Positions 1 to 64,000 of a stretch of DNA of 64,000 nt are shown here, one piece after another (position 1 is the stretch's first letter; each line of letters begins with the position of its first letter). A model generated the notes under the pieces. That model saw only the letters and a list, made by a program, of their open reading frames with translations, was not told the DNA's origin and made no database searches. Source of the DNA: a gamma proteobacterium HTCC2207 (GTDB lineage: Bacteria > Pseudomonadota > Gammaproteobacteria > Pseudomonadales > Porticoccaceae); the NCBI GenBank assembly GCA_000153445.1, contig CH672396.1, positions 405,668 to 469,667 on the forward strand, given 5' to 3'. Both the position numbers and the translations under genes were made by a program.

Positions 1-72
1 ACCAGGGTTTTAAATCTTAAGTTTAGCTCGCGCAGCGGGCCTATTTGTTACAAGCTATTTATTACAAGCAGT

Positions 73-558
73 CTAATCCGCGCAGCGGAAGCTGTAGTGC
101 AAATAGTAATCCCCTTCCCGCCGTCCGTCAGCTTCAGTCCACTGTGATTCTACCGCCCACCCCTTGGCACAGTAATGGGCCATCTCAATATGCAGGCGCT
201 GGATGGCAATAGTCACCGACTCCTCAAACTTTGCGTTGGGTCGCAGGGAATAGCTCTGTCGAGCGGCAAAGGATTTCCCTGAGCTGTGATTCATTGAGCC
301 CGGCGCGGCGACCGGTCGCTCGGCCATGCCAGAGATAGGGTTAACAGTGCCATCACCGTAGAGCTCTGTGGTTGCAGCACTGACCGATTTTTTGGTGCTT
401 TGCTTAGCTTTTGACTGTTTCTCGCAGTCAATAATTCGGTCCATAAAATTCGGTGAGTCGGCGTCATCTGTATCAAAGTCGCAGGCGCCAAATACATTGG
501 CACACAGCAGTAAGCTGGTTGCGCAGATAAGTTTGGCAGTGCTTATAGTGATGCTCAT
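73..558 (-). CDS. Small secreted protein of unknown function
   Basis: A 161-residue protein that I do not recognise. The first ~24 residues form a signal peptide (hydrophobic run ending LLLCANVFGA, then CDFDTDD), so it is probably exported; the Cys at the cut is not in a clear lipobox. The middle is low complexity, rich in Ser, Thr and Lys. The C-terminal half (residues ~100-161) looks folded, with two Cys that could pair (one in HYCAKGW, one in SFRCAD). It lies downstream of the porin on the same strand, separated by a terminator-like hairpin, so it is probably its own unit. The ribosome site before the ATG is weak. Function unknown. Confidence 0.6.
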   Translation of the reverse strand: MSITISTAKLICATSLLLCANVFGACDFDTDDADSPNFMDRIIDCEKQSKAKQSTKKSVSAATTELYGDGTVNPISGMAERPVAAPGSMNHSSGKSFAARQSYSLRPNAKFEESVTIAIQRLHIEMAHYCAKGWAVESQWTEADGRREGDYYLHYSFRCAD

Positions 559-638
559 TTCGATAGTCTCAGTGAGTAAATTAATCGAACAGGCATTTTA
601 GCCCGAGTTGGTTGCTTTAGTTAGCTTTCGTTAACTGT

Positions 639-673
639 AAAAAAAGGTGAATCCCCGAAGAGATCCACCTTTT
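639..673 (-). terminator. Rho-independent terminator after the porin gene
   Basis: On the minus strand an arm ending in CACC pairs with GGTG across a short loop and is followed by a run of seven T (seen as A on the + strand at 639-645). The stem has one mismatch. It sits 30 bases after the porin stop, as expected for that gene. Confidence 0.7.
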
Positions 674-702
674 AATCTGGCTTTTAGCTTTCCCAGTGGT
701 AC

Positions 703-1674
703 TTAGAACTTATGTTCCATACCCAATCCATAGGCAGTGGCTTCACTGTCGGCTTCACCCACTGAAGAGTCAGTGTTGTCAGTGTAAAACACATAGAGCT
801 TCGTGCCTTTGGCCAGCTTGTAATCAGCACCCAGTGAAAGTGAGTCTTCTTTATCGCCGTCTGCATCATCTTCGATTGAACCGTACTGAGCTTTCAACGT
901 GGTTTTCTTGTTGAGCTTGTAGGCAGCGCTAACAAAGTATCCAGACTCATCCTTGGTGCCCAGGTTGTCTTCGTTCTGCTGGTACATAACCCCAAGCTTT
1001 AGAGCATCGAGTTTGTACTGAGCAACAATGCGCAAAAGATCTTGGCTATCCACATCTTGGTCGCCGGCAACAGCTACATAGAGATTGTCTTTGCTGTAGC
1101 TAACAGAGTAAGAAATGCCGTCGGTCAGGCCAGTGTCGTCATTGCCATCGCCGTCAACATCTGCGCCTTCGCCCGGTATCATGGCAACAGTAGTGGCGAA
1201 GCCATTGATATTGGGAGAGGTGTAGGCAATGATATTAGAAACACGGTTCTCGCCTTCAAAGGTATGCTTGATATCACCTTCTAGGTCATTGAACAGATCA
1301 ATTTTATTCTGTGCCAGCTTGGTCGGTGTGTCGTGCTTACCTGCCCATACAGTACCAAAGCCACCTCTGATGCCAGCCATAATGTTGCGCTGGGTAAAGG
1401 TCTGACCATTTTTTGCATCACCATCATCTACCGCAATCTCGAACTCTGCTTTGTATACAGCATAAAGTCCGTCGGCAATCTCAGTCTTACCTTTAACACC
1501 GAGGCGCGATGCATTGCTGTTGAGTTTCCATTGGTCAGTCGAACCATTGTCGGTATTCACTACCGAGATATTCACTTTACCGTATATCGTGCTGTCGATT
1601 GGGCCGTCGGCGAAGCCATAGGAGGCCAAGCTTAAGGTAGAGGCCACTGCGGCAGAAAGAAGTACCTTGTTCAT
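703..1674 (-). CDS. General (Gram-negative) outer-membrane porin, probably Pho-regulated
   Basis: A 323-residue trimeric-porin-family protein (porin_4/OmpC-like type of beta- and gammaproteobacteria). It has a signal peptide (MNKVLLSAAVASTLSLASYGFA, cut before DGPI), an N-terminal strand of the type TIYGKVNISV, the porin pattern NASRLGVKG, and it ends in aromatic HKF as outer-membrane barrels do. Acidic Asp/Gly loops lie at ~160-185 and ~270-310. It would let small solutes cross the outer membrane. Two inverted Pho boxes lie 62-111 bases upstream of its start, in the region shared with the divergent pst genes. This suggests induction by phosphate starvation and a role in phosphate entry, as for PhoE in enterics. 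The phosphate role is inference; the porin family is clear. Confidence 0.88.
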   Translation of the reverse strand: MNKVLLSAAVASTLSLASYGFADGPIDSTIYGKVNISVVNTDNGSTDQWKLNSNASRLGVKGKTEIADGLYAVYKAEFEIAVDDGDAKNGQTFTQRNIMAGIRGGFGTVWAGKHDTPTKLAQNKIDLFNDLEGDIKHTFEGENRVSNIIAYTSPNINGFATTVAMIPGEGADVDGDGNDDTGLTDGISYSVSYSKDNLYVAVAGDQDVDSQDLLRIVAQYKLDALKLGVMYQQNEDNLGTKDESGYFVSAAYKLNKKTTLKAQYGSIEDDADGDKEDSLSLGADYKLAKGTKLYVFYTDNTDSSVGEADSEATAYGLGMEHKF

Positions 1675-1735
1675 ACAAAATCCCCAAAAAATTAAATTAC
1701 TACTCAGTTAAGAAGCTAACCATTCAGCTGCTTTG

Positions 1736-1752
1736 TGACAGCAGGGTGACAA
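1736..1752 (-). promoter_or_regulatory. Pho box facing the porin gene (distal to pstS)
   Basis: TGACAGCAGGGTGACAA read on + is the reverse complement of a PhoB-type box: two TGACA half sites at an 11-base period. One central triplet deviates from the AT-rich spacer. Confidence 0.55.
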
Positions 1753-1767
1753 CTCTATGTCTAAAAT

Positions 1768-1785
1768 ATGACATTATTGTGACAG
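1768..1785 (-). promoter_or_regulatory. Second Pho box facing the porin gene
   Basis: ATGACATTATTGTGACAG on + is a good reverse-strand PhoB site, with TGACA half sites 11 bases apart and an AT-rich spacer. With the box at 1736-1752 it makes a pair upstream of the porin. Confidence 0.7.
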
Positions 1786-1831
1786 TCATAAAATAGACAT
1801 AAAAACTTCATAAATCGCCTCTTAGGCACTT

Positions 1832-1849
1832 TTGTCATATTTCTGTCAC
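1832..1849 (+). promoter_or_regulatory. Pho box for the pst operon
   Basis: TTGTCATATTTCTGTCAC matches the known Pho box (CTGTCATA-N3-CTGTCAC type) with a single change at the first base. It lies 79 bases before the chosen pstS start and on its strand. Confidence 0.85.
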
Positions 1850-1927
1850 ATAAACTCAATAGTCTAGCCGGGCAAGCAAAAATTGATTAACTAGCAGCAC
1901 AGCCTGTGCTCTATTGTGGAGAGAAAT

Positions 1928-2986
1928 ATGAACAAGCGTACTAATCTTTTCGCCATATTATTGGCAGCAGCATCAGTGGCAGCAGCATCTTCTGCCCTAG
2001 CTCGAGACAGCATCGAAGTTGTAGGTTCTTCTACTGTCTATCCTTTTTCTACCGTGGTCGCTGAGCGCTACGGCCGATCCAGTGGTAAGCCTACTCCAAA
2101 GATTGAGTCCACAGGTTCTGGTGGTGGTATGAAATTGTTTTGTTCTGGTGTTGGTACTAACTACCCAGATATCACTAACTCTTCGCGTCGTATGAAAGCC
2201 TCTGAGTTTAAAAAGTGCCAGACCAATGGCGTAAAAGACGTTATCGAAGTCCATATTGGCTATGACGGCATTGTTATTGCTAACTCGATAAAGGTTGCGC
2301 CTATGAAGCTGACGCGCAAGGATATCTTTTTGGCACTGGCTGCCAAGGTACCGGGCGCTGTTGATGGCGAGTTGATCGAGAATCCATACAAAACCTGGAA
2401 GGATGTTAATCCGGCACTACCTGCCACCGCTATAGAAGTTATGGGTCCCCCGCCTACTTCTGGCACTCGCGATGCATTTGCCGAGTTGGGTCTGGAAGGC
2501 GGCTGTAAGAAAATCGATTGGATTAACGCGCTAAAGAAAACCGATAAACATGCCTTTAAAGAAGTGTGTCATACGATTCGTGAAGATGGCGTCTATATTG
2601 AAGCCGGTGAAAATGACAATCTGATCGTGCAAAAGCTTGAGGCTAACCCAGCCGCGCTGGGCGTGTTCGGCTTTAGCTTCCTCGATCAGAACGCTGACAA
2701 AGTTCAGGGGTCACTTATTGAGTCTGTAGAGCCAACCTTCGAGTCTATTGCCGACAAGTCTTACCCAATTTCACGTCCATTGTACTTCTATGTGAAGAAA
2801 GCCCACGTCGGTGTTGTGCCTGGTATACAAGGTTATCTGAACGAGTTCACTAGTGAAAAAGCTTGGGGTGAAGAGGGTTATCTTGCGGAGAAAGGCATGA
2901 TTCCATTGCCTATCAAAGAACGCCGAGCAATGGCCGAAAACACCCGAGGTCTGGTGCCTATGACTGGCAAAGAAGGATTGAAATAA
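1928..2986 (+). CDS. pstS: Phosphate ABC transporter, periplasmic binding protein
   Basis: The 352-residue periplasmic phosphate-binding protein of the PstSCAB transporter. A signal peptide (MNKRTNLFAILLAAASVAAASSALA) is followed by RDSIEVVGSSTVYPF. The GSSTV segment and SGTRDAF, near residue ~170, are phosphate-contacting stretches of the family. An in-frame GTG exists at 1916, but GGAGAG ends 5 bases before the ATG at 1928 and the signal peptide begins there, so 1928 is the likely start. It is first in the Pho-box-controlled pst operon and is followed by an intergenic hairpin that may keep its level above that of the membrane subunits. It belongs to the longer PstS form common in marine proteobacteria. 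Confidence 0.95.
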   Translation: MNKRTNLFAILLAAASVAAASSALARDSIEVVGSSTVYPFSTVVAERYGRSSGKPTPKIESTGSGGGMKLFCSGVGTNYPDITNSSRRMKASEFKKCQTNGVKDVIEVHIGYDGIVIANSIKVAPMKLTRKDIFLALAAKVPGAVDGELIENPYKTWKDVNPALPATAIEVMGPPPTSGTRDAFAELGLEGGCKKIDWINALKKTDKHAFKEVCHTIREDGVYIEAGENDNLIVQKLEANPAALGVFGFSFLDQNADKVQGSLIESVEPTFESIADKSYPISRPLYFYVKKAHVGVVPGIQGYLNEFTSEKAWGEEGYLAEKGMIPLPIKERRAMAENTRGLVPMTGKEGLK

Positions 2987-3009
2987 GTCCCAGAAGTTGT
3001 CACAGTACG

Positions 3010-3039
3010 GCCCGGCCAATTAGGCTGGGCTGTTTTTTT
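3010..3039 (+). terminator. Hairpin with T-tract between pstS and pstC (partial terminator)
   Basis: GCCCGGCC (3010-3017) pairs with GGCTGGGC (3023-3030) across AATTA, then TG and seven T. It lies inside the pst operon, so it probably acts as an attenuator that makes pstS mRNA more abundant than pstCAB. Confidence 0.75.
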
Positions 3040-3063
3040 ATCTGACGAGATTGTGCCAGTAAT

Positions 3064-4452
3064 ATGCAAGCGACAAATATTCTTATATTGATACTCGGGT
3101 TAGGTCTCTTTGCCTTTTACCTGGGTCGTGGCCGTTCATTGGCCCTAGCCAAACCCCTGGGCGGAATCCGCCATATTCATTCGCTGCCATCTTATTATGG
3201 CGCCCATGTGGCTCTCTGGTGCGCATTGCCGTCACTGCTGCTGCTCGGCCTGTGGATGATCTTTGATGGTCCATTGATTAACAGTATTGTACTTAAGTCT
3301 CTGGCAGCCGGAGGCATGGTGGTAGAGAGCAGCGGCGAAAGTTTGCTGATGAATAAGATCACCAATCTTGCTCAGGGCGTATTGCCGCGCAAAAGTGCAG
3401 ATCCCGAACTGGTTGCTGCCGCCGACCTAATGCTCCGACTTGAAGTGATATCGCGCTGGTCTTTAACCGCGCTGATGATGACCCTGTCGCTGATTGGATT
3501 TGGCTGGAGTTGGTCGCGTATTTCCTCAAGTTTTCGGGCTCGCCCCCGGGTTGAAAAGGTTATGGAGAAACTGCTCCTGGCCTGTGCCTGTGTGGCCATT
3601 TTTACCACTCTGGGGATTGTTCTTTCAGTACTGTTTGAATCTATTCAATTCTTTAGATCCGTGCCCATAGATGACTTTGTTTTCGGCCTTGATTGGAGCC
3701 CGCAAACGGCGATCCGTGAAGACCAGGTGGGTTCCTCCGGCAGCTTTGGTGCGGTGCCACTATTTGTCGGTACTCTTTTGATCTCAGCCGTGGCCATGTG
3801 TATAGCTGTACCGGTTGGCCTGATGTCGGCAATCTATCTTGCCGAATACGCCAGCCAGTCGGTGCGCGGTTTTGCCAAGCCGGCGCTGGAAGTACTCGCA
3901 GGTATTCCAACCGTGGTTTACGGTTTCTTTGCCGCTCTCACTGTGGCCCCATTTTTACGTGACCTTGGTGCTAGCTTTGGCCTTTCTGTCTCCTCTGAAA
4001 GTGCGCTGGCCGCTGGCGGTGTGATGGGGGTGATGATTATTCCCTTTATCTCTTCCCTGGCCGACGACGTAATTACTGCCGTGCCCCAGTCCATGCGTGA
4101 TGGTTCGCTGGCGATGGGCGCAACCAAATCTGAAACCGTGCGCAATGTGATTATTCCCGCCGCACTGCCGGGTATTGTCGGCGGCATTATGCTCGCCGTA
4201 TCTCGCGCTATTGGTGAAACCATGATTGTAGTGATGGCCGCCGGTATGGCTGCCAAGCTGACTGCCAACCCTCTGGACTCAGTGACTACAGTCACAGTGC
4301 AGATCGTCACCCTGCTAACCGGCGATCAGGAATTTGATAGCCCCAAGACATTGGCCGCCTTTGCCCTGGGTTTGATGCTGTTTGTGGTCACCTTAATGCT
4401 AAATATCTTTGCCCTACAGATTGTTAAGAAATATCGAGAGCAATATGAATAA
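3064..4452 (+). CDS. pstC: Phosphate ABC transporter permease PstC, long form
   Basis: A 462-residue inner-membrane permease, longer than the ~300-320 residues of the E. coli type. The last ~230 residues hold the binding-protein-dependent permease domain: the EAA loop region (AMGATKSETVRNVIIPAALPGI) that contacts the PstB ATPase, and AGIPTVVYGFFA, a typical PstC segment. The N-terminal ~220 residues add further membrane helices (near 5-20, 45-65, 130-150 and 175-195) separated by soluble loops. The gene overlaps pstA by 8 bases, so translation is probably coupled. Function follows from family and context; the role of the extra N-terminal part is unknown. Confidence 0.93.
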   Translation: MQATNILILILGLGLFAFYLGRGRSLALAKPLGGIRHIHSLPSYYGAHVALWCALPSLLLLGLWMIFDGPLINSIVLKSLAAGGMVVESSGESLLMNKITNLAQGVLPRKSADPELVAAADLMLRLEVISRWSLTALMMTLSLIGFGWSWSRISSSFRARPRVEKVMEKLLLACACVAIFTTLGIVLSVLFESIQFFRSVPIDDFVFGLDWSPQTAIREDQVGSSGSFGAVPLFVGTLLISAVAMCIAVPVGLMSAIYLAEYASQSVRGFAKPALEVLAGIPTVVYGFFAALTVAPFLRDLGASFGLSVSSESALAAGGVMGVMIIPFISSLADDVITAVPQSMRDGSLAMGATKSETVRNVIIPAALPGIVGGIMLAVSRAIGETMIVVMAAGMAAKLTANPLDSVTTVTVQIVTLLTGDQEFDSPKTLAAFALGLMLFVVTLMLNIFALQIVKKYREQYE

Positions 4453-5737
4453 GCCAGTAAATACGCCTGTAAACAATCTAGAAAAAATCAGAAAGTCCCT
4501 CAGCCGACGCAATCGTTCAGAGCGGCTTTTCCGCTGGTATGGCCGTCTCGCCATCTTTATTGGTCTGGCCGCTGTCACCGTATTGTTTACCGATATTGTC
4601 AGCAAAGGTCACGGCGCCTTCCGCATTGCTTATCTGCAATTGGAAGTGGGATACGATCAGGATTTGATTGGCGTGGATAACCTGACTGACCCAGAGCAGC
4701 TTATTTTGGGCAACTGGCAGGCGGTTCCCAAGCAGGCGCTGCGTCAGCAGTTTCCGGATGTAGCCGGGCGCAGTGATAAGCGCAAACTCTATGGCCTAGT
4801 GAGTAACGGATCCGGCTTTGATCTAAAAGACCGGCTGCTCGCTAACCCATTGTTATTGGGTACTCGTGAAACCGTCTGGGTACTGGCCGATGACGATATA
4901 GACACCTACTACAAGTCCTGGCTCGATGGCGAACCCTATGCCGCGCGACTCTCTGACAAGCAGGTGAAGTGGATTGGCGAACTCCACGATCAGGGCAAGA
5001 TTCGGCTGCAATTTAACAGTAACCTATTTACCCGGGGTGACTCGCGAGAGCCAGAACAGGCGGGTATTCGCGGTGCTGTCATGGGATCTCTATTTACTTT
5101 ATTACTGACTCTGATGCTGTCTTTCCCTGTTGGTGTAGCAGCGGCAATCTATCTTGAAGAGTTCGCGCCGAAAAATGGTTGGACTGATTTCATCGAAGTG
5201 AACATTAACAATCTAGCCGCGGTGCCATCAATTATTTTTGGTCTGCTGGGTCTGGCGATCTTTATTAACTTTTTCCATGTGCCGCGATCGGTTCCCATAG
5301 TCGGTGGTCTGGTGCTGACCCTGATGACTTTACCAACGATTATTATTACCAGCCGCGCGGCGATTAAATCAGTGCCGCCGTCGATACGCGAAGCGGCTCT
5401 GGGTATGGGCGCATCAAAATATCAGATGGTTATGCACCATGTGCTGCCCCTGGCCTTACCCGGCATGTTAACCGGTGCGATTATCGGTATGGCTCAGGCG
5501 CTGGGTGAATCGGCGCCACTGCTAATGATCGGCATGGTCGCCTTTATTGTCGATATTCCCGCTGGCTTTAATGATCCGGCAACGGTTCTGCCAGTGCAGA
5601 TCTTTCTTTGGGCTGACAGTCCAGAGCGCGCCTTTATCGAAAAAACCTCCGCTGCCATTATGGTGCTGCTGAGCTTTTTAATTGTTATGAATACATCCGC
5701 CGTGTGGGTGCGCAAGCGCCTCGAACGTCGCTGGTAG
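4445..5737 (+). CDS. pstA: Phosphate ABC transporter permease PstA, long form
   Basis: The partner permease of PstC, about 430 residues. The C-terminal ~220 residues carry the permease domain, with NNLAAVPSIIFGLLGLA and the EAA loop AALGMGASKYQMVMHHVLPLALPG. An inserted soluble domain (about residues 45-195) follows the first membrane helix. It resembles the extra N-terminal domain known from many proteobacterial PstA proteins and should lie in the periplasm. The longer reading from 4409 would add 12 residues, but the ATG at 4445, which overlaps the pstC stop by 8 bases (ATGAATAA), is the more natural start. Confidence 0.93.
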   Translation: MNKPVNTPVNNLEKIRKSLSRRNRSERLFRWYGRLAIFIGLAAVTVLFTDIVSKGHGAFRIAYLQLEVGYDQDLIGVDNLTDPEQLILGNWQAVPKQALRQQFPDVAGRSDKRKLYGLVSNGSGFDLKDRLLANPLLLGTRETVWVLADDDIDTYYKSWLDGEPYAARLSDKQVKWIGELHDQGKIRLQFNSNLFTRGDSREPEQAGIRGAVMGSLFTLLLTLMLSFPVGVAAAIYLEEFAPKNGWTDFIEVNINNLAAVPSIIFGLLGLAIFINFFHVPRSVPIVGGLVLTLMTLPTIIITSRAAIKSVPPSIREAALGMGASKYQMVMHHVLPLALPGMLTGAIIGMAQALGESAPLLMIGMVAFIVDIPAGFNDPATVLPVQIFLWADSPERAFIEKTSAAIMVLLSFLIVMNTSAVWVRKRLERRW

Positions 5738-5749
5738 AAAGGAAAAACT

Positions 5750-6604
5750 ATGAATGCAACTGACCCTGCAATGGGCGCCAAGGCCGAAGTAAAACAGAAT
5801 CTTGAAGTGGCGGATAATCAGGTCACCGTGGGCAGCTGTTTTACCGATGCGCCAAAGATGACCATGCGCAACGTCAACGTCTTTTACGATGACAAGCAGG
5901 CGATTCACAATGTCAGTGTCGATATTGCCAAGAATGAAGTGATTGCAATGATTGGTCCATCGGGCTGCGGCAAGTCGACTTTTTTGCGCTCGCTTAATCG
6001 TATGAACGATACGGTTGAAAGCTGCCGAGTCGAAGGTGAAATTTGCATGGATGGTGAAAACCTCTATGCCCCCAAGCTGGATGTTGTGGAGTTGCGCGCC
6101 CGAGTAGGAATGGTTTTTCAAAAGCCTAACCCCTTTCCAAAGTCGATCTATGACAATGTCGCCTACGGCCCCAAGATTCACGGTTTGGCCGATACTAGAG
6201 TTGACCTCGACGAGATCGTTGAAAACAGCCTGCGCAAAGCCAGTCTGTGGGAAGAAGTAAAAGAGCGGTTGCATCAGTCGGGCACCGGTTTATCCGGCGG
6301 TCAGCAACAGCGACTCTGTATTGCTAGAGCCATTGCTGTGAGTCCCGAAGTGATTTTGATGGATGAGCCTTGCTCAGCACTGGATCCTATTGCCACGGCA
6401 AAAATTGAGGAACTGATCGAAGAGCTGAGCCAAAACTTTACCATTGCCATTGTGACGCACTCCATGCAGCAGGCAGCTCGGGTTTCACATCGCACGGCTT
6501 ACTTTCACTTAGGCCGCTTGATTGAAGTGAATCCCACAGAGCAGGTCTTTACCATGCCAGAGCATGAGCTCACAGAAGCCTACATCACCGGTCGCTTTGG
6601 TTAA
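5750..6604 (+). CDS. pstB: Phosphate ABC transporter ATPase
   Basis: The 284-residue ATP-binding subunit that powers phosphate import. Visible motifs are Walker [10 protein letters not shown], the Q-loop segment [14 protein letters not shown] typical of PstB, the signature LSGGQQQR, Walker B VILMDEP followed by CSALDP, and the switch His in VTHSM. About 35 non-conserved residues precede the ATPase fold. AAAGGA lies 7 bases before the ATG. It follows pstA by 12 bases and precedes phoU, the standard order. Confidence 0.96.
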
Positions 6605-6632
6605 GTGATTAAGTGTTTAAGTGATTGAGCGG
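6601..6632. repeat. 8-bp direct repeat between pstB and phoU
   Basis: TTAAGTGA occurs at 6601-6608, as TTAAGTGT at 6609-6616, again as TTAAGTGA at 6617-6624, and in decayed form at 6625-6632. The first copy covers the pstB stop codon. This looks like slipped-strand expansion; no function is evident. Confidence 0.7.
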
Positions 6633-6696
6633 GCCGAATTTAATCGGCTAAAAGCCATATTAGTTAGGTAGCCAAAGAGGCTAAGCGGAGAAGACA

Positions 6697-7380
6697 ATGG
6701 ACAAGATGACGTTCGAAAACCATTACATGAAGCAGTTCGATGAAGAGCTCGAAGAGATTCGCACTCGCCTGATGGAAATGGGTGGCAAGGTTGAGCAGCA
6801 GCTGCAAAATGCGATTCGCGCGATTGGCGAAGCCGACAGTAAGCTCGCCGAAGAAGTGATTAAAGAAGAACAGCTAGTCGATAATATGGAAGTTGATATA
6901 GACGAGGCCTGTATTCTTATTATTGCCCGCCGCCAGCCCGCGGCCAGCGACCTGCGCCTGGTAATGATGGTCACTAAAGCGGTCAATGATCTCGAGCGGA
7001 TCGGCGACGAAGCGAAAAAGATTGCCAACCATGCACTTATTCTTGCCAATGAGAGCGGCTCGTCAAAGGGTTACACCGAAGTCCGCCATCTTGGCCAGTC
7101 GGTTATCAGCATGCTCAGCAATGCTCTCGATGCCTTTGCGCGCTTTGATGTGGATGCGGCTATGCGCACTATTGAAGAAGATAAGCAGATCGATCAGGAG
7201 TACAAGACCGCCCTGCGTGAATTGGCGACTTATATGATGGAAGATCCTCGTAGCATTAGTCGAGTGATGAATGTTCTTTGGGTAGTTCGCTCTCTAGAGC
7301 GGATTGGCGATCACGCTAAAAATCTCTGTGAGCAGATTGTCTTTGTTGTAAAAGGTAAAGATATCCGCCATCAGAAGTAG
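6697..7380 (+). CDS. phoU: Phosphate signalling protein PhoU
   Basis: A 227-residue protein made of two three-helix PhoU repeats (about 15-105 and 120-210). The metal-binding family motif appears as DLERIGDEAKKIA and again as SLERIGDHAKNLCEQ. PhoU links the PstSCAB transporter to the PhoR kinase and keeps the Pho response off when phosphate is plentiful. GGAGAAG sits just before the ATG. It is last in the operon, followed by a strong terminator. phoB and phoR are not in the window. Confidence 0.96.
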   Translation: MDKMTFENHYMKQFDEELEEIRTRLMEMGGKVEQQLQNAIRAIGEADSKLAEEVIKEEQLVDNMEVDIDEACILIIARRQPAASDLRLVMMVTKAVNDLERIGDEAKKIANHALILANESGSSKGYTEVRHLGQSVISMLSNALDAFARFDVDAAMRTIEEDKQIDQEYKTALRELATYMMEDPRSISRVMNVLWVVRSLERIGDHAKNLCEQIVFVVKGKDIRHQK

Positions 7381-7412
7381 GGCGCTGTCACTCGCATTTT
7401 AATGAGTTCTTT

Positions 7413-7446
7413 AGCGGAAGTTTTGACTTCCGCTTTTTTTATTTTT
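7413..7446 (+). terminator. Terminator of the pst-phoU operon
   Basis: A perfect 9-bp stem, AGCGGAAGT / ACTTCCGCT, with a TTTG loop, followed by a T-rich run. Confidence 0.9.
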
Positions 7447-7540
7447 TCCTGCTGTTTTTTTAATCTCTTTGTCTAAGCTTTTTATTCAGGCCCTTCATCC
7501 GGGCTCTTCATTCAGATCCTTCATCTAGAGAAAGAGTCTG

Positions 7541-7580
7541 CTGTCATTAAACTGTCATTTAATATTCATTTAAACGTCAT
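7541..7580 (+). promoter_or_regulatory. Tandem Pho boxes upstream of the surface lipoprotein and receptor
   Basis: Four PhoB half sites at an exact 11-base period start at 7541, 7552, 7563 and 7574: CTGTCAT, CTGTCAT, TATTCAT, ACGTCAT, each separated by four A/T bases. The first pair, CTGTCATTAAACTGTCAT, is a near-perfect Pho box. The array ends 61 bases before the start codon at 7642 and points toward it. Confidence 0.88.
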
Positions 7581-7641
7581 CAAGCACTGTTAAATTTTCT
7601 CCCGATCTAAATCTTAATACAAAATTTTTCGGGAGTTTCCA

Positions 7642-9285
7642 ATGTCTATAAACAAACTAATTCTTTCCAGTGCGGTTGCACTAGCTCTAACTGGTTGTGG
7701 CGGCGGTGATATCAATATCGCGCCGGCTAACTCGACATCCATTGGCGACACAGTCACCAATGTTACCAACGAAGGTAGCACCAACGCAGATGTTAGCTGC
7801 GCCTCTTACACTCTGGCCGGCACTGTCTCTCAGGGCTCATTCGACGGCACTAACTGTATCTACTCAAAGGGTTTTGTGGATATAGATAACCCACTGACCT
7901 TTGACTTAGCCGTACCTAATATCGGCACCGGCGTACACGTATTTGAAGGCAGCCTGGTTGTAGGTCAAAACTACTCATCAGATGCTGATCTGGCAACTGC
8001 TGGACTCTCTGAAGGCGGCGATGGCCCGGTATTAACAATTGCGGCGGGCACAACCTTGGCCTTCCGTAGTGCTGACGACTTTATGGTGGTTAACCGCGGT
8101 TCACAGATGCGCGCTAACGGAACTGCCACAGCCCCAATTACGCTTACCTCACAAACTGACGCTGTCTTCGGCACTGTAGGCGCAGAAGATGTTGGCGAGT
8201 GGGGCGGTCTGGTTATTAACGGCTTCGGTGTGACCAATAAATGTGCTTACACTGGCACTTACCCAGCTGTCGCCACAAGCGATTGTCATGTTGCATCCGA
8301 AGGTAAAGCAGATGTTGGCGAGAGCCACTATGGCGGTGATAACAATGCCGATAACTCTGGGGTACTAAAGTATCTGATCGTCAAGCACACCGGTGCTGAA
8401 GTAGCGCCAGGCAACGAGCTCAATGGAATAGCGTTTAATGCGGTCGGTAACGGTACGCTAATTGAAAATCTTGAAGTCTACAGCGTCTACGACGACGGCA
8501 TTGAGTTCTTTGGTGGTGCAGTTGATATCACTAACTACGTGGCTATGTATGTGCGTGATGATGCTATAGATATAGATGAAGGCTATCGTGGAACCATTAC
8601 TAATGCCCTGGTTATTCAGTCAGAGACTGATGGTAACCGCTGCGTTGAATCTGATGGTATCGGAAGCTACTCGAGCAAAGATCAAACAAGTATCGATGAT
8701 TTTATTGCTCGTGGTTTGAATTCTCAGGCAACAATTAAAAACCTTACGTGCATTATCTCGGCCAACCAGTCTGGTACCCATGAAGAAGGCCAGGGCCTGC
8801 GTATTCGTGAAGCCCATTTCCCAACCATTCAAAACGCTATTGTCACTGCATCCTATGGTGCTGACGAATTGCTCGGCGATACAGACCACAACTGGTGCTT
8901 CCGCCTCGACAATGAAGGTCAGCAAGCAGCACAGGACGGAAATCTAGTCGTCGCCTCTTCAATTCTTGCCTGCCAGGATCTGACTAAAGGCAACAGTCTG
9001 CCAAATGGCACCTCGACTGCTGACTGGTTAACGACCTCGGGCAACTTGCTCTACCAAACAGCTGAAGCTGGCGACGACCCAACCGCTGCTAGCAATGCTG
9101 ATCTGGTTATTCTCAATGGCTTCTACTCAGTTCCAGTAGCCGATATGGTTGTGGGTACAGAGAGTATTCCGACACCGGTTGATTCATCCATTATCGGTGC
9201 AGTTTCAGCTGACAACGATTGGACTGCTGGCTGGACTTATGGGTTACATGAAGGCAGCCGCGCTCAGCCATTATGGTTCGAGTGA
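7642..9285 (+). CDS. Surface lipoprotein with beta-helix-like repeats, predicted Pho regulon member
   Basis: A 547-residue lipoprotein. The signal ends in the lipobox LTGC (Cys19), followed by GGGD, which favours the outer membrane. The body lacks catalytic motifs I recognise. It has repeated turns of the type GTLIENLEVYSVYDDGIEF and AIDIDEGYRGTITNALV, and WGGLVINGFG, as in right-handed parallel beta-helix proteins, and six or more Cys. Acidic DDGIEF and DIDEGYRG stretches could bind metal. GGGAG precedes the ATG. The next gene is a TonB-dependent receptor, so it may be its surface partner. The tandem Pho boxes suggest a task in phosphate or organophosphate capture. The substrate is inference. 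Confidence 0.78.
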   Translation: MSINKLILSSAVALALTGCGGGDINIAPANSTSIGDTVTNVTNEGSTNADVSCASYTLAGTVSQGSFDGTNCIYSKGFVDIDNPLTFDLAVPNIGTGVHVFEGSLVVGQNYSSDADLATAGLSEGGDGPVLTIAAGTTLAFRSADDFMVVNRGSQMRANGTATAPITLTSQTDAVFGTVGAEDVGEWGGLVINGFGVTNKCAYTGTYPAVATSDCHVASEGKADVGESHYGGDNNADNSGVLKYLIVKHTGAEVAPGNELNGIAFNAVGNGTLIENLEVYSVYDDGIEFFGGAVDITNYVAMYVRDDAIDIDEGYRGTITNALVIQSETDGNRCVESDGIGSYSSKDQTSIDDFIARGLNSQATIKNLTCIISANQSGTHEEGQGLRIREAHFPTIQNAIVTASYGADELLGDTDHNWCFRLDNEGQQAAQDGNLVVASSILACQDLTKGNSLPNGTSTADWLTTSGNLLYQTAEAGDDPTAASNADLVILNGFYSVPVADMVVGTESIPTPVDSSIIGAVSADNDWTAGWTYGLHEGSRAQPLWFE

Positions 9286-9324
9286 GAGCTTAAAAATAAC
9301 TAGGCTGTTTATCCAAGGGTGCCG

Positions 9325-9358
9325 AGATGCGGTGCCCTTTTCAGCTTCAGCTAGTTTT
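9325..9358 (+). terminator. Weak terminator-like hairpin after the lipoprotein gene
   Basis: The sequence GGGTGCC-GAGATGC-GGTGCCC-TTTT can fold with two G-U pairs. Partial read-through into the receptor gene would fit a shared transcript. Confidence 0.4.
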
Positions 9359-9385
9359 CAGTTTAGAGACTTTTGGTACCCAAGG

Positions 9386-9443
9386 TTTTCAATCCCTAGT
9401 GCTTTTAATCTCTAATGCTTTCAATCTCTAACTCTATCAATCG
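9386..9443. repeat. Degenerate ~16-bp tandem repeat before the receptor gene
   Basis: About three and a half copies of a unit like TTTCAATCTCTAATGC (TTTTCAATCCCTAGTGC, TTTTAATCTCTAATGC, TTTCAATCTCTAACTC, TATCAATCGC). No function is evident. Confidence 0.6.
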
Positions 9444-9463
9444 CACATGCTATAGGTTCAGAC

Positions 9464-12151
9464 ATGACATATAAAATTAAACTACTCAGCGCACAGATCA
9501 TCGCCGCCAGCCTCTTGGGCATGAGCGGATCGGTATTTGCGCAAATGAAAAGTATTGCCGATGAGCCAGTGCTCGAAGAAGTAATCACTTTTGCCAAACT
9601 GAAAAGCGCCGCTGATGATGTCATCGTCGAACGCCTTGAAAGCGATGTGGTCGCCGACATTATTGATGCCGAAACCATTGGCCGTATTGGCGACTCGACT
9701 GTCGCATCGGCGCTGCGACGAGTGCCTGGCGTCACTCTGGTGGATGACAAATTTGTATTTATTCGTGGACTCGGTGAACGCTATTCCAACTCATTATTAA
9801 ATGGTGCGGTGATTCCATCACCGGACTTAACCCGAAATGTGATTCCCCTGGATATTTTCCCAACGTCAATTTTGAAATCCATCGCAGTGAAAAAAAGTTA
9901 CTCCGCAGAAATGCCAGCAGCCTTTAGTGGCGGTCTAATTGATATTCGTACACGCAGCATTCCAGACCAGTTTATGTTCACTGTAGAAGTGGGCTACAAA
10001 CAAAATATTGATTCTCGCGGCGATGTGCTTTCATACCGCGGGGGTAGCGATGACAGTCTGGGAACAGACGATGGCACACGCAGCCTGTCAGGCGAACTAA
10101 TCTCTGCGGTCAATATGTATGGCGGTTCACTGAGCCCTATCGATATTCTCAACCGCATTAACCTTGGTGACGGCACTAAAACTTTAGCCGATGCTGAAGC
10201 GATCAATCGAAACTTAGCCCTGCACCTAAATCGCAATGTCGATATCAGCGAGCAGTCAGACGATTTAAGTGGCAGCATCGAAAGCAATATTGGTAATAAT
10301 TTTTATTTAGATAACGGTATGGAAGTGGGCTTTATGCTTGGCGGAGTCTACGGCAGTGAGTGGGCCAATAAAGATTCGATCGATCGGTCATATGGCGACC
10401 CAGAAGATATTTTTGCTGCTAAAAAAGAGTCGACTTACAGCGTTAATATGACCGGTAATGCGAGCTTCGGCTGGCGCTGGTATGACGATCACCGCATCGA
10501 GACCACTAGTATATTTTTACGCAATACTGACGATAAAGCCTCGATTACCGATAGCCATACCTCCAGCTTTCCCCTCAGTGATGGCCAGGGTTTTCGTCAG
10601 TATAAAACCCGCTTTGAAGAGCGTAATTTGACGGTCAATCAAATCCGTGGCTTTCATCGTTTTGGCGGTATCACCAGGGATTTAATTGGCTTCGAAAAGT
10701 TCGACTGGCTGGATGAATTGACCTTCGATTGGTTCTACTCTGACGCAATGTCGCGCACAGATATTCCCAATCAAACCAATATTCTTTTCAAGACCGCAGT
10801 TGATTCGGATAGCGCAGAGGTGAGCGCGCAGAACCTCCAAGCTTCGGCCTCGGCAGCTGATTTTCGTTTCACCGATCTCAATGATGATGTCGAGAGCTAT
10901 GGTTATGATTTCAAGTTGCCACTGATGATGTCCTTTGGCGATCTGACTTTGACTGGCGGCTATCGCTACTCACAGAAAACCCGCAGCTATGAGCAGTTGC
11001 AGTTCGGCTTGGGAACAGATGACACCGCCGTTGCCCAAAGCGCAATCGGGACAGTGTCGGAGATTTTCAGTGATGCCAATATTGTCGATGCAGACAACGG
11101 TTTTAATGTTGCTGTGATCGGCAGCAATGGCGAAAGCTACTTGGCAGCCCTGACTAACACCTCGGCCTACGGCACCATTGACCTGCTCTATGACGAGACC
11201 TGGAGATTGATGCTTGGAGCCCGTTGGGAAGACTACAACCAAGTGGGTATCCCCTGGAATCCGTTGAAATTTGAAGGTTGCCAGATCAGCTGTAATGAAA
11301 CTACTCTAATGAATTCTGTGTTTAAAGAAGATGATTTTTATCCCTCTGTTTCTGTCACTTACATAAAGCCAGATTTCTGGGCTGAAGATTTTCAGTTGCG
11401 CTTTGGCTACAGTGAAACTTTGGTGCGTCCAGATCTGCGTGAAATTACACCCTCGAGTTATTTGGATCCGATCACCGGTGCTCGTGTCAGTGGCAATGCT
11501 AATGTGATACCCGCTACGGTAACCAATTATGATCTGCGTGCTGAGTGGTTCTTCTCCGATGGCGACAACTTTACTGCGTCGCTGTTCTACAAGGATATCC
11601 AGAACCCAGTTGAGTTCTTTGAAGCTGCCGCATTTGAAGAAGCCCTGGCGACAGAAATTGTCAATGCTGAAAGCTCGACAGTTTATGGTTTAGAACTTGA
11701 ATGGTTAAAGGGCTTAGGCTTTATAAGCAGTGATTTTGAGTCACTGTTTGTCGCCGGTAATATGACGGTACTCGACTCTGAATTAACAGCGGGAGAGTTT
11801 GCCGATGCGCCAACTAATGCTACTCGACCAATGGCAGGTGCCTCTGATTATGCGCTTAACTTTCAGTTGGGTTACGACTCTGAAGATGGCAAACACAGTG
11901 CCATGCTGATCTATAACGTATTTGGTGAACGACTTTATTTTGCCGGGCGCAACGGTTCACCGGATGCCTATGAACAGCCGTTTAACTCATTGGATGCGAC
12001 TTATTTTTTCTATCCTACAGAACAGTTTACGGTGAAGTTTAAACTTAAAAACTTGCTTGATGAAAAAATTGAGATTACCCAAAATGCAGTAGTCACTCAC
12101 GAAGAGCAGCCGGGAACCATGGTGGCACTTGATGTGAAGTGGAGCTTTTAA
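9464..12151 (+). CDS. TonB-dependent outer-membrane receptor, predicted Pho regulon member
   Basis: An 895-residue TonB-dependent receptor. A signal peptide is cut after SVFA and the plug domain covers about residues 60-180, with ALRRVPGVTLVDD, VFIRGLGERYS and the PSPDLTRNVIPLD segment. The rest is a 22-strand-type barrel ending in VKWSF. It would import a ligand too large for porins, using energy from TonB, whose genes are not here. It follows the Pho-box-controlled lipoprotein by 178 bases with only a weak hairpin between, so the two may be expressed together. It could instead serve the GH81 laminarinase next door. The Pho-box position favours a phosphorus compound, but the substrate is unknown. 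Confidence 0.9.
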   Translation: MTYKIKLLSAQIIAASLLGMSGSVFAQMKSIADEPVLEEVITFAKLKSAADDVIVERLESDVVADIIDAETIGRIGDSTVASALRRVPGVTLVDDKFVFIRGLGERYSNSLLNGAVIPSPDLTRNVIPLDIFPTSILKSIAVKKSYSAEMPAAFSGGLIDIRTRSIPDQFMFTVEVGYKQNIDSRGDVLSYRGGSDDSLGTDDGTRSLSGELISAVNMYGGSLSPIDILNRINLGDGTKTLADAEAINRNLALHLNRNVDISEQSDDLSGSIESNIGNNFYLDNGMEVGFMLGGVYGSEWANKDSIDRSYGDPEDIFAAKKESTYSVNMTGNASFGWRWYDDHRIETTSIFLRNTDDKASITDSHTSSFPLSDGQGFRQYKTRFEERNLTVNQIRGFHRFGGITRDLIGFEKFDWLDELTFDWFYSDAMSRTDIPNQTNILFKTAVDSDSAEVSAQNLQASASAADFRFTDLNDDVESYGYDFKLPLMMSFGDLTLTGGYRYSQKTRSYEQLQFGLGTDDTAVAQSAIGTVSEIFSDANIVDADNGFNVAVIGSNGESYLAALTNTSAYGTIDLLYDETWRLMLGARWEDYNQVGIPWNPLKFEGCQISCNETTLMNSVFKEDDFYPSVSVTYIKPDFWAEDFQLRFGYSETLVRPDLREITPSSYLDPITGARVSGNANVIPATVTNYDLRAEWFFSDGDNFTASLFYKDIQNPVEFFEAAAFEEALATEIVNAESSTVYGLELEWLKGLGFISSDFESLFVAGNMTVLDSELTAGEFADAPTNATRPMAGASDYALNFQLGYDSEDGKHSAMLIYNVFGERLYFAGRNGSPDAYEQPFNSLDATYFFYPTEQFTVKFKLKNLLDEKIEITQNAVVTHEEQPGTMVALDVKWSF

Positions 12152-12185
12152 AATATCTAACTCATGAATAAAAATCATCAAACGC

Positions 12186-12213
12186 AAAAAGGCTCCTTAA
12201 TCGGAGCCTTTTT
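12186..12213 (+). terminator. Terminator after the TonB-dependent receptor gene
   Basis: AAAAGGCTCC pairs with GGAGCCTTTT around TTAATC, a 10-bp stem followed by T's. Confidence 0.88.
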
Positions 12214-12261
12214 TACTGTTACTGTTTCGAACTATGTAGTCAATATGACCAAATAGTGCTC

Positions 12262-12565
12262 TTAGGCCTTGGCGCTCGGGCGAGCATTAATCTTGTCGAA
12301 CCAGCGCTGCAGGTTTACACAGTCTTCTGGAATTTACTTTTTGATCCAGCGGGGAAAGCCTATGGTCGTAAATGCGGTGATGTCGGCAATCGAGAAATAG
12401 TCGCCAAAAATTAATTCGCTGTTGGCAAACTGGGCGTCCAAATCACGGAATAAATGATCGGCACGCAACATTCCGCGTTCAGCTAAGCAAGGAATTTGAT
12501 CATAGGCATTCGGCCCGGCAATAGCTCGACCTTCAAACATCGGATTGGAGTTTCTAAAGCCTTTT
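12262..12565 (-). pseudogene. Decayed fragment of a glutathione S-transferase-like gene
   Basis: This stretch closely matches the C-terminal part of the intact GST gene at 16622-17251. Its readable part (12334-12540) encodes FEGRAIAGPNAY and DHLFRDLDAQFANS, almost as in the intact gene. Downstream, the ACCAGCGCTGCAGGTTTAC stretch also matches, but a stop has arisen where the intact gene reads on (GGAATTTACTTTTTG against GGAATGGTCTTTTTA). The match ends near 12565, so the N-terminal half is gone. It is a dead partial copy lying just upstream of the GH81 gene, while the intact copy lies just downstream in the same orientation. Confidence 0.88.
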
Positions 12566-12590
12566 ATTTAGTTCTTTATCTATTGCTACA

Positions 12591-12610
12591 GCAGAAGTTT
12601 CGACTTCTGA
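12591..12610. other. Small perfect hairpin with TTCG loop
   Basis: CAGAAGT-TTCG-ACTTCTG forms a 7-bp stem with a stable tetraloop. No T-run follows, so it is not a clear terminator. Apart from this and an AAGCGCTT palindrome near 12776, I see nothing between the GST fragment and the GH81 start. Confidence 0.45.
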
Positions 12611-12813
12611 ATGATATTCCTGGGCGGCTAGTTTAGCCAATCACTTCTCTTTTCCTTTTCATCAACATTTTTATCAGCTCCTTTCTAGCCCCCACTGTCG
12701 CAAAAATAGCTTGTATTGGCGCAAATTGAGAATTTGACGCGCTGATTTGTGTCACAGTCCAACCTCATATAAGAAAGCGCTTAAGCGTATCTACAAATAT
12801 TCGAGGGTTCTCC

Positions 12814-15800
12814 GTGTTTAATTCAGCCAAAGTACTATCGCTAACTATCTTTCTAGCGTCTCTCACACTGCAAGCCTGTGGCGGCGGAGGTGGGGGTGGT
12901 TCTACACCAGCTCCAACACCAACACCAACACCAAATCCAACGCCAGATACAACTAAGCCAATTATCACCCTAAACGGTGACGCTAGCCTGAGCATTGAGC
13001 AGGGCACGCCTTACACTGAAGCCAATGCCACGGCGGATGATGCGGTAGATGGTCCGGTGGATGTAGTGATCAGCGGCACCGTTGATACTAGTCCGGGTAC
13101 TTATACTCTCACCTATACCGCAGTGGATGCAGCCGGAAACAGTGCAAGCATAACTCGAACTGTTACCGTCACTGCAGTCGAACCAGAACCCGATACAACT
13201 AAACCCGTTATCACCTTGAATGGCGAAGCCAGCCTAAGTATTGAACAGGGCACAGCTTACACTGAAGCCAATGCCACGGCAGTAGATGCGATAGACGGTT
13301 CAGTAAATGTAGTAATTAGCGGCACTGTTGGCAGTAGTGTGGGTGCTTATACTCTCACCTATACCGCAGTGGATGCAGCCGGTAACAGTGCAAGCATAAC
13401 GCGAACAGTTACCGTCACTGGCGCTGAGCCAGAACCTACAACTGACGATACTTTTATCCTCAATGATGGCGTGGTTGAAGCAATCTGGGGTGGTGACGCG
13501 GAGTTATCATTCTTTGATAGTAAGCTAAATTATGGCCAGGCTGATGCCAGCTGCTCAGGAACAAACTGCGACAGCGTTGACTGGAAAGTGGTTACTGATG
13601 CCGATCGCGGCGACGTGCTTCAGGTCAGTTACACAGCCGATGCCGGTCATGCCGGTCTGGTAGTGGGCCCGACTGCTGCTATTGACCTCAGTGACTATGC
13701 TGACGGTAACTTCTCATTTGATATTAAACTGATTAATGCTGCGAATGCTCTGGCCGGAGGATTCTTCCTTAAGATTGAGAGTGGTGTGGCTCCTGCTATT
13801 TCAAATTCTGGTGAACTACCAATTCCCGGTATCGTTGCCAGCGGCGACTGGCAGACTATTAATTTTCCAGTGTCATCACTGACTGCCAGTGGTGCGATTA
13901 ACCTCTCAGATATCACTGCGCCAATGGTATTTTTCCCTAAGGCTGGTAACGGTCCTAGCTTAGTTTATCAAATTGATAATGTGCGCTTTAGTGGTATTTC
14001 CGATGGCGCTACACCACCTACAGATGACGGTGGCGGGTCTCAAGGACCCACAGACTACACAGTGGTGTCTTACGGTGCTGGTAGCATAGCTGATACCCTC
14101 TATACCGCTAGCCATCGCTGTAAAAACGATTACGGTTATTGGGTTGAAAATGCCGGTGTTATATCGACGCAGTCAGATGTTCAAATAAAGGGTTGTGATC
14201 AGGGCAGTGGAATCCCAACCGGCAACATAACTAAGCTGTACCCTCAGTTGGCGGGTCCCGCTGCTGAAAAGCCCACGCAAACACATAAATGGTGGGGTTC
14301 TGTCTCATTTCTTGGCGAAATGACCGTAGGTGATGCAGCTGATGCGGCCTATATCACTCCGGATCCTATTACCGCTCGCATTACCAACAAAGGTGTTCGC
14401 GTTGCGGGTATTCCATCCGGAATGAGAATTGATGGAGCGAACAACTTTTACTATCCAATTCCAGATCATGCTGCTGAAGTCTTCGATGGTTTAGCGATTG
14501 GCAATTCCGATTACGCCAATTTAGAGGCCTTTGCCAAGGATCACAGTGCCGGTTCTGTTACGGTTTTGTGGAAAAGTGGTGATACAGATGTAATGGAAGC
14601 CACCTTTGTGCATGGCTCCCCCTATGTTTACTTCAAGGCCTACAGCGGTAATTTAGAAGTCCGTACATTTCGGCAGGATGGCGGTGAAAAGGGCACATTT
14701 ATTACCGGCGAGAACGTAATGGGTATCTGGACTAGTGTGGCCTCAAATTCCAACAACTATTTGATTGTTGGTGAAGGCGCAACGACTTTTACGGACACTT
14801 CAGAGAATCCCGAAGACCCTACAACGATGGGCAAGGTCGAGATAAATAATAGTACTGATGAAATGACCTTAGTTTACCTTCCGCATCTACAGGCAGGTAC
14901 AGCGCCAAACGCTATGGTTGATCTTTTTGCCAGCAAGGCCCGCAATCCTGTGGCCGAGGTCGACATTGACTACCAAGTAAATGCTGCAACCAATGAAGTA
15001 ACCGTCACCCACAGTTACTTAGATGATCAGGGCAATGCTGTAGATACAATTGCTGGTATGCATCCATTGCACTGGAAAAATACATCGCAAGCCACGACTA
15101 GCTATAAGGTTCGAAGTGCTCGAGGCATGGTGAAGTTTGCTGAGGTTAATACGTTTAGCTACCAGATACCCTATGTTGGTGTGTTGCCTACATTCCCAGT
15201 TGTTGGCGATAGCCTTGACCAGACAACCCTTAAAGGACTGGTTACTGAATTTGTCAGCAAGGGCTCTGGTGCGTGGAATTTATCTGGCGGAGGTGTTGAA
15301 GAAACCGATACTTACTGGACCGGGAAAAATTATGGCAAGGTCGCTGAGCTTGCCGCGATTGCCCGTTCTCTTGATATGCAAAGTGAAGCTGATCAGTTGG
15401 TCAACTGGTTGAAGGCGGAACTTGCAGATTGGTTTACCGCAGAGACAGATGGCACGCTAAACACAAAAAAATACTTTGTCTACGATGATGACTGGAATAC
15501 GTTGCTCGGGTTTGATGAATCCTTTGGCTCACATCAGCGTTTAGCCGATCACCATTTTCACTATGGCTATTTTGTCCGTGCGGCTGCCGAGATCTGCCGC
15601 GTCGATCTAGCCTGGTGTGGTGATGACCAATATGGGCCAATGATCGAGCTTCTAATTCGTGATTACGCAGCGGATACAGACGATGCATTGTTTCCTCACA
15701 TGCGCAATTTTGATCCCGCCAATGGCTTCTCCTGGGCTGATGGTCAGGTTAATTTCACCCGCGGAAACAACAATGAGTCCACCTCCGAGGCAGCCACTGC

Positions 15801-16512
15801 ATATGGTGCAATTATTCTCTATGGATTGACCACCGGAAATACGGAGTTAACTGAGCGGGGCATGTATCTCCATGCGTCAACCGGTGCCGCATATTGGGAG
15901 TATTGGAATAATATTGACGGCTACAACAATGTCAGTGCTGATGCAGATAACTTCCCTAGCGGATACAACCGGATCACCACCTCAATTATCTGGGGCGACG
16001 GTGCGGTTTTCTCTACTTGGTTCAGCGGTGCATTTGCGCATATTTTAGGCATTCAGGGTCTTCCATCCAGTCCACTAATATTGCATGTCGGCTTGCATGC
16101 GGACTATATGAAAGACTATGTCGCCCTGGGATTGAGCGAGTCCTCCAATGGCAAGCCTTCGGGCCTACTCAATGATCAGTGGCGCGACCTGTGGTGGAAC
16201 CTCTGGGCTATGGTGGATGCAGATGCGGCAATTGCTGACTACAACAGTGCTGGTAGCTATACCCCTGAAGCGGGTGAAACCAAGGCTCACACTTATCATT
16301 GGCTGCATACTTTTAATGCATTGGGGCAGTTAAAGACAGGCACCGGCGCCTTGACCTCTGATTACCCATCGGCACTGGCCTTTGATAATGATGGTGTTAG
16401 AACCTATGTGGTGTATAACTTCACGGCGCAGGAGAGGGTAGTGAGCTTTAGTGATGGCAAGCAGGTCACGGCTACAGCGAATGGGTTTACGCTGATAAGC
16501 GCAGATTTGTAA
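12814..16512 (+). CDS. Secreted GH81 endo-beta-1,3-glucanase lipoprotein (laminarinase)
   Basis: A 1232-residue multidomain enzyme with a GTG start and CGAGGG upstream. The lipobox LQAC (Cys22) is followed by seven Gly and a Pro/Thr linker to residue 44. Two Ig-like domains of 82 residues each (45-126 and 127-208) are near-identical copies. A carbohydrate-binding-like beta-sandwich lies at about 215-390. The GH81 catalytic region runs from about 410 to the end, with THKWWGSVSF, the DHHFHYGYFV motif carrying the catalytic Asp, and NNNESTSEA carrying the catalytic Glu region. It should cut internal beta-1,3 bonds of laminarin at the cell surface or outside. It sits alone between GST copies; the rest of the glucan genes are at 50-60 kb. 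Confidence 0.9.
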   Translation: MFNSAKVLSLTIFLASLTLQACGGGGGGGSTPAPTPTPTPNPTPDTTKPIITLNGDASLSIEQGTPYTEANATADDAVDGPVDVVISGTVDTSPGTYTLTYTAVDAAGNSASITRTVTVTAVEPEPDTTKPVITLNGEASLSIEQGTAYTEANATAVDAIDGSVNVVISGTVGSSVGAYTLTYTAVDAAGNSASITRTVTVTGAEPEPTTDDTFILNDGVVEAIWGGDAELSFFDSKLNYGQADASCSGTNCDSVDWKVVTDADRGDVLQVSYTADAGHAGLVVGPTAAIDLSDYADGNFSFDIKLINAANALAGGFFLKIESGVAPAISNSGELPIPGIVASGDWQTINFPVSSLTASGAINLSDITAPMVFFPKAGNGPSLVYQIDNVRFSGISDGATPPTDDGGGSQGPTDYTVVSYGAGSIADTLYTASHRCKNDYGYWVENAGVISTQSDVQIKGCDQGSGIPTGNITKLYPQLAGPAAEKPTQTHKWWGSVSFLGEMTVGDAADAAYITPDPITARITNKGVRVAGIPSGMRIDGANNFYYPIPDHAAEVFDGLAIGNSDYANLEAFAKDHSAGSVTVLWKSGDTDVMEATFVHGSPYVYFKAYSGNLEVRTFRQDGGEKGTFITGENVMGIWTSVASNSNNYLIVGEGATTFTDTSENPEDPTTMGKVEINNSTDEMTLVYLPHLQAGTAPNAMVDLFASKARNPVAEVDIDYQVNAATNEVTVTHSYLDDQGNAVDTIAGMHPLHWKNTSQATTSYKVRSARGMVKFAEVNTFSYQIPYVGVLPTFPVVGDSLDQTTLKGLVTEFVSKGSGAWNLSGGGVEETDTYWTGKNYGKVAELAAIARSLDMQSEADQLVNWLKAELADWFTAETDGTLNTKKYFVYDDDWNTLLGFDESFGSHQRLADHHFHYGYFVRAAAEICRVDLAWCGDDQYGPMIELLIRDYAADTDDALFPHMRNFDPANGFSWADGQVNFTRGNNNESTSEAATAYGAIILYGLTTGNTELTERGMYLHASTGAAYWEYWNNIDGYNNVSADADNFPSGYNRITTSIIWGDGAVFSTWFSGAFAHILGIQGLPSSPLILHVGLHADYMKDYVALGLSESSNGKPSGLLNDQWRDLWWNLWAMVDADAAIADYNSAGSYTPEAGETKAHTYHWLHTFNALGQLKTGTGALTSDYPSALAFDNDGVRTYVVYNFTAQERVVSFSDGKQVTATANGFTLISADL
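12946..13437 (+). repeat. Internal 246-bp duplication encoding two Ig-like domains
   Basis: Units 12946-13191 and 13192-13437 encode the same 82-residue domain with few changes. A stretch covering the TYTLTYTAVDAAGNSASIT part is nearly identical at DNA level, which points to recent duplication or gene conversion. Confidence 0.85.
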
Positions 16513-16524
16513 TAGCGGATACGT

Positions 16525-16556
16525 AAAAAAGGCCTTTTAATTAAGGCCTTTTTTTT
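16525..16556. terminator. Bidirectional terminator between the GH81 and GST genes
   Basis: AAAAAAGGCCTT pairs with AAGGCCTTTTTT around TTAATT, with runs of A and T on both sides. It can end both the + GH81 transcript and the - GST transcript. Confidence 0.88.
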
Positions 16557-16596
16557 GGCTTTTTTTTAGCGTCTTGGGTTTGAGATTTTTAATCTG

Positions 16597-16624
16597 AGCT
16601 CTTTAACTTAAGCTCTTTAACTTA
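16597..16624. repeat. 14-bp perfect tandem repeat at the GST stop codon
   Basis: AGCTCTTTAACTTA occurs twice in a row (16597-16610, 16611-16624). The second copy contains the GST stop codon. Confidence 0.85.
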
Positions 16625-17251
16625 AGCTTTGGCACTGGGCCGAGCATTCACTTGATCGTACCAGCGCTGCAAGTTTACGCAGTCTTCTGGAATGGTCTTT
16701 TTAACCCAGCGGGCAAAGTCCATAGTGGTAAATGCGGTGATGTCCGCGACTGAGAAATAGTCGCCAATAATAAATTGGCTGTTGGCAAAATGCGCATCTA
16801 AATCACGGAATAAATGATCGATGCGCAATAGTCCGCGTTCAGCCAGCGCAGGGATTTGTTCATAGGCATTAGGCCCGGCGATAGCTCGACCTTCAAATAC
16901 TGGGCTGGAGTTTCTGAAGCCCTCGGTCACTGCGGCTATGCCATTCATATTGAGCTGATGGTTGGACGATTCAACCAGCGCTTTCTCTAATGGCGTGCGC
17001 CCGAGCAATGGATTTTCAGGGTAAGCTTCTTCTATATAGCGACAGATAGCATGCACTTGACTGATGCAGGTGCCGTCATCGAGCTGTAAAAGAGGTACTT
17101 CGCCGAGAGGGCTGATTTTTAGAAAGGCCTCGGATTTCTGCTCGAACTTTCGCAGATCTATCTGAACCGTTTCAATTTCAATATTTTTTTCAGCGAGAAA
17201 TATTCTCACTCTGCGAGGATTGGGTGCCGCGGCGTAATCGTAAAGTTTCAT
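16622..17251 (-). CDS. Glutathione S-transferase family protein
   Basis: A 209-residue soluble GST. The N-terminal thioredoxin-like domain (1-~80) shows YDYAAAPNPRRVRIFLAEK, GEVPLLQLDDG (cis-Pro) and CISQVHAICRYIE (the usual SES glutathione-contact region, here SQ). The all-helical C-terminal domain carries the fold motif SVADITAFTT. It would conjugate or isomerise small molecules with glutathione; its substrate is unknown. CGGAG precedes the ATG and the gap to dxs is only 21 bases, so it probably belongs to the dxs transcript. A decayed partial copy lies at 12.3-12.6 kb. Confidence 0.9.
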   Translation of the reverse strand: MKLYDYAAAPNPRRVRIFLAEKNIEIETVQIDLRKFEQKSEAFLKISPLGEVPLLQLDDGTCISQVHAICRYIEEAYPENPLLGRTPLEKALVESSNHQLNMNGIAAVTEGFRNSSPVFEGRAIAGPNAYEQIPALAERGLLRIDHLFRDLDAHFANSQFIIGDYFSVADITAFTTMDFARWVKKTIPEDCVNLQRWYDQVNARPSAKA

Positions 17252-17272
17252 ATTCAGAACTCCGAATTATTA

Positions 17273-19258
17273 TTATTTTGTTGCCTGAACGGGGAGAGCT
17301 AACAGCGTCAGACGCTTTTCGATAGCCGCGAGTATTGCTGCCGCATCGAGACCAATACTTTCAAGTTGTTGCGAGTGGTTGCCGTGATCGACAAAAATAT
17401 CAGGCAGGCCCAGATGCAGAACTGGCATTACAATGCCCTGCTCAGCGAGAAACTCACTGACAGCAGAGCCGGCGCCGCCAGCAGTGCTGTTTTCTTCAAG
17501 GGTTACCAACAGCTGATGAGTCCCGGCCAGATCGCGGATGAGCTGTTCATCAATCGGTTTCACAAAGCGCATATCCGCCACCGATGCATTCAGTGTCTCG
17601 GCCACTTCAAGTCCAGTTGTCAACAAGGTACCAAAGTTTAGAATTGCCACCCCTGCGCCTTTTCGGGCCATCAGACCTTTGCCTAAGGGAAGCGCCGTCA
17701 TCTGTTGTTCAATCACTGCGCCTGGGCCAGTACCGCGGGGATAGCGCACCGCCGCAGGACCTGCGTGCATATAACCGGTGTACAGCAGCTGCCGAGTTTC
17801 GTTTTCATCGGAGGGCGCCATAATCACCATATTGGGAATGCAGCGCAGATAGCTAATATCGTAAGCGCCAGCATGAGTGGCGCCATCTTCGCCAACCAAG
17901 CCGGCGCGGTCGAGGGCAAATAGCACATCGAGATTTTGTATGGCGACATCGTGAATCAGCTGGTCGTAGGCGCGCTGTAAAAAGGTCGAGTAGATCGCTA
18001 CCACAGGCTTTGATCCCTCGCAGGCCATTCCGGCTGCCAGGGTCACTGCATGCTGCTCGGCAATCGCCACATCTTCAAAGCGCTCGGGAAAGCGCTCGGC
18101 AAATTCGTTCATTCCGGAGCCGTCGCACATGGCTGGCGTAATACCCACCAGGCGACTGTCTTGCTCGGCCATATCACAGAGCCAATCACCAAAAACTTTT
18201 TGATACTTTGGTTTTGGCTGAGGTTTTGGCTGAGGTTTTGGCTGAGGTTTTGATTGTGGTTTTGACTGAGGTGTAGTCGCTGCCACAGAAGTGATTTCCG
18301 CCGCTTTGACAGACTGCTTGGGTTCAATTTTATTCAGCGCATGATAGCCAACCGGATCATTCTCTGCAGGGGCAAAGCCTTTGCCCTTGTGCGTAATAAT
18401 GTGCAGCAGCACCGCGCCTTTAATTTCCTTGAGCTTGCGTAGCGTCTCGACTAATAGCGGCAGATCATGGCCGTCTATAGGACCTACATAGTAAAAGCCC
18501 AGCTCTTCAAAAATCGTTGCCGGGGAGACCATGCTCTTCATATATTCTTCAGTGCGGCGGACAAAGTTAGTTGCATGAGGCATGCCGCTGAGGACTTTTT
18601 TGCCGCCTTCGCGAAACTGCGTATAAATCCGGCTCGACCAGAGTTTCGAAAAATAGGTCGACAGGCCGCCAACATTGCGCGAGATCGACATCTGATTGTC
18701 ATTGAGCACCACCAGCAGATTTTTGTCTACATGAGAGGCGTGGTTTAGAGCTTCAAAAGCCATGCCCGCAGTCATGGCGCCATCGCCCATAATCGCCACA
18801 GCGCGGCGCTCTTCACCGAGCTGAGATGAGGCCATAGCCATACCCAGTGCCGCACTAATGGAGGTGCTCGAGTGGCCGACACCAAAGGTGTCAAAGTCAC
18901 TCTCACTGCGTTTTGGAAAGCCCGATAGACCATCCTTTTGACGCATACTGAGCATCTGCTCACGGCGGCCAGTCAGTATTTTATGAGGGTAGGTCTGGTG
19001 ACCCACATCCCAAACTAGGCGATCGCCTGGGGTATTAAAAACATGGTGCAGGGCAATCGTAAGCTCAGTAACCCCTAGTCCGGCGCCAAAGTGGCCTCCG
19101 GTCTTGCCCACGCAATAGAGAATAAACGCGCGCAACTCATCCGCCAACGTCTCCAGCTGCGCTCCATCTAGGTGGCGCAGATCAGCAGGCGCACTGACAG
19201 TGTCTAACAGTGGGGTCTGCGGTCGAGTGTGTGGGATTTCGTTAAAGGTCTTTGCCAT
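17273..19258 (-). CDS. dxs: 1-deoxy-D-xylulose-5-phosphate synthase with repeat-expanded linker
   Basis: A 661-residue thiamine-diphosphate enzyme that joins pyruvate and glyceraldehyde-3-phosphate, the first step of the MEP isoprenoid pathway. Visible motifs are [15 protein letters not shown], the ThDP site [13 protein letters not shown] with [10 protein letters not shown], the catalytic Glu segment [13 protein letters not shown], and RYPRGTG. It is longer than the usual ~620 residues because a linker of about 40 residues rich in Lys, Pro and Gln (QPKP units) separates the ThDP domain from the FGDWL start of the pyrimidine domain. The linker DNA is a 12-bp tandem repeat at 18210-18269. It lies in the common xseB-ispA-dxs arrangement. 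Confidence 0.95.
18210..18269. repeat. 12-bp tandem repeat inside dxs
   Basis: Five units of 12 bases: three exact GGTTTTGGCTGA (18210-18245) and two variants (18246-18269). The period is a multiple of three, so copy-number change keeps the frame and lengthens the QPKP linker. Confidence 0.95.
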
Positions 19259-19393
19259 GCTGTTATATCGTTAACTATTAGGTAATTAATCGTGTTTTGG
19301 TTGAGGCTGTAGATATTACAGCAAATGCTCAGCCGGTTCCGCTTTGGTGTGCTATTTATCATTTAATAGCTGGGCTGAGTTAAGCTCGCCTAG

Positions 19394-20281
19394 CTAGTGA
19401 TTGCGCTTAACAATAAACGCGGCAATCGCTCGCAGCGGATCAGCTTTTTCGCCAAAGTTTTCTAATATTTCCATGCTCTGATCAAAGAGTTTCGCCGCCT
19501 CACTGCGCGCCCGCTCAAGTCCTAAGATTGAGGTGTAGGTCGACTTCAGATTGGTAGCATCAGATCCCTGTTGCTTGCCTAACTGTTCAGTGGAACTCTC
19601 CACATCGAGAATATCGTCCTGAATCTGAAACGCCAGACCTATGGCTCTGGCAAAGTCTTTGAGCGCGCCGAGCTGTTCTTGACTGGCCTGACCTGTGGCC
19701 AGAGCGCCCATCAATACACTGGCTTCGATCAGTGCGCCGGTCTTGTGCGCATGCATAACCTTCAGAGCATCCAACTCCAGCACCGAACCGGTCGCTGCCA
19801 GATCAATTGCTTGACCTGCGACCATACCGCTGCAGCCACCCAATCGTGAGAGTGTTGAGACCAGCTCAACCACAATAGTGGGATCCAGCTCAGAGAGTTC
19901 ACAGAGTTGTTGAAAGGCCAGAGACTGCAGGCCATCGCCGGCAAGAATGGCGGTGGCCTCATCAAATTGGATATGGCAAGTGGGCTTGCCGCGGCGCAGA
20001 TCGTCATCGTCCATTGCCGGCAGATCATCGTGGATCAGCGAATAGGCATGTATCATTTCCAGTGCCGCAGCCACCTTGGCGGTATTTGCATCACTGCCTG
20101 CCACCGCATCGGCCGCTGCAAAACACAGCGCCGGACGGAGACGCTTGCCGCCGTTAAATACCGAGTAGCGCATCGCCGCAAAAAGCGGCTCAGCCGGACC
20201 AGTTGCCGCTGGCAACATAGCTTCCAGCTGGGCATCAACCTGAGCGCTGTAGTGACTAATGATATCTTTGATAGATGACAT
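19394..20281 (-). CDS. ispA: Farnesyl diphosphate (geranyltranstransferase) synthase
   Basis: A 295-residue short-chain polyprenyl synthase that condenses IPP with DMAPP and GPP to make farnesyl diphosphate. The first Asp-rich motif is DDLPAMDDDDLRRGKP, the second is QIQDDILDVES, and GGKRLRPAL binds IPP. Length is normal for IspA. The start lies 8 bases after the xseB stop, and dxs follows 135 bases downstream, as in many gammaproteobacteria. Confidence 0.96.
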   Translation of the reverse strand: MSSIKDIISHYSAQVDAQLEAMLPAATGPAEPLFAAMRYSVFNGGKRLRPALCFAAADAVAGSDANTAKVAAALEMIHAYSLIHDDLPAMDDDDLRRGKPTCHIQFDEATAILAGDGLQSLAFQQLCELSELDPTIVVELVSTLSRLGGCSGMVAGQAIDLAATGSVLELDALKVMHAHKTGALIEASVLMGALATGQASQEQLGALKDFARAIGLAFQIQDDILDVESSTEQLGKQQGSDATNLKSTYTSILGLERARSEAAKLFDQSMEILENFGEKADPLRAIAAFIVKRNH

Positions 20282-20289
20282 AAAGGCGA

Positions 20290-20529
20290 CTAGTTGTCGC
20301 TGGATTCGAAAGGCTGGCTAACAAGCTCATCGCCTTGGCGCGTTAAGAGCTCCACCTTCTGCTCGGCGGCTTTTAACGCCTGCTGGCATTCGCGGGCGAC
20401 CTTGATGCCTGACTCAAAGGATTTTAATGACTCCTCCAAACTTAGCTCACCACTTTCCAGTGATTCCACCAGCGCCTCAAGGTTGGCCAGTTGTTTCTCA
20501 AAATCCACGGCTTGTTTTTCTTTGGTCAC
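20290..20529 (-). CDS. xseB: Exodeoxyribonuclease VII small subunit
   Basis: A 79-residue helical protein with the family core FEKQLANLEALVESLESGELSLEESLKSFE and a Lys/Glu-rich second helix containing a Leu-Thr end. With XseA, which is not in the window, it forms exonuclease VII, which degrades single-stranded DNA. It is first gene of the xseB-ispA-dxs-GST block. Confidence 0.95.
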   Translation of the reverse strand: MTKEKQAVDFEKQLANLEALVESLESGELSLEESLKSFESGIKVARECQQALKAAEQKVELLTRQGDELVSQPFESSDN

Positions 20530-20569
20530 GGTTTTAATCCATTATGAATAGAATGTAAAAAAAGATTTA

Positions 20570-20597
20570 AAAGAGCGCTTAAAAAAGCGCAAGCGCT
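20570..20597 (-). terminator. Terminator after the NSS transporter gene
   Basis: On the minus strand AGCGCTT pairs with AAGCGCT around a T-rich loop, then CTTTT follows. It lies about 100 bases after the transporter stop and just before the xseB start. Confidence 0.6.
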
Positions 20598-20693
20598 GGT
20601 CTTAAACCCAATAGCCTCACCCTAACCAACAAGGCCATCGCGGTCAATTTTAAAACCCTCTATAGCTGCTCCAGCGTGAGGAATCAGGGTCAA

Positions 20694-22040
20694 TTAGCCG
20701 ATAAAGCCCTGGGCAAAGGTCAGCAGTATCAACACTGGGCAAAATAGCTTTACGTAAACCGGCCAGATTTTCCAAAACAGACTCTGCTCCACATCTGGAT
20801 TGCCCTTCTGAATCTCTGACAAAATGCTATTGCGATAGAAAATCCATCCAGCAAAGATACAGATAAACATACTCAGCAACGGCTGCGCTCGTTCAGTGGT
20901 TAGCGTAATCACAAAGCCAAACAGGCTGTCGAAATTCATTGCAATGGTGGAGCTAATGGCAAAGATAATCAGTGCCACTAACCAAGTCGCCTTAGTGCGG
21001 CTGATCTGCTGGGCTTCCACAGCATAGGATACCGGCACCTCAAGCATCGAGATAGACGAGGTCACTGCTGCAATCGACATCAGCACAAAAAAGGCCAGAC
21101 CCACAAACACACCCGCCGCGCCCATACCGTCAAATAGGGCAGGCAGAACCTGAAAGATCAGATCTGGCCCAGCGATCAGGCTGCCGCTCTCGGCATAAAT
21201 CGTCACACCCAAATGCTGCGCCACAAACATCGCCGGCAACACCAGTAGGCCCGCCAAAAAGGCAATTCCCGTATCGGTCAAAGTAACCAGCGCACCGACC
21301 AAGGGCAGGTTCTCGTCACTGCGAATATAAGAGCCGTAGATCAGCATAGTGCCAACCCCCAGACTCATGGAAAAGAACGCCTGGCCCATAGCGCTGACAA
21401 TTAACTTCGGGTCGCTCATCTGCGAAAAGTCCGGCACCAGATAATGCTCCAAGCCCTGTATAGCACCAGGTTGCATCAGCACATAGAGAATAAGCCCGAT
21501 AAGGAGTGCAAGAAGGGAAGGCATTAAGCGCTGTGACCACTTTTCAATACCCTGCTCCACACCGGCACTGATCACCAGCGCTGTCAAACCAATAAACAGC
21601 GCGGCAAAACCCACATTGCGTGCCAGGCTAAACTCAGTCAGCCAGTTACCCAACTGCGGCAGCCCTATAAGAGTAGTAAGAGGCTCAAGCATAAATGCCA
21701 GCATCCACCCAGCCACAAGACTGTAAAAGCACAGAATCAGACTCGCCGTTATCATGCCGCCCATACCCACCGCCCAACCGGCGCGTTTAGCGGCTGGTGT
21801 AGATGAGATCGACTGCAGGGCATTGACCATATTCGACTGAGTGTGACGGCCAATAATCAACTCGGCCATCATCGCTGGATAAGCCAGCAGGAACGCCAGA
21901 ATCATATACATTAGTACAAAGGCAGCGCCGCCATTTTCGGCAGCGTTAGTGGGAAAGCCCCAGATATTGCCCAGTCCAACCGCCGAGCCTGAGGCAGCCA
22001 AGATAAACGCCAAGCGAGAAGAGAATTGACCTCTTTGCAT
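20694..22040 (-). CDS. Neurotransmitter:sodium symporter (NSS/SNF) family transporter
   Basis: A 448-residue inner-membrane protein with about 11-12 membrane helices. The NSS signature is at the N-terminus: FILAASGSAVGLGNIWGFP, with unwound TM1 Gly residues and the following NGGAAFVL. TM6 is recognisable as QAFFSMSLGVGTMLIYGSY. Bacterial members (LeuT, MhsT, TnaT types) take up amino acids or related amines with sodium. The substrate cannot be read from the sequence. It is a single gene with its own terminator, and its 5' region is AT-rich with no riboswitch that I can recognise. Confidence 0.92.
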   Translation of the reverse strand: MQRGQFSSRLAFILAASGSAVGLGNIWGFPTNAAENGGAAFVLMYMILAFLLAYPAMMAELIIGRHTQSNMVNALQSISSTPAAKRAGWAVGMGGMITASLILCFYSLVAGWMLAFMLEPLTTLIGLPQLGNWLTEFSLARNVGFAALFIGLTALVISAGVEQGIEKWSQRLMPSLLALLIGLILYVLMQPGAIQGLEHYLVPDFSQMSDPKLIVSAMGQAFFSMSLGVGTMLIYGSYIRSDENLPLVGALVTLTDTGIAFLAGLLVLPAMFVAQHLGVTIYAESGSLIAGPDLIFQVLPALFDGMGAAGVFVGLAFFVLMSIAAVTSSISMLEVPVSYAVEAQQISRTKATWLVALIIFAISSTIAMNFDSLFGFVITLTTERAQPLLSMFICIFAGWIFYRNSILSEIQKGNPDVEQSLFWKIWPVYVKLFCPVLILLTFAQGFIG

Positions 22041-22203
22041 TTGCTATCCCTTTTTTCTATTTTTAAACACTTTTTAAGTGCTTTGCTTTTGACTCGGATT
22101 CTAGGTGATTCAGCGCCTAAATTCGATCTAAATAAAATATTCATTGGCAGCGCATTTAATCGCCTATGCCCAGCCCATGACTATGCTAGAATTGCCATTC
22201 ACA

Positions 22204-22595
22204 GGGGGCGTTTTGGATTCGACGACGGCTACAAAACCTCCGGTGCATGCCGAGATGGTGACCAATCTCGTTAATCCAAAGTCGCAAACTTATAGTTGCC
22301 AACGACGACAACTACGCACTAGCTGCTTAAACCCCAGTGTAGTGCCGTCTGACTGGAGACGTGCTTATGCGTCCAGAGTTTGAAATCCTTCGGGAGAGAT
22401 AACGCTCAGGCGTCATATCTCATAAGATCGTGATGAAGCTTGTTCGGGGCGGATTCACTAAAAACTTACCGAAATCGTGCGCTGTGCGCCCTGTCAGTCG
22501 GGTTACAGCGTACTAAAATTAAAGACTGAACTAAGCATGTAGAGCCGTAGGCAGCGGGCTGGCGGACGCGGGTTCAATTCCCGCCGCCTCCACCA
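22204..22595 (+). ncRNA. ssrA: Transfer-messenger RNA (tmRNA)
   Basis: tmRNA rescues stalled ribosomes. The 5' end GGGGGCG pairs with CGCCTCC before the 3' ACCA, giving a 7-bp acceptor stem. GGATTCGACG and GTGCATGCCGAG follow the 5' end, and GACGCGGGTTCAATTCCCGCC forms the T arm at the 3' end. The tag reading frame, from GCC at 22298 to TAA at 22328-22330, encodes ANDDNYALAA, close to the gammaproteobacterial ANDENYALAA. CCA is encoded. Its 3' end is a known integration target, and an integrase starts 163 bases downstream. Confidence 0.97.
22571..22595 (+). other. Probable attachment site (attL) in the 3' end of ssrA
   Basis: The T-arm to CCA end of tmRNA is a usual attB for P4-type tyrosine integrases. 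The integrase directly downstream implies the element inserted here, keeping the tmRNA intact. I found no second copy of this segment further right in the window. Confidence 0.6.
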
Positions 22596-22601
22596 AACAA
22601 T

Positions 22602-22619
22602 AGCCCCGCAAGGGGCTTT
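22602..22619 (+). terminator. Hairpin after ssrA
   Basis: AGCCCC-GCAA-GGGGCT followed by TT; a compact stem with a short T-run, likely the tmRNA terminator. Confidence 0.65.
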
Positions 22620-22720
22620 AAAGTACCATAAAGTATTGATTTAAATATATTTTATAGCCTTTTCAAGGCGCAGAAAGATCCACCAGATATTGTAAAAACC
22701 CACGATTTATGTAACAATTA

Positions 22721-22760
22721 ATGTAACAAAAAAGAGGAAAGCGCGGTCCTTTTGTTACAT
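22721..22760. promoter_or_regulatory. Inverted repeat covering the integrase start
   Basis: ATGTAACAAAA (22721-22731) and TTTTGTTACAT (22750-22760) are perfect 11-bp arms. A further TATGTAACA lies at 22709-22717. The right arm contains the integrase ATG and the loop holds AGAGGAAAG. This could be an operator for the AlpA-like protein, an integrase arm site, or an RNA hairpin controlling translation. Confidence 0.6.
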
Positions 22761-24009
22761 GCCCAAAGTTACTAAGCCACTGACTAATACAGAAATAAAC
22801 AACGCACGAGGCAAGGCTAAAGAATACAATTTAGCTGATGGCCTCGGTCTCGCGTTGCGTGTTCGACCAGGTGGTGAAAAGTATTGGATATTTAATTACC
22901 AACGTCCGATCACTAAGGTCCGCGCTAACATTAGTCTGGGTATCTACCCCACAGTGCCATTATCCTCCGCAAGAGTAATCCGTTCTGAATACCGAGATTT
23001 ACTAGCCCAGGGTATCGACCCGAAATTTCATCGTAAAGAATATCTGGCTGCGGAAAAAGTAGCAGCTGCGAACACGTTGCAAAAAGTGGCTGCAGATTGG
23101 CTGTGTGTGAAGAAGAGCAAGGTTAGCAGTGATCATGCGGATGATATCTGGCGCTCACTAGCCTTGCATATATTTCCTTACATGGGACAGAAACCAATTA
23201 ACTCGATTACTGCCCCCTCGGTTATTAGTATGCTAAAACCGATAGAAGCCAAGGGTAGCTATGAGACAGTCAAACGGTTATGCCAGCGCCTGAATGAGAT
23301 CATGGTATTTGCCGTGAATACTGGAATCATTCTTGGCGCCAATCCTCTTTCAGGTATTAAAGACGCCTTCATAGCACCGGCTAAAAAGCATTTACCTACC
23401 TTACTGCCAAGTCAGCTAGATGACCTAGTGAGACGAATCTATGGCGCCTCCATTCGTTATACGACCCGTAATTTGGTGCTGTGGCAACTACATACCATGG
23501 TAAGGCCAAGCGAAGCTGCGGCCGCCGAATGGGCTGAAATTGATCTTGATGCAAAGCTTTGGACCATCCCTGCGTCACGGATGAAAAAGAAGCGCCAGCA
23601 TATAGTACCGCTGTCTTCTGAGATGATAGAGATCCTCGATGAAATGCGAGTGCTAAGCAGTCTTAGTCAGTTTATCTTCCCCTCCGAGGTAAAACCTCTG
23701 GAAAGTATGAATTCTCAAACAGCTAATATGGCTTTAAAGCGAATGGGCTACGAGGGGCAGTTGGTCTCACATGGGATGAGATCTTTGGCAAGTACAATTT
23801 TAAATGAACACGGCTTTGCACCAGACATTGTTGAGTCAGCATTAGCACATACTGACAAAAACACTGTAAGAGCCGCATATAACCGCGCTGAGTATGCTGA
23901 TCGGCGCAGGGATATGATGGACTGGTGGTCTAAACGAGTTAGCCAATCACGCACCACAGACTTATCTGCTGGCGCACTTTCAATTACGGAGCAAGAAGCT
24001 CCGCAGTAA
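22759..24009 (+). CDS. Tyrosine recombinase/integrase, P4 type
   Basis: A 416-residue site-specific recombinase. The N-terminal DUF4102-like arm-binding domain spans about 1-85 (EYNLADGLGLALRVRP and FNYQRPITKVRANISLGIYP). A core-binding domain spans about 95-190. The catalytic domain has the first Arg in HTMVRPSEAAAAEW, the HxxR box in LVSHGMRSLAST, the second His in ALAHTDKNTVRAAYNRAEY, and Tyr in that last segment. All key residues are present, so it may be active. Its place after ssrA marks it as the integrase of an element inserted into the tmRNA gene. The only strong purine-rich site, AGAGGAAAG, is about 19 bases before the ATG, unusually far, and lies in the loop of the inverted repeat. 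Confidence 0.93.
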   Translation: MPKVTKPLTNTEINNARGKAKEYNLADGLGLALRVRPGGEKYWIFNYQRPITKVRANISLGIYPTVPLSSARVIRSEYRDLLAQGIDPKFHRKEYLAAEKVAAANTLQKVAADWLCVKKSKVSSDHADDIWRSLALHIFPYMGQKPINSITAPSVISMLKPIEAKGSYETVKRLCQRLNEIMVFAVNTGIILGANPLSGIKDAFIAPAKKHLPTLLPSQLDDLVRRIYGASIRYTTRNLVLWQLHTMVRPSEAAAAEWAEIDLDAKLWTIPASRMKKKRQHIVPLSSEMIEILDEMRVLSSLSQFIFPSEVKPLESMNSQTANMALKRMGYEGQLVSHGMRSLASTILNEHGFAPDIVESALAHTDKNTVRAAYNRAEYADRRRDMMDWWSKRVSQSRTTDLSAGALSITEQEAPQ

Positions 24010-24021
24010 CAGGACAATGAT

Positions 24022-24210
24022 ATGGCTTTAAGAATAATGCGGTTAAGTGAAGTAAAGGCAGTAACGGGTCTTTCAAAGACCACGATTTACCGATTTGAGA
24101 AAGAAGGACGATTCCCATCGAGGGTTAGTCTCGGCGAAAGGAGCGTGGGTTGGTTTGAGGATGATATTCAGAGCTTTCTTCAGTCACTCAGACGGAGCTC
24201 AAACCCTTAG
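24022..24210 (+). CDS. AlpA-family regulator / excisionase-like protein
   Basis: A 62-residue protein with a MerR-like helix-turn-helix: LSEVKAVTGLSKTTIYRFEKEG, then FPSRVSLGERSVGWFEDDIQ, the hallmark of AlpA (phage_AlpA). Such proteins regulate the integrase or act as excision factors in P4-like elements. It starts 12 bases after the integrase stop, the usual order. No other mobile-element gene follows that I can recognise. Confidence 0.9.
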   Translation: MALRIMRLSEVKAVTGLSKTTIYRFEKEGRFPSRVSLGERSVGWFEDDIQSFLQSLRRSSNP

Positions 24211-25149
24211 ACTCGCGATTGAGGAACGAATCAGTGAAATATGGTTCATGAATCGTGGTTCGGGGTCATAATGAATGGGAAAATGAAATGTGTAGCAGGA
24301 ACAAGGGCTGTGTAGCAGGTGTGTAGCAGCATGTGTAGCAGGTAAAAATAGGCAAGAAGTGAGGAAACATGGGGGTTTCAAGCTGTGTAGCATGTGTAGC
24401 AGGTAAATTTGAGTTGAAGTTCAATTTAAAAAATAAAACGTGATTTAAAAAAAACGTCTGAGCGAACTTAGAAATACCTGCTACACATGCTACATCTGCT
24501 ACACATTGGTGTAAGCGTATGATATTAAAAGGAAATAATGTGTAGCAGCTTTTGAGATTTACCTGCTACACATTGTTCAAACCTGCTACACACTACATAA
24601 ACCCGTTGAAGGCGACGCACTTGAGAACCGTGAGCACGAGCAACGCACCGAGCAACACGATCTCTGATGTATCAATCGCGAACCGTGGGTTACGAACCAA
24701 GGATTTTCGTCTTGAATGTTTCATTAGATTCTCCCGTTATAGCTTCACGGTGTGATGGGTGAGGGTCTTGAACCGTGCTTCGCGAGCATCGAATCCCATG
24801 CGCCCGCATTTTGAGACAAGGTTCCAAAGCTAAATTCGAAAGCAAGGTTTCAGATTAATAAAAGGGTGGAAGGTGGGCTCTCTCGGCGAAGAGGTGTTGA
24901 TACTGATTCACTTTGCCGCAGTACCTACTCAGACGATGAGTGCGGTCGTATCACGCGAATACTCATCAGTTATAGCTCGAAAAAGGCAGCCCAGCGCGAA
25001 TGCTTGAGTGATGATGATCATTCTGTCGGGATGACAGGGATCTGTTATTGACTGAGCCATCACAGATGCGGCGGGATTTTTTTGCGTCTAGAGAGGACCG
25101 AGACCTCGAGCCAACACTCATATCTTTGATACTATTTAATTTGCTGCCG
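24211..25149. other. Gene-poor region of the integrated element
   Basis: About 940 bases without a gene I can support. It holds the TGTGTAGCAGG repeat array (24289-24592), scattered GAACCGTG motifs (near 24630, 24680 and 24764), and degenerate sequence up to the end of the reductase gene. A short open frame at 24866-25051 shows no recognisable domain. It is probably eroded element DNA. Confidence 0.6.
24289..24592. repeat. Array of TGTGTAGCAGG repeats with opposed orientations
   Basis: Forward copies of TGTGTAGCAGG or shorter forms start at 24289, 24309, 24320, 24332, 24384, 24393 and 24539. Reverse copies (CCTGCTACACA) start at 24477, 24488 (short), 24496, 24562 and 24582. Six of the seven forward copies lie left of the reverse copies, so the array is roughly mirror-symmetric about an AT-rich centre (~24420-24460). 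It resembles iterons or multi-site protein-binding arrays. Confidence 0.85.
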
Positions 25150-26073
25150 TTAAAAATCTATAGTGATTGAGTTGTTTTTTGCTCTCGAGCAACAAATGGC
25201 TAGCTCACTCTGACTGGCTTGTTCCTCATCAGTCAGGAATTTGTCTCGGTGTTCGGCCTCTCCCTCAACAAGCGGTAAAATACAGGACCCGCACACTCCG
25301 TCTTCACAAGAGTACATGGGATCGTATCCCTCTCGTTGAAGCGCCGTTAAAATTGTTTCCTGTTCACCTACCTTAACCTCACCGCCGCTTTGTGCGAGGT
25401 GCACTATAAAATCACTACCGCTGAGTTCAAGTTCTTTATTTGAAAAGTACTCTACATGAAGTCGATCTAGGCAATTTTGCGCAGACATGGCTGCCTCGAT
25501 TGGCTCGAGAAATGCGCTAGGGCCGCAGGCGTATACATGTGCGTCGGGCTGCAGGTCTTGGAGTGTTTTTGCTATATCTAGTCGCGTTCCCTCACTGGAT
25601 ATGTGTTGTTGGCAGGCGTCAGCCCAGGGGCGTGTCGCTAGCCAGTTTAGATAAGCAGCTTGATCAGGCGCCCGGAAGGCGTACCTAAAGTCTAAGGGGA
25701 TATTGGCTGCATGAAGGGCATCGGCGATACTCATCAGCGGTGTTATGCCTATTCCTGCAGACATCAGGATAGCTCTACCATCCTGCTGCAGTGAGAACTT
25801 ACTCTTGGGAGCCGACAATTGGAGCTCTGTGCCCACCTGCACATCGTCGTGAATACATAGTGAACCGCCCCGCGAATCCGATTCTTTAAGCACCGCAATT
25901 GCATATTGTCCGTTATCGCAAGGCACTAGCGAATACTGACGCTCCATTCCATTAGGCAAGGTTATATCAAGGTGGGCTCCCGGCTGCCAATCCTCCCAAT
26001 GGTTCGGTGTCAAACGCAGCTGAACAATATCTTTGGCAAGGATTTCCTTGCTAACAACTTTGGCTTTAATCAT
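25150..26073 (-). CDS. VanB-type oxidoreductase (FAD, NAD and 2Fe-2S domains)
   Basis: A 307-residue reductase of the phthalate dioxygenase reductase/VanB type that passes electrons from NAD(P)H to a Rieske oxygenase. An FAD/FMN-binding barrel comes first (about 1-100; RQYSLV is the flavin motif), then a nucleotide-binding domain (about 105-205; ILMSAGIGITPLMSIA). A C-terminal plant-type ferredoxin follows, with the cluster Cys in YSCEDGVCGSC plus a later Cys near residue 294. It is last in cluster A, 170 bases after the Rieske gene. It is the only such reductase in the window, so it may serve both VanA-like oxygenases. Confidence 0.92.
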   Translation of the reverse strand: MIKAKVVSKEILAKDIVQLRLTPNHWEDWQPGAHLDITLPNGMERQYSLVPCDNGQYAIAVLKESDSRGGSLCIHDDVQVGTELQLSAPKSKFSLQQDGRAILMSAGIGITPLMSIADALHAANIPLDFRYAFRAPDQAAYLNWLATRPWADACQQHISSEGTRLDIAKTLQDLQPDAHVYACGPSAFLEPIEAAMSAQNCLDRLHVEYFSNKELELSGSDFIVHLAQSGGEVKVGEQETILTALQREGYDPMYSCEDGVCGSCILPLVEGEAEHRDKFLTDEEQASQSELAICCSRAKNNSITIDF

Positions 26074-26243
26074 GGTTGAGGGGTCCTGTTTGTCCTTGAA
26101 GCTGTGAGATTAAATATCATGCAGATAGAGTAGGCAGTATTTTACTATCCTAGGCCGAGCTGAGCGATCCAAAGCCCCGAGGTTGGTCAGCCAGAGGTAG
26201 TCTCACTTTCCCAACACTGGACGAGCGGCTGAAAAACACACTA

Positions 26244-27308
26244 TTACTTGGCACTTATCAGGCGTTTGATAATTCTGCGTGCTCTATTGGCACCAACGTC
26301 AACATGAATATCAAGCATGGCTTTCTGGCCGAAACGTTGCATATTGGCGTATTGAGCTTCAATAACGACTTTGTCTTCGTCAAATGTTTCAGCAGTTTGT
26401 TCGATAACCAGCTGCATTGTTTCAGCGGGATTATTCGTTGGATTGCTTGCCTGAGTCCATATGTAAAAACTTGTTTCCGCAGTTTGAGGAGTCACACCAT
26501 GGAAGCCTCTTAGGTGAAAACCACCACGATTGGGATCATCTAGAGATTCAGTATTAACATCGACTGCACCGGTCCAGATTTCAAGATGTGACGGATAAAA
26601 TACAATCTCTTGCCAACGATCCACCTGTCCTGCAAACGGATAGGCTGCGGTATAAGTTGGCGGCGGTGTCGAGTTGGGCATGTAGCGAGTCACTCGCACC
26701 GAATCACCTTCGCTTTCCACTTTCATTTCAGCGTTCATATGGATTTTCGCATTTCCGCCTATAGTATTAGCGTGGACATAGCCAAGGTGACTGAGGTCTA
26801 AAAGATTGTCATGTATTAACTGATACGGCGCTTCATAGTGGTAAACATCACCGTCAAACAAGTAGCGCTTATCAGTGTGAACAGAATACTCTGGTGGCTC
26901 GCAACTAGGCTCTGAGTCCAGTTCAGAACCAAACCATATCCAGATCAGCGGGCCTTTTTCTATTGCGTGATAAGCAGTTACTTTTGCTTTTGATGGAATC
27001 TTTTCTTGTCCTGGAATTTCGATGCAGGCCCCTGCGCAATTAAACAGCAGACCGTGATATCCGCAACGCAACCCAGATTCATCAACGGTCCCCAAAGACA
27101 GAGGTAGTGCTCTGTGACAGCAGCGATCTTCAAGTGCCCCGATTTGACCGTCTTGTGTTCTAAACAAGACTACCGGTTCGTTTAGCAAGGTGCGCGCTAA
27201 GGGTTTATCGCTAACTTCTGCACTCAATGCGGCTACGTACCACATGTCCAGAGCAAACTCTGAACGAGTGGGCGCACTTGTTACCATGACATCATTGGAG
27301 CTTGCCAC
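26244..27308 (-). CDS. Rieske non-heme iron oxygenase, VanA-like (cluster A)
   Basis: A 354-residue oxygenase alpha subunit. The Rieske cluster is bound by C63-x-H65 and C82-x2-H85 (DRCCHRALPLSLG and RCGYHGLLF). The mononuclear iron site shows DNLLDLSHLGYVHANT, with the paired His. Overall size and order match the VanA/dicamba-demethylase group, which remove O-methyl groups or hydroxylate aromatic acids. The partner reductase lies directly downstream. The substrate is unknown; a methoxylated or carboxylated aromatic is most likely from the family. Confidence 0.9.
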   Translation of the reverse strand: MASSNDVMVTSAPTRSEFALDMWYVAALSAEVSDKPLARTLLNEPVVLFRTQDGQIGALEDRCCHRALPLSLGTVDESGLRCGYHGLLFNCAGACIEIPGQEKIPSKAKVTAYHAIEKGPLIWIWFGSELDSEPSCEPPEYSVHTDKRYLFDGDVYHYEAPYQLIHDNLLDLSHLGYVHANTIGGNAKIHMNAEMKVESEGDSVRVTRYMPNSTPPPTYTAAYPFAGQVDRWQEIVFYPSHLEIWTGAVDVNTESLDDPNRGGFHLRGFHGVTPQTAETSFYIWTQASNPTNNPAETMQLVIEQTAETFDEDKVVIEAQYANMQRFGQKAMLDIHVDVGANRARRIIKRLISAK

Positions 27309-27433
27309 TTGATTTCCTCCTAGGGAATACTTTTCAATATCGAAGACGAAGGTATGCCTGCCGCTGATATTAGGTTTACCATTTGTGTTAAATACGGCTG
27401 TAAGCTCTCTTCGACCAAGGGAATATGCCTCAG

Positions 27434-28582
27434 CTAGATCGGCTTCGCCACAACCGCGATACTGTCAGCGGTCGCTTGACTGTTATCAATCAGAGGCCCT
27501 TTGCCAAGTTGTCCTAAGCAAATGCCAAGGCTGCTCTTAACGATGTAATCACAGCGTTCGAAGCGACGATCTCTATAATTCTTAAAGGCTTCTTCAGGGC
27601 TTGATGCTTTTGTCAGCTCGTCGGCTAGTACAAGCGCATCTTCGATGGCCAATCCGGCACCTTGCCCTAAGTGCGGCGTTGTAGAATGCACAGCATCGCC
27701 TAGTAATCCGATGCGGCCACTGTGCCAATCGCCCTCGAGCATCAGCCACTCTAGTGGACGATAGACGACGCCTTGATTGTCTGTAATCTCATCTGCAAAG
27801 TGGTGCAAAGTAGGGCAGGCCATATTCAATCGCGCCTTCATTTCATCTACAAGCGTCGACTTTTTAAAATGAGGATTCTCTGGCTCTGGCGTTGTCACAT
27901 ACATATATATCTGTTCTTCCGACATTGGGACCAGGCCCACGCCGACTCGACCGTTATACACGTGGAGGCCTTCCATATCTTTAGGTCGGTTGAAGTTATA
28001 CCGCCAAACCGATTGGCCGGTAAATTCAGGGGCGGGGGCTTCTGGGAAAATAGCTTGGCGAGTTTGAGAATAAATCCCATCGGCACCAATGACCAGATCA
28101 TATTTTCCTTGACTGCCATCACTGAAAGTAACCTCAACAAAGTCAACGCTGTCATTAATTGTTTCTGCTGTCAGGCCAAGACGGATGTCGGCTCCGGATT
28201 TCTTAGTGCTTTCAGCGAGAACTCGTTGAAGAGCAGGGCGTGCAATACCGACATTTGCTGGATAGCCTTCAACAAGGGGTGGTAAAGGTATTTTTGCAAC
28301 CTCCATTCCATTTGGCGCAAAGATTTTGACATGATCAAAACCATAGCCGGCATCAATATAGTCATCAATCACCCCGAGCTCATACATGGCCCGGATTACA
28401 TTGTTTTGTTGAATAATACCGACACCGTACACTGTCCACTCTGGGTCTTTTTCAATTATCTCAACATCATAGCCTTTTTTTCTGAGTGCTATCCCTGCGG
28501 ATAATCCACCAATTCCGGCGCCTATAATTAGTACTTTCCAAGGATGGTCGGAGCCTCGGAATGAAAGAGTATTTTTGTTCAT
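27434..28582 (-). CDS. FAD-dependent aromatic monooxygenase
   Basis: A 382-residue flavoprotein monooxygenase of the salicylate/3-hydroxybenzoate hydroxylase class. It shows the ADP-binding GAGIGGLSAGIALRKKGYDVE, the DG motif DLVIGADGIYSQTRQ, and the GD motif GLLGDAVHSTTPHLGQGAG. These enzymes add a hydroxyl to phenolic acids using NAD(P)H and oxygen, preparing the ring for cleavage. Its ATG overlaps the stop of the FAH-family gene (ATGA), so the two are co-translated. It is cytoplasmic, with no signal peptide. The exact substrate is unknown. Confidence 0.9.
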   Translation of the reverse strand: MNKNTLSFRGSDHPWKVLIIGAGIGGLSAGIALRKKGYDVEIIEKDPEWTVYGVGIIQQNNVIRAMYELGVIDDYIDAGYGFDHVKIFAPNGMEVAKIPLPPLVEGYPANVGIARPALQRVLAESTKKSGADIRLGLTAETINDSVDFVEVTFSDGSQGKYDLVIGADGIYSQTRQAIFPEAPAPEFTGQSVWRYNFNRPKDMEGLHVYNGRVGVGLVPMSEEQIYMYVTTPEPENPHFKKSTLVDEMKARLNMACPTLHHFADEITDNQGVVYRPLEWLMLEGDWHSGRIGLLGDAVHSTTPHLGQGAGLAIEDALVLADELTKASSPEEAFKNYRDRRFERCDYIVKSSLGICLGQLGKGPLIDNSQATADSIAVVAKPI

Positions 28583-29565
28583 TTATTTTTCCCTTGTTTT
28601 GTTACACATTGGTCCATTGGCCCAAAGAGTGGCTTATCATCGAGCCCTCTCGTCTCCATCCGAACCCGATCACCAAACGACATGAAGGGTGTTTGTATCT
28701 CTCCAAGCTCAATCAAATCAATTGCACGACGTTCAGAAATACAGGATGACCCCACTGCCTTGTAGTCTTCATTTGAAACAGTCCCAGAACCTATAACAGT
28801 TCCGGCGGGCAGGTCGCGTGTCGCAGCGGCATGAGCTACCAATTCATGAAAGCCATATTCCATTTCATTGCCAACCGTTTCCCCAAATCGCTCGCCATTG
28901 AGGTCGACTCGAAGCGGTAAATGAATTTGTCCTTCGCGCCATACCTGGCCCAGCTCTTCTGGTGTTATAGCTACACCTGCCATGCTGCAAGCAGGTTTGC
29001 CCTGTACCCAGCCAAAGCCAGTTTTCATTTCGGCGACGGCAATCGTACGCAAACTCCAATCATTGAGTTGCACTATGAGCTTTATGTGCTGCATGGCATG
29101 CTCTGGGGATACGCCCATAGGAACCGCGTCGACAATCACGCCAAATTCGCCTTCAAAATCGATACCGCCATCCTCAGAAGGAAAAGGAATGTCATCAGAT
29201 GGACCAAAAAAGCAGTCGGATAACCCCTGATACATCAATGGCTTTTGTGCATCGATAGGCGGGAGGTTATAGGCTTTTTCCATTAACTTTCCATGCTGCG
29301 GAAAAGCAGACCCATCCAGCCATTGCCAAGTGCGAGGCAGAGGGGCGGTGGCAGTCATTGAATCAAAGGGCTGCCCAGCGTCTCCGTCGCTCCCATTGAG
29401 TGCCTTCGACAGCTGTCTTAGGTCCTGTTCAACATGATTCCAGTTTTCTATGGCTGATAAGAGATTGGGTGCAATACTTTCAGCGCTTATACAGCGTTGA
29501 TTATCATCGGATACAACCACCAACGTACCATCGCGACTATTAGACTTTAATGTGGCAAGTTTCAT
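28579..29565 (-). CDS. Fumarylacetoacetate hydrolase (FAH) family protein
   Basis: A 328-residue FAH-family enzyme. The metal-site Glu/Asp residues are in DFEGEFGVIVDAVP and the following VQLNDWSLR. The C-terminal DLPAGTVIGSGTVSN is the usual active-site segment. The family hydrolyses, hydrates or decarboxylates diketo acids made by ring cleavage (fumarylpyruvate, 2-oxohept-3-enedioate and others). It overlaps the cupin gene upstream and the monooxygenase gene downstream by 4 bases each, a tight operon. It probably acts late in cluster A, on the ring-fission product. Confidence 0.9.
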   Translation of the reverse strand: MKLATLKSNSRDGTLVVVSDDNQRCISAESIAPNLLSAIENWNHVEQDLRQLSKALNGSDGDAGQPFDSMTATAPLPRTWQWLDGSAFPQHGKLMEKAYNLPPIDAQKPLMYQGLSDCFFGPSDDIPFPSEDGGIDFEGEFGVIVDAVPMGVSPEHAMQHIKLIVQLNDWSLRTIAVAEMKTGFGWVQGKPACSMAGVAITPEELGQVWREGQIHLPLRVDLNGERFGETVGNEMEYGFHELVAHAAATRDLPAGTVIGSGTVSNEDYKAVGSSCISERRAIDLIELGEIQTPFMSFGDRVRMETRGLDDKPLFGPMDQCVTKQGKNK

Positions 29566-30149
29566 TGTGCGCTGTCCTGAGAAGATGCAAGTTCTGGGCT
29601 GAATTTACCGTCAACCAGAACAAAGACGATGCGGCAATTCCTATCTGACCGATTTGCCCATCCGTGATTAGTGCCTCGCTGAATGATGATATCGCCGGTT
29701 TTACAAAGAGTTTCACCCTCATCCATAATCAAAACGATTTCGCCATCCAGCACAATTCCGTAATCAATGGTTTCGGTCTTATGCATATGAGCATGACGTT
29801 CACTTGTACCACCATCAGCCACAGCATTACCGGCGCCTATTTCTGCAAAGTGCGCGATACGCTCTTCAGGAGACAGGTCAGCGAAGCTTTCATCATCTGG
29901 CGGAATATCGAGTATGCGGATGCGGGTGCCATTTTCTGGCGGTACCAGTTGGATTCCTTCCTCATAAGGCTCTCCGCTTGCATGATCAATTAGCGCGGGG
30001 CTGGCTGTGGTATTCCAAAGTTCATAAAACATTGGACCCGTCTCGCCACCGATACGCTGCACGCGAGGCGCCGGACCATCCTCTTGGATGATCGCTTGTC
30101 CCTCAGAATTATGTCCCGTGACAATGCGTCGGGGGATAGTGTTTTCCAT
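29562..30149 (-). CDS. Cupin-domain protein of an aromatic-catabolism operon
   Basis: About 195 residues. A single cupin fold occupies about 110-180, with the metal motif HAHMHKTETIDYGIVLDGE and the second motif GDIIIQRGTNHGW. The longer reading from 30206 is less likely, because GAGGA lies 8 bases before the ATG at 30149. Gentisate dioxygenases are double cupins of about 350 residues, so this is too short to be one. It may be an isomerase, a small dioxygenase or a sugar/acid-binding accessory. Its stop overlaps the FAH start. Confidence 0.82.
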   Translation of the reverse strand: MENTIPRRIVTGHNSEGQAIIQEDGPAPRVQRIGGETGPMFYELWNTTASPALIDHASGEPYEEGIQLVPPENGTRIRILDIPPDDESFADLSPEERIAHFAEIGAGNAVADGGTSERHAHMHKTETIDYGIVLDGEIVLIMDEGETLCKTGDIIIQRGTNHGWANRSDRNCRIVFVLVDGKFSPELASSQDSAQ

Positions 30150-30253
30150 TATATTGTCCTCTTTCCTGAATTTTTCCTGCAAGACCATTTGACGAAAGCA
30201 ATCCACAGTCGCGCAAGGTTCCGGCTGATTTTGCCGCAGCTCTCGGTTTGTTA

Positions 30254-31414
30254 TTAACGTCTCTGGTCCCCTAGGGTATCGGCGAACCAGTCAGCGATAT
30301 AATCCCTGCCATAGGACATATTGTCCGCTCCAACGTGCTCGACACCGCCTTCTCTAGCAGTGAAGATTTTTAGTTCTGGCTTGATGGAATTGGTCATTTG
30401 CTCAAATGCCTGGTGGGCATATTTCACATTGATCTGGCGATCACTGGCACCGTGGGTAATTAGGAATGGCATTTTGATTCGGTCCATATGACCGTTCATA
30501 TCCATACCCTCAATCTTTTTGAAAAAATCTTCTTTGTCTGTTGCGCCAAAGACCCAATAGACATGTTTCCAATAGTGCGGAACTGGGTTTTCACCTTCGC
30601 TATCGAGGCGACCAATTTGCACTTCATGCCAGTTGTGATTGGCGCCCCAAACGGCAGCTGAAGCAAAGCGCGGCTCGTAGGCCGCAGCTCTCGCTGCGAA
30701 ATGACCGCCTAGAGAGATACCGGATACTCCGACACGCTCCCCATCGACGTCATCGCGCCCAGCTAGGTATTCGTAACAGGGCGTTGCCCACTCCTCCGCA
30801 TAGGGTGTCGCAGGGAGGTTATGCAGGCGCAGAGTCTCTCCGGTTCCTGGTTGATCTACACAGAGCGTGGATATACCTCTTTTAGCCAGTGCATGGGGAA
30901 GCCAAGACCAAAAAAGAAGTTCTTTGCTGCTATCGAGACCATTGGTAAAAAGAACGCAGGGCGCGGGGCCATCAACGCCTTCTGCGCGGGTAAAGAGCGC
31001 TGGTATAACCGCTCCCTTGTAGGGGATTTCGACACGTGTGCAATTTTCACCGCTGAGTTCGACATATTGTTTAAAGGCTGACTGGGCTTTGGCAAAGGTC
31101 GCTGCTTTACCTGGCTGCCCTGCACCCTGCATTCTCTCTGCCGTGGTGTAGTACAGACTGGCTCGGCGAAATTTTTCAGCTGCGGATAAATTTCTACCGC
31201 GTTCTAAGTCTTCATTGGCGAGCTCAGACAGAGTATCAGCCTTTTTCGCCCACTCCTTCATAAATGCCGGTGTTCCGGCATCAGCGCCTTCATCAGCGGC
31301 ACGTTTAATCGGCTCGCACATATCCACGATTTCGCCAAGCTCTGCGCCACTGGCAACAGCGATTGAAACGGAAAGATTCCAGATATAATTTGGGAACAAC
31401 TCACATAAAGCCAT
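30254..31414 (-). CDS. Alpha/beta hydrolase, likely C-C bond hydrolase
   Basis: A 386-residue enzyme with a helical N-terminal part (1-~120) and an alpha/beta-hydrolase fold. The nucleophile is Ser234 in GVSGISLGGH, the acid is in HGASDRQI, and the His is in VEHVGADN. The long helical N-terminus resembles the FrsA and 2,6-dihydropseudooxynicotine hydrolase group, which cleaves C-C bonds of diketo compounds. It follows the extradiol-type dioxygenase gene by 3 bases, so it probably works on the meta-cleavage product. Substrate unknown. Confidence 0.88.
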   Translation of the reverse strand: MALCELFPNYIWNLSVSIAVASGAELGEIVDMCEPIKRAADEGADAGTPAFMKEWAKKADTLSELANEDLERGRNLSAAEKFRRASLYYTTAERMQGAGQPGKAATFAKAQSAFKQYVELSGENCTRVEIPYKGAVIPALFTRAEGVDGPAPCVLFTNGLDSSKELLFWSWLPHALAKRGISTLCVDQPGTGETLRLHNLPATPYAEEWATPCYEYLAGRDDVDGERVGVSGISLGGHFAARAAAYEPRFASAAVWGANHNWHEVQIGRLDSEGENPVPHYWKHVYWVFGATDKEDFFKKIEGMDMNGHMDRIKMPFLITHGASDRQINVKYAHQAFEQMTNSIKPELKIFTAREGGVEHVGADNMSYGRDYIADWFADTLGDQRR

Positions 31415-31417
31415 GAT

Positions 31418-32320
31418 CTAGGCCTCCGGAGCTGTGAACAGCCCATTATTTGTTACTGACTTCGGCATAGTCGCGGGACCGCCCACACCAATACCCCATT
31501 GATCCATGATTTCTTTGCTCGGCTTGTGGACAGTTGCAACCCAGTTGTCGTCGTCGACTCTTTCTAGTTCGGATGTATATTCAACGACATAGCCTCCAGG
31601 AGTAGCGAAGTATGAGAAAACGTTGTTTCCGGCTGTGTGGCGCCCGGGTCCCCACAAGATATCACTTTCGTGGCTGCGCACTCGTGCGATGCTTTTCATC
31701 ACTGAATCAATATCGGGAACATCATAAGCCACGTGATTAAATGCCGGTGGCCCCGGCAAAATGGCAAGACGGTGATGCCATTCATTGCAGCGCAAAAAGC
31801 ACATAAAATCTCCCAGCCAGTCGGATACGCGGAAGCCCAGAGCTTTTTCGTAAAACTCAACGTATTCTTGAGGGTTTGGAGCATGCAGCACGACGTGACT
31901 TATTTGTTCAGGACGAGGTTCGCCAGGCTGTATCGTGTCCGCTATGCGGGTTTCAAAACCGGTACACACCTCGATGGTGAATCCGATTGGGTCAAAGAAG
32001 CGGAAACCATAGCCACCGCCAAGTTCACTCATCTCATGGGGTTGACTGATAATCTTGCCGCCAGCTTGCTCAACTTGCTGAGCCAAAGCGTCAACCTCAG
32101 AGCGATCAGCCGCACTCCAGCTGATAACATCAATTCTCGGTTCAGCGCTCGGTCTTAGTCTGACGGAATATGCTGCTGAACTGCCGGGTGCAGCCAGATA
32201 TATCATGCCATCATCGCTGGGCACCTCAATGAGTTGCCAGGCATCTGTGTAGAATTTTTTTTCTGCTTCGATATTTGTGACACCGTAACCTACGTATCGT
32301 ATTTCATTGACGCGAGCCAT
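31418..32320 (-). CDS. Extradiol-type (VOC fold) ring-cleavage dioxygenase
   Basis: A 300-residue protein with two VOC/glyoxalase modules (about 5-120 and 138-260). The second has the type I extradiol metal set: His in QISHVVLHAPN, His in FNHVAYDV and Glu in GGYVVEYTSE. Such enzymes open catechol-like rings next to the diol (meta cleavage) using Fe(II). TTGGAG lies about 10 bases before the ATG. It is the first gene of the cluster A core operon (dioxygenase, hydrolase, cupin, FAH, monooxygenase), which suggests a meta-cleavage route for an unknown catechol. Confidence 0.88.
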   Translation of the reverse strand: MARVNEIRYVGYGVTNIEAEKKFYTDAWQLIEVPSDDGMIYLAAPGSSAAYSVRLRPSAEPRIDVISWSAADRSEVDALAQQVEQAGGKIISQPHEMSELGGGYGFRFFDPIGFTIEVCTGFETRIADTIQPGEPRPEQISHVVLHAPNPQEYVEFYEKALGFRVSDWLGDFMCFLRCNEWHHRLAILPGPPAFNHVAYDVPDIDSVMKSIARVRSHESDILWGPGRHTAGNNVFSYFATPGGYVVEYTSELERVDDDNWVATVHKPSKEIMDQWGIGVGGPATMPKSVTNNGLFTAPEA

Positions 32321-32387
32321 CTGTTATTTCTCCAAGATTTTCTAAGATTGTGCTGCCATGTATTCGGCGGCCTAAATTTTCTTACTG

Positions 32388-33059
32388 TTAAAAGCGGGGC
32401 ATTAACCCTTCTGATTGAAGGAGTGCCTCCGCATCATTTTCCCTCGAAATTGCGCGCTGCACAGCTGGCATTTCGAGGGTTCGTGAATAGTGAGCTGTAA
32501 TAGCTGGAAACGGCGCGGGATCAAATCCAGCCCCAGTGATGCGAAACCAAACCCAATGCAAGTAGGCATCGATTACCGACCAGTGGTCGCCGAGCATCCA
32601 AGGCTGGCTCAGCAAGTCAGCTTCTATCGATTCCAGTTGCTCAGACATACTCATCGTTGCCATGTCAACAACGCGCTGAGGAGCGCCCTCAAGATCGCAA
32701 AAAAAGTGCGGCATCCTAATTCGAGTAACAAGGGGATGCAGGTCAGCGCTAAATCTTACAAGAGCACTCAATACTTGCGCCTGGATCAAACTTGAATTTG
32801 ACTCAGGTAAGAGATTCGCCTGCGGATAGGTTTTCGAAAGCCAGATTAAAATTGCAACGTTTTGGGGGATCGGCGTTCCATTAACCACCAAAACTGGGAT
32901 CTTGCCGCTTGGGTTAAGGTTCTTGAACTGCGAAGACTTATGCTCCCCCTTCATAAACCGCATTATCTGAGTGTAAAAGGGAACACCAATGGTCTCCAGA
33001 GCAATCAATGGGACTCTAGAGCAGGCGCCTGGGGCAAAGTGTAGGCATAGATCAGTCAT
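32388..33059 (-). CDS. Glutathione S-transferase family protein (cluster A)
   Basis: A 223-residue GST. The N-terminal domain starts MTDLCLHFAPGACSRVPLIALE, with NPSGKIPVLVVNGTPIPQNVAI (cis-Pro and an acid/Gln contact region). The helical domain has the WSVIDAYLHWVWFR motif. In ring-cleavage clusters such proteins can act as maleylpyruvate isomerases or cleave ethers and halides with glutathione. Its presence suggests one such step here, but the sequence does not tell which. It is separated by 67 bases from the dioxygenase and has the same strand. Confidence 0.85.
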   Translation of the reverse strand: MTDLCLHFAPGACSRVPLIALETIGVPFYTQIMRFMKGEHKSSQFKNLNPSGKIPVLVVNGTPIPQNVAILIWLSKTYPQANLLPESNSSLIQAQVLSALVRFSADLHPLVTRIRMPHFFCDLEGAPQRVVDMATMSMSEQLESIEADLLSQPWMLGDHWSVIDAYLHWVWFRITGAGFDPAPFPAITAHYSRTLEMPAVQRAISRENDAEALLQSEGLMPRF

Positions 33060-33197
33060 TTAACACTGTGCCTAAAAACATTGACCTGTAAAGTTTAACC
33101 ACCATTTGGCTCTCCCCTAAGTCTTGCGGAAAAGACGCAAGCGTTTTAATGGAGCTAATATTGAGTCAAACCGTAAGATTATAAAAGTTGATTGTTT

Positions 33198-34118
33198 TTA
33201 TATGTTTGGATTTGTTTTGGTGATAGCTATTTCTTTGATTTTCTGCAGAATATATTGAATGCCTGGGTCGTTAGAGCGGGCGCTATGGACTTGCACGTGT
33301 TCTTTTATGGAGGGGAAGCTAAATGGCAATGGCGCTGTGACTATGGGAACTCGCGTGGCGAAAATATTAGCCAAACGTTCATGCATTACTGTCAATCTAT
33401 CTGTTCCGACGACCATTTCAGGGGCCAGAAGGAATGAGCCGACCAAAATGTCTGTATCTCTCGATTTCTTGCGTGATTCGAGTTGCTGGTCGGACACTGA
33501 AATAGGGCGGCGGCTGCCAAGCTTTACGACTACATGTCCTGAAGTATAGAAAGCTTCCTCTGTCATCGCCTGTTGGAAAGCGGGGTTTGATTGGCAGCCT
33601 ACGATCACGAACCGATCTTCGAAGAGAAGCTCTGAAGGAAATTCATCAGAGATCATTTGTTCGGGTAGTATCACCAAATCGATGCTGCCCTGTGACAACA
33701 ACTCATGAGTTGAATCCGCAGGGGGCACGATTTCCAGCTGTATATTAGGCGCTACGTTTCGCAAATGCCTAATTAGGGGGACAAAAATGACCTGGGCCAG
33801 ATAGTCAGATGCAGTGATAGTAAATTTACGCGATGTGGTTGCAGGGTCAAAAAATGCGGTTTTGGAGATCAACGCTTCCACGCTGGCAAGCACGACTTTT
33901 AATTCTTGGTGAATAATAAGTGCGTGAGGTGTCGAGACCATTCGCTTGCCGTGCTGCTTGAGGATGGGATCGTTAAAGTATTCACGCAGCCGTCTGAGAG
34001 CCGCGCTCATAGCGGGCTGGCTTAAATGCAGTCTCTCGGCGGATCGCGAGACGCTTTTCTCGTCCAGCAAAACATCAAGTGCCAAGAGCAAATTTAGATC
34101 TAAACCTTTAAAGCGCAT
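33198..34118 (-). CDS. LysR-family regulator, NodD-like
   Basis: A 306-residue LysR-type regulator. The winged helix at 7-65 reads LDLNLLLALDVLLDEKSVSRSAERLHLSQPAMSAALRRLREYF, which is the NodD/SyrM/LeuO branch. An effector-binding domain covers about 90-300. It is divergent from the TonB-dependent receptor gene and upstream of cluster A on the same strand, so it probably controls one or both in response to an aromatic ligand. The 165-base divergent region (34119-34283) is AT-rich; I see no clear palindrome in it. Confidence 0.92.
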   Translation of the reverse strand: MRFKGLDLNLLLALDVLLDEKSVSRSAERLHLSQPAMSAALRRLREYFNDPILKQHGKRMVSTPHALIIHQELKVVLASVEALISKTAFFDPATTSRKFTITASDYLAQVIFVPLIRHLRNVAPNIQLEIVPPADSTHELLSQGSIDLVILPEQMISDEFPSELLFEDRFVIVGCQSNPAFQQAMTEEAFYTSGHVVVKLGSRRPISVSDQQLESRKKSRDTDILVGSFLLAPEMVVGTDRLTVMHERLANIFATRVPIVTAPLPFSFPSIKEHVQVHSARSNDPGIQYILQKIKEIAITKTNPNI

Positions 34119-34283
34119 TATTGTTATCTCTACTTAGATTATTTAAGTTACCAGACTAATCCATAATAATTTTGTATGCAATATGATAAAAATAATAAAT
34201 TTTACCAATGGCAGCGTAACAACTATCGTTGAGGAACAATAAAACAAGTACAAATTATAAATAATAAAACCCAGGAGTTAAGC

Positions 34284-36800
34284 ATGAATAAGGTAGCACT
34301 ATGTACAACAAGCGCGACCATTCTTAGTTTGGCGCTCGCTGTTTCGACTGCATCTGCGCAGTCCGCCGCTGAGCCCAAAGCTAACGAGAATGCGGGGATT
34401 GAGGAAGTTATTGTAACAGCTCAGCGCCGAGCGCAGTCGCTTCAGGATGCCGCACTAGCGGTACAAAGCTTTGATACGGATACGCTCACTCAGTCGGGAA
34501 TCGAGTCCGCAACTGATCTTGGCTTACTCTCTCCCGCCTTGGGGATCAGCGCAGGTGGCGGTCCATTGGCAAGCTTCTTTGTTCGGGGTGTTGGTGCTCT
34601 AACGGTCAATCCATTGACCGACTCGGCTATCGCTCAGAACGTTGATGGTGTCTATCTAGGTCGCTCGAGTGGTGCTGCAGGCCAGGCTTTATTTGACCTT
34701 GAGCGTGTCGAATTACTTAAGGGCCCTCAGGGTACTCTCTACGGCCGTAACGCCACTGGTGGTGTTGTTAATTACATTCCAAATAAGCCGGTTCTGGGTG
34801 AGAATTCAGGATACATGCAAGCCGAAGTTGGTAACTACTCTAAATTAGGCCTGCAGGGCGCAGCCAATATTGCTGTTTCAGACGATGTTGCGATTCGTAT
34901 TTCTGGCAATAAGCTGGAGCGCGATGGCTTCTCAGATGATGGAACCAATGATCAGGACTCGTTTGGTTTACGCGGACAGCTGTTATTTAATGCCAGCGAC
35001 AAACTTTCTATCCGACTAGCTGTAGATCATTCTGAAGTGAGTGGCAAGGGTGCCGGTGGTGATTTGTATGGAACCTACAGCAACGATACTGGATCACTTT
35101 CTGAATTCACACCAACAGGTCTGCCGATTGATAGTGGTCCTACAGATGCAGGCGCCAACGCCATTCGATCGGGCATATTACACACTCCTTCATTTGCGCC
35201 TTTTCAGCCTATAGATGGGGAGGACCTGTATCAAGATATCAGCTGGACGGGTTTCTCAGCTGAAATTAATTATCAGACTGATGTTGGTACGCTAACGTTT
35301 ATCCCTGCATACCGCGAATCAGAGCAGGATTACCAGTTTTCTGGCCCAGGATTTGCTCCCGCAAAAACTGCCGAAGAAAATAATCAGACGTCGTTTGAGC
35401 TCCGCTTTGCGACTGACTTGGATGGTCCTTTAAACGGTATACTTGGTGCCTTTCATATCGAAGAAGAAATTAGTACCAGTACCGTATTCGCTCAAAACTA
35501 CGCATCTCCGATACAGAATTATGACAACGGCGGCGATAGTTGGGCGGTCTTTGCGCAGGGCACATTTGACCTTTCCGAAACCTTTCGTTTGAACGCTGGT
35601 GTTCGCTACACAGAAGACAGTAAATTTGTTGACGGTATCAGTGATACATTTGTCACCTTCTGTGGCGGTGCGCCGTTTACGGGTAACTTCTTGACCCCTG
35701 GGCCACCACCATTCAATAGCTTTGCCAATGGCTGTGCCTCTGGCGCAATGCCTGCGCAACCGGTGACCAGTGATCGCGATGCGTTTATTCAATATTTTGT
35801 CGATGAAGGGTTGATCGCTGCAGATTCTGTAGCAGATATTCCGGGTAGGGGTCGCCCTCCAGTCTACAACTTTAATTTACCAGGCGGCGTTCCTCCCACT
35901 CCGGGACGTAATCCAGAGCCGATTCTTGGTGCAATTGTGAATGTGGGTGATGGCGAGTTAGCGGCCGATCTTAGCTACAGCGAGACGACCTATAGACTCG
36001 GCGCCGAATGGGATTGGGCTGAAAGCAACCTTCTATTCGCGACCTTTGAAACAGGCTACCGCGCTGGTGGTGTCGATCTTGCAGTTGGGCCGGCGTCAAC
36101 CTATGATTCAGAGTTTATCGATGCGATCACGATAGGTTCTAAGAACCGCTTTATGGATAACACTTTGCAAGTCAACGCCGAGCTGTTCCTATGGAAATAT
36201 GATGGCCAGCAGGTAACGTACTTTACTACCCTAGAGGGTGCTTCAGCTTTCCCAATCGCGAATGCCGATGCAACCATTCAAGGTCTGGATATTGATGTTA
36301 TTTGGGCGGCGACAGGTAGTACAACATTCGGCTTAAATGTGCAGTATCTGGAAGCCTCTTATGACAAACTGGCGCTGATTTCAGATCCGGGCAAGGGTCG
36401 ATTTGGCTGTTCATCTAATGGTGTTAGTGATGATGTCGAGAGCTATGATTGCTCGGGAAGCGACATGCTGTATTCTCCTGAAATTGGTGCGGATTTAAAT
36501 GTAAATCACGTCATCGACTTGGCAAATCATCAGGTGTCTCTGACAGCAATGGTTTCCCATAGATCAGAGCAGCAAACCAACTTCCTGCTACTCGAAGATA
36601 CTAAGTCGGATTCGTATACGACGTTGAACCTTGATGCAACGCTCTACTCAGGTGATGAAGATTGGTCTGTTTCGGCCTTCGTGAGAAATGCGACTGACGA
36701 GCGATTTAGTATCAATACCAATGTCTCAAACCGCGGATTGGCTTATGCTATTTTCTCCCCGCCGCGCACTTACGGTGTTAGGTTTATGGCTAGCTTTTAG
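34284..36800 (+). CDS. TonB-dependent receptor of the aromatic/sulfatase island
   Basis: An 838-residue receptor with a signal peptide (cut after ASA), the TonB-box-like segment IEEVIVTAQRR, a plug (about 40-160) with FFVRGVGAL, LERVELLKGPQGTLYGRNATGG, and a barrel ending in FMASF. CAGGAG lies 8 bases before the ATG. It lies between cluster A's regulator and a secreted sulfatase. This suggests that it imports the compound the island degrades, perhaps a sulfated or glycosylated phenolic. This receptor type is common in sphingomonads and marine gammaproteobacteria. Ligand unknown. Confidence 0.93.
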   Translation: MNKVALCTTSATILSLALAVSTASAQSAAEPKANENAGIEEVIVTAQRRAQSLQDAALAVQSFDTDTLTQSGIESATDLGLLSPALGISAGGGPLASFFVRGVGALTVNPLTDSAIAQNVDGVYLGRSSGAAGQALFDLERVELLKGPQGTLYGRNATGGVVNYIPNKPVLGENSGYMQAEVGNYSKLGLQGAANIAVSDDVAIRISGNKLERDGFSDDGTNDQDSFGLRGQLLFNASDKLSIRLAVDHSEVSGKGAGGDLYGTYSNDTGSLSEFTPTGLPIDSGPTDAGANAIRSGILHTPSFAPFQPIDGEDLYQDISWTGFSAEINYQTDVGTLTFIPAYRESEQDYQFSGPGFAPAKTAEENNQTSFELRFATDLDGPLNGILGAFHIEEEISTSTVFAQNYASPIQNYDNGGDSWAVFAQGTFDLSETFRLNAGVRYTEDSKFVDGISDTFVTFCGGAPFTGNFLTPGPPPFNSFANGCASGAMPAQPVTSDRDAFIQYFVDEGLIAADSVADIPGRGRPPVYNFNLPGGVPPTPGRNPEPILGAIVNVGDGELAADLSYSETTYRLGAEWDWAESNLLFATFETGYRAGGVDLAVGPASTYDSEFIDAITIGSKNRFMDNTLQVNAELFLWKYDGQQVTYFTTLEGASAFPIANADATIQGLDIDVIWAATGSTTFGLNVQYLEASYDKLALISDPGKGRFGCSSNGVSDDVESYDCSGSDMLYSPEIGADLNVNHVIDLANHQVSLTAMVSHRSEQQTNFLLLEDTKSDSYTTLNLDATLYSGDEDWSVSAFVRNATDERFSINTNVSNRGLAYAIFSPPRTYGVRFMASF

Positions 36801-36934
36801 TAGTTAGGAAACGTAAGTATTAATAGATCTTGCTCATGACCTTCGAGTTTTGAGCAGGGTTTATTATTTCTACGAGGTTAACGTAAACCGAATTTTTTCT
36901 GCCCCTCCAGTCGTTATCAGAAGAGCGAGTTAAT

Positions 36935-38680
36935 ATGAAACTCATACCAAACGTTATCTGCCTTGTTATTTCTCTGGCGTATTCTGGAGTAATTAGTGCT
37001 TTAGGATCGACTGAGAGTATCTCAGATGAGTTGGTAAAAGTTGATAAGCCAAATATTCTTCTTATCGTTGCCGATGATCTTGGATTCTCTGATCTTGGGG
37101 CTTTTGGTGGCGAAATTGAAACGCCCAATCTTGACGCCCTAGCAACATCTGGGGTACGACTTACAAATTTCTATGCAACTCCAAGCTGTTCCCCGACTCG
37201 GTCCATGCTACTGACAGGCCAAGATAACCATCCTGCTGGCATGGGCGCTATGGCTGAAGCTCTGCAAACATTTTCGATTCTAAAGGGCAAACCAGGTTAC
37301 GAGGGTTATCTCAAACCAGAAACCACAACCATTGCCGAAGTGCTTTCCAATGCCGGCTATAGGACGTTAATGAGTGGAAAATGGCATTTGGGTAGTCAGC
37401 CTAACCAGCAACCAACAGAGCACGGTTTTGATCGTGCCTTCGCCTTAATGCAGGGAGGTGCCGATCATTTCGGTGCCGGCCAAAATGGTGGTCCAGCCCT
37501 TCAGCCAGCGACTTATACCGAGAATGGTCGGCCAGCCGAATTTCCCGTGGGTTCCTATTCAAGCGATGTCTATGCCGAGCGCTTAATCGATTATCTTAAT
37601 CTCGAAGATAAGTCAGATAAGTCAGATAAGCCAGATCAGCCATTCTTTGCCTATTTGGCCTTTACCGCACCGCACTGGCCATTGCAGGCGCCAGCGGAAC
37701 TGATCGAAAAATATAAGGACCGCTACAATGCGGGTCCAGAGGCTTTACGCTCCGCTCGTTTCGAGCGTATGAAGCGTTTGGGATTAATCGATAGCGCCGT
37801 TCCAATATCGAGTCTTGTTGTACTTGACGACTGGCAGAAGCTTTCAGAGCAGCAGCGTAAGGTCGAATCTCGCAATATGGAAATCTACGCTGCCATGGTG
37901 GACTCGCTGGATCAGAACGTGGGTAGAGTGTTAGATCAATTGCGTGTCTCTGGAGAGTATGACAACACCGTTATTATTTTCATGTCGGATAATGGGGCCG
38001 AGGGTATCGGAGCTAGGCCACTTATAGGTAGAACCTCTAACTCAACGCCTCCGCAGCACAAAGCCGCGGTTCTTGCAGCGATTAATGCAGGCAATTTAGA
38101 CCTGTCGAAGATGGGGACCGGGGAGAGCTTTATTACCTATGGTAGTCAGTGGGCGCAAGCGGCAATGGCACCTTTTCGAAGGTCGAAGGGAGATACAGAA
38201 GAGGGTGGTGTGAGAGTGCCTGCCTTTATCTCGGGCCCTGCTATAAAAGGCCAAAGAATTATCTCAAGTGCGCTGTCTGTTCGTGATGTTATGCCAACAG
38301 TACTGGACATTACACATACAGCTTACAGTGACGTATCTGAAGCCCCAGTAACAGCCGCTGGTGTCATCTCTATGCCTTCTGCGAAGTCATGGAAGCCGAT
38401 ATTAGACGGATCGTTGGAGTCTGTGCGCTCTGACACTGACGCAATTGCCTGGGAGCTCCACCTGAAACGCGGTATACGAGTTGGAGATTGGAAAGCGGTG
38501 TATGGCAAAGATACTGGTGACCGTTCTTCGCCATCTTCTTGGAAGCTCTACAATCTTTCAGATGATATAGCTGAGAGTAACGATGTCAGCGCAGAAAATA
38601 GTCAGGTCTTAGAGCGTCTTGTAGCTGCTTGGGGTGCATATGCTAAACAGAATGGTGTATTTGTGCCGGGGCCCCCGTAG
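36935..38680 (+). CDS. Secreted arylsulfatase-type sulfatase (formylglycine-dependent)
   Basis: A 581-residue type I sulfatase. A signal peptide covers about 1-23. The metal site begins NILLIVADDLGFSDLG. The catalytic Cys85 in the CSPTR motif (PSCSPTRSMLLTG) is the residue matured to formylglycine. HWHLG-type KWHLGSQP and PHWPLQAP supply substrate contacts, and FMSDNGAEG completes the metal site. It resembles arylsulfatases more than carbohydrate sulfatases. A run of DKSDKSDKPDQP lies at ~225-236. It probably removes sulfate from an ester in the periplasm. No maturase gene is in the window. Confidence 0.9.
   Translation: MKLIPNVICLVISLAYSGVISALGSTESISDELVKVDKPNILLIVADDLGFSDLGAFGGEIETPNLDALATSGVRLTNFYATPSCSPTRSMLLTGQDNHPAGMGAMAEALQTFSILKGKPGYEGYLKPETTTIAEVLSNAGYRTLMSGKWHLGSQPNQQPTEHGFDRAFALMQGGADHFGAGQNGGPALQPATYTENGRPAEFPVGSYSSDVYAERLIDYLNLEDKSDKSDKPDQPFFAYLAFTAPHWPLQAPAELIEKYKDRYNAGPEALRSARFERMKRLGLIDSAVPISSLVVLDDWQKLSEQQRKVESRNMEIYAAMVDSLDQNVGRVLDQLRVSGEYDNTVIIFMSDNGAEGIGARPLIGRTSNSTPPQHKAAVLAAINAGNLDLSKMGTGESFITYGSQWAQAAMAPFRRSKGDTEEGGVRVPAFISGPAIKGQRIISSALSVRDVMPTVLDITHTAYSDVSEAPVTAAGVISMPSAKSWKPILDGSLESVRSDTDAIAWELHLKRGIRVGDWKAVYGKDTGDRSSPSSWKLYNLSDDIAESNDVSAENSQVLERLVAAWGAYAKQNGVFVPGPP
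37607..37642. repeat. 9-bp tandem repeat inside the sulfatase gene
   Basis: GATAAGTCA twice, then GATAAGCCA and GATCAGCCA, in frame, encoding DKS-DKS-DKP-DQP in a surface loop. Another in-frame microsatellite like that in dxs. Confidence 0.85.
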
Positions 38681-38773
38681 CAAAAGAGTGAGTGAGATTT
38701 TAGTAAGGTTGAGCCAAATTTTGACGCTTGGATAGATCAGAAAAGTGATCGACGTTAAACAATAACGCAGTCT

Positions 38774-38793
38774 ATGCCCGCATAGGCGGGCAT
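38774..38793. terminator. Hairpin between the convergent sulfatase and ligC genes
   Basis: ATGCCCGC-ATAG-GCGGGCAT is a perfect 8-bp stem. Outer GACGTT (38751-38756) and AACGTC may extend it. No T-run follows, so it may be a bidirectional or Rho-linked terminator or a REP-like element. Confidence 0.5.
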
Positions 38794-38867
38794 GGGTTCA
38801 ACGTCAAGTCAGAAGGCCCTGCTCCAATAATAACGTCTGTTTTCATTATTTAATGATTTCCCCGAAA

Positions 38868-41046
<2,179 letters not shown>

Positions 41047-41060
<14 letters not shown>

Positions 41061-42075
41061 TTTCGATTTCCATCAATTTAGAAATACTGCGTCTGGCATG
41101 AGCGCCGCCGGAATCAATGGAAAGAACCCTCAGGGCCATATCAGGATTATCGGCAATTGATTGCTGTTGACGCTCAAGTATCTCTATATCTTCGTGAAAA
41201 ATTGCCGCTTGTCCGGCTCGGATACGCTGTGTCAGGCCTTGGTCGTCAATTCTGAAATTACGTGCCATGCCCCAGAAGTAGTGACAGCTCTCTTCAGTTT
41301 CCGGTGTCATAGAATCGATAACAAATCCTCGTACGCCGGAATTATGGTCCTCAAGCGAGTCAAGATTCTCAATGGGCGAAACACCAACGTCTATATTGAC
41401 CGAACAGGGTTCGATGAATTCGCAGATTTGCCAGCGATCAACTGGAGTGTCCTTTTGCAGCGCGTCGCGCCAAAAGGGTGGCGGCGATATATTAGGTATC
41501 CATCTCGAAAGAGTCACTTTATTCCCATTTACAGAGGTTTCTAACGGACTTTCCATTAACTCCTTCTGACCAATAGACCCAGCATGGACGTATGTCTCAT
41601 GGGTTAGATCCATAAGATTATCGATAAAGAGACGATAATCGCACTGCACATGCATATAGCCACCGTCGAAGACCCAGCCTTCGCTATCACAGGGCCAGAA
41701 ATCGGGAACCGTCTCTGGATCAGCCTTATCTTGCTCTCCGATCCAGACCCAGATATAGCGGTACTTTTCCACCACATTATAGCTTTGAGTAGAGATTTGT
41801 TTGTTGACCCGCTGATTTGTCAAAGGCATTTCCTCTGGACTGCCATCAGGTCCGATCAGCATGCCGTGATACTTACAACGGAGGTTGTCCCCCTCTCGAG
41901 TGCCAAGGGAGAGAGGAAGCAGTCGATGGGGGCAGGCGTCGCGCAAGGCCACAACACTGCCATTAAGTTTTCGGTAGAGAACAATAGTCTCACCGCAGAT
42001 CTTTCTGGAGAGAGGAGCGTTGGCAACCTCACCGTCCCAGGCTGCGATATACCAGCGATTTCTTATAAAAGTCAT
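41047..42075 (-). CDS. VanA-like Rieske oxygenase, probable vanillate O-demethylase (cluster B)
   Basis: A 342-residue oxygenase. Rieske ligands are C48-x-H50 (ACPHRLLPLSLG) and C67-x2-H70 (RCKYHG). The iron site is DNLMDLTHETYVHAGS. It overlaps ligJ by 4 bases and ligA by 14, so it is made together with the protocatechuate enzymes. This fits vanillate to protocatechuate demethylation, feeding the ring cleavage. No reductase gene is adjacent; the VanB-type reductase at 25.2 kb is the nearest candidate. A related methoxy-acid substrate such as 3-O-methylgallate or isovanillate remains possible. Confidence 0.85.
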
Positions 42076-43112
42076 AAGCCCCGTCCTTTCAGTAGTTCGT
42101 CAAGCCGCGGATAAATACGGCGAGCGTTACCTTCGAAAATATCGTGCCGAGCATCAGCTGTAAGATCGAGATTTTCCAGATACCGTTTGGTGTCATCGAA
42201 ATAGAAGCCTGTCTCTGGATCAATGCAGCGGACAGCGCCGATCATCTCAGAGGCAAATAGGATGTTTTTTGGATCTATGACTTCACATAGCAGATCAATG
42301 CCCGGTTGATGGTAAACGCAGGTATCAAAGTAGACATTTTGCATCAGATGTTTGTCGAGGGTTGGCTTACCCAACATATCTGCTAGCCCGCGGTATCGGC
42401 CCCAATGATATGGCACGGCTCCTCCACCGTGGGGTATCACAAAATTCAGCTCAGGAAAGTCGGCAAACAAATCCCCTGTAATTAGGTTCATAAAGGCATT
42501 GGTGTCGGCGGCCATGTAGTAAGAACCTGTGGCATGGAGGCACGCATTACATGAGCCGGACACATGGATCATGGCCGGTACTCGGAGCTCGACCATTTTT
42601 TCGTAGAGTGGATACCAGTAGCGGTCGGTTAAAGGTGGCGCTGAAAAGTGTCCTCCAGACGGGTCAGGGTTGAGATTGCAGCCGATAAATCCGAGTTCGA
42701 GTACACAGCGTTCAAGCTCTTCAATCGCGTCCTCGAGGCCGGCGGGTTTATCGTTTTTTACTTGCTGGGGGAGCTGGCAGACACCAACAAAATTATCGGG
42801 GAAAAGGTCGACTGTTCGTTTAATCATATTGTTGCAGGCTTGGGCCCAGTCGATAGAGGTTTCAGTATCGCCAATGTGGGGTTCCATAGCTGAAGCGCGC
42901 GGTGAGAAGATTGTAATATCCGCACCACGTTCTTGCTGTAATTTGTACTGATTGTTGGCGATGATCTCATAGAGCTCCGAGTCTGGATAGACAGGCAGGC
43001 TAGGGCGCGGCTTTGAAGGGTCTTCAAGGCGCGCGAGCTGAGCTGCTCTGAAATCAAGGTGTGCTTGAGGAACAAGTGTTTGATGTCCGTGACAGTCGAT
43101 GATCAGATTCAT
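42072..43112 (-). CDS. ligJ: 4-oxalomesaconate hydratase (amidohydrolase type)
   Basis: About 346 residues of the amidohydrolase-2 family. It begins with the metal motif LIIDCHGHQT, followed by RGADITIFSPRASAMEPHIG and MIHVSGSC, and VIPHGGGAVPYHWGR with its metal-binding His. In the 4,5-pathway it hydrates 4-oxalomesaconate to 4-carboxy-4-hydroxy-2-oxoadipate. The longer reading uses a TTG at 43151 and adds 13 residues not seen in the family, so the ATG at 43112 is preferred, although its ribosome site is weak. It is first in the leftward lig operon. Confidence 0.9.
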   Translation of the reverse strand: MNLIIDCHGHQTLVPQAHLDFRAAQLARLEDPSKPRPSLPVYPDSELYEIIANNQYKLQQERGADITIFSPRASAMEPHIGDTETSIDWAQACNNMIKRTVDLFPDNFVGVCQLPQQVKNDKPAGLEDAIEELERCVLELGFIGCNLNPDPSGGHFSAPPLTDRYWYPLYEKMVELRVPAMIHVSGSCNACLHATGSYYMAADTNAFMNLITGDLFADFPELNFVIPHGGGAVPYHWGRYRGLADMLGKPTLDKHLMQNVYFDTCVYHQPGIDLLCEVIDPKNILFASEMIGAVRCIDPETGFYFDDTKRYLENLDLTADARHDIFEGNARRIYPRLDELLKGRGL

Positions 43113-43181
43113 GGTGAGATGTCTAAAATTGTTTTCAAACAGTGTAACCAAATTATCAATGCAGGGCGCATTAGTAGTGTA

Positions 43182-43197
43182 TTTCTTATATAAGAAA
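43182..43197. promoter_or_regulatory. 16-bp perfect palindrome between ligJ and the LysR gene
   Basis: TTTCTTATATAAGAAA lies 17 bases before the LysR ATG and 70 before ligJ. It is a likely operator for the regulator encoded beside it. A related half site, TTTTCTTATACG, occurs at 44377-44388 before ligK. Confidence 0.7.
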
Positions 43198-43213
43198 ATG
43201 CTAATATTAAGAA

Positions 43214-44365
43214 ATGGATATATGGCGATTTAACATCAGGCATTTGCGGGCATTCCTGAAGACAGTAGAGATGGGAACGTCAACCGCAGCTGCACGGGCA
43301 GTTAATCTTTCACAGCCCGCTGTCACGCAGGCTATTGCAAAACTCGAAGATCAATTGGACTTTGCTCTATTCGATCGCCAGAGCGGAGGCTTGGTTCCAA
43401 CTGACGCGGCAAAGCTTATCTACCCACGGATTGTTGAGACGCTTAACTATATTGGCCGTAAAAACGTTACTCATACACAGATAAAAGCCTTTCTCGCTCT
43501 AGCGCAGTGTGGAAATTTCGCCGAGGCATCCAATAGCACCGGGCTCTCTTCGGCCTCGTTACACCGCGCTATTCGCGATCTCGAAATTTTCCTTAAACAG
43601 GATCTGACACGCCGCAAAGGCCGCGGGCTTGCCTTGACCGATTTTGGACAGACCCAAGCTCGTCGATTTAGTCTTGCGGGGGCTGAATTGCGTTATATGA
43701 TCAATGATCTCATGGCGCTCAAAGGTATAGCTTCTGGGTCAATTGTGATCGGCGCTATGCCCCTGTGCCGCGCTCGAGTGTTACCTGCAGCTGTGGTTGA
43801 ATTTCAAGCATCCCATCCCAACGTTGATATACGTATTTCTGAGGGTTCATTCACCGAGCTTATAGAGCCGCTATTGAGTGGTCAGCTGGACTTTATGATC
43901 GGAGCCCTGAGGGAACATGGCTCTGACCCAGGTCTAGTCCATACTCCGCTCTTTGAAGACGCACCGGTTGTTGTCGCCAGGACGGGGCACCCGTTATTTG
44001 ACAGACTCGAAGCGGCGCAGGCGACAGTCAGAGAACTGGCTGAATTTCCATGGTGCGTGCCCCATTCTAACTCCCCTCTGCGCGAGAAATGGGAGGCATT
44101 GTTCACTGCGGAAGGTCTCCCGGTGCCGCGTATTTCTGTGGAGTGCGGGTCGGTAATCGTCAACCGTCAAATTCTACTGAAAACCGATTGCTTAACTATT
44201 TTGTCACCAGACCAGGTGGCCGTCGAACTGGAGGCCGGATGGTTATCGGTTCTGTGCTCCCTTCCTCCGTTAATGAATCGCAAGATTGGCGTAACATACA
44301 GACAGGACTGGCGACCCACTAGCTCCCATGAGAGTTTTATTGAGATTCTGGAGTCTGTTAGCTAA
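43214..44365 (+). CDS. LysR-family regulator with two helix-turn-helix domains, LigR-like
   Basis: A 383-residue regulator, longer than the usual ~300. Residues 8-66 form one LysR winged helix (HLRAFLKTVEMGTSTAAARA, LSQPAVTQAIAKLE) and residues 86-142 form a second (QIKAFLALAQCGNFAEAS, LSSASLHRAIRDLE). An effector domain follows (about 170-375). It stands between the two divergent lig operons with a palindrome in front. It probably senses protocatechuate, gallate or a pathway intermediate and controls both. The double DNA-binding part is odd for the family and is visible directly in the sequence. Confidence 0.92.
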   Translation: MDIWRFNIRHLRAFLKTVEMGTSTAAARAVNLSQPAVTQAIAKLEDQLDFALFDRQSGGLVPTDAAKLIYPRIVETLNYIGRKNVTHTQIKAFLALAQCGNFAEASNSTGLSSASLHRAIRDLEIFLKQDLTRRKGRGLALTDFGQTQARRFSLAGAELRYMINDLMALKGIASGSIVIGAMPLCRARVLPAAVVEFQASHPNVDIRISEGSFTELIEPLLSGQLDFMIGALREHGSDPGLVHTPLFEDAPVVVARTGHPLFDRLEAAQATVRELAEFPWCVPHSNSPLREKWEALFTAEGLPVPRISVECGSVIVNRQILLKTDCLTILSPDQVAVELEAGWLSVLCSLPPLMNRKIGVTYRQDWRPTSSHESFIEILESVS

Positions 44366-44376
44366 TTAAATTCGTA

Positions 44377-44388
44377 TTTTCTTATACG
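44377..44388 (+). promoter_or_regulatory. Half-site related to the palindrome, upstream of ligK
   Basis: TTTTCTTATACG shares TTTCTTATA with the palindrome at 43182-43197. It lies 77 bases before the chosen ligK start, a fitting place for LysR-type activation. Confidence 0.5.
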
Positions 44389-44464
44389 TTCAGCTGACTT
44401 CAATGTGGAATTGTCGCCTTCAGGAAATAATACTGAAGCTTTTGACACTTCTAGGATTTTCTTA

Positions 44465-45148
44465 ATGGCTGAACATGTTGTTGTGCAAAATATTGACCGT
44501 GTCGATCTAGAGGTTGTCAACGGTCTAGGTGTTTGTGGGGTCTCTACAGTTTCAGAAGCGCAGGGTAGAACCGGCTGTTTGAAGCCTTATATGCGGCCTA
44601 TTTACCCGGGCGCTCGCATCGCAGGTCATGCGGTGACAGTCTCTATTCCGCCCGCTGATAACTGGATGATTCACGTGGTGGTTGAGCAGTGCCAAGAAGG
44701 CGATATTTTGGTTATTTCGCCGACTTCGGAGTCTGATGCGGGATATTTTGGCGATCTGTTTGCTACAGCGTTGAAATATCGCGGCGTGCGCGGGCTTATC
44801 ATTGAAGGTGGTGTGCGTGATCTAGCCGAATTGCAGGAAATGGACTTCCCGGTATGGTCAAAATATGTCCAAGGCACAGGCACAGTCAAAGAGAGTCTCG
44901 GTTCAATAAACATACCAATCATCTGCGCAGGACAGGCAATCAAGCCTGGTGATGTAATTGTCGCAGATGATGATGGTGTCTGTGTGGTACCGCGGGAAAC
45001 GGCGCCAGACGTACTGATCAATGCGCGCGCTCGAGAGGATAAAGAAGCACGCAATCGAGCTAAATTTGCCGCTGGCGAGCTCGGTTTAGATGTTTATGGA
45101 ATGCGTGAGCGACTCAAAGAAAAAGGGTTGAAATATATCAATGTCTAA
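44465..45148 (+). CDS. ligK: 4-carboxy-4-hydroxy-2-oxoadipate aldolase
   Basis: A 227-residue class II aldolase (RraA-like fold) that splits 4-carboxy-4-hydroxy-2-oxoadipate into pyruvate and oxaloacetate, the last step of the pathway. Recognisable segments are [45 protein letters not shown] (metal and substrate Arg/Asp) and [19 protein letters not shown] at 44405 would add 20 residues; the ATG at 44465 has AGGA 8 bases ahead and gives the usual family length. Its end overlaps ligI by 8 bases. Confidence 0.95.
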
Positions 45149-46037
45149 TCTGCAAGCTCAGCCACCGACGCCAGGTGCATTCGATGTGCATCCGAACCCT
45201 AAAAAACCAGATTTTAGTCCACCTCCCGGCGCGGTAGACGCTCACTGCCATGTCTTTGGTTCGTCGGATAAATTTCCCTATTCCCCGATTCGGAAATATA
45301 CCCCCCATGATGCACCTGCTGCCAAGTTATTTGCACTTCGTGATCATCTTGGATTTGACAAAAACGTCTTAGTCCAAGCTAGCTGTCACGGTAAGGATAA
45401 CGCTGCTATGGTCGATTGCCTGAATCAGTCAAACGGCAAGGCCAGAGGTGTAGCCATTGTTGATCCGGCGATAACGGATAAGGAGCTACAAGAACTTCAC
45501 GCTGCCGGGGTGAGGGGAGTGCGATTTAACTTTTTGAAACGCCTCGTGGATCCAACGCCAAAATCTGAGTATCTCAAAATTGCCGAGCGGGCTGCCAGTA
45601 TGGGTTGGCATGTGGTGGTTTATTTCGAAGCTGAGGAACTTGACGACATTGCGCCCTTTCTCGAGAAAATACCGACACTTGTCGTTATTGACCACATGGG
45701 ATGTCCGGATATTAGCTTGGGCTCAACCCATGGGCAATTCCTACGTTTCGTGAAATTGTTGGATGACAATTCAAATTTTTGGGTCAAAGTATCCTGTCCC
45801 GAACGCTTGTCGGTCACTGGACCACCCTACGATGATGTGACGCCATTTGCTCGAACACTGGTCGAGCGCTTTCCCGATCGTGTGCTGTGGGGCACTGACT
45901 GGCCACATCCCAATATGAAAACGCACATTGCAGATGATGGCCAACTTGTGGATCAAATCCCACGTATCGCACCGACCGTCGAGTTACAGCGCAAATTGTT
46001 GGTCGATAATCCTATGTCTTTGTATTGGTCGGACTAG
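45141..46037 (+). CDS. ligI: 2-pyrone-4,6-dicarboxylate lactonase
   Basis: A 298-residue amidohydrolase-superfamily enzyme that opens 2-pyrone-4,6-dicarboxylate to 4-oxalomesaconate. The family pattern is present: [43 protein letters not shown] and [12 protein letters not shown] with the catalytic Asp. LigI needs no metal, unlike most of its superfamily. It overlaps ligK, and ligU begins 5 bases later from its preferred start. Confidence 0.95.
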
Positions 46038-46042
46038 TAACT

Positions 46043-47128
46043 ATGAACAATAGAATGACCAATACAACAACCAGTAGCACGATCGGCATCCCTTGCATGC
46101 TAATGCGCGGTGGCACATCCAAAGGACCATTTTTTATTGCCCAGGATTTGCCCTCCGAGGAAGGCGCTCGAAACCAAGCTCTTCTAAGGATGATGGGTTC
46201 ACCTGATGCCCGTCAAATCGACGGTCTAGGTGGCGCCCATCCGCTTACCAGCAAAGTCGCCATCGTATCGTCCTCTGAGCGGCCTGAAGTGGACGTAGAC
46301 TATTTATTCTTGCAGGTAACGCCCGAAACTGGTGCGATTTCAGCCGCACAAAATTGTGGAAATATGCTCGCCGCCGTTGGTCCATTTGCCATAGAGCGTG
46401 GCCTCGTTGCGGCAGCAACGAAGCAAACAGTCGTGCGTGTTCATATGGTTAATTCCGATGCCTACGCAGAGTTGGTTGTCCAAACCCCCGATGGCAAAGT
46501 GACCTATGAGGGTGACGCCAAGATTGATGGGGTGCCCGGGCCCCACGCGCCTATTTTACAGCGCTATTATGGAACCGCCGGAGCGCAATGCGGCGCGTTG
46601 CTACCCACAGGTAATGCGATCGATATGATTGATGATGTCGAATGCACCCTAATTGATAATGGTATGCCAAGCGTTCTGATACGTGCGAAAGATCTGGGGT
46701 TGAGCGGCTATGAAGCCCCCGAGGTCCTAGAAGCCAATGAGGCACTGAAAATACGTCTGGAAGCAATACGCGTTCACGCGGGTCAGATGATGAACTTAGA
46801 CGATGTTACAGACAAGACTATCCCTAAGATGTGCCTGATAGCGCCGCCGATAAACGGGGGCATTATTTCGACGCGTACCTTTATTCCTCATCGCGTCCAC
46901 CTATCCGTTGGTGTGCTGGGGGCGGCCTCGTCAGCGGCAGGCTGCATGTTACCCAACAGTGTAGCGGCGGGTATCGCCATTTTTGAAAAAACCAATCCTT
47001 GTCAGGTAGACGTTGAACACCCCACAGGGATGCTGACGGTTGAGCTGGAGTGGGATGACGGCACTGTTGTGCTTACAGCTCTTTTACGTACAGCCCGAAA
47101 AATCATGGATGGAGAGGTCTTTCCGTGA
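46043..47128 (+). CDS. ligU: 4-oxalomesaconate tautomerase (PrpF family)
   Basis: About 361 residues of the PrpF/GalD isomerase family, with CMLMRGGTSKGPFF at the start and AQNCGNMLAAVGPFA and LGAASSAAGCMLP later. The diaminopimelate-epimerase-like fold has two halves. It shifts the double bond between 4-oxalomesaconate isomers before hydration by LigJ. A TTG at 46025 is in frame, but the ATG at 46043 just past the ligI stop is more likely. It is tightly linked to the next gene by a GTGA overlap. Confidence 0.93.
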   Translation: MNNRMTNTTTSSTIGIPCMLMRGGTSKGPFFIAQDLPSEEGARNQALLRMMGSPDARQIDGLGGAHPLTSKVAIVSSSERPEVDVDYLFLQVTPETGAISAAQNCGNMLAAVGPFAIERGLVAAATKQTVVRVHMVNSDAYAELVVQTPDGKVTYEGDAKIDGVPGPHAPILQRYYGTAGAQCGALLPTGNAIDMIDDVECTLIDNGMPSVLIRAKDLGLSGYEAPEVLEANEALKIRLEAIRVHAGQMMNLDDVTDKTIPKMCLIAPPINGGIISTRTFIPHRVHLSVGVLGAASSAAGCMLPNSVAAGIAIFEKTNPCQVDVEHPTGMLTVELEWDDGTVVLTALLRTARKIMDGEVFP

Positions 47129-47901
47129 AGGTTGCGATAATCGGCTTTGGTGAAGCGGGGAAGATGTTCGCAGAGCATTTGCAGAGTCATGCTGATGTCC
47201 ATGTCTACGATATAAAACAAGATGCTGAAATAAAAGCCCAAGCAGAGCAGTCTGGTGTTCAGTTCCAGGCCCATCTTGCTGACGCCTTGCGTGATTCTGT
47301 ATTTGTGTTCTCTCTTGTTACCGCAGATCAAGCACCCACAGCGGCAAGCGAGGCTGGTATGCATTTACGTCCAGAGCAATATTTTTTGGAGATGAACTCT
47401 GTAGCGCCGCAAACAAAACAGGCAAATATTCAAGCCTGTTGCAATCTTGTTGACGTTGCGATTATGGCGCCAGTCTATCCTCTTAAAGGGTCCGTACCGC
47501 TTTTTTTATCTCACCCCGAGGGGCAGGCGCTCAGCCATGCACTCAATTTCCTAGGCCTAAACAGTCGATATGTTGGCCCTGAAGTTGGGCGAGCGGCGGC
47601 GATAAAAATGTGCCGATCAGTAATGATAAAAGGCATGGAGGCTCTCACCCTTGAGTGTTTTCAAACCGCTCATTTTTACGATGTAGAAAACGAAATAAAG
47701 GCGTCCTTAGATGACAGTTTCCCTGAGATGGGATGGCGTGAAGGTCGTGTCGATTATTGGTTTGAGCGTGTATCCACACATGGTCAGCGTCGGGCTGAGG
47801 AAATGCGTGAGGTCGCCAAAACCGTAAAACAGGCCCAGGTAAAATCGGGGATGTCTCAAGCTGTTGCTGACACTTTTGACGAATTTGTGAAAAATAATTA
47901 A
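47125..47901 (+). CDS. NAD(P)-binding 6-phosphogluconate-dehydrogenase-like protein (DUF1932 type)
   Basis: A 258-residue oxidoreductase. The Rossmann fold starts MKVAIIGFGEAGKMFAEHL. The C-terminal helical half (about 165-240) resembles the DUF1932 domain, with AAAIKMCRSVMIKGMEALTLE, whose Lys is in the place of the catalytic Lys of beta-hydroxyacid dehydrogenases. It begins with GTG overlapping the ligU stop, so it is part of the lig operon. It could reduce or oxidise a pathway intermediate or a side product. No reaction in the standard protocatechuate 4,5-route needs it, so its role is open. Confidence 0.85.
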   Translation: MKVAIIGFGEAGKMFAEHLQSHADVHVYDIKQDAEIKAQAEQSGVQFQAHLADALRDSVFVFSLVTADQAPTAASEAGMHLRPEQYFLEMNSVAPQTKQANIQACCNLVDVAIMAPVYPLKGSVPLFLSHPEGQALSHALNFLGLNSRYVGPEVGRAAAIKMCRSVMIKGMEALTLECFQTAHFYDVENEIKASLDDSFPEMGWREGRVDYWFERVSTHGQRRAEEMREVAKTVKQAQVKSGMSQAVADTFDEFVKNN

Positions 47902-47996
47902 ATACTATTAAGTAATAATATCTCAAATATGATTACAACTTTCCGCTGCATTTTTTTGCAGATTTGCACTCTACCAATAATAAGATGAGGATTGAT

Positions 47997-49181
47997 ATGT
48001 CAACGAAAATTGTATCTGAAGCTCGCAACATTCATGGAATTATTCTCGTTTTAGCCGCGATTATGCCTGCTATGGCGATTATCTCTCTGGTGCCGGTGAT
48101 GCCACTTTTGGGGCGCGAGTTCGCTGGTGTCTCCGGAAGTGAGGCACTTGTTCCTATCGCGCTCACTATACCTGCGCTATGTGTCGCTCTTTTTTCGCCG
48201 CTGGCGGGCTGGCTCTCAGACCGTATTGGCCGAAAAATGTTGTTATTTTTCTCGTTACTTGGATATGCCGTAATTGGGACGATCCCGTTCTTTTTGACGG
48301 ATTTAAAACAGATTATTGGCGCGCGCTTTGGTCTTGGTGTTTTTGAAGCCGTCATCATGACGGTTGCCACGGCGCTTGTCGGTGATTATTTCAAAGGAGC
48401 TGCCCGAGAAAAGTGGATTGGCATACAAATTGGCGTCGTCAGTCTGAGCGCAATTGTCCTTATTGCGATCGGCGGTGCATTAGGCGAAACCCTGGGCTCA
48501 CGCGGACCTTTTCTTCTCTACTTAATGGCAATACCTATCGCCTTATTGGTGTTGTGGAAACTCTTTGAGCCTGCGGTGATTGAGAAAAATAGCGATTCAC
48601 AAGGAGTGCTCCCTTGGAGATCGTTGTTGCCTCTGCTCTTCATCACTCTGGGTGTCGGGATATTCTTTTACACCACTATAGTAAAGTTGGGTGATATTTT
48701 GTTACTTGTCCAAGACGCGAGTCCCGCCATAATTGGTGCTATTGGAGCGGCGTTTAATTTTGGTGTGATGATTGGAGCAGTTACTTTTACGAAGTTAAAG
48801 GTGCTATCACCTGGTCCAAAACCTCTCGCCATTGGAATGGCGTTGTTTGCGCTTGGCTATGGCGGCATGGGTCTGTCATCTGCGCTGTCAATCACGACAG
48901 TATTCGCAATCGTTACTAGCTTGGGTGCCGGTATGTTACTCCCATGCACCTTAGCTTGGACTATGAGTATCTTATCTCCGAGCGTCAGGGGCCGTGGGAC
49001 GGGACTGTGGACTGGTATGTTCTTTCTGGGCCAATTTATCGCGCCCTTGGTGGTTGTTATGCTTGATCAACCTTTGGGCGGATTAAAAAATGTGCTTTTG
49101 GTCTATGCAGCTTCTGCCGCTATGTTGATGATGGTGGCGCTACTAGTTACGCGAGGCGCCAGCCCGTTTAAAAGTCAGTAA
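47997..49181 (+). CDS. MFS transporter, probable aromatic acid uptake
   Basis: About 394 residues and 12 membrane helices. The MFS loop motif 2-3 is present as GWLSDRIGRKMLLFFS, and motif C-like GPFLLYLMAIPI follows. An in-frame TTG at 47964 and an ATG at 47985 exist, but GAGG lies 7 bases before the ATG at 47997. It ends the rightward lig operon, 95 bases after the dehydrogenase. From context it may take up protocatechuate, vanillate or a related acid; efflux cannot be excluded. Confidence 0.88.
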   Translation: MSTKIVSEARNIHGIILVLAAIMPAMAIISLVPVMPLLGREFAGVSGSEALVPIALTIPALCVALFSPLAGWLSDRIGRKMLLFFSLLGYAVIGTIPFFLTDLKQIIGARFGLGVFEAVIMTVATALVGDYFKGAAREKWIGIQIGVVSLSAIVLIAIGGALGETLGSRGPFLLYLMAIPIALLVLWKLFEPAVIEKNSDSQGVLPWRSLLPLLFITLGVGIFFYTTIVKLGDILLLVQDASPAIIGAIGAAFNFGVMIGAVTFTKLKVLSPGPKPLAIGMALFALGYGGMGLSSALSITTVFAIVTSLGAGMLLPCTLAWTMSILSPSVRGRGTGLWTGMFFLGQFIAPLVVVMLDQPLGGLKNVLLVYAASAAMLMMVALLVTRGASPFKSQ

Positions 49182-49492
49182 AAGAGATGGTAAAGATATG
49201 CCGTAATTAATTCCTTACTCCACATTGTAATCCCCCCATTGATTGAAAAAATTTTTTGTTGATTTTAGGGGGATTACGAACGGCTTTATACTTGTAGCAC
49301 TAGGCGCGATAGCCAAGGAAGACATGTAGTGTGACACTGTCACAATAAGAAATAATGTAAAATAAAACTTATATAGATATCAATAGGTTACGCTTTCACG
49401 GCTGAAGGTTATAAATAGAGGAATATTGGCAAGCCCCTAGTATCGTAGATACCTGATAGCGTTACAATTCACGCAAACATAAGGTATTTAAT
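49182..49492. other. Gene-free junction at the right side of the catabolic island
   Basis: About 310 bases with no gene. It contains a long inverted repeat (49227-49277), a 15-base palindrome TGTGACACTGTCACA at 49330-49344, and AT-rich DNA up to the IS3 remnant. Confidence 0.7.
49227..49277. repeat. 10-bp inverted repeat with 31-base spacer
   Basis: GTAATCCCCC (49227-49236) and GGGGGATTAC (49268-49277) are perfect arms. The AT-rich spacer contains AAAAAATTTTTT. It could be paired ends of a small element or a bidirectional terminator after the MFS gene. Confidence 0.75.
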
Positions 49493-49810
49493 ATGAGTAG
49501 TATACGCTATCCAGAAGAGTTCAAGATCGAGGCAGTAAAGCAGGTTACGGACCGGGGTTACAAGATCGGCGAGGTCGCCAAGCGACTCGGGGTGACGCCC
49601 AAGAGCATGCATGACTGGATCAAGAAATACGGTGATACCGGTTCCCAGCACCAAACAATCACCGGCCAACAAGATGAGCTGCGACAGCTTAAGGCTCAGC
49701 TTCGAAGAGTCACGGAGGAGCGGGATATATTAAAGGAAGCCGCAGTGTATTTCGCAAGCGAGTCAAAGAAAAATATGATTATTGATTGGGTAAACACGGG
49801 TCTTAAATAA
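49493..49810 (+). pseudogene. IS3-family transposase OrfA, remnant without OrfB
   Basis: A 105-residue frame starting MSSIRYPEEFKIEAVKQV, with the HTH GYKIGEVAKRLGVTPKSMHDWIKKYG and the leucine-zipper segment ELRQLKAQLRRVTEERDILKEAAVYFA, as in IS3-group OrfA. After YFASESKK it diverges (NMIIDW) where an intact element would enter OrfB, and no integrase-core OrfB follows. It is a dead end fragment of an insertion sequence lying at the seam between the catabolic island and the glucan genes. Confidence 0.9.
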
Positions 49811-49966
49811 GTTTTGCTTTTATCTTTTCAGAGCTAGAGAGTGATTCATCATTCGGCTACCGAATTAGTGTATCACAGGCAGTAAAAAGCGGGCTTTAAG
49901 GGCATTGTGCCTCTATTACTTATTAGCTTATATGCTAAGAATAATTCCCTTGGCCTCCCTCAAAAA

Positions 49967-49986
49967 AAAGCCCCGGAAGGGGCTTT
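49967..49986 (-). terminator. Terminator of the cytoplasmic GH17 pair
   Basis: AAAGCCCC-GGAA-GGGGCTTT, followed on the minus strand by a run of T (A at 49962-49969). It includes the last bases of the GH17 gene stop codon. Confidence 0.88.
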
Positions 49987-50902
49987 ATGCCGAAGCCATC
50001 AATGCAAGCTTGGGTGTTCGATCGGCCCTGTAAAGACCCCAGTGCTTCTCTGGTTCTAGAGGGTCGCTGGAACCCTTCCAGTTTTCATCAAAGGCTTCGA
50101 AGTAGTACACCAGTACCTGCTCCTTTTCAGCCCAGTCCATCAGTTCTTCATAATAGCGTTGCTGGAATTCTTGATTAACATTATGACTGTCTATGCCGAA
50201 ACCATTGGTTTTAGTGGCCCAGCCAGCCTCGGTAATCACTACCTGCTTTTCAGGGTAGGCCTTGGCAACGGCATTGTAGTTTTCTATGGTGTAGGCCAGA
50301 CCTTCTTCAATACTTTTATATTCCCAAACCGGGTAGGTGTGAATAGAAATAACATCCAACTCTTCGGCGAGAGGCCGTAGCTTGTCGAGCCAGGGAACAT
50401 AGTTTTCACAGAAGGTTACAGGCTGTGAAACACCTTCTTTAAGAAGTCTTGCGTAGCGCACTAGACTGTCAGTGGTGACCATATGATCGGTCCAGCTGAC
50501 TGCGGCTTCATTGCCAATGGATACCGAGCTAACAATACCTGCATAGGCATTTGTCAGTTCTATCAGGCGTGTTATTTGAGTTTTATTTTCCTGCTTGTTA
50601 GCGAGCAATTGCTCCGGCGGATAAACACCACCCCAGGGGCATTCAGGATTGTCGACCTCGGCAGTGATGTAAGCGCCGAGCATGACATCAAATGGCATGT
50701 TTTCGTTCTTAATGACCGCGAGAACTGTTTCCGAGTGTGAGTCGCTGGCATACAGGCGCAGTGACTGCCATTGCTCTTGTAAGATCAGCAGATCTTGTTT
50801 GACCTGCTCATAAGAAGGGATCTCTCCAGACTCGGGGCTCTGTCCATCTCGGTAGCCGGAATAGCAGATAGCTTTGCGGTAGGGTAACGGTTTAGTTGTC
50901 AT
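49985..50902 (-). CDS. Cytoplasmic GH17-family glycoside hydrolase or transglycosylase (second of pair)
   Basis: A 305-residue single-domain TIM barrel of GH17. The acid/base Glu is in VSIGNEAAVSW and the nucleophile Glu in VVITEAGWATK; CYSGYRDGQSP and HTYPVWEY are family segments. No signal peptide, so it acts inside the cell. GH17 members cleave or transfer beta-1,3-glucan chains. Its ATG overlaps the stop of the upstream GH17-like gene (ATGA). It probably trims or rearranges imported laminari-oligosaccharides before phosphorolysis. Confidence 0.9.
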   Translation of the reverse strand: MTTKPLPYRKAICYSGYRDGQSPESGEIPSYEQVKQDLLILQEQWQSLRLYASDSHSETVLAVIKNENMPFDVMLGAYITAEVDNPECPWGGVYPPEQLLANKQENKTQITRLIELTNAYAGIVSSVSIGNEAAVSWTDHMVTTDSLVRYARLLKEGVSQPVTFCENYVPWLDKLRPLAEELDVISIHTYPVWEYKSIEEGLAYTIENYNAVAKAYPEKQVVITEAGWATKTNGFGIDSHNVNQEFQQRYYEELMDWAEKEQVLVYYFEAFDENWKGSSDPLEPEKHWGLYRADRTPKLALMASA

Positions 50903-51795
50903 GATAGCTCTGAGTATTTTAATTGTTCATCTTTATCCCAAAGGCCCCAAAAAGCACCTACATCGCCTTCTGCACCCACTTTCCACGACTCATCAAACGA
51001 CGAAAAGTAAAAAATATCAATATTTTCTGTCTTTCCCCAATGTTGAGTATTCAGAAAATAGCGGACCGCATTTTCTTCTGAAGGCTGCGCTCCGTAGAAT
51101 TTCTCGCCTTGATTGGGCCAGCCAGTTTCGGTGATGATAACTTTTTTACCCTCTGCCACGGCCACTGTTCTGCGGTACATATCCTTCATATAGAGCAGAG
51201 AGTATTCAATGGCACAGCCTTCCCAAAAGGGGTAACAATTGGCCAGAATTACATCGCAAATTTCTGTAATGGCCGGACGATCTTCAAATTCATAATAGGC
51301 ATCCACATAGCCCACAGGTATATCGGGCAGTGCTTCCTTAACCCGTGCAATATAGCCGAGCAGTTGCTCTTCGCTGAGGTCTTTGCGGTACATCACCTCA
51401 TTGCCCACCGCGGCAATATCAACCAGACCCTGTTTGGCGAGTTTGATCAGACCGGTAATTTCTAATTCATTTTTCTCTAGATCATCGCCCAGCCAGGCAC
51501 CGACCAGAGTTTTTAGTCCCATTTCTTTAGCTATTAAAGGAATTAGGTCATTGCCCTGACAGCATGAAAAAGACCGTACCCATTTAACACTGGGCTTAAG
51601 TATTGCCATGCGCCGCTCCACCTGCTCACGGCTAATATCATCGCCAGGTTCCTGACCCTCTTCATAGGCGCTAAAGCCAATGCCGTGCATGCCGCTATCC
51701 AGATAGCTATGAAAGTGATCTTTGAGTTGCTGCTTGCTTACGGCGGATGGGTCGATCCCGGAGAGGGATAATACTTTATCTTCTCTTTTGGACAT
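50899..51795 (-). CDS. Cytoplasmic GH17-like glycoside hydrolase (first of pair)
   Basis: About 298 residues. The N-terminal ~35 residues form a helical lead-in, then the barrel shows GIGFSAYEEGQEPGDD, VDIAAVGNEVMYR with the acid/base Glu and VIITETGWPNQGE with the nucleophile. It is more divergent than its neighbour but keeps both catalytic Glu. A TTG at 51816 could add seven residues; GAGAGG precedes the ATG at 51795 by 13 bases, longer than usual, so the start is uncertain. No signal peptide. It is divergent from the GH149 gene. Confidence 0.85.
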   Translation of the reverse strand: MSKREDKVLSLSGIDPSAVSKQQLKDHFHSYLDSGMHGIGFSAYEEGQEPGDDISREQVERRMAILKPSVKWVRSFSCCQGNDLIPLIAKEMGLKTLVGAWLGDDLEKNELEITGLIKLAKQGLVDIAAVGNEVMYRKDLSEEQLLGYIARVKEALPDIPVGYVDAYYEFEDRPAITEICDVILANCYPFWEGCAIEYSLLYMKDMYRRTVAVAEGKKVIITETGWPNQGEKFYGAQPSEENAVRYFLNTQHWGKTENIDIFYFSSFDESWKVGAEGDVGAFWGLWDKDEQLKYSELS

Positions 51796-52096
51796 GGGGG
51801 GTTTTAGACCTCTCAAGTTGATTATTATTATTATTGGAATTCGATAGATAAAATGCTACCTGAGCCCTGACCAAGTTTCAACGAAGCTCAAGTCCATCTT
51901 ATCCCGATGAGACGCCATATTAACTCATTGTGATAAATGCAGTATTGCGTAAAAAAAGGTCTGACATTAGGATACCCGCCGCTTAAAACGTCTCGCCAGC
52001 CCCTTTAGGCATTGGGCTGGACGTTTAAAACCATACAAAATTACGGACATCGAGGCGTTTCTCGGTGACGTTAAAAATATAATGTTTAGGGAAACC
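51796..52096. promoter_or_regulatory. Divergent promoter region with structured leader
   Basis: It lies between the GH17 pair and the GH149 gene. An ATT microsatellite lies at ~51821-51836. A large hairpin lies at 51983-52029, where TTAAAACGT pairs with ACGTTTAA and CCAGCCC (51996-52002) with GGGCTGG (52014-52020). A small CGAG-GCGTTT-CTCG hairpin follows near 52050-52065. Confidence 0.55.
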
Positions 52097-55000
52097 ATGA
52101 CTCATAAATCTATCCATATCGGAAATCAGCTAGTTCAGGACGAGCAACAAAGCGTTTCTGGAGAATACGTCACTATCAAGGGCGAAGAGTTTTATAAGAT
52201 CGCTAACTATGATCAGATGAAAGACTTTTTCATCAGTGTAGTGAGTGATTCAAATCACTGGATGTTTATCTCCACTCGCGGTGGTCTTTCAGCGGGACGA
52301 GTAGATTCCCAAAGCGCGCTGTTCCCCTACTACACCGATGACAAGATCAGTGATTCTTCGCCGTTTACCGGCAGCAGAACCATTGCGCTTGTGACCTCAG
52401 ATGATAAGACCTCATTGTGGGAACCACTGTCCGAGCAGTATGCTGGTGTCTATAACATCACTAGAAATCTCTATAAGAATGTCTATGGCGACAAGCTGAT
52501 CTTTGAAGAGGTCAACCATGATCTGGGTCTGACCTACAGTTACGCTTGGCGTACCTCTGATCGGTTTGGCTTTGTAAAGACAGCCACTCTGGTCAATAAC
52601 AATACCGATTCCGTCAGTGTCGATATTCTTGACGGTATAGAGAACCTGATTCCCTTTGGCGTCGAATCCGATGTGCAGAACTCGCTGAGTTGCCTGGTCG
52701 ATGCCTACAAAAAGAATGAACTTCAGGCAGATACAGGTCTGGGTCTTTATAGTATGAGCTCGATTCTGGTTGACCGCGCTGAGCCCAGTGAGGCCCTTTC
52801 GGCGTCTGTAGCTTGGTCTGTGGGCATGTCAGAAGCCACCAAGTTGGTGTCATCTATACAGCTGGATGCTTTTCGAAAAGGCCTGGGTGTAGATCAGGAA
52901 TCTGATGTTCGCGGTCGACGCGGTGCTTACTTCGTCAATGGTTCTTTAACTCTTGCATCCGATGCTGAGCAGAGCTGGAGCATTGTTGCCGATGTTAACC
53001 AGGGCCCGGCAGATGTTCGTGAGCTAAATGCCTATATCAATAGCGGCGCCACTATTGCTCAGGATATAGAGGATGATATAGCTCTAGGATCCCTTAACTT
53101 GGCACGCATCGTAGGAACCTCCGACGGCTTGCAAGTTACCGAAGACCGACTGAGCGCCAACCACCACTTTGCCAATGTACTGTTTAACGTGATGCGCGGT
53201 GGTTTGTTTGTCGATAACTATGCTGTCGATAAAGCGGATTTAATTAGCTTTGTAGAAGGCTTTAACCGGGTTGAATATCAGAAGTCCGCTGCCTTTTTTG
53301 AAGGTCTGGAAGATAGCTTCCACTACAGCGACCTGATTGCCGCTGCTGAGCAAACCAATAATGCCAGCTTGCAGCGCCTGTGCATGGAGTATCTGCCACT
53401 TTCCTTTAGCCGCCGCCATGGCGATCCCTCGCGCCCCTGGAACAAATTTGCGATTCAGGTGAAAAAAGATGATGGCTCTCAGTTGCTGAACTTTGAAGGC
53501 AACTGGCGAGATATCTTCCAGAACTGGGAAGCGCTAAGTATCTCGATTCCCAACTATGTTGAATCGATGATCAGCAAGTTCGTCAACGCGTCTACTGCTG
53601 ATGGCTACAATCCCTATCGAATCACCAAGGCCGGTATCGACTGGGAAAAACCTGAGCCTCACGATCCCTGGGCCAGTATTGGTTACTGGGGCGATCACCA
53701 GATTATTTATTTGCTTAAGTTTTTGGAGCTGTCCAGCGATTATCATCCGGGCACGCTGAAGAAATTTCTCAGTGCAGACCTGTTCTGCTATGCCAATGTT
53801 CCCTACCGCATTAAAGGTTTTGAGGCGCTGCTAAAAGACCCCCATAACACCATTGATTTTGATGAGAAAATGGACGCATTAATCGGTCAACGCGTTGAAG
53901 CCGTGGGTGCAGATGGTCGACTGATCTGGGATAAAAATGATTCTGTCTACACTGTTAATCTGACCGAAAAGCTGCTGGCGACAGTGCTATCTAAGCTGTC
54001 GAACTTTATTCCTGAAGCGGGCATCTGGATGAACACCCAGCGACCGGAATGGAATGATGCGAACAATGCTCTGGTTGGTTATGGCGTATCCATGGTCACT
54101 CTTTATTACACCAGACGCTATCAGCAGTACCTTCTGAATTTGTTCTCCGAAGTCGAGTTCGATCAGGTAGACATTTCCACAGAACTGGTTGAGTTGCTGA
54201 ACAGCATCAACAGCACTTTTGTCGATAACCGTCATCTACTGGAAGGAAAAATCAGCGATAAAGATCGCGGCTTAATGCTTGGCCGTTTAGGTCGCGCCGC
54301 TGACACTTTCCGCGCGGGTATTTACGCTGATGGTTTCGTCGGCGAGCGTGTGGCTGTCAAGACTGCGGACTTGATCGCTTTCTGTGAGACCTCTCTGGAG
54401 TTTATCGATCACAGCATTCGCGCCAACCGTCGCGAAGATGGTCTCTATCACGCCTACAACCTGATGACAGCAACCGACGATGGGGTTGAAATTACCTATC
54501 TGTACGAGATGCTCGAAGGACAGGTTGCGGTATTAAGCTCTGGTTGTCTGAGCCCAGAAGAGTCGCTGGCAGTACTCGATGTACTGCGCCAGTCAGACCT
54601 TTACACCGCGCGCCAGAATTCCTATTTGCTCTATCCAGACCGCGAGCTAACAAGGTTTATGGATAAAAATATTATTCCAGCGGCAGACGTGCAGCGTTCA
54701 GCTCTGCTGCAGGCGCTGGTATCCGCGGGTGATAGCAGTCTGATTGAGTCTAATTCTGAGGGTGGTTATCACTTTAACGGTACCTTTAACAATGTGATGA
54801 GCGCTCAATCTGCTATGCAGACTCTGGCTGATAATGGCTATGCTGATTTGGTTGCTCAGGACGAGGCTTTGGTGGCGGAGATTTTTGAATCTGTATTTAA
54901 CCACCGTCAGTTTACCGGTCGCTCTGGCGGCATGTATGCCTATGAAGGGCTGGGTTCAATCTACTGGCACATGGTGTCCAAGTTGCTGTTAGCCGCGTTG

Positions 55001-55561
55001 GAAAGCTTCCAGAAAGGTCTTGAACAAAACAGCGATGCAGTGACTATGGGTCGACTGGCTGATCACTACTTTGATATCCGTTCCGGGATTGGCTTTAACA
55101 AAACGCCAGATAACTATGGTGCTTTCCCCACAGATCCATACTCTCATACCCCGGGCTTTGCAGGTGCTAAACAGCCTGGTATGACCGGTCAGGTGAAAGA
55201 AGAGGTAATCGCCCGTTTGCAGGAATTGGGTGTTCAGGTGGTGAATGGTTCGGTCACGTTTAACCCGTTTATTCTTAGAAAATCTGAGTTCCTGTTAGGT
55301 TCAGATACCCTTGTTTACTTTGATATAAAGGGCGAACAGAAATCTCTGCCCCTAGAGACTGGCCAGCTTGGCTTTACGTACTGTCAGGTGCCTGTGGTCT
55401 ACAGCTTGGCAGAACAGACGTCTATTGAACTGAGCTTTGCCGATGGTCGCAGTGAGAGCATCTCGGGCAACAGTATAGACGCTGATCTGTCCATGGCTAT
55501 TTTCGACAAGAAAGGGACTATAAGCAGTATCCAGGTGGCGTTGCAGCCTGGGCTGGAGTAA
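52097..55561 (+). CDS. GH149-type beta-1,3-oligoglucan phosphorylase
   Basis: About 1154 residues. Large size, no signal peptide, and segments such as HWMFISTRGGLSAGRVDSQSALFPYYTDDK, DPWASIGYWGDHQIIYLLKF and MNTQRPEWNDANNALVGYG match the GH149 family, which is related to GH94 phosphorylases. The Asp in YWGDHQ is the best candidate for the general acid. The enzyme would use inorganic phosphate to release glucose-1-phosphate from beta-1,3-glucan oligomers in the cytoplasm, saving ATP. The ATG at 52097 has AGGGAAACC just before it and is preferred over the ATG at 52082. A perfect bidirectional terminator follows. Confidence 0.87.
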   Translation: MTHKSIHIGNQLVQDEQQSVSGEYVTIKGEEFYKIANYDQMKDFFISVVSDSNHWMFISTRGGLSAGRVDSQSALFPYYTDDKISDSSPFTGSRTIALVTSDDKTSLWEPLSEQYAGVYNITRNLYKNVYGDKLIFEEVNHDLGLTYSYAWRTSDRFGFVKTATLVNNNTDSVSVDILDGIENLIPFGVESDVQNSLSCLVDAYKKNELQADTGLGLYSMSSILVDRAEPSEALSASVAWSVGMSEATKLVSSIQLDAFRKGLGVDQESDVRGRRGAYFVNGSLTLASDAEQSWSIVADVNQGPADVRELNAYINSGATIAQDIEDDIALGSLNLARIVGTSDGLQVTEDRLSANHHFANVLFNVMRGGLFVDNYAVDKADLISFVEGFNRVEYQKSAAFFEGLEDSFHYSDLIAAAEQTNNASLQRLCMEYLPLSFSRRHGDPSRPWNKFAIQVKKDDGSQLLNFEGNWRDIFQNWEALSISIPNYVESMISKFVNASTADGYNPYRITKAGIDWEKPEPHDPWASIGYWGDHQIIYLLKFLELSSDYHPGTLKKFLSADLFCYANVPYRIKGFEALLKDPHNTIDFDEKMDALIGQRVEAVGADGRLIWDKNDSVYTVNLTEKLLATVLSKLSNFIPEAGIWMNTQRPEWNDANNALVGYGVSMVTLYYTRRYQQYLLNLFSEVEFDQVDISTELVELLNSINSTFVDNRHLLEGKISDKDRGLMLGRLGRAADTFRAGIYADGFVGERVAVKTADLIAFCETSLEFIDHSIRANRREDGLYHAYNLMTATDDGVEITYLYEMLEGQVAVLSSGCLSPEESLAVLDVLRQSDLYTARQNSYLLYPDRELTRFMDKNIIPAADVQRSALLQALVSAGDSSLIESNSEGGYHFNGTFNNVMSAQSAMQTLADNGYADLVAQDEALVAEIFESVFNHRQFTGRSGGMYAYEGLGSIYWHMVSKLLLAALESFQKGLEQNSDAVTMGRLADHYFDIRSGIGFNKTPDNYGAFPTDPYSHTPGFAGAKQPGMTGQVKEEVIARLQELGVQVVNGSVTFNPFILRKSEFLLGSDTLVYFDIKGEQKSLPLETGQLGFTYCQVPVVYSLAEQTSIELSFADGRSESISGNSIDADLSMAIFDKKGTISSIQVALQPGLE

Positions 55562-55601
55562 TAATAGTCAAGGCAAAGCCCACTGCGTTGTTGCCAGAAA
55601 C

Positions 55602-55632
55602 AAAAAAGCCGCCTGATCAGGCGGCTTTTTTT
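55602..55632. terminator. Bidirectional terminator between the GH149 and transporter genes
   Basis: A perfect palindrome, AAAAAAGCCGCCTGA and its complement, 30 bases long, with A and T runs at both ends. Confidence 0.95.
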
Positions 55633-55673
55633 ATGCGCTGAGATTACTCAGCTTTTTTCAGCGGTAGTATGCT

Positions 55674-57125
55674 TTATTTGGCAGCGGCGCGAGCATCCAG
55701 TTGAGCGCGAATCTCATTGGCTTTTTGCTCGTCCAAGTCATAGTTGCGCATTACAAAGATAGCGATACTGGTGCCAATACAGGGAATCAAAACATAGCTA
55801 AGACGCAACATAGACAGGGTCTCGTCGCTCTGTATAGCAACGGTTTGGTCAAAGCCAATAACGCTGAGTATCAAGCCTGAGCCAGCACCGGCAACCGCTG
55901 CACCAAACTTCACCATCCACCAGTAGATAGCGCCAAAGGTACCTTCACGGCGCTCGCCTGTCTCCAGTTCATCCATATCACAGATATCAGCAGTCATAGA
56001 CATCATGATGGTAAACAGGCCACCAATACCGAAGGAGAACAGCGGCAGAGGGATAAACATCATCCAGGGATTTTCTGGCGAGAAGCCCCACCAGAGAAAG
56101 ATATAACCCAGCAGAGAAACGGCTTGAGAGACCATAAAGGTATTGAGCTTGCCATAGGTCTGTGCACACCAGTTGATTACCGGAATCACTAGGAAGCAAG
56201 TGAACAGAGCGCCTACAGACCCAAACAATGTAGGCCAGACGCCAGCGGCAACTGGGTCGCCCGCATTCATGTAGTAAACAATAATAAACCAAGAGAATGC
56301 TGCGATAACCTGAAAGGCATTAAAGACCAAGAAGGTGGCGAGACAGATTTTTCGGAAAGGCTTATTGCGCAGTGTGGTCATAATACCGCTACCGAAGTCC
56401 CGGACACTGTCCATCATTGTGCCTTCGTTAGCTACTGATTGGTTGTCATCTTCAGCCGTGTTAGTAAAGGTACAAAAAATTGCCGGCACCAAAGCCAGAC
56501 TCATACAGACACCCGCTACCCAAATAGAAAGCGTTCTGGCACCTTCAGTGGCGGACTCGAACCAGCTGGGGTCGTAGAGAATAATCCAGAACCAGGGCGC
56601 TATCACCCAAGCCCACTGGCCGATCCACTGAGCAATTGCCATCAGCCTGGTGCGCTCGTGAAAGTCTGAGCTCATTTCATAGCCCATGGCCACGTATGGC
56701 ACGCTGAAGATTGTCATACCAATCCAGAAAATACTGCACCAGGTAAGGAAATAGTAAAAGTTATACATCTCGGTATTTTCTGCAGACAGCTGCCACATCA
56801 TCACAAAGGAGAATCCCGAGATAATGGCACCTATAAAGACATAGGGTCTGCGCTTGCCCCATCGAGAGACAGTATGGTCTGAGATATAGCCCATCAGCGG
56901 ATCGGTGATAGCATCAATTAGCTTGGGGATAAGGAAGATCAGCGACCATAAAAGAGGGCTCATACCCAGACTTTGGACCAGCAGTACCATAAAGATACCC
57001 AGTGCCGCAGGGAACATTTGGTTGGCTAGCATGCCAATGCCCCAGGCGATTTTTTGGTCTAGTGGAATGCGCTGGTGAGCGCTGCTATCGGAGCTCAGAG
57101 GCTGAGCTAACGTATCTTGAGACAT
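55674..57125 (-). CDS. GPH-family sugar:cation symporter
   Basis: A 483-residue inner-membrane protein with 12 predicted helices, of the glycoside-pentoside-hexuronide (MelB) family. Key segments are IPKLIDAITDPLMGYISDHT, with the family's acidic cation-site residues, RWGKRRPYVFIGA and MADICDMDELETGERREG. It probably imports laminari-oligosaccharides released by the GH81 and GH17 enzymes. It lies between GH149 (convergent) and a clan GH-A hydrolase on its own strand (gap 72 bases), likely one operon. Confidence 0.93.
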   Translation of the reverse strand: MSQDTLAQPLSSDSSAHQRIPLDQKIAWGIGMLANQMFPAALGIFMVLLVQSLGMSPLLWSLIFLIPKLIDAITDPLMGYISDHTVSRWGKRRPYVFIGAIISGFSFVMMWQLSAENTEMYNFYYFLTWCSIFWIGMTIFSVPYVAMGYEMSSDFHERTRLMAIAQWIGQWAWVIAPWFWIILYDPSWFESATEGARTLSIWVAGVCMSLALVPAIFCTFTNTAEDDNQSVANEGTMMDSVRDFGSGIMTTLRNKPFRKICLATFLVFNAFQVIAAFSWFIIVYYMNAGDPVAAGVWPTLFGSVGALFTCFLVIPVINWCAQTYGKLNTFMVSQAVSLLGYIFLWWGFSPENPWMMFIPLPLFSFGIGGLFTIMMSMTADICDMDELETGERREGTFGAIYWWMVKFGAAVAGAGSGLILSVIGFDQTVAIQSDETLSMLRLSYVLIPCIGTSIAIFVMRNYDLDEQKANEIRAQLDARAAAK

Positions 57126-57197
57126 AGTTTTTATCGCTGTTATTATTATGTAGTAAGGCTATTTCTTTACGGCTTCAAGTATAGGAGAGGCCCCCTA

Positions 57198-58439
57198 TTA
57201 AGTCGTGGCAGTTTCGACCAAGACGGGCAAATTTGCGGTAGCCGCGCCACCATGGCTATCCAGAACCAAAACAAACAATCGGTATTCACCTGGTGCCGGT
57301 GCCGGAAATTCAACGGTATCCAGACTGCTGTTTCCCGATTGCTGCCAAACAGTCTCGGGTCTTGGTTCAAAATCGCCGCCATCGCTCTCCAATTTCTTGT
57401 CGACTTCTTTAAGCAATTCCCAGTGATAGCTGAGGGTTTCTGTCTGTTGATAATCAACAGCTACCCTGGCGGAGTAATGTTTTTGTTCTGTTAAGAAAAT
57501 GCTCGCTGGTGCCTCGAGGCCGTCAATCTCCAGAGATACTAACTTTGCCACTGGCTTCTCAGGGGCTCTGTCGGTCCACAATGTGCCCATGACCTGGGCC
57601 GATTCTGTATATTGCCCCTGCTCCAAAAATACCCCGTACCAACTGGGGGTGCGCTCCTGTTTCTGTCCCCACAGAAACACAAACGATCCCAGGCATTGCT
57701 GGCGATCTGCAGCGATAAAGTCAATATAACGCTGTTGATAACAGTCAGCTTTAACCGAGCTATTGGCTTCAAATGGTCTGTCCCAATCCGTGCAGGGTGA
57801 TTCCCAGTGGCCGGTGGCGCCCCATTCCGAGACTGTGTAGGCTCCGGTAAAACCACTCTGAGAAAGAAAGTCCGGCAGTTGATCAATTTCGCCATAGAGT
57901 TGGAATGACAGTAGATCCAAATCTGGGCAGCGAGATACCACCAGTTTAATCACGTCCGGTTCGGCGCCTGCCAGCATAGTGGTGGTGGGGTGATTGGGGT
58001 CCAGTCTGTGGATCATTTTGGACATATCATTTACGGCATTCCAAACCTTCGGGTTGATATGGCGCAGGTTTAGTTCGTTGCCTATGCCCCACATCAAAAG
58101 TGCAGGGTGGTCCTTGAGCGCAAGTACATCCCGTTCCATAGCAGCCAGCTGCTCCGCCACGGCTTTCTTGTCACTGTAATCAAAGCCATGTCTCTCTCGC
58201 GCCACATCCAGACCCATGCAGACCATTAGTCCATGCTTGTGAGCCTCATCGAGAATTTTCAATCCTGATTTTTCGCCATTTTCCACGCGCCAGGTTCTGA
58301 AGGCATTGCCGCCGTAGTCGGCGAGACTTTTTATGCTGCCTAACTCAAGTCCGGCACCTTTTATGTAGAAAGGCTTGCCATCGACACTGAGTTGATAATG
58401 TTGAGACTGTTTTTTTAATTCTACTTTGCTTGGTTTCAT
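57198..58439 (-). CDS. Cytoplasmic clan GH-A glycoside hydrolase (GH2/GH5-like barrel)
   Basis: 413 residues. A TIM barrel (about 15-290) has the acid/base Glu in LLMWGIGNELNLRH and the nucleophile Glu in YTVSEWGATGHWE, as in the GH2 C-terminal barrel. The N-terminal jelly roll of true GH2 enzymes is missing, and a short beta-rich domain (about 300-405) follows the barrel. No signal peptide. Position beside the GPH symporter and GH17 genes suggests a beta-glucosidase-like role on laminari-oligosaccharides, perhaps on branch points. The family assignment within the clan is uncertain. Confidence 0.83.
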   Translation of the reverse strand: MKPSKVELKKQSQHYQLSVDGKPFYIKGAGLELGSIKSLADYGGNAFRTWRVENGEKSGLKILDEAHKHGLMVCMGLDVARERHGFDYSDKKAVAEQLAAMERDVLALKDHPALLMWGIGNELNLRHINPKVWNAVNDMSKMIHRLDPNHPTTTMLAGAEPDVIKLVVSRCPDLDLLSFQLYGEIDQLPDFLSQSGFTGAYTVSEWGATGHWESPCTDWDRPFEANSSVKADCYQQRYIDFIAADRQQCLGSFVFLWGQKQERTPSWYGVFLEQGQYTESAQVMGTLWTDRAPEKPVAKLVSLEIDGLEAPASIFLTEQKHYSARVAVDYQQTETLSYHWELLKEVDKKLESDGGDFEPRPETVWQQSGNSSLDTVEFPAPAPGEYRLFVLVLDSHGGAATANLPVLVETATT

Positions 58440-58557
58440 TTCTTGGTTCTCTGTGCGCGAAAATAACTCTTAAGTTTACTTCAACTCAGTAAGAGTCAGG
58501 CAGTCCATTCATCGTGGAAAAAACCACTGTTCGTCGCTAATAAAGGGTGGGGCTCAC

Positions 58558-58588
58558 CGAGTCGCTTTGAAAAACAAATATCGACTCG
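58558..58588. promoter_or_regulatory. Inverted repeat in the divergent region before the GH17 lipoprotein
   Basis: CGAGTCG (58558-58564) and CGACTCG (58582-58588) are perfect arms with a 17-base A/T-rich spacer. It lies between the divergent GH-A and GH17 genes and could be a regulator site. Confidence 0.45.
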
Positions 58589-58648
58589 TATACTTGATGA
58601 AAAACAAAAATTAGAAAAAATACCTGCTTTCTATAGGAATCTTAATCC

Positions 58649-60526
58649 GTGACTACTTTTTCCAAAGCCATTGCGCTGTGTTTCACTCTGAGTTTATTGG
58701 TTGCCTGTGGGCCTGCAGATAACGATGTTGTGGAGACTAATCTCCATGGCCCGACAGCCGCGGAGATATTGGGCAATCCCGATTATCCAGCGATTTCTTA
58801 TGGCGGCTATCGTGGCAAGACCCGCGATCTTGCGCCAACTCACGAGCAGCTAACTGAAGATTTAAAAATACTCTCTGCCATGGGTGTCAAGGTTTTGCGA
58901 ACCTACAACACCTCACAGTATCCACAGGTGGCGAGCTTGCTCGAGGCTATTCGTGCCCTAAAAAATCAGGATCCAGATTTTGAAATGTACCTGATGATCG
59001 GCACCTGGATCGAGGCGCACAATGCCTGGAGATCTGGCGTTTGGGATGAAGAAAAAAATGCCTGGGATGGCGATACCCTCACCGATCACACCAGAGGTAA
59101 TATCGACAACAATACCCGCGAGATAGACACTGCGGTCGCGATGGCCAACGAATACCCCGACATTGTTAAGGCGATTGCCGTGGGCAATGAATCCATGGTG
59201 CAGTGGGCGGTAAAGTACTTTGTCTACCCCAACACGGTTCTTAAGTGGGTGAACTATTTGCAGGGCCTAAAGGCCTCTGGTGGTTTAAATCCCGATATCT
59301 GGATCACCAGTTCAGATAACTATGAATCCTGGGGCGGTGGCGCCACGTTTTACCAAACCGATGATTTGGCCGCACTGATTAAAGCTGTCGATTTCGTTTC
59401 TGTGCACACCTATCCCTTCCATGACTCTTTTTATAATCAGGATTTTTGGGGCGTACTGGCAGATGAAGAACAGCTGTCCAAGCAAGAGATGACAGCCGCA
59501 GCCATGGCGCGAGCAGTAGAGTACGCAGCTTCACAATATCAGGGCGTGGCGGACTATGTTGAAAGTCTAGGTCTCGATAAGCCCATCCATATCGGTGAGA
59601 CCGGCTGGGCGTCCAACGACTCTGCAGCCTATGGTGCCAAGGGTTCAATGGCAGCGGATGAATACAAAGAAAAGCTGTTCTACAACTATATGCGCGACTG
59701 GACTGACGGGGCCGGTATGTCGTTATTCTACTTTGAAGCTTTTGACGAACAGTGGAAAGATTCAGGAGATGCCGGAGGTTCTGAAAACCACTTTGGATTT
59801 ATCAATCTGAATAATGAAGTGAAATATGCGTTCTGGGATCTGTTTGATGAGGGAGGTTTTGACGGCTTGACCCGCAATGGAAAGCCGCTGGTAAAAAGCT
59901 ATGGCGGAGACGAGGCCAAATTACTCAGTGAGGTGCTTAGTCCCCCCTTCAAGAGCCTTATGGCGATTCGTAAAATCACCACTATAAACCCCGCTGCTGT
60001 TCCCGGGGAAGCGGTGACTGCAGGTCGCTACGTTGTAGTGCATGAGTCTATCCAACCTACCGGCAGCAATAATACGACTTACCCCAGTGCTATTCTGAAG
60101 CTGATCCCCTGGGAGGGCACAGTCAGTATTGAGATGTCTCAGCAGGGCGTGGTTAGCATAGCAACTCGTGCCAGCGACTGGTGGGGCACCAGCCTCGAGT
60201 TTCAGGCCGAGGTAGGCGAGAACCTAGAGAACTTTAAATCTGGGTATCTGCATTTTGAATTGAGAGGCGATTCAGATATTGGCTTTAATCTCGGTTTCCA
60301 AACCGGGCGCTATCTGGATGGTGATCAGGTCAATAGCTTTGCCGCATTTGGGCCGGGCGCAGCGCGCCAAGTGACTGATGAATGGACCAGCTATAAGCTT
60401 TCGATAGACGAATTAAATGCCGGTACCGACCTCAAAGATGTGACAGGCATTCTGTCTTTGCTGAGTCAGAATCGTGCTGAGAATAAACAGGTTCAACTGA
60501 AAAATATTTACTTCAGCCGGGACTAA
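58649..60526 (+). CDS. GH17 endo-beta-1,3-glucanase lipoprotein with C-terminal carbohydrate-binding-like domain
   Basis: 625 residues with a GTG start and TAGGA upstream. The lipobox LVAC (Cys20) is followed by GPAD, with no Asp at +2, so it is probably sorted to the outer membrane. The GH17 barrel (about 45-430) has ISYGGYRGKTRDL, the acid/base Glu in AVGNESMVQW and the nucleophile in IHIGETGWAS. A beta-sandwich domain at about 460-620 (YLHFELRGDSDIGFNLGFQ, WTSYKLSIDELNAG) resembles binding modules of laminarinases. It should cut laminarin at the cell surface for uptake. It is divergent from the GH-A/GPH operon. Confidence 0.92.
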   Translation: MTTFSKAIALCFTLSLLVACGPADNDVVETNLHGPTAAEILGNPDYPAISYGGYRGKTRDLAPTHEQLTEDLKILSAMGVKVLRTYNTSQYPQVASLLEAIRALKNQDPDFEMYLMIGTWIEAHNAWRSGVWDEEKNAWDGDTLTDHTRGNIDNNTREIDTAVAMANEYPDIVKAIAVGNESMVQWAVKYFVYPNTVLKWVNYLQGLKASGGLNPDIWITSSDNYESWGGGATFYQTDDLAALIKAVDFVSVHTYPFHDSFYNQDFWGVLADEEQLSKQEMTAAAMARAVEYAASQYQGVADYVESLGLDKPIHIGETGWASNDSAAYGAKGSMAADEYKEKLFYNYMRDWTDGAGMSLFYFEAFDEQWKDSGDAGGSENHFGFINLNNEVKYAFWDLFDEGGFDGLTRNGKPLVKSYGGDEAKLLSEVLSPPFKSLMAIRKITTINPAAVPGEAVTAGRYVVVHESIQPTGSNNTTYPSAILKLIPWEGTVSIEMSQQGVVSIATRASDWWGTSLEFQAEVGENLENFKSGYLHFELRGDSDIGFNLGFQTGRYLDGDQVNSFAAFGPGAARQVTDEWTSYKLSIDELNAGTDLKDVTGILSLLSQNRAENKQVQLKNIYFSRD

Positions 60527-60640
60527 TCGTAGCCAGATATATTTGCCGCAACCCGTTGGGATATCTGTGGACTTACCGTTTCGCTTAGTTCTGGGAAAAC
60601 CGCAAGCAGCTAGGGCAGTGCGGTTTTTCGACTAAAACCC

Positions 60641-61339
60641 TTACTGCGTATCACCACAGGCTTGATTAGCCGGAACTGAAATATCCATTAGCTTAGGGGT
60701 CGGCAAATCCAGGCTGTCCATTAAGGCTACATAGTCAGCTTGATTGGCTATCTGCAATCTAGGATTGTTACGCTTCTCTTCACCAATAGTACTCAGTGTC
60801 CAACCCTTATAGTCGTGGCCTGGATAGAGGGTGCAGCTGTCTGGCAGTTGTAATAACCGATTAAACAGACTGTTGTACTGTTGCCGAGCGTCACCATTCT
60901 GAAAGTCGGTGCGACCTGTACCGCGAATTAATAAAGTGTCACCGCTAAATAACATGCCACCTGTCTCGCTAGGCAGATAAAAGCTGTAGGAGTCGTCCGT
61001 ATGTCCAGGGCTATAAATGACCTCGAGTTTAATATTGCCCACGGCTATCTGATCGCCATCTTTAAAATTCGCCGTCAGACAGCTAGCCAAGGCCTGTTCA
61101 CCCATCATAGTGGTGCAGCCGGTGCGATCACGCAGTGCGCCAAGGCCGGTAATATGGTCGGCATGGGTATGGGTATCTAGGGCGATGCATAGTGTTAGAT
61201 TGAGCTGTTCAAGCAGCATTAGGGTTTGATCTGTGCTGCCCAGTACTGAGTCGATTAGTACTGCCTGTCGAGTTTCTTCATCCCCAAGCAGATAGCTATA
61301 GGTGGATGACTCAGAGTCAAATAGCTGTCTAAAAATCAT
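60641..61339 (-). CDS. Metallo-beta-lactamase-fold persulfide dioxygenase-like protein (Blh/ETHE1)
   Basis: A 232-residue MBL-fold enzyme. Metal ligands lie in THTHADHITGLGAL and in YSPGHTDDSYSF, and TRDF-type GTGRTDFQNGD and YPGHDYKG match the ETHE1/persulfide-dioxygenase branch. These enzymes oxidise glutathione persulfide to sulfite. It is last in a four-gene operon, 2 bases after the exporter gene, with a persulfide-sensor-type repressor at the front. Cytoplasmic. Confidence 0.92.
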   Translation of the reverse strand: MIFRQLFDSESSTYSYLLGDEETRQAVLIDSVLGSTDQTLMLLEQLNLTLCIALDTHTHADHITGLGALRDRTGCTTMMGEQALASCLTANFKDGDQIAVGNIKLEVIYSPGHTDDSYSFYLPSETGGMLFSGDTLLIRGTGRTDFQNGDARQQYNSLFNRLLQLPDSCTLYPGHDYKGWTLSTIGEEKRNNPRLQIANQADYVALMDSLDLPTPKLMDISVPANQACGDTQ

Positions 61340-61341
61340 CG

Positions 61342-62172
61342 TTAAATCACTCCATTGATCAGTTTATTGGCCAGGGTTATAACTGCGATTACAATCAGGG
61401 CCAGAGCAAAAATCTTCTGTAACTGCGGGCCGGCAATTTTGTCTGCGATCAAGCGCCCGCCTAACATACCCAGTAAACCGCCAAAACAGACCTGTGCTAA
61501 AAGCAGCCAGTCCAGAGAGCTATTGCCTGCCACAAAGCTAGTAAATCCGGTGCCACCGATCACGCAGATAATGAGCAGTGAAGTGGCTACCGCTTGGCGC
61601 ATAGATACCTGCGTAATAAACAGTAACGCCGGCACAATCAAGAAACCGCCGCCGACACCAAATAGCCCACTTAACAATCCCACCACGAGTCCGCAGCCAA
61701 TTAGCGCGGCAATGCACTTGGGGCTGGTATCGGATGGGTTCTCTGGACTAAAGCGGCAGATCGGCGTTATAAGATCATTCTCAGTCCCGTGCCCGGAGCG
61801 CACCACATTGGCTAGCTCAGGAGTCGTTACCGTTTGCCGCCACATAATGCCAGCAATAATAAATGCCAGGGCACAGAAGCCAAGCAGAAGAAGGATTGGT
61901 GGTAATTGGGAGCCAATATATTTGCCGATAGGGGCCACCACTGCGCCACCTAAACCCAGAGAGATGGCTGGAACCCACAAAATATACTGTGCTCGCCAGT
62001 TACCCAGCGTTCCTATTAGCGCGCTCACAGCAACGGCACCCAGGGCTATACCTATAGCATCGTTAATCGGCAGGCCGAGTAGCAGCATCAGCAGCGGCAC
62101 AGCAAAGATTGATCCGCCAGCGCCGGTAAGCCCCAGCACAAGACCAATAACCAGACCGATCACAACTGACAT
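61342..62172 (-). CDS. TauE/SafE-family sulfite/anion exporter
   Basis: A 276-residue membrane protein with about 8 helices. The two half-repeats begin GLVIGLVLGLTGAGGSIFAVPLL and GLVVGLLSGLFGVGGGFLIVPALL, the family hallmark. In this operon it probably exports the sulfite or thiosulfate produced by the persulfide dioxygenase and rhodanese. It starts 1 base after the rhodanese stop. Confidence 0.94.
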   Translation of the reverse strand: MSVVIGLVIGLVLGLTGAGGSIFAVPLLMLLLGLPINDAIGIALGAVAVSALIGTLGNWRAQYILWVPAISLGLGGAVVAPIGKYIGSQLPPILLLLGFCALAFIIAGIMWRQTVTTPELANVVRSGHGTENDLITPICRFSPENPSDTSPKCIAALIGCGLVVGLLSGLFGVGGGFLIVPALLFITQVSMRQAVATSLLIICVIGGTGFTSFVAGNSSLDWLLLAQVCFGGLLGMLGGRLIADKIAGPQLQKIFALALIVIAVITLANKLINGVI

Positions 62173-62173
62173 T

Positions 62174-62734
62174 TTAGTTATTCCAAGGCATGCGCGCGAG
62201 GATCATCCCCATGCCGCAACTGTCAGTGACTCCCGCAAATACGAGTCCTGCGCCAACAAAAGCAGACAGGCCATAAAAGCCTGGATTAATAGCAGTGCCA
62301 AGGACTATGCCCAACACTACTAATGATCCAGCGGCGATACGCACCTGACGCTCAAGAGAGATCATAGTGCCGCTGCCTTTGGTTACCTCAATACCCAGCT
62401 GTTTTAGGGCGTTCAAACCACCCTCTACAATCACCAGTTGATTATCTAAATCTCCCTGAACTTGCTCCGCCGCTCGGGCTGCGCGCTGGCCGCTGGCGCA
62501 GAGCAAATACACTGGCTGGCTTGAGTCATGGCTGTGCTGCTGTAGGTAACTTTGCAGAGCTGCACTGTTTAAATCTTGTAGTGGAAAATGGGCGCAGCCC
62601 GCCAGTGATTCACTCTCTATTTCGGCATGGGTGCGTACATCAATCACCCGCAACTGGCTGTCGGGAGACTGTTTTTGCTGTTTGAATTCGCTGGCAGAAA
62701 TACTGCTTACTGCTCTGATATCTGGGCTGTTCAT
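62174..62734 (-). CDS. Rhodanese-domain protein with C-terminal membrane segments
   Basis: 186 residues. A rhodanese domain (about 10-115) carries the active-site Cys loop LLCASGQRAARAAE. The C-terminal part has two hydrophobic helices and ends near DSCGMGM, similar to the DUF2892 domain often fused to rhodaneses of sulfur operons. It transfers persulfide sulfur to sulfite or thiols. Second in the operon, 52 bases after the repressor gene. Confidence 0.92.
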   Translation of the reverse strand: MNSPDIRAVSSISASEFKQQKQSPDSQLRVIDVRTHAEIESESLAGCAHFPLQDLNSAALQSYLQQHSHDSSQPVYLLCASGQRAARAAEQVQGDLDNQLVIVEGGLNALKQLGIEVTKGSGTMISLERQVRIAAGSLVVLGIVLGTAINPGFYGLSAFVGAGLVFAGVTDSCGMGMILARMPWNN

Positions 62735-62785
62735 GGCCTAGCTCCGTTTATTTAGCTAACGTTTTTTAGTTAAAGTGCGCTCTCA

Positions 62786-63145
62786 CTAAAGTGTTGGGCA
62801 GTAAATAGACTTTAGTACAGTGATGACCTGTATCGCTTCGTCACCGCGCAGGCGGTAAAAAATGGTTTGCGCTTCCCGTCGAGTTTGGACTAATTCGGCT
62901 TTCCGTAAAGAGGCTAAATGTTGTGACAATGCAGATTGGCTGAGACTGGTTATCTGATTGAGCTCGGTTACCGAGAGTTCACCATTGATCAGAGAGCAGA
63001 GAATCATTAGACGATTTTGATTGCCTAGCTGTTTTAGTAAGCCTGCTGCTTCTGCGCTGTGTTTTTGTAGCTCTTGTAATCCCTGCAACCCTTGTAACTC
63101 TGGGGCTTGGGCTGGAGAGTCCAACTGATGAGTTCTTTCAATCAT
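62786..63145 (-). CDS. ArsR-family persulfide-sensing repressor (BigR/SqrR/YgaV-like)
   Basis: A 119-residue winged-helix repressor. The DNA-reading helix is in SQSALSQHLASLRKAELV, followed by the wing RREAQTIFYRL. Two Cys, Cys50 (MILCSL) and Cys116 (IYCPTL), are placed as in BigR and SqrR, where a persulfide-driven link between them releases DNA. The N-terminus has a Leu-Gln-Gly repeat. A 37-base palindrome lies 23 bases before its start. It probably represses its own operon until sulfide or persulfide appears. Confidence 0.93.
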   Translation of the reverse strand: MIERTHQLDSPAQAPELQGLQGLQELQKHSAEAAGLLKQLGNQNRLMILCSLINGELSVTELNQITSLSQSALSQHLASLRKAELVQTRREAQTIFYRLRGDEAIQVITVLKSIYCPTL

Positions 63146-63167
63146 TCTCTTGATGCTCTCAAATATT

Positions 63168-63204
63168 TATATTAGTTAATTCTACATTAGAAATAACTAA
63201 TATA
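63168..63204. promoter_or_regulatory. 37-bp palindromic operator before the sulfur-stress operon
   Basis: Arms of 17 bases (TATATTAGTTAATTCTA and TAGAAATAACTAATATA) around CAT, with a single mismatch. Site and symmetry fit binding of the ArsR-family repressor next to it, probably two dimers. Confidence 0.85.
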
Positions 63205-63469
63205 AAAGGCCCTCGGATAAAATCTTTTTAATAGATTAAAGGCTTAATAAGGGTTACTTCTGGCTGCCAAATTTTTATTCATTAGTGAACTATTTGAGAA
63301 AAGCCACCGTAGGGACTTATACCGACCCAAAATATACACCTTAGGCGGTAGGGAAATTCTCAAAAATAATAATTATGTCTGAACTTAGTTTTATCGAGTC
63401 CATAGACCCAAGTGTTACTGGGTTAAAAACTAAGCGGCTTAAACAGGCAATGAAAAGAGGAACATTACT
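63205..63469. other. Intergenic region before the last gene
   Basis: No gene seen. The sequence CTCAAAAATAATAATTATG and a purine-rich AAAGAGGAAC just before the last gene's ATG are the only notable items. Confidence 0.5.
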
Positions 63470-63853
63470 ATGAACAAACCCACTCTATTTAGACGATCCG
63501 CAATGTTTTTGGTTTACGTATGGCGACGAATCATGGACGTAAGGGTCAACCCTTTGAAGTACATTCCAGATGCCAGGCTTCAGGCCTACTTTATGCTAGT
63601 ACTGTTTAGCATTTGGAGCGTTTCCTTTGGTTTTATCGCTTCCTATCACCTCGGATGGTTAGGCTACAGCACTGTAACTAGCCTGGTCGTGCATTTATCC
63701 GTGATTATCCCGATGATGGTGACCAACGCCGTATTTGTCGATGCAGAACGCACCGGTGCGCAGTGGTTGGAAGAATGGAAGGAAGAGCAGAGCCGCTACG
63801 GCCTGTTTATGAACAGAATGAAAACACAGAACCTATCCCGCTGGAATATCTAA
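63470..63853 (+). CDS. Small membrane protein of unknown function
   Basis: 127 residues with two predicted membrane helices (about 40-62 and 68-90), a basic N-terminus (RRSAMFLVYVWRRIMDVR) and an acidic/aromatic C-terminal tail (AQWLEEWKEEQSRYG). AAGAGGAAC lies 8 bases before the ATG. It stands alone and has its own terminator. I do not recognise the family; the conserved-looking tail suggests a real gene. Confidence 0.75.
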   Translation: MNKPTLFRRSAMFLVYVWRRIMDVRVNPLKYIPDARLQAYFMLVLFSIWSVSFGFIASYHLGWLGYSTVTSLVVHLSVIIPMMVTNAVFVDAERTGAQWLEEWKEEQSRYGLFMNRMKTQNLSRWNI

Positions 63854-63888
63854 ACGCAACCTTTTTAAATCCGATTGAGTATTTGGAT

Positions 63889-63916
63889 AAGGCCACCTGA
63901 AAGGGTGGCCTTTTTT
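63889..63916 (+). terminator. Terminator after the small membrane protein gene
   Basis: AAGGCCACC pairs with GGTGGCCTT around TGAAAG, then a T-run. Confidence 0.93.
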
Positions 63917-64000
63917 AGTTGTATCTAATACCCAGCTTTTAAAACCCTACCTTGTTCCCCGGCTGACTATCCCGCCAAATCCTTGCGCAAAACGCAGTTT

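Follow-up and report, generated by a model that had tools for sequence, protein, structure and literature searches.

Directly behind the phosphate-uptake genes of strain HTCC2207, a lipoprotein gene is followed by a gene for a TonB-dependent receptor. The locus raises the question of which signal drives this pair and what it does at the outer membrane. The window, by which we mean the whole 64,000-nucleotide stretch analysed, was described earlier from its letters alone. That preliminary description read the pair as a Pho-box-controlled candidate uptake system for a phosphorus compound that porins could not pass because of its size. Its account of the layout was confirmed: both genes lie directly after pst-phoU, and four half-sites with an exact 11-base period precede them, only the first two being perfect. 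The features are collected in Table 1.

Table 1. Coordinates of the features at the pst-phoU locus of the window, with strand and evidence
Feature	Position	Strand	Evidence
Pho boxes of divergent porin (−) and pstS (+), internal positive control	1735..1849	.	pattern and four-unit scans
pstSCAB-phoU, left neighbour (phoU ends at 7380)	1916..7380	+	named by eye; order conserved in relatives
phoU intrinsic terminator, parts pst-phoU from the pair	7413..7434	+	hairpin −13.4 kcal/mol, z −4.75
Pho box of four half-sites with an 11-base period, the first two perfect	7541..7580	+	pattern scan, genome scan
ElpS-family lipoprotein, 547 aa, lipobox cysteine C19, beta-helix-like	7642..9285	+	ORF, alignment, structure model
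Hairpin between lipoprotein and receptor genes	9315..9339	+	10-pair stem; folded stretch z −2.96
TonB-dependent receptor, 895 aa, CC0171-like partner	9464..12151	+	Plug and TonB_dep_Rec domains
Terminator-like hairpin with T run, closes the pair's transcription unit	12186..12213	+	folded stretch z −4.52
GH81-type protein right of cassette, no Pho box	12814..16512	+	box scoring, domain search

The Pho-box consensus used for scoring is the direct repeat CTGTCATN4CTGTCAT. The half-sites ahead of the pair are CTGTCAT at 7541 (7/7), CTGTCAT at 7552 (7/7), TATTCAT at 7563 (4/7), and ACGTCAT at 7574 (5/7), the last two being weak. Scanning the window at up to three mismatches gave 11 matches against 5.49 expected, and 3 of 100 shuffles gave as many. 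The only exact match was at 7541, and the only other sites with up to two mismatches, 1768(−) and 1832(+), both lie between the divergent porin and pstS. The 7541 array reached a four-unit score of 23/28, compared with a maximum of 20 in 100 random sequences (first-order Markov, 64 kb each, both strands). The second-highest score in the window, 21, belongs to the porin promoter.

The scan was also run on the organism's 2.6-Mb assembly (98.6% complete). The 7541 site was the single exact match, and three sites had one mismatch: at the phoB start, ahead of the ribosomal protein S1 gene (named by eye), and inside an ORF. At up to two mismatches the genome held 20 Pho-box sites versus 18 for a reversed-pattern control; the evidence for the box therefore lies in its exactness and position, not in the count. 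These results support 7541–7580 as the putative Pho-box promoter of the pair, to which PhoB would bind.

Just left of the window (G000:C5 401993-404064) are ORFs of 250 and 424 aa, recognised by eye as PhoB and PhoR; together with the one-mismatch box at the phoB start they occupy 401977-404064. The phoBR genes, the porin, pst, and the pair all fall within about 16 kb. The porin, of Porin_4 type (703-1849), lies divergent to pstS, with a multi-unit Pho box of its own (21/28 at 1746 and 1735, minus strand); a Pho-box porin thus accompanies the receptor pair. The strong hairpin between the two genes of the pair is a possible attenuation or processing site, and with it the lipoprotein could outnumber the receptor. 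The hairpin behind the receptor gene was absent from the list of a simple terminator scan and was found by folding. Co-expression with laminarin genes, which the preliminary description had set against Pho control, gained no sequence support because the receptor gene is followed by this hairpin and GH81 lacks a Pho box. On the same grounds we rejected an operon link to GH81 and laminarin genes.

Several other features of the window were observed. The GH81 gene adjoins the cassette, and GH17-like and phosphorylase-like genes at 49985-60526 form, by eye, a laminarin locus. From 22204-24009 onward, a tmRNA gene is followed by a tyrosine-type integrase (by eye) and a long run of aromatic-degradation genes (by eye) that continues to about 49 kb; the whole resembles a genomic island located at the tmRNA gene. 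In the relative L110, an ORF at 18161 starts like this integrase.

The lipoprotein has the lipobox LTGC, C19 is invariant in a 16-sequence alignment, and lipidation is predicted. Neither Pfam nor NCBIfam yielded a hit for it at E ≤ 1, hence no SusD-family match at that threshold, and no phosphatase or phytase domain by Pfam. A PDB sequence search returned one weak hit only (E 0.057), and PHROGs one weak hit with residues 8-73 (E 0.0007). The AlphaFold2 model (pLDDT 87.7; residues 1-49 of low confidence) shows many short strands. It was built on an alignment of 58 sequences: 63 of the best 80 loci were tried, 6 were dropped for stops or unknown residues, and 57 were used, while 17 of the 80 were kept out as long or multi-domain matches.

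The top PDB neighbours of this model in Foldseek were mostly polysaccharide-active proteins and tailspikes, which we take to be of the beta-helix fold class. No match reached E ≤ 0.001 (best E 2.6e-3), and TM values were mostly below 0.3. The lipoprotein thus looks most like a beta-helix protein, nearest to carbohydrate-active ones, with no significant match, and to this extent the model and Foldseek bear out the predicted beta-helix-like character. A comparison with phosphatase folds had also been proposed; none of the 50 listed of 170 fold matches was named as phosphatase or phytase, and none was significant.

The acidic residues D284, D285, E288, D306, and D310, and also N261, are invariant in the lipoprotein alignment and lie on or beside the short strands 258-260, 287-290, and 309-312. 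The arrangement of the acidic residues along successive strands would fit a stacked site for a metal or a ligand, judged from strand positions in the model. A DDGIEFFGG-type motif occurs in 1, 2, or 3 copies per lipoprotein (L125-L204), with length steps of roughly 450 aa. By length, the best 80 of at least 552 loci comprise 45 one-domain, 26 two-domain, and 9 three-domain lipoproteins.

The fold matches raise the alternative that a glycan is what the pair binds and takes up, with phosphate starvation merely the signal and the beta-helix a carbohydrate-binding or -cleaving surface protein. Homology modelling of Flavobacterium johnsoniae lipoproteins, as described in the accessible part of the paper, pointed likewise to polygalacturonase (PMC8115612), and a GH81 gene adjoins the cassette. 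We consider this alternative improbable: no fold match is significant, GH81 stands without a Pho box behind a terminator-like hairpin, and across the genus pairs occur with and without GH81, and GH81 also without a pair.

Homologues of the lipoprotein were found at 552 or more loci of the genome collection, and the wider-family counts below describe the best-scoring 80 of them. Relatives occur in 42 of the 143 kin genomes, a count that includes its own, and on plasmids of Pseudoalteromonas, Sphingomonas, and Bacteroides. The nearest named relatives among the best 80 come from Porticoccaceae assemblies (98 and 93%). The receptor matched 65 plasmid records, none above 60% identity. Pairing with a receptor was confirmed: in 77 of the best 80 loci a receptor gene lies within 700 bases of the lipoprotein gene, with the order lipoprotein-receptor in 76 of the 77. 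In the remaining 3 the receptor gene is absent nearby or 4-5 kb off.

Comparing neighbour genes by BLAST with a small set of reference genes placed type II secretion genes next to the pair in 16 of the best 80 loci and ExbB/ExbD/TonB-type genes in 16. The pst genes were near the pair in a few, including the uncultured Kordiimonas loci L185 and L196, where the pair is preceded by pst and followed by gsp genes.

These pairs lead to a known family. In Caulobacter crescentus, ElpS (CC0170) is an outer-membrane lipoprotein encoded beside the TonB-dependent receptor CC0171, and the lipoprotein-receptor-gsp layout has been published for Caulobacter, Xanthomonas, Sphingomonas, and Hyphomonas (PMC2996285, in the part available). 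We observed it in Sphingomonas, Indioceanicola, Brevundimonas, Phenylobacterium, and Xanthomonas, and both window proteins align with homologues of this layout. The window lipoprotein shares 37% identity over 259 aa with the Sphingomonas lipoprotein and also aligns to those of Brevundimonas, Phenylobacterium, and Xanthomonas (the last as two ORFs). As no C. crescentus locus was among the best 80, Caulobacteraceae relatives stood in for CC0170. Judged by sequence through these relatives, the window pair is a member of the ElpS/CC0171 family; it is therefore not an orphan (PMC2996285, PMC8115612, in the accessible text of each).

The shared features are the adjoining lipoprotein and receptor genes and the phosphate-starvation context described for ElpS (PMC2996285, available part). 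Several TonB-dependent receptors are members of the PhoB regulon of Caulobacter (PMC11208175, available part). The window pair differs in following pst-phoU, in having its own four-unit Pho box, and in the lack of adjoining gsp genes, whereas in C. crescentus a type II secretion cluster lies beside the pair and the two genes are reportedly regulated separately (PMC2996285, same part). By eye, no type II secretion genes adjoin the pair among the window ORFs, and gspD is found elsewhere in the genome. As such genes adjoin the pair in only 16 of the best 80 loci, this layout is a trait of some ElpS-family members.

The F. johnsoniae lipoproteins FI, FII, and FIII, compared here through the accessible description in PMC8115612, are induced by phosphate depletion and are 31-36% identical to the Caulobacter protein, with a coverage of 50-54%. 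One ElpS-type lipoprotein is the top induced gene and the most abundant exoprotein at phosphate depletion, two lipoproteins induced at low Pi are encoded downstream of TBDTs that are also induced at low Pi, and FII is in the phoBR cluster (PMC8115612). They resemble the window lipoprotein as ElpS-related proteins tied to low-Pi TBDTs, but belong to another phylum and other clusters, with the receptor first as in the type-B loci described below (PMC8115612). Deletion of Fjoh_3856 or Fjoh_0546 left colony expansion unaffected, phosphorus use lying outside that question in the text available (PMC7807042). SusCD and PusCD systems also combine a surface lipoprotein with a TonB-dependent transporter, and PusCD is induced by phosphate depletion (PMC8115612, accessible part); the window lipoprotein, however, is not SusD (no Pfam hit) and is predicted to be beta-helix-like.

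The published ElpS model offers another alternative, in which the lipoprotein chiefly assists phosphatases, at the surface or after release, and the receptor imports something else or has another role. According to the accessible text of PMC2996285, ElpS is tied to extracellular phosphatase activity without having any itself: its overexpression raises extracellular alkaline phosphatase activity, and its deletion causes no change. CC0171, unlike elpS, is expressed in rich and poor media alike (PMC2996285). We judge this alternative unlikely, though worth keeping in view, because the receptor gene adjoins in 77 of the best 80 loci, and because in one genome (G041, below) the box and both genes moved as a single block.

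The description of the substrate as a phosphorus compound "too large for porins" is unsupported as written; the predicted fold leans toward glycan-type beta-helices, and the pair may import a large phosphorus compound. The literature searched, which covered few subscription journals and was seen in part, names no substrate for an ElpS-type lipoprotein/receptor pair.

Control by a Pho box was tested across the wider family with 77 of the best 80 loci, 3 being dropped for short upstream DNA. A box of at least 12/14 preceded 13 of 77 pair-first genes versus 13 of 652 other ORFs of the same loci (Fisher p 2.6e-7), and one of at least 11/14 preceded 33 of 77 versus 35 of 652. At 13/14 the excess was not significant (2/77 vs 3/652, p 0.09). 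Among the 13 genes at 12/14 or more, 2 (L125 and L126) belong to the window's genus, and 64 of the 77 pairs scored below 12/14. No box was visible in L040, L042, L045, L047, L048, L052, L064, L065, L069, and L072, all outside the genus. These box-less members indicate that Pho control is not universal in the family or does not always take this form.

Within the genus, 50 genomes were sampled and the pst-phoU locus was found in 40, including G013, where phoU reads in pieces. We define the slot as the position between phoU and gst-dxs. Five loci (L106, L119, L120, L123, and L124) end before it and were left unscored. The 35 readable genomes fall into three states: type A in 9, type B in 14, and no pair in 12. 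Type A is the window's own, lipoprotein then receptor; type B has a receptor of about 1012 aa followed by a two-domain lipoprotein of about 935 aa, and the receptors of the two types share about 26% identity. Because the contig ends before the lipoprotein in L118, L121, and L122, these were assigned to type B by the receptor alone (47-53% identity). A gene reads in two pieces in L035, L050, L055, and L059.

Six of the pair-less slots are empty and six hold other genes (GH81-like, M20 peptidase, AraC, and Ig-domain proteins), so the site accepts other cargo. In L112, L113, L115, and L117 we observed an Ig-domain lipoprotein, an M20 peptidase twice, and an AraC regulator.

Slot boxes were scored as the best of 14 in the 250 bases ahead of the pair's first gene, with 300 shuffles. 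Every one of the 9 type-A loci, the window among them, and each of 11 type-B loci reached 11-14/14, and at most 1.7% of shuffles scored as high. Three further type-B loci, cut by contig ends, scored 11, 10, and 10, where 10 is chance level. In total, 21 of 23 pair-bearing slots carry a box of 11-14/14 (type A 9/9, type B 12/14). Nine control stretches (second gene, GH81, gst, dxs, phoU) scored 7-9, and twelve pstS and porin promoters, the positive controls, 12-14. In 11 of 12 pair-less slots the best coding-strand score was at most 9, with opposite-strand values of up to 10, and the twelfth had no room; these gaps measure 49-259 bases, and short length alone lowers the best score. Judged on these scores, the presence of the Pho box largely follows that of the pair.

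That the box is a chance repeat is consequently very hard to maintain. The near-equal genome counts at up to two mismatches, and the two pair-bearing slots at only 10/14, are what can be said for it; the genome-wide uniqueness of the exact match and the separation of 21 pair-bearing slots from the measurable pair-less ones contradict it. The conservation in close relatives for which the preliminary description had asked holds within the genus; in the wider family many pairs are without a recognisable box.

On the Pst/PhoU protein tree the three slot states need at least 11 changes, compared with a mean of 16.4 for shuffled labels, and so reflect both inheritance and exchange. One exchange can be followed at nucleotide level. 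In G041 (locus L049) the Pst, PhoU, and GH81 proteins match their counterparts in the type-A genome L031 at 96-99% identity, and the DNA alignment of the two (95%) stops at the phoU stop codon and restarts 23 bases beyond the second gene. The pair that G041 holds in between is of type B and shares 94% protein identity with that of L058, whose Pst/PhoU proteins are only 82-89% identical. These alignments show a recent swap of one block, from the phoU stop codon to just past the second gene. By eye, the Pho-box region of G041 resembles those of L058 and L055, so the box travelled together with the pair.

A loss was also observed. G044 (L105), the nearest to the window on the Pst/PhoU tree, is without about 7436-12574, the gap edges being uncertain by 37 bases through the overlap of two alignments. 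The window cassette is bracketed by two related hairpins, at 7413-7434 and about 12590-12610, where L105 has a single one, a pattern consistent with recombination at the flanking hairpins.

We propose tentatively, at somewhat less than even odds, that the post-phoU position is a dedicated slot which swaps whole box/lipoprotein/receptor cassettes between species, non-orthologous pairs of reversed order included, and that the flanking hairpins may guide clean loss. As the ElpS family is already known, the new elements are this exchange slot and a promoter that moves along with its pair. If the proposal holds, cells would change their phosphorus source or the phage that attaches while keeping the regulation. 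Surface receptors are common phage targets, and the 11 or more slot-state changes would also suit pair swapping as an escape from phages or other receptor-using agents, not as a response to differing phosphorus sources. We regard escape as the driving force as possible but unlikely.

Taken together, our preferred reading, to which we assign a probability of about 0.7, is a PhoB-driven two-gene cassette that encodes an ElpS/CC0171-family pair for phosphorus scavenging at the outer membrane. The sequence, the box, the gene order, the family membership, the conserved pairing, and the joint movement of box and pair were observed here. Phosphate-starvation induction and an outer-membrane or exoproteome location are described for the relatives ElpS and FI-FIII (PMC2996285, PMC8115612, accessible text).

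In this organism, low phosphate would lead PhoB to bind the four-unit box, and the lipoprotein and receptor would be made from one transcript. The lipoprotein would reach the outer membrane through the Sec and Lol routes and face outward. There its beta-helix, with the invariant acidic residues, would capture a phosphorus-bearing polymer or aid a phosphatase on that polymer, and the partner receptor would import the product with TonB energy. The ElpS work suggests the phosphatase-helper role, and the predicted fold suggests the polymer.

The genus offers a natural experiment, in which two distant pair types and pair-less versions share one position, for the most part with a similar kind of box. 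Comparing growth of type-A, type-B, and pair-less strains on different phosphorus sources would be a direct test of the family's function.
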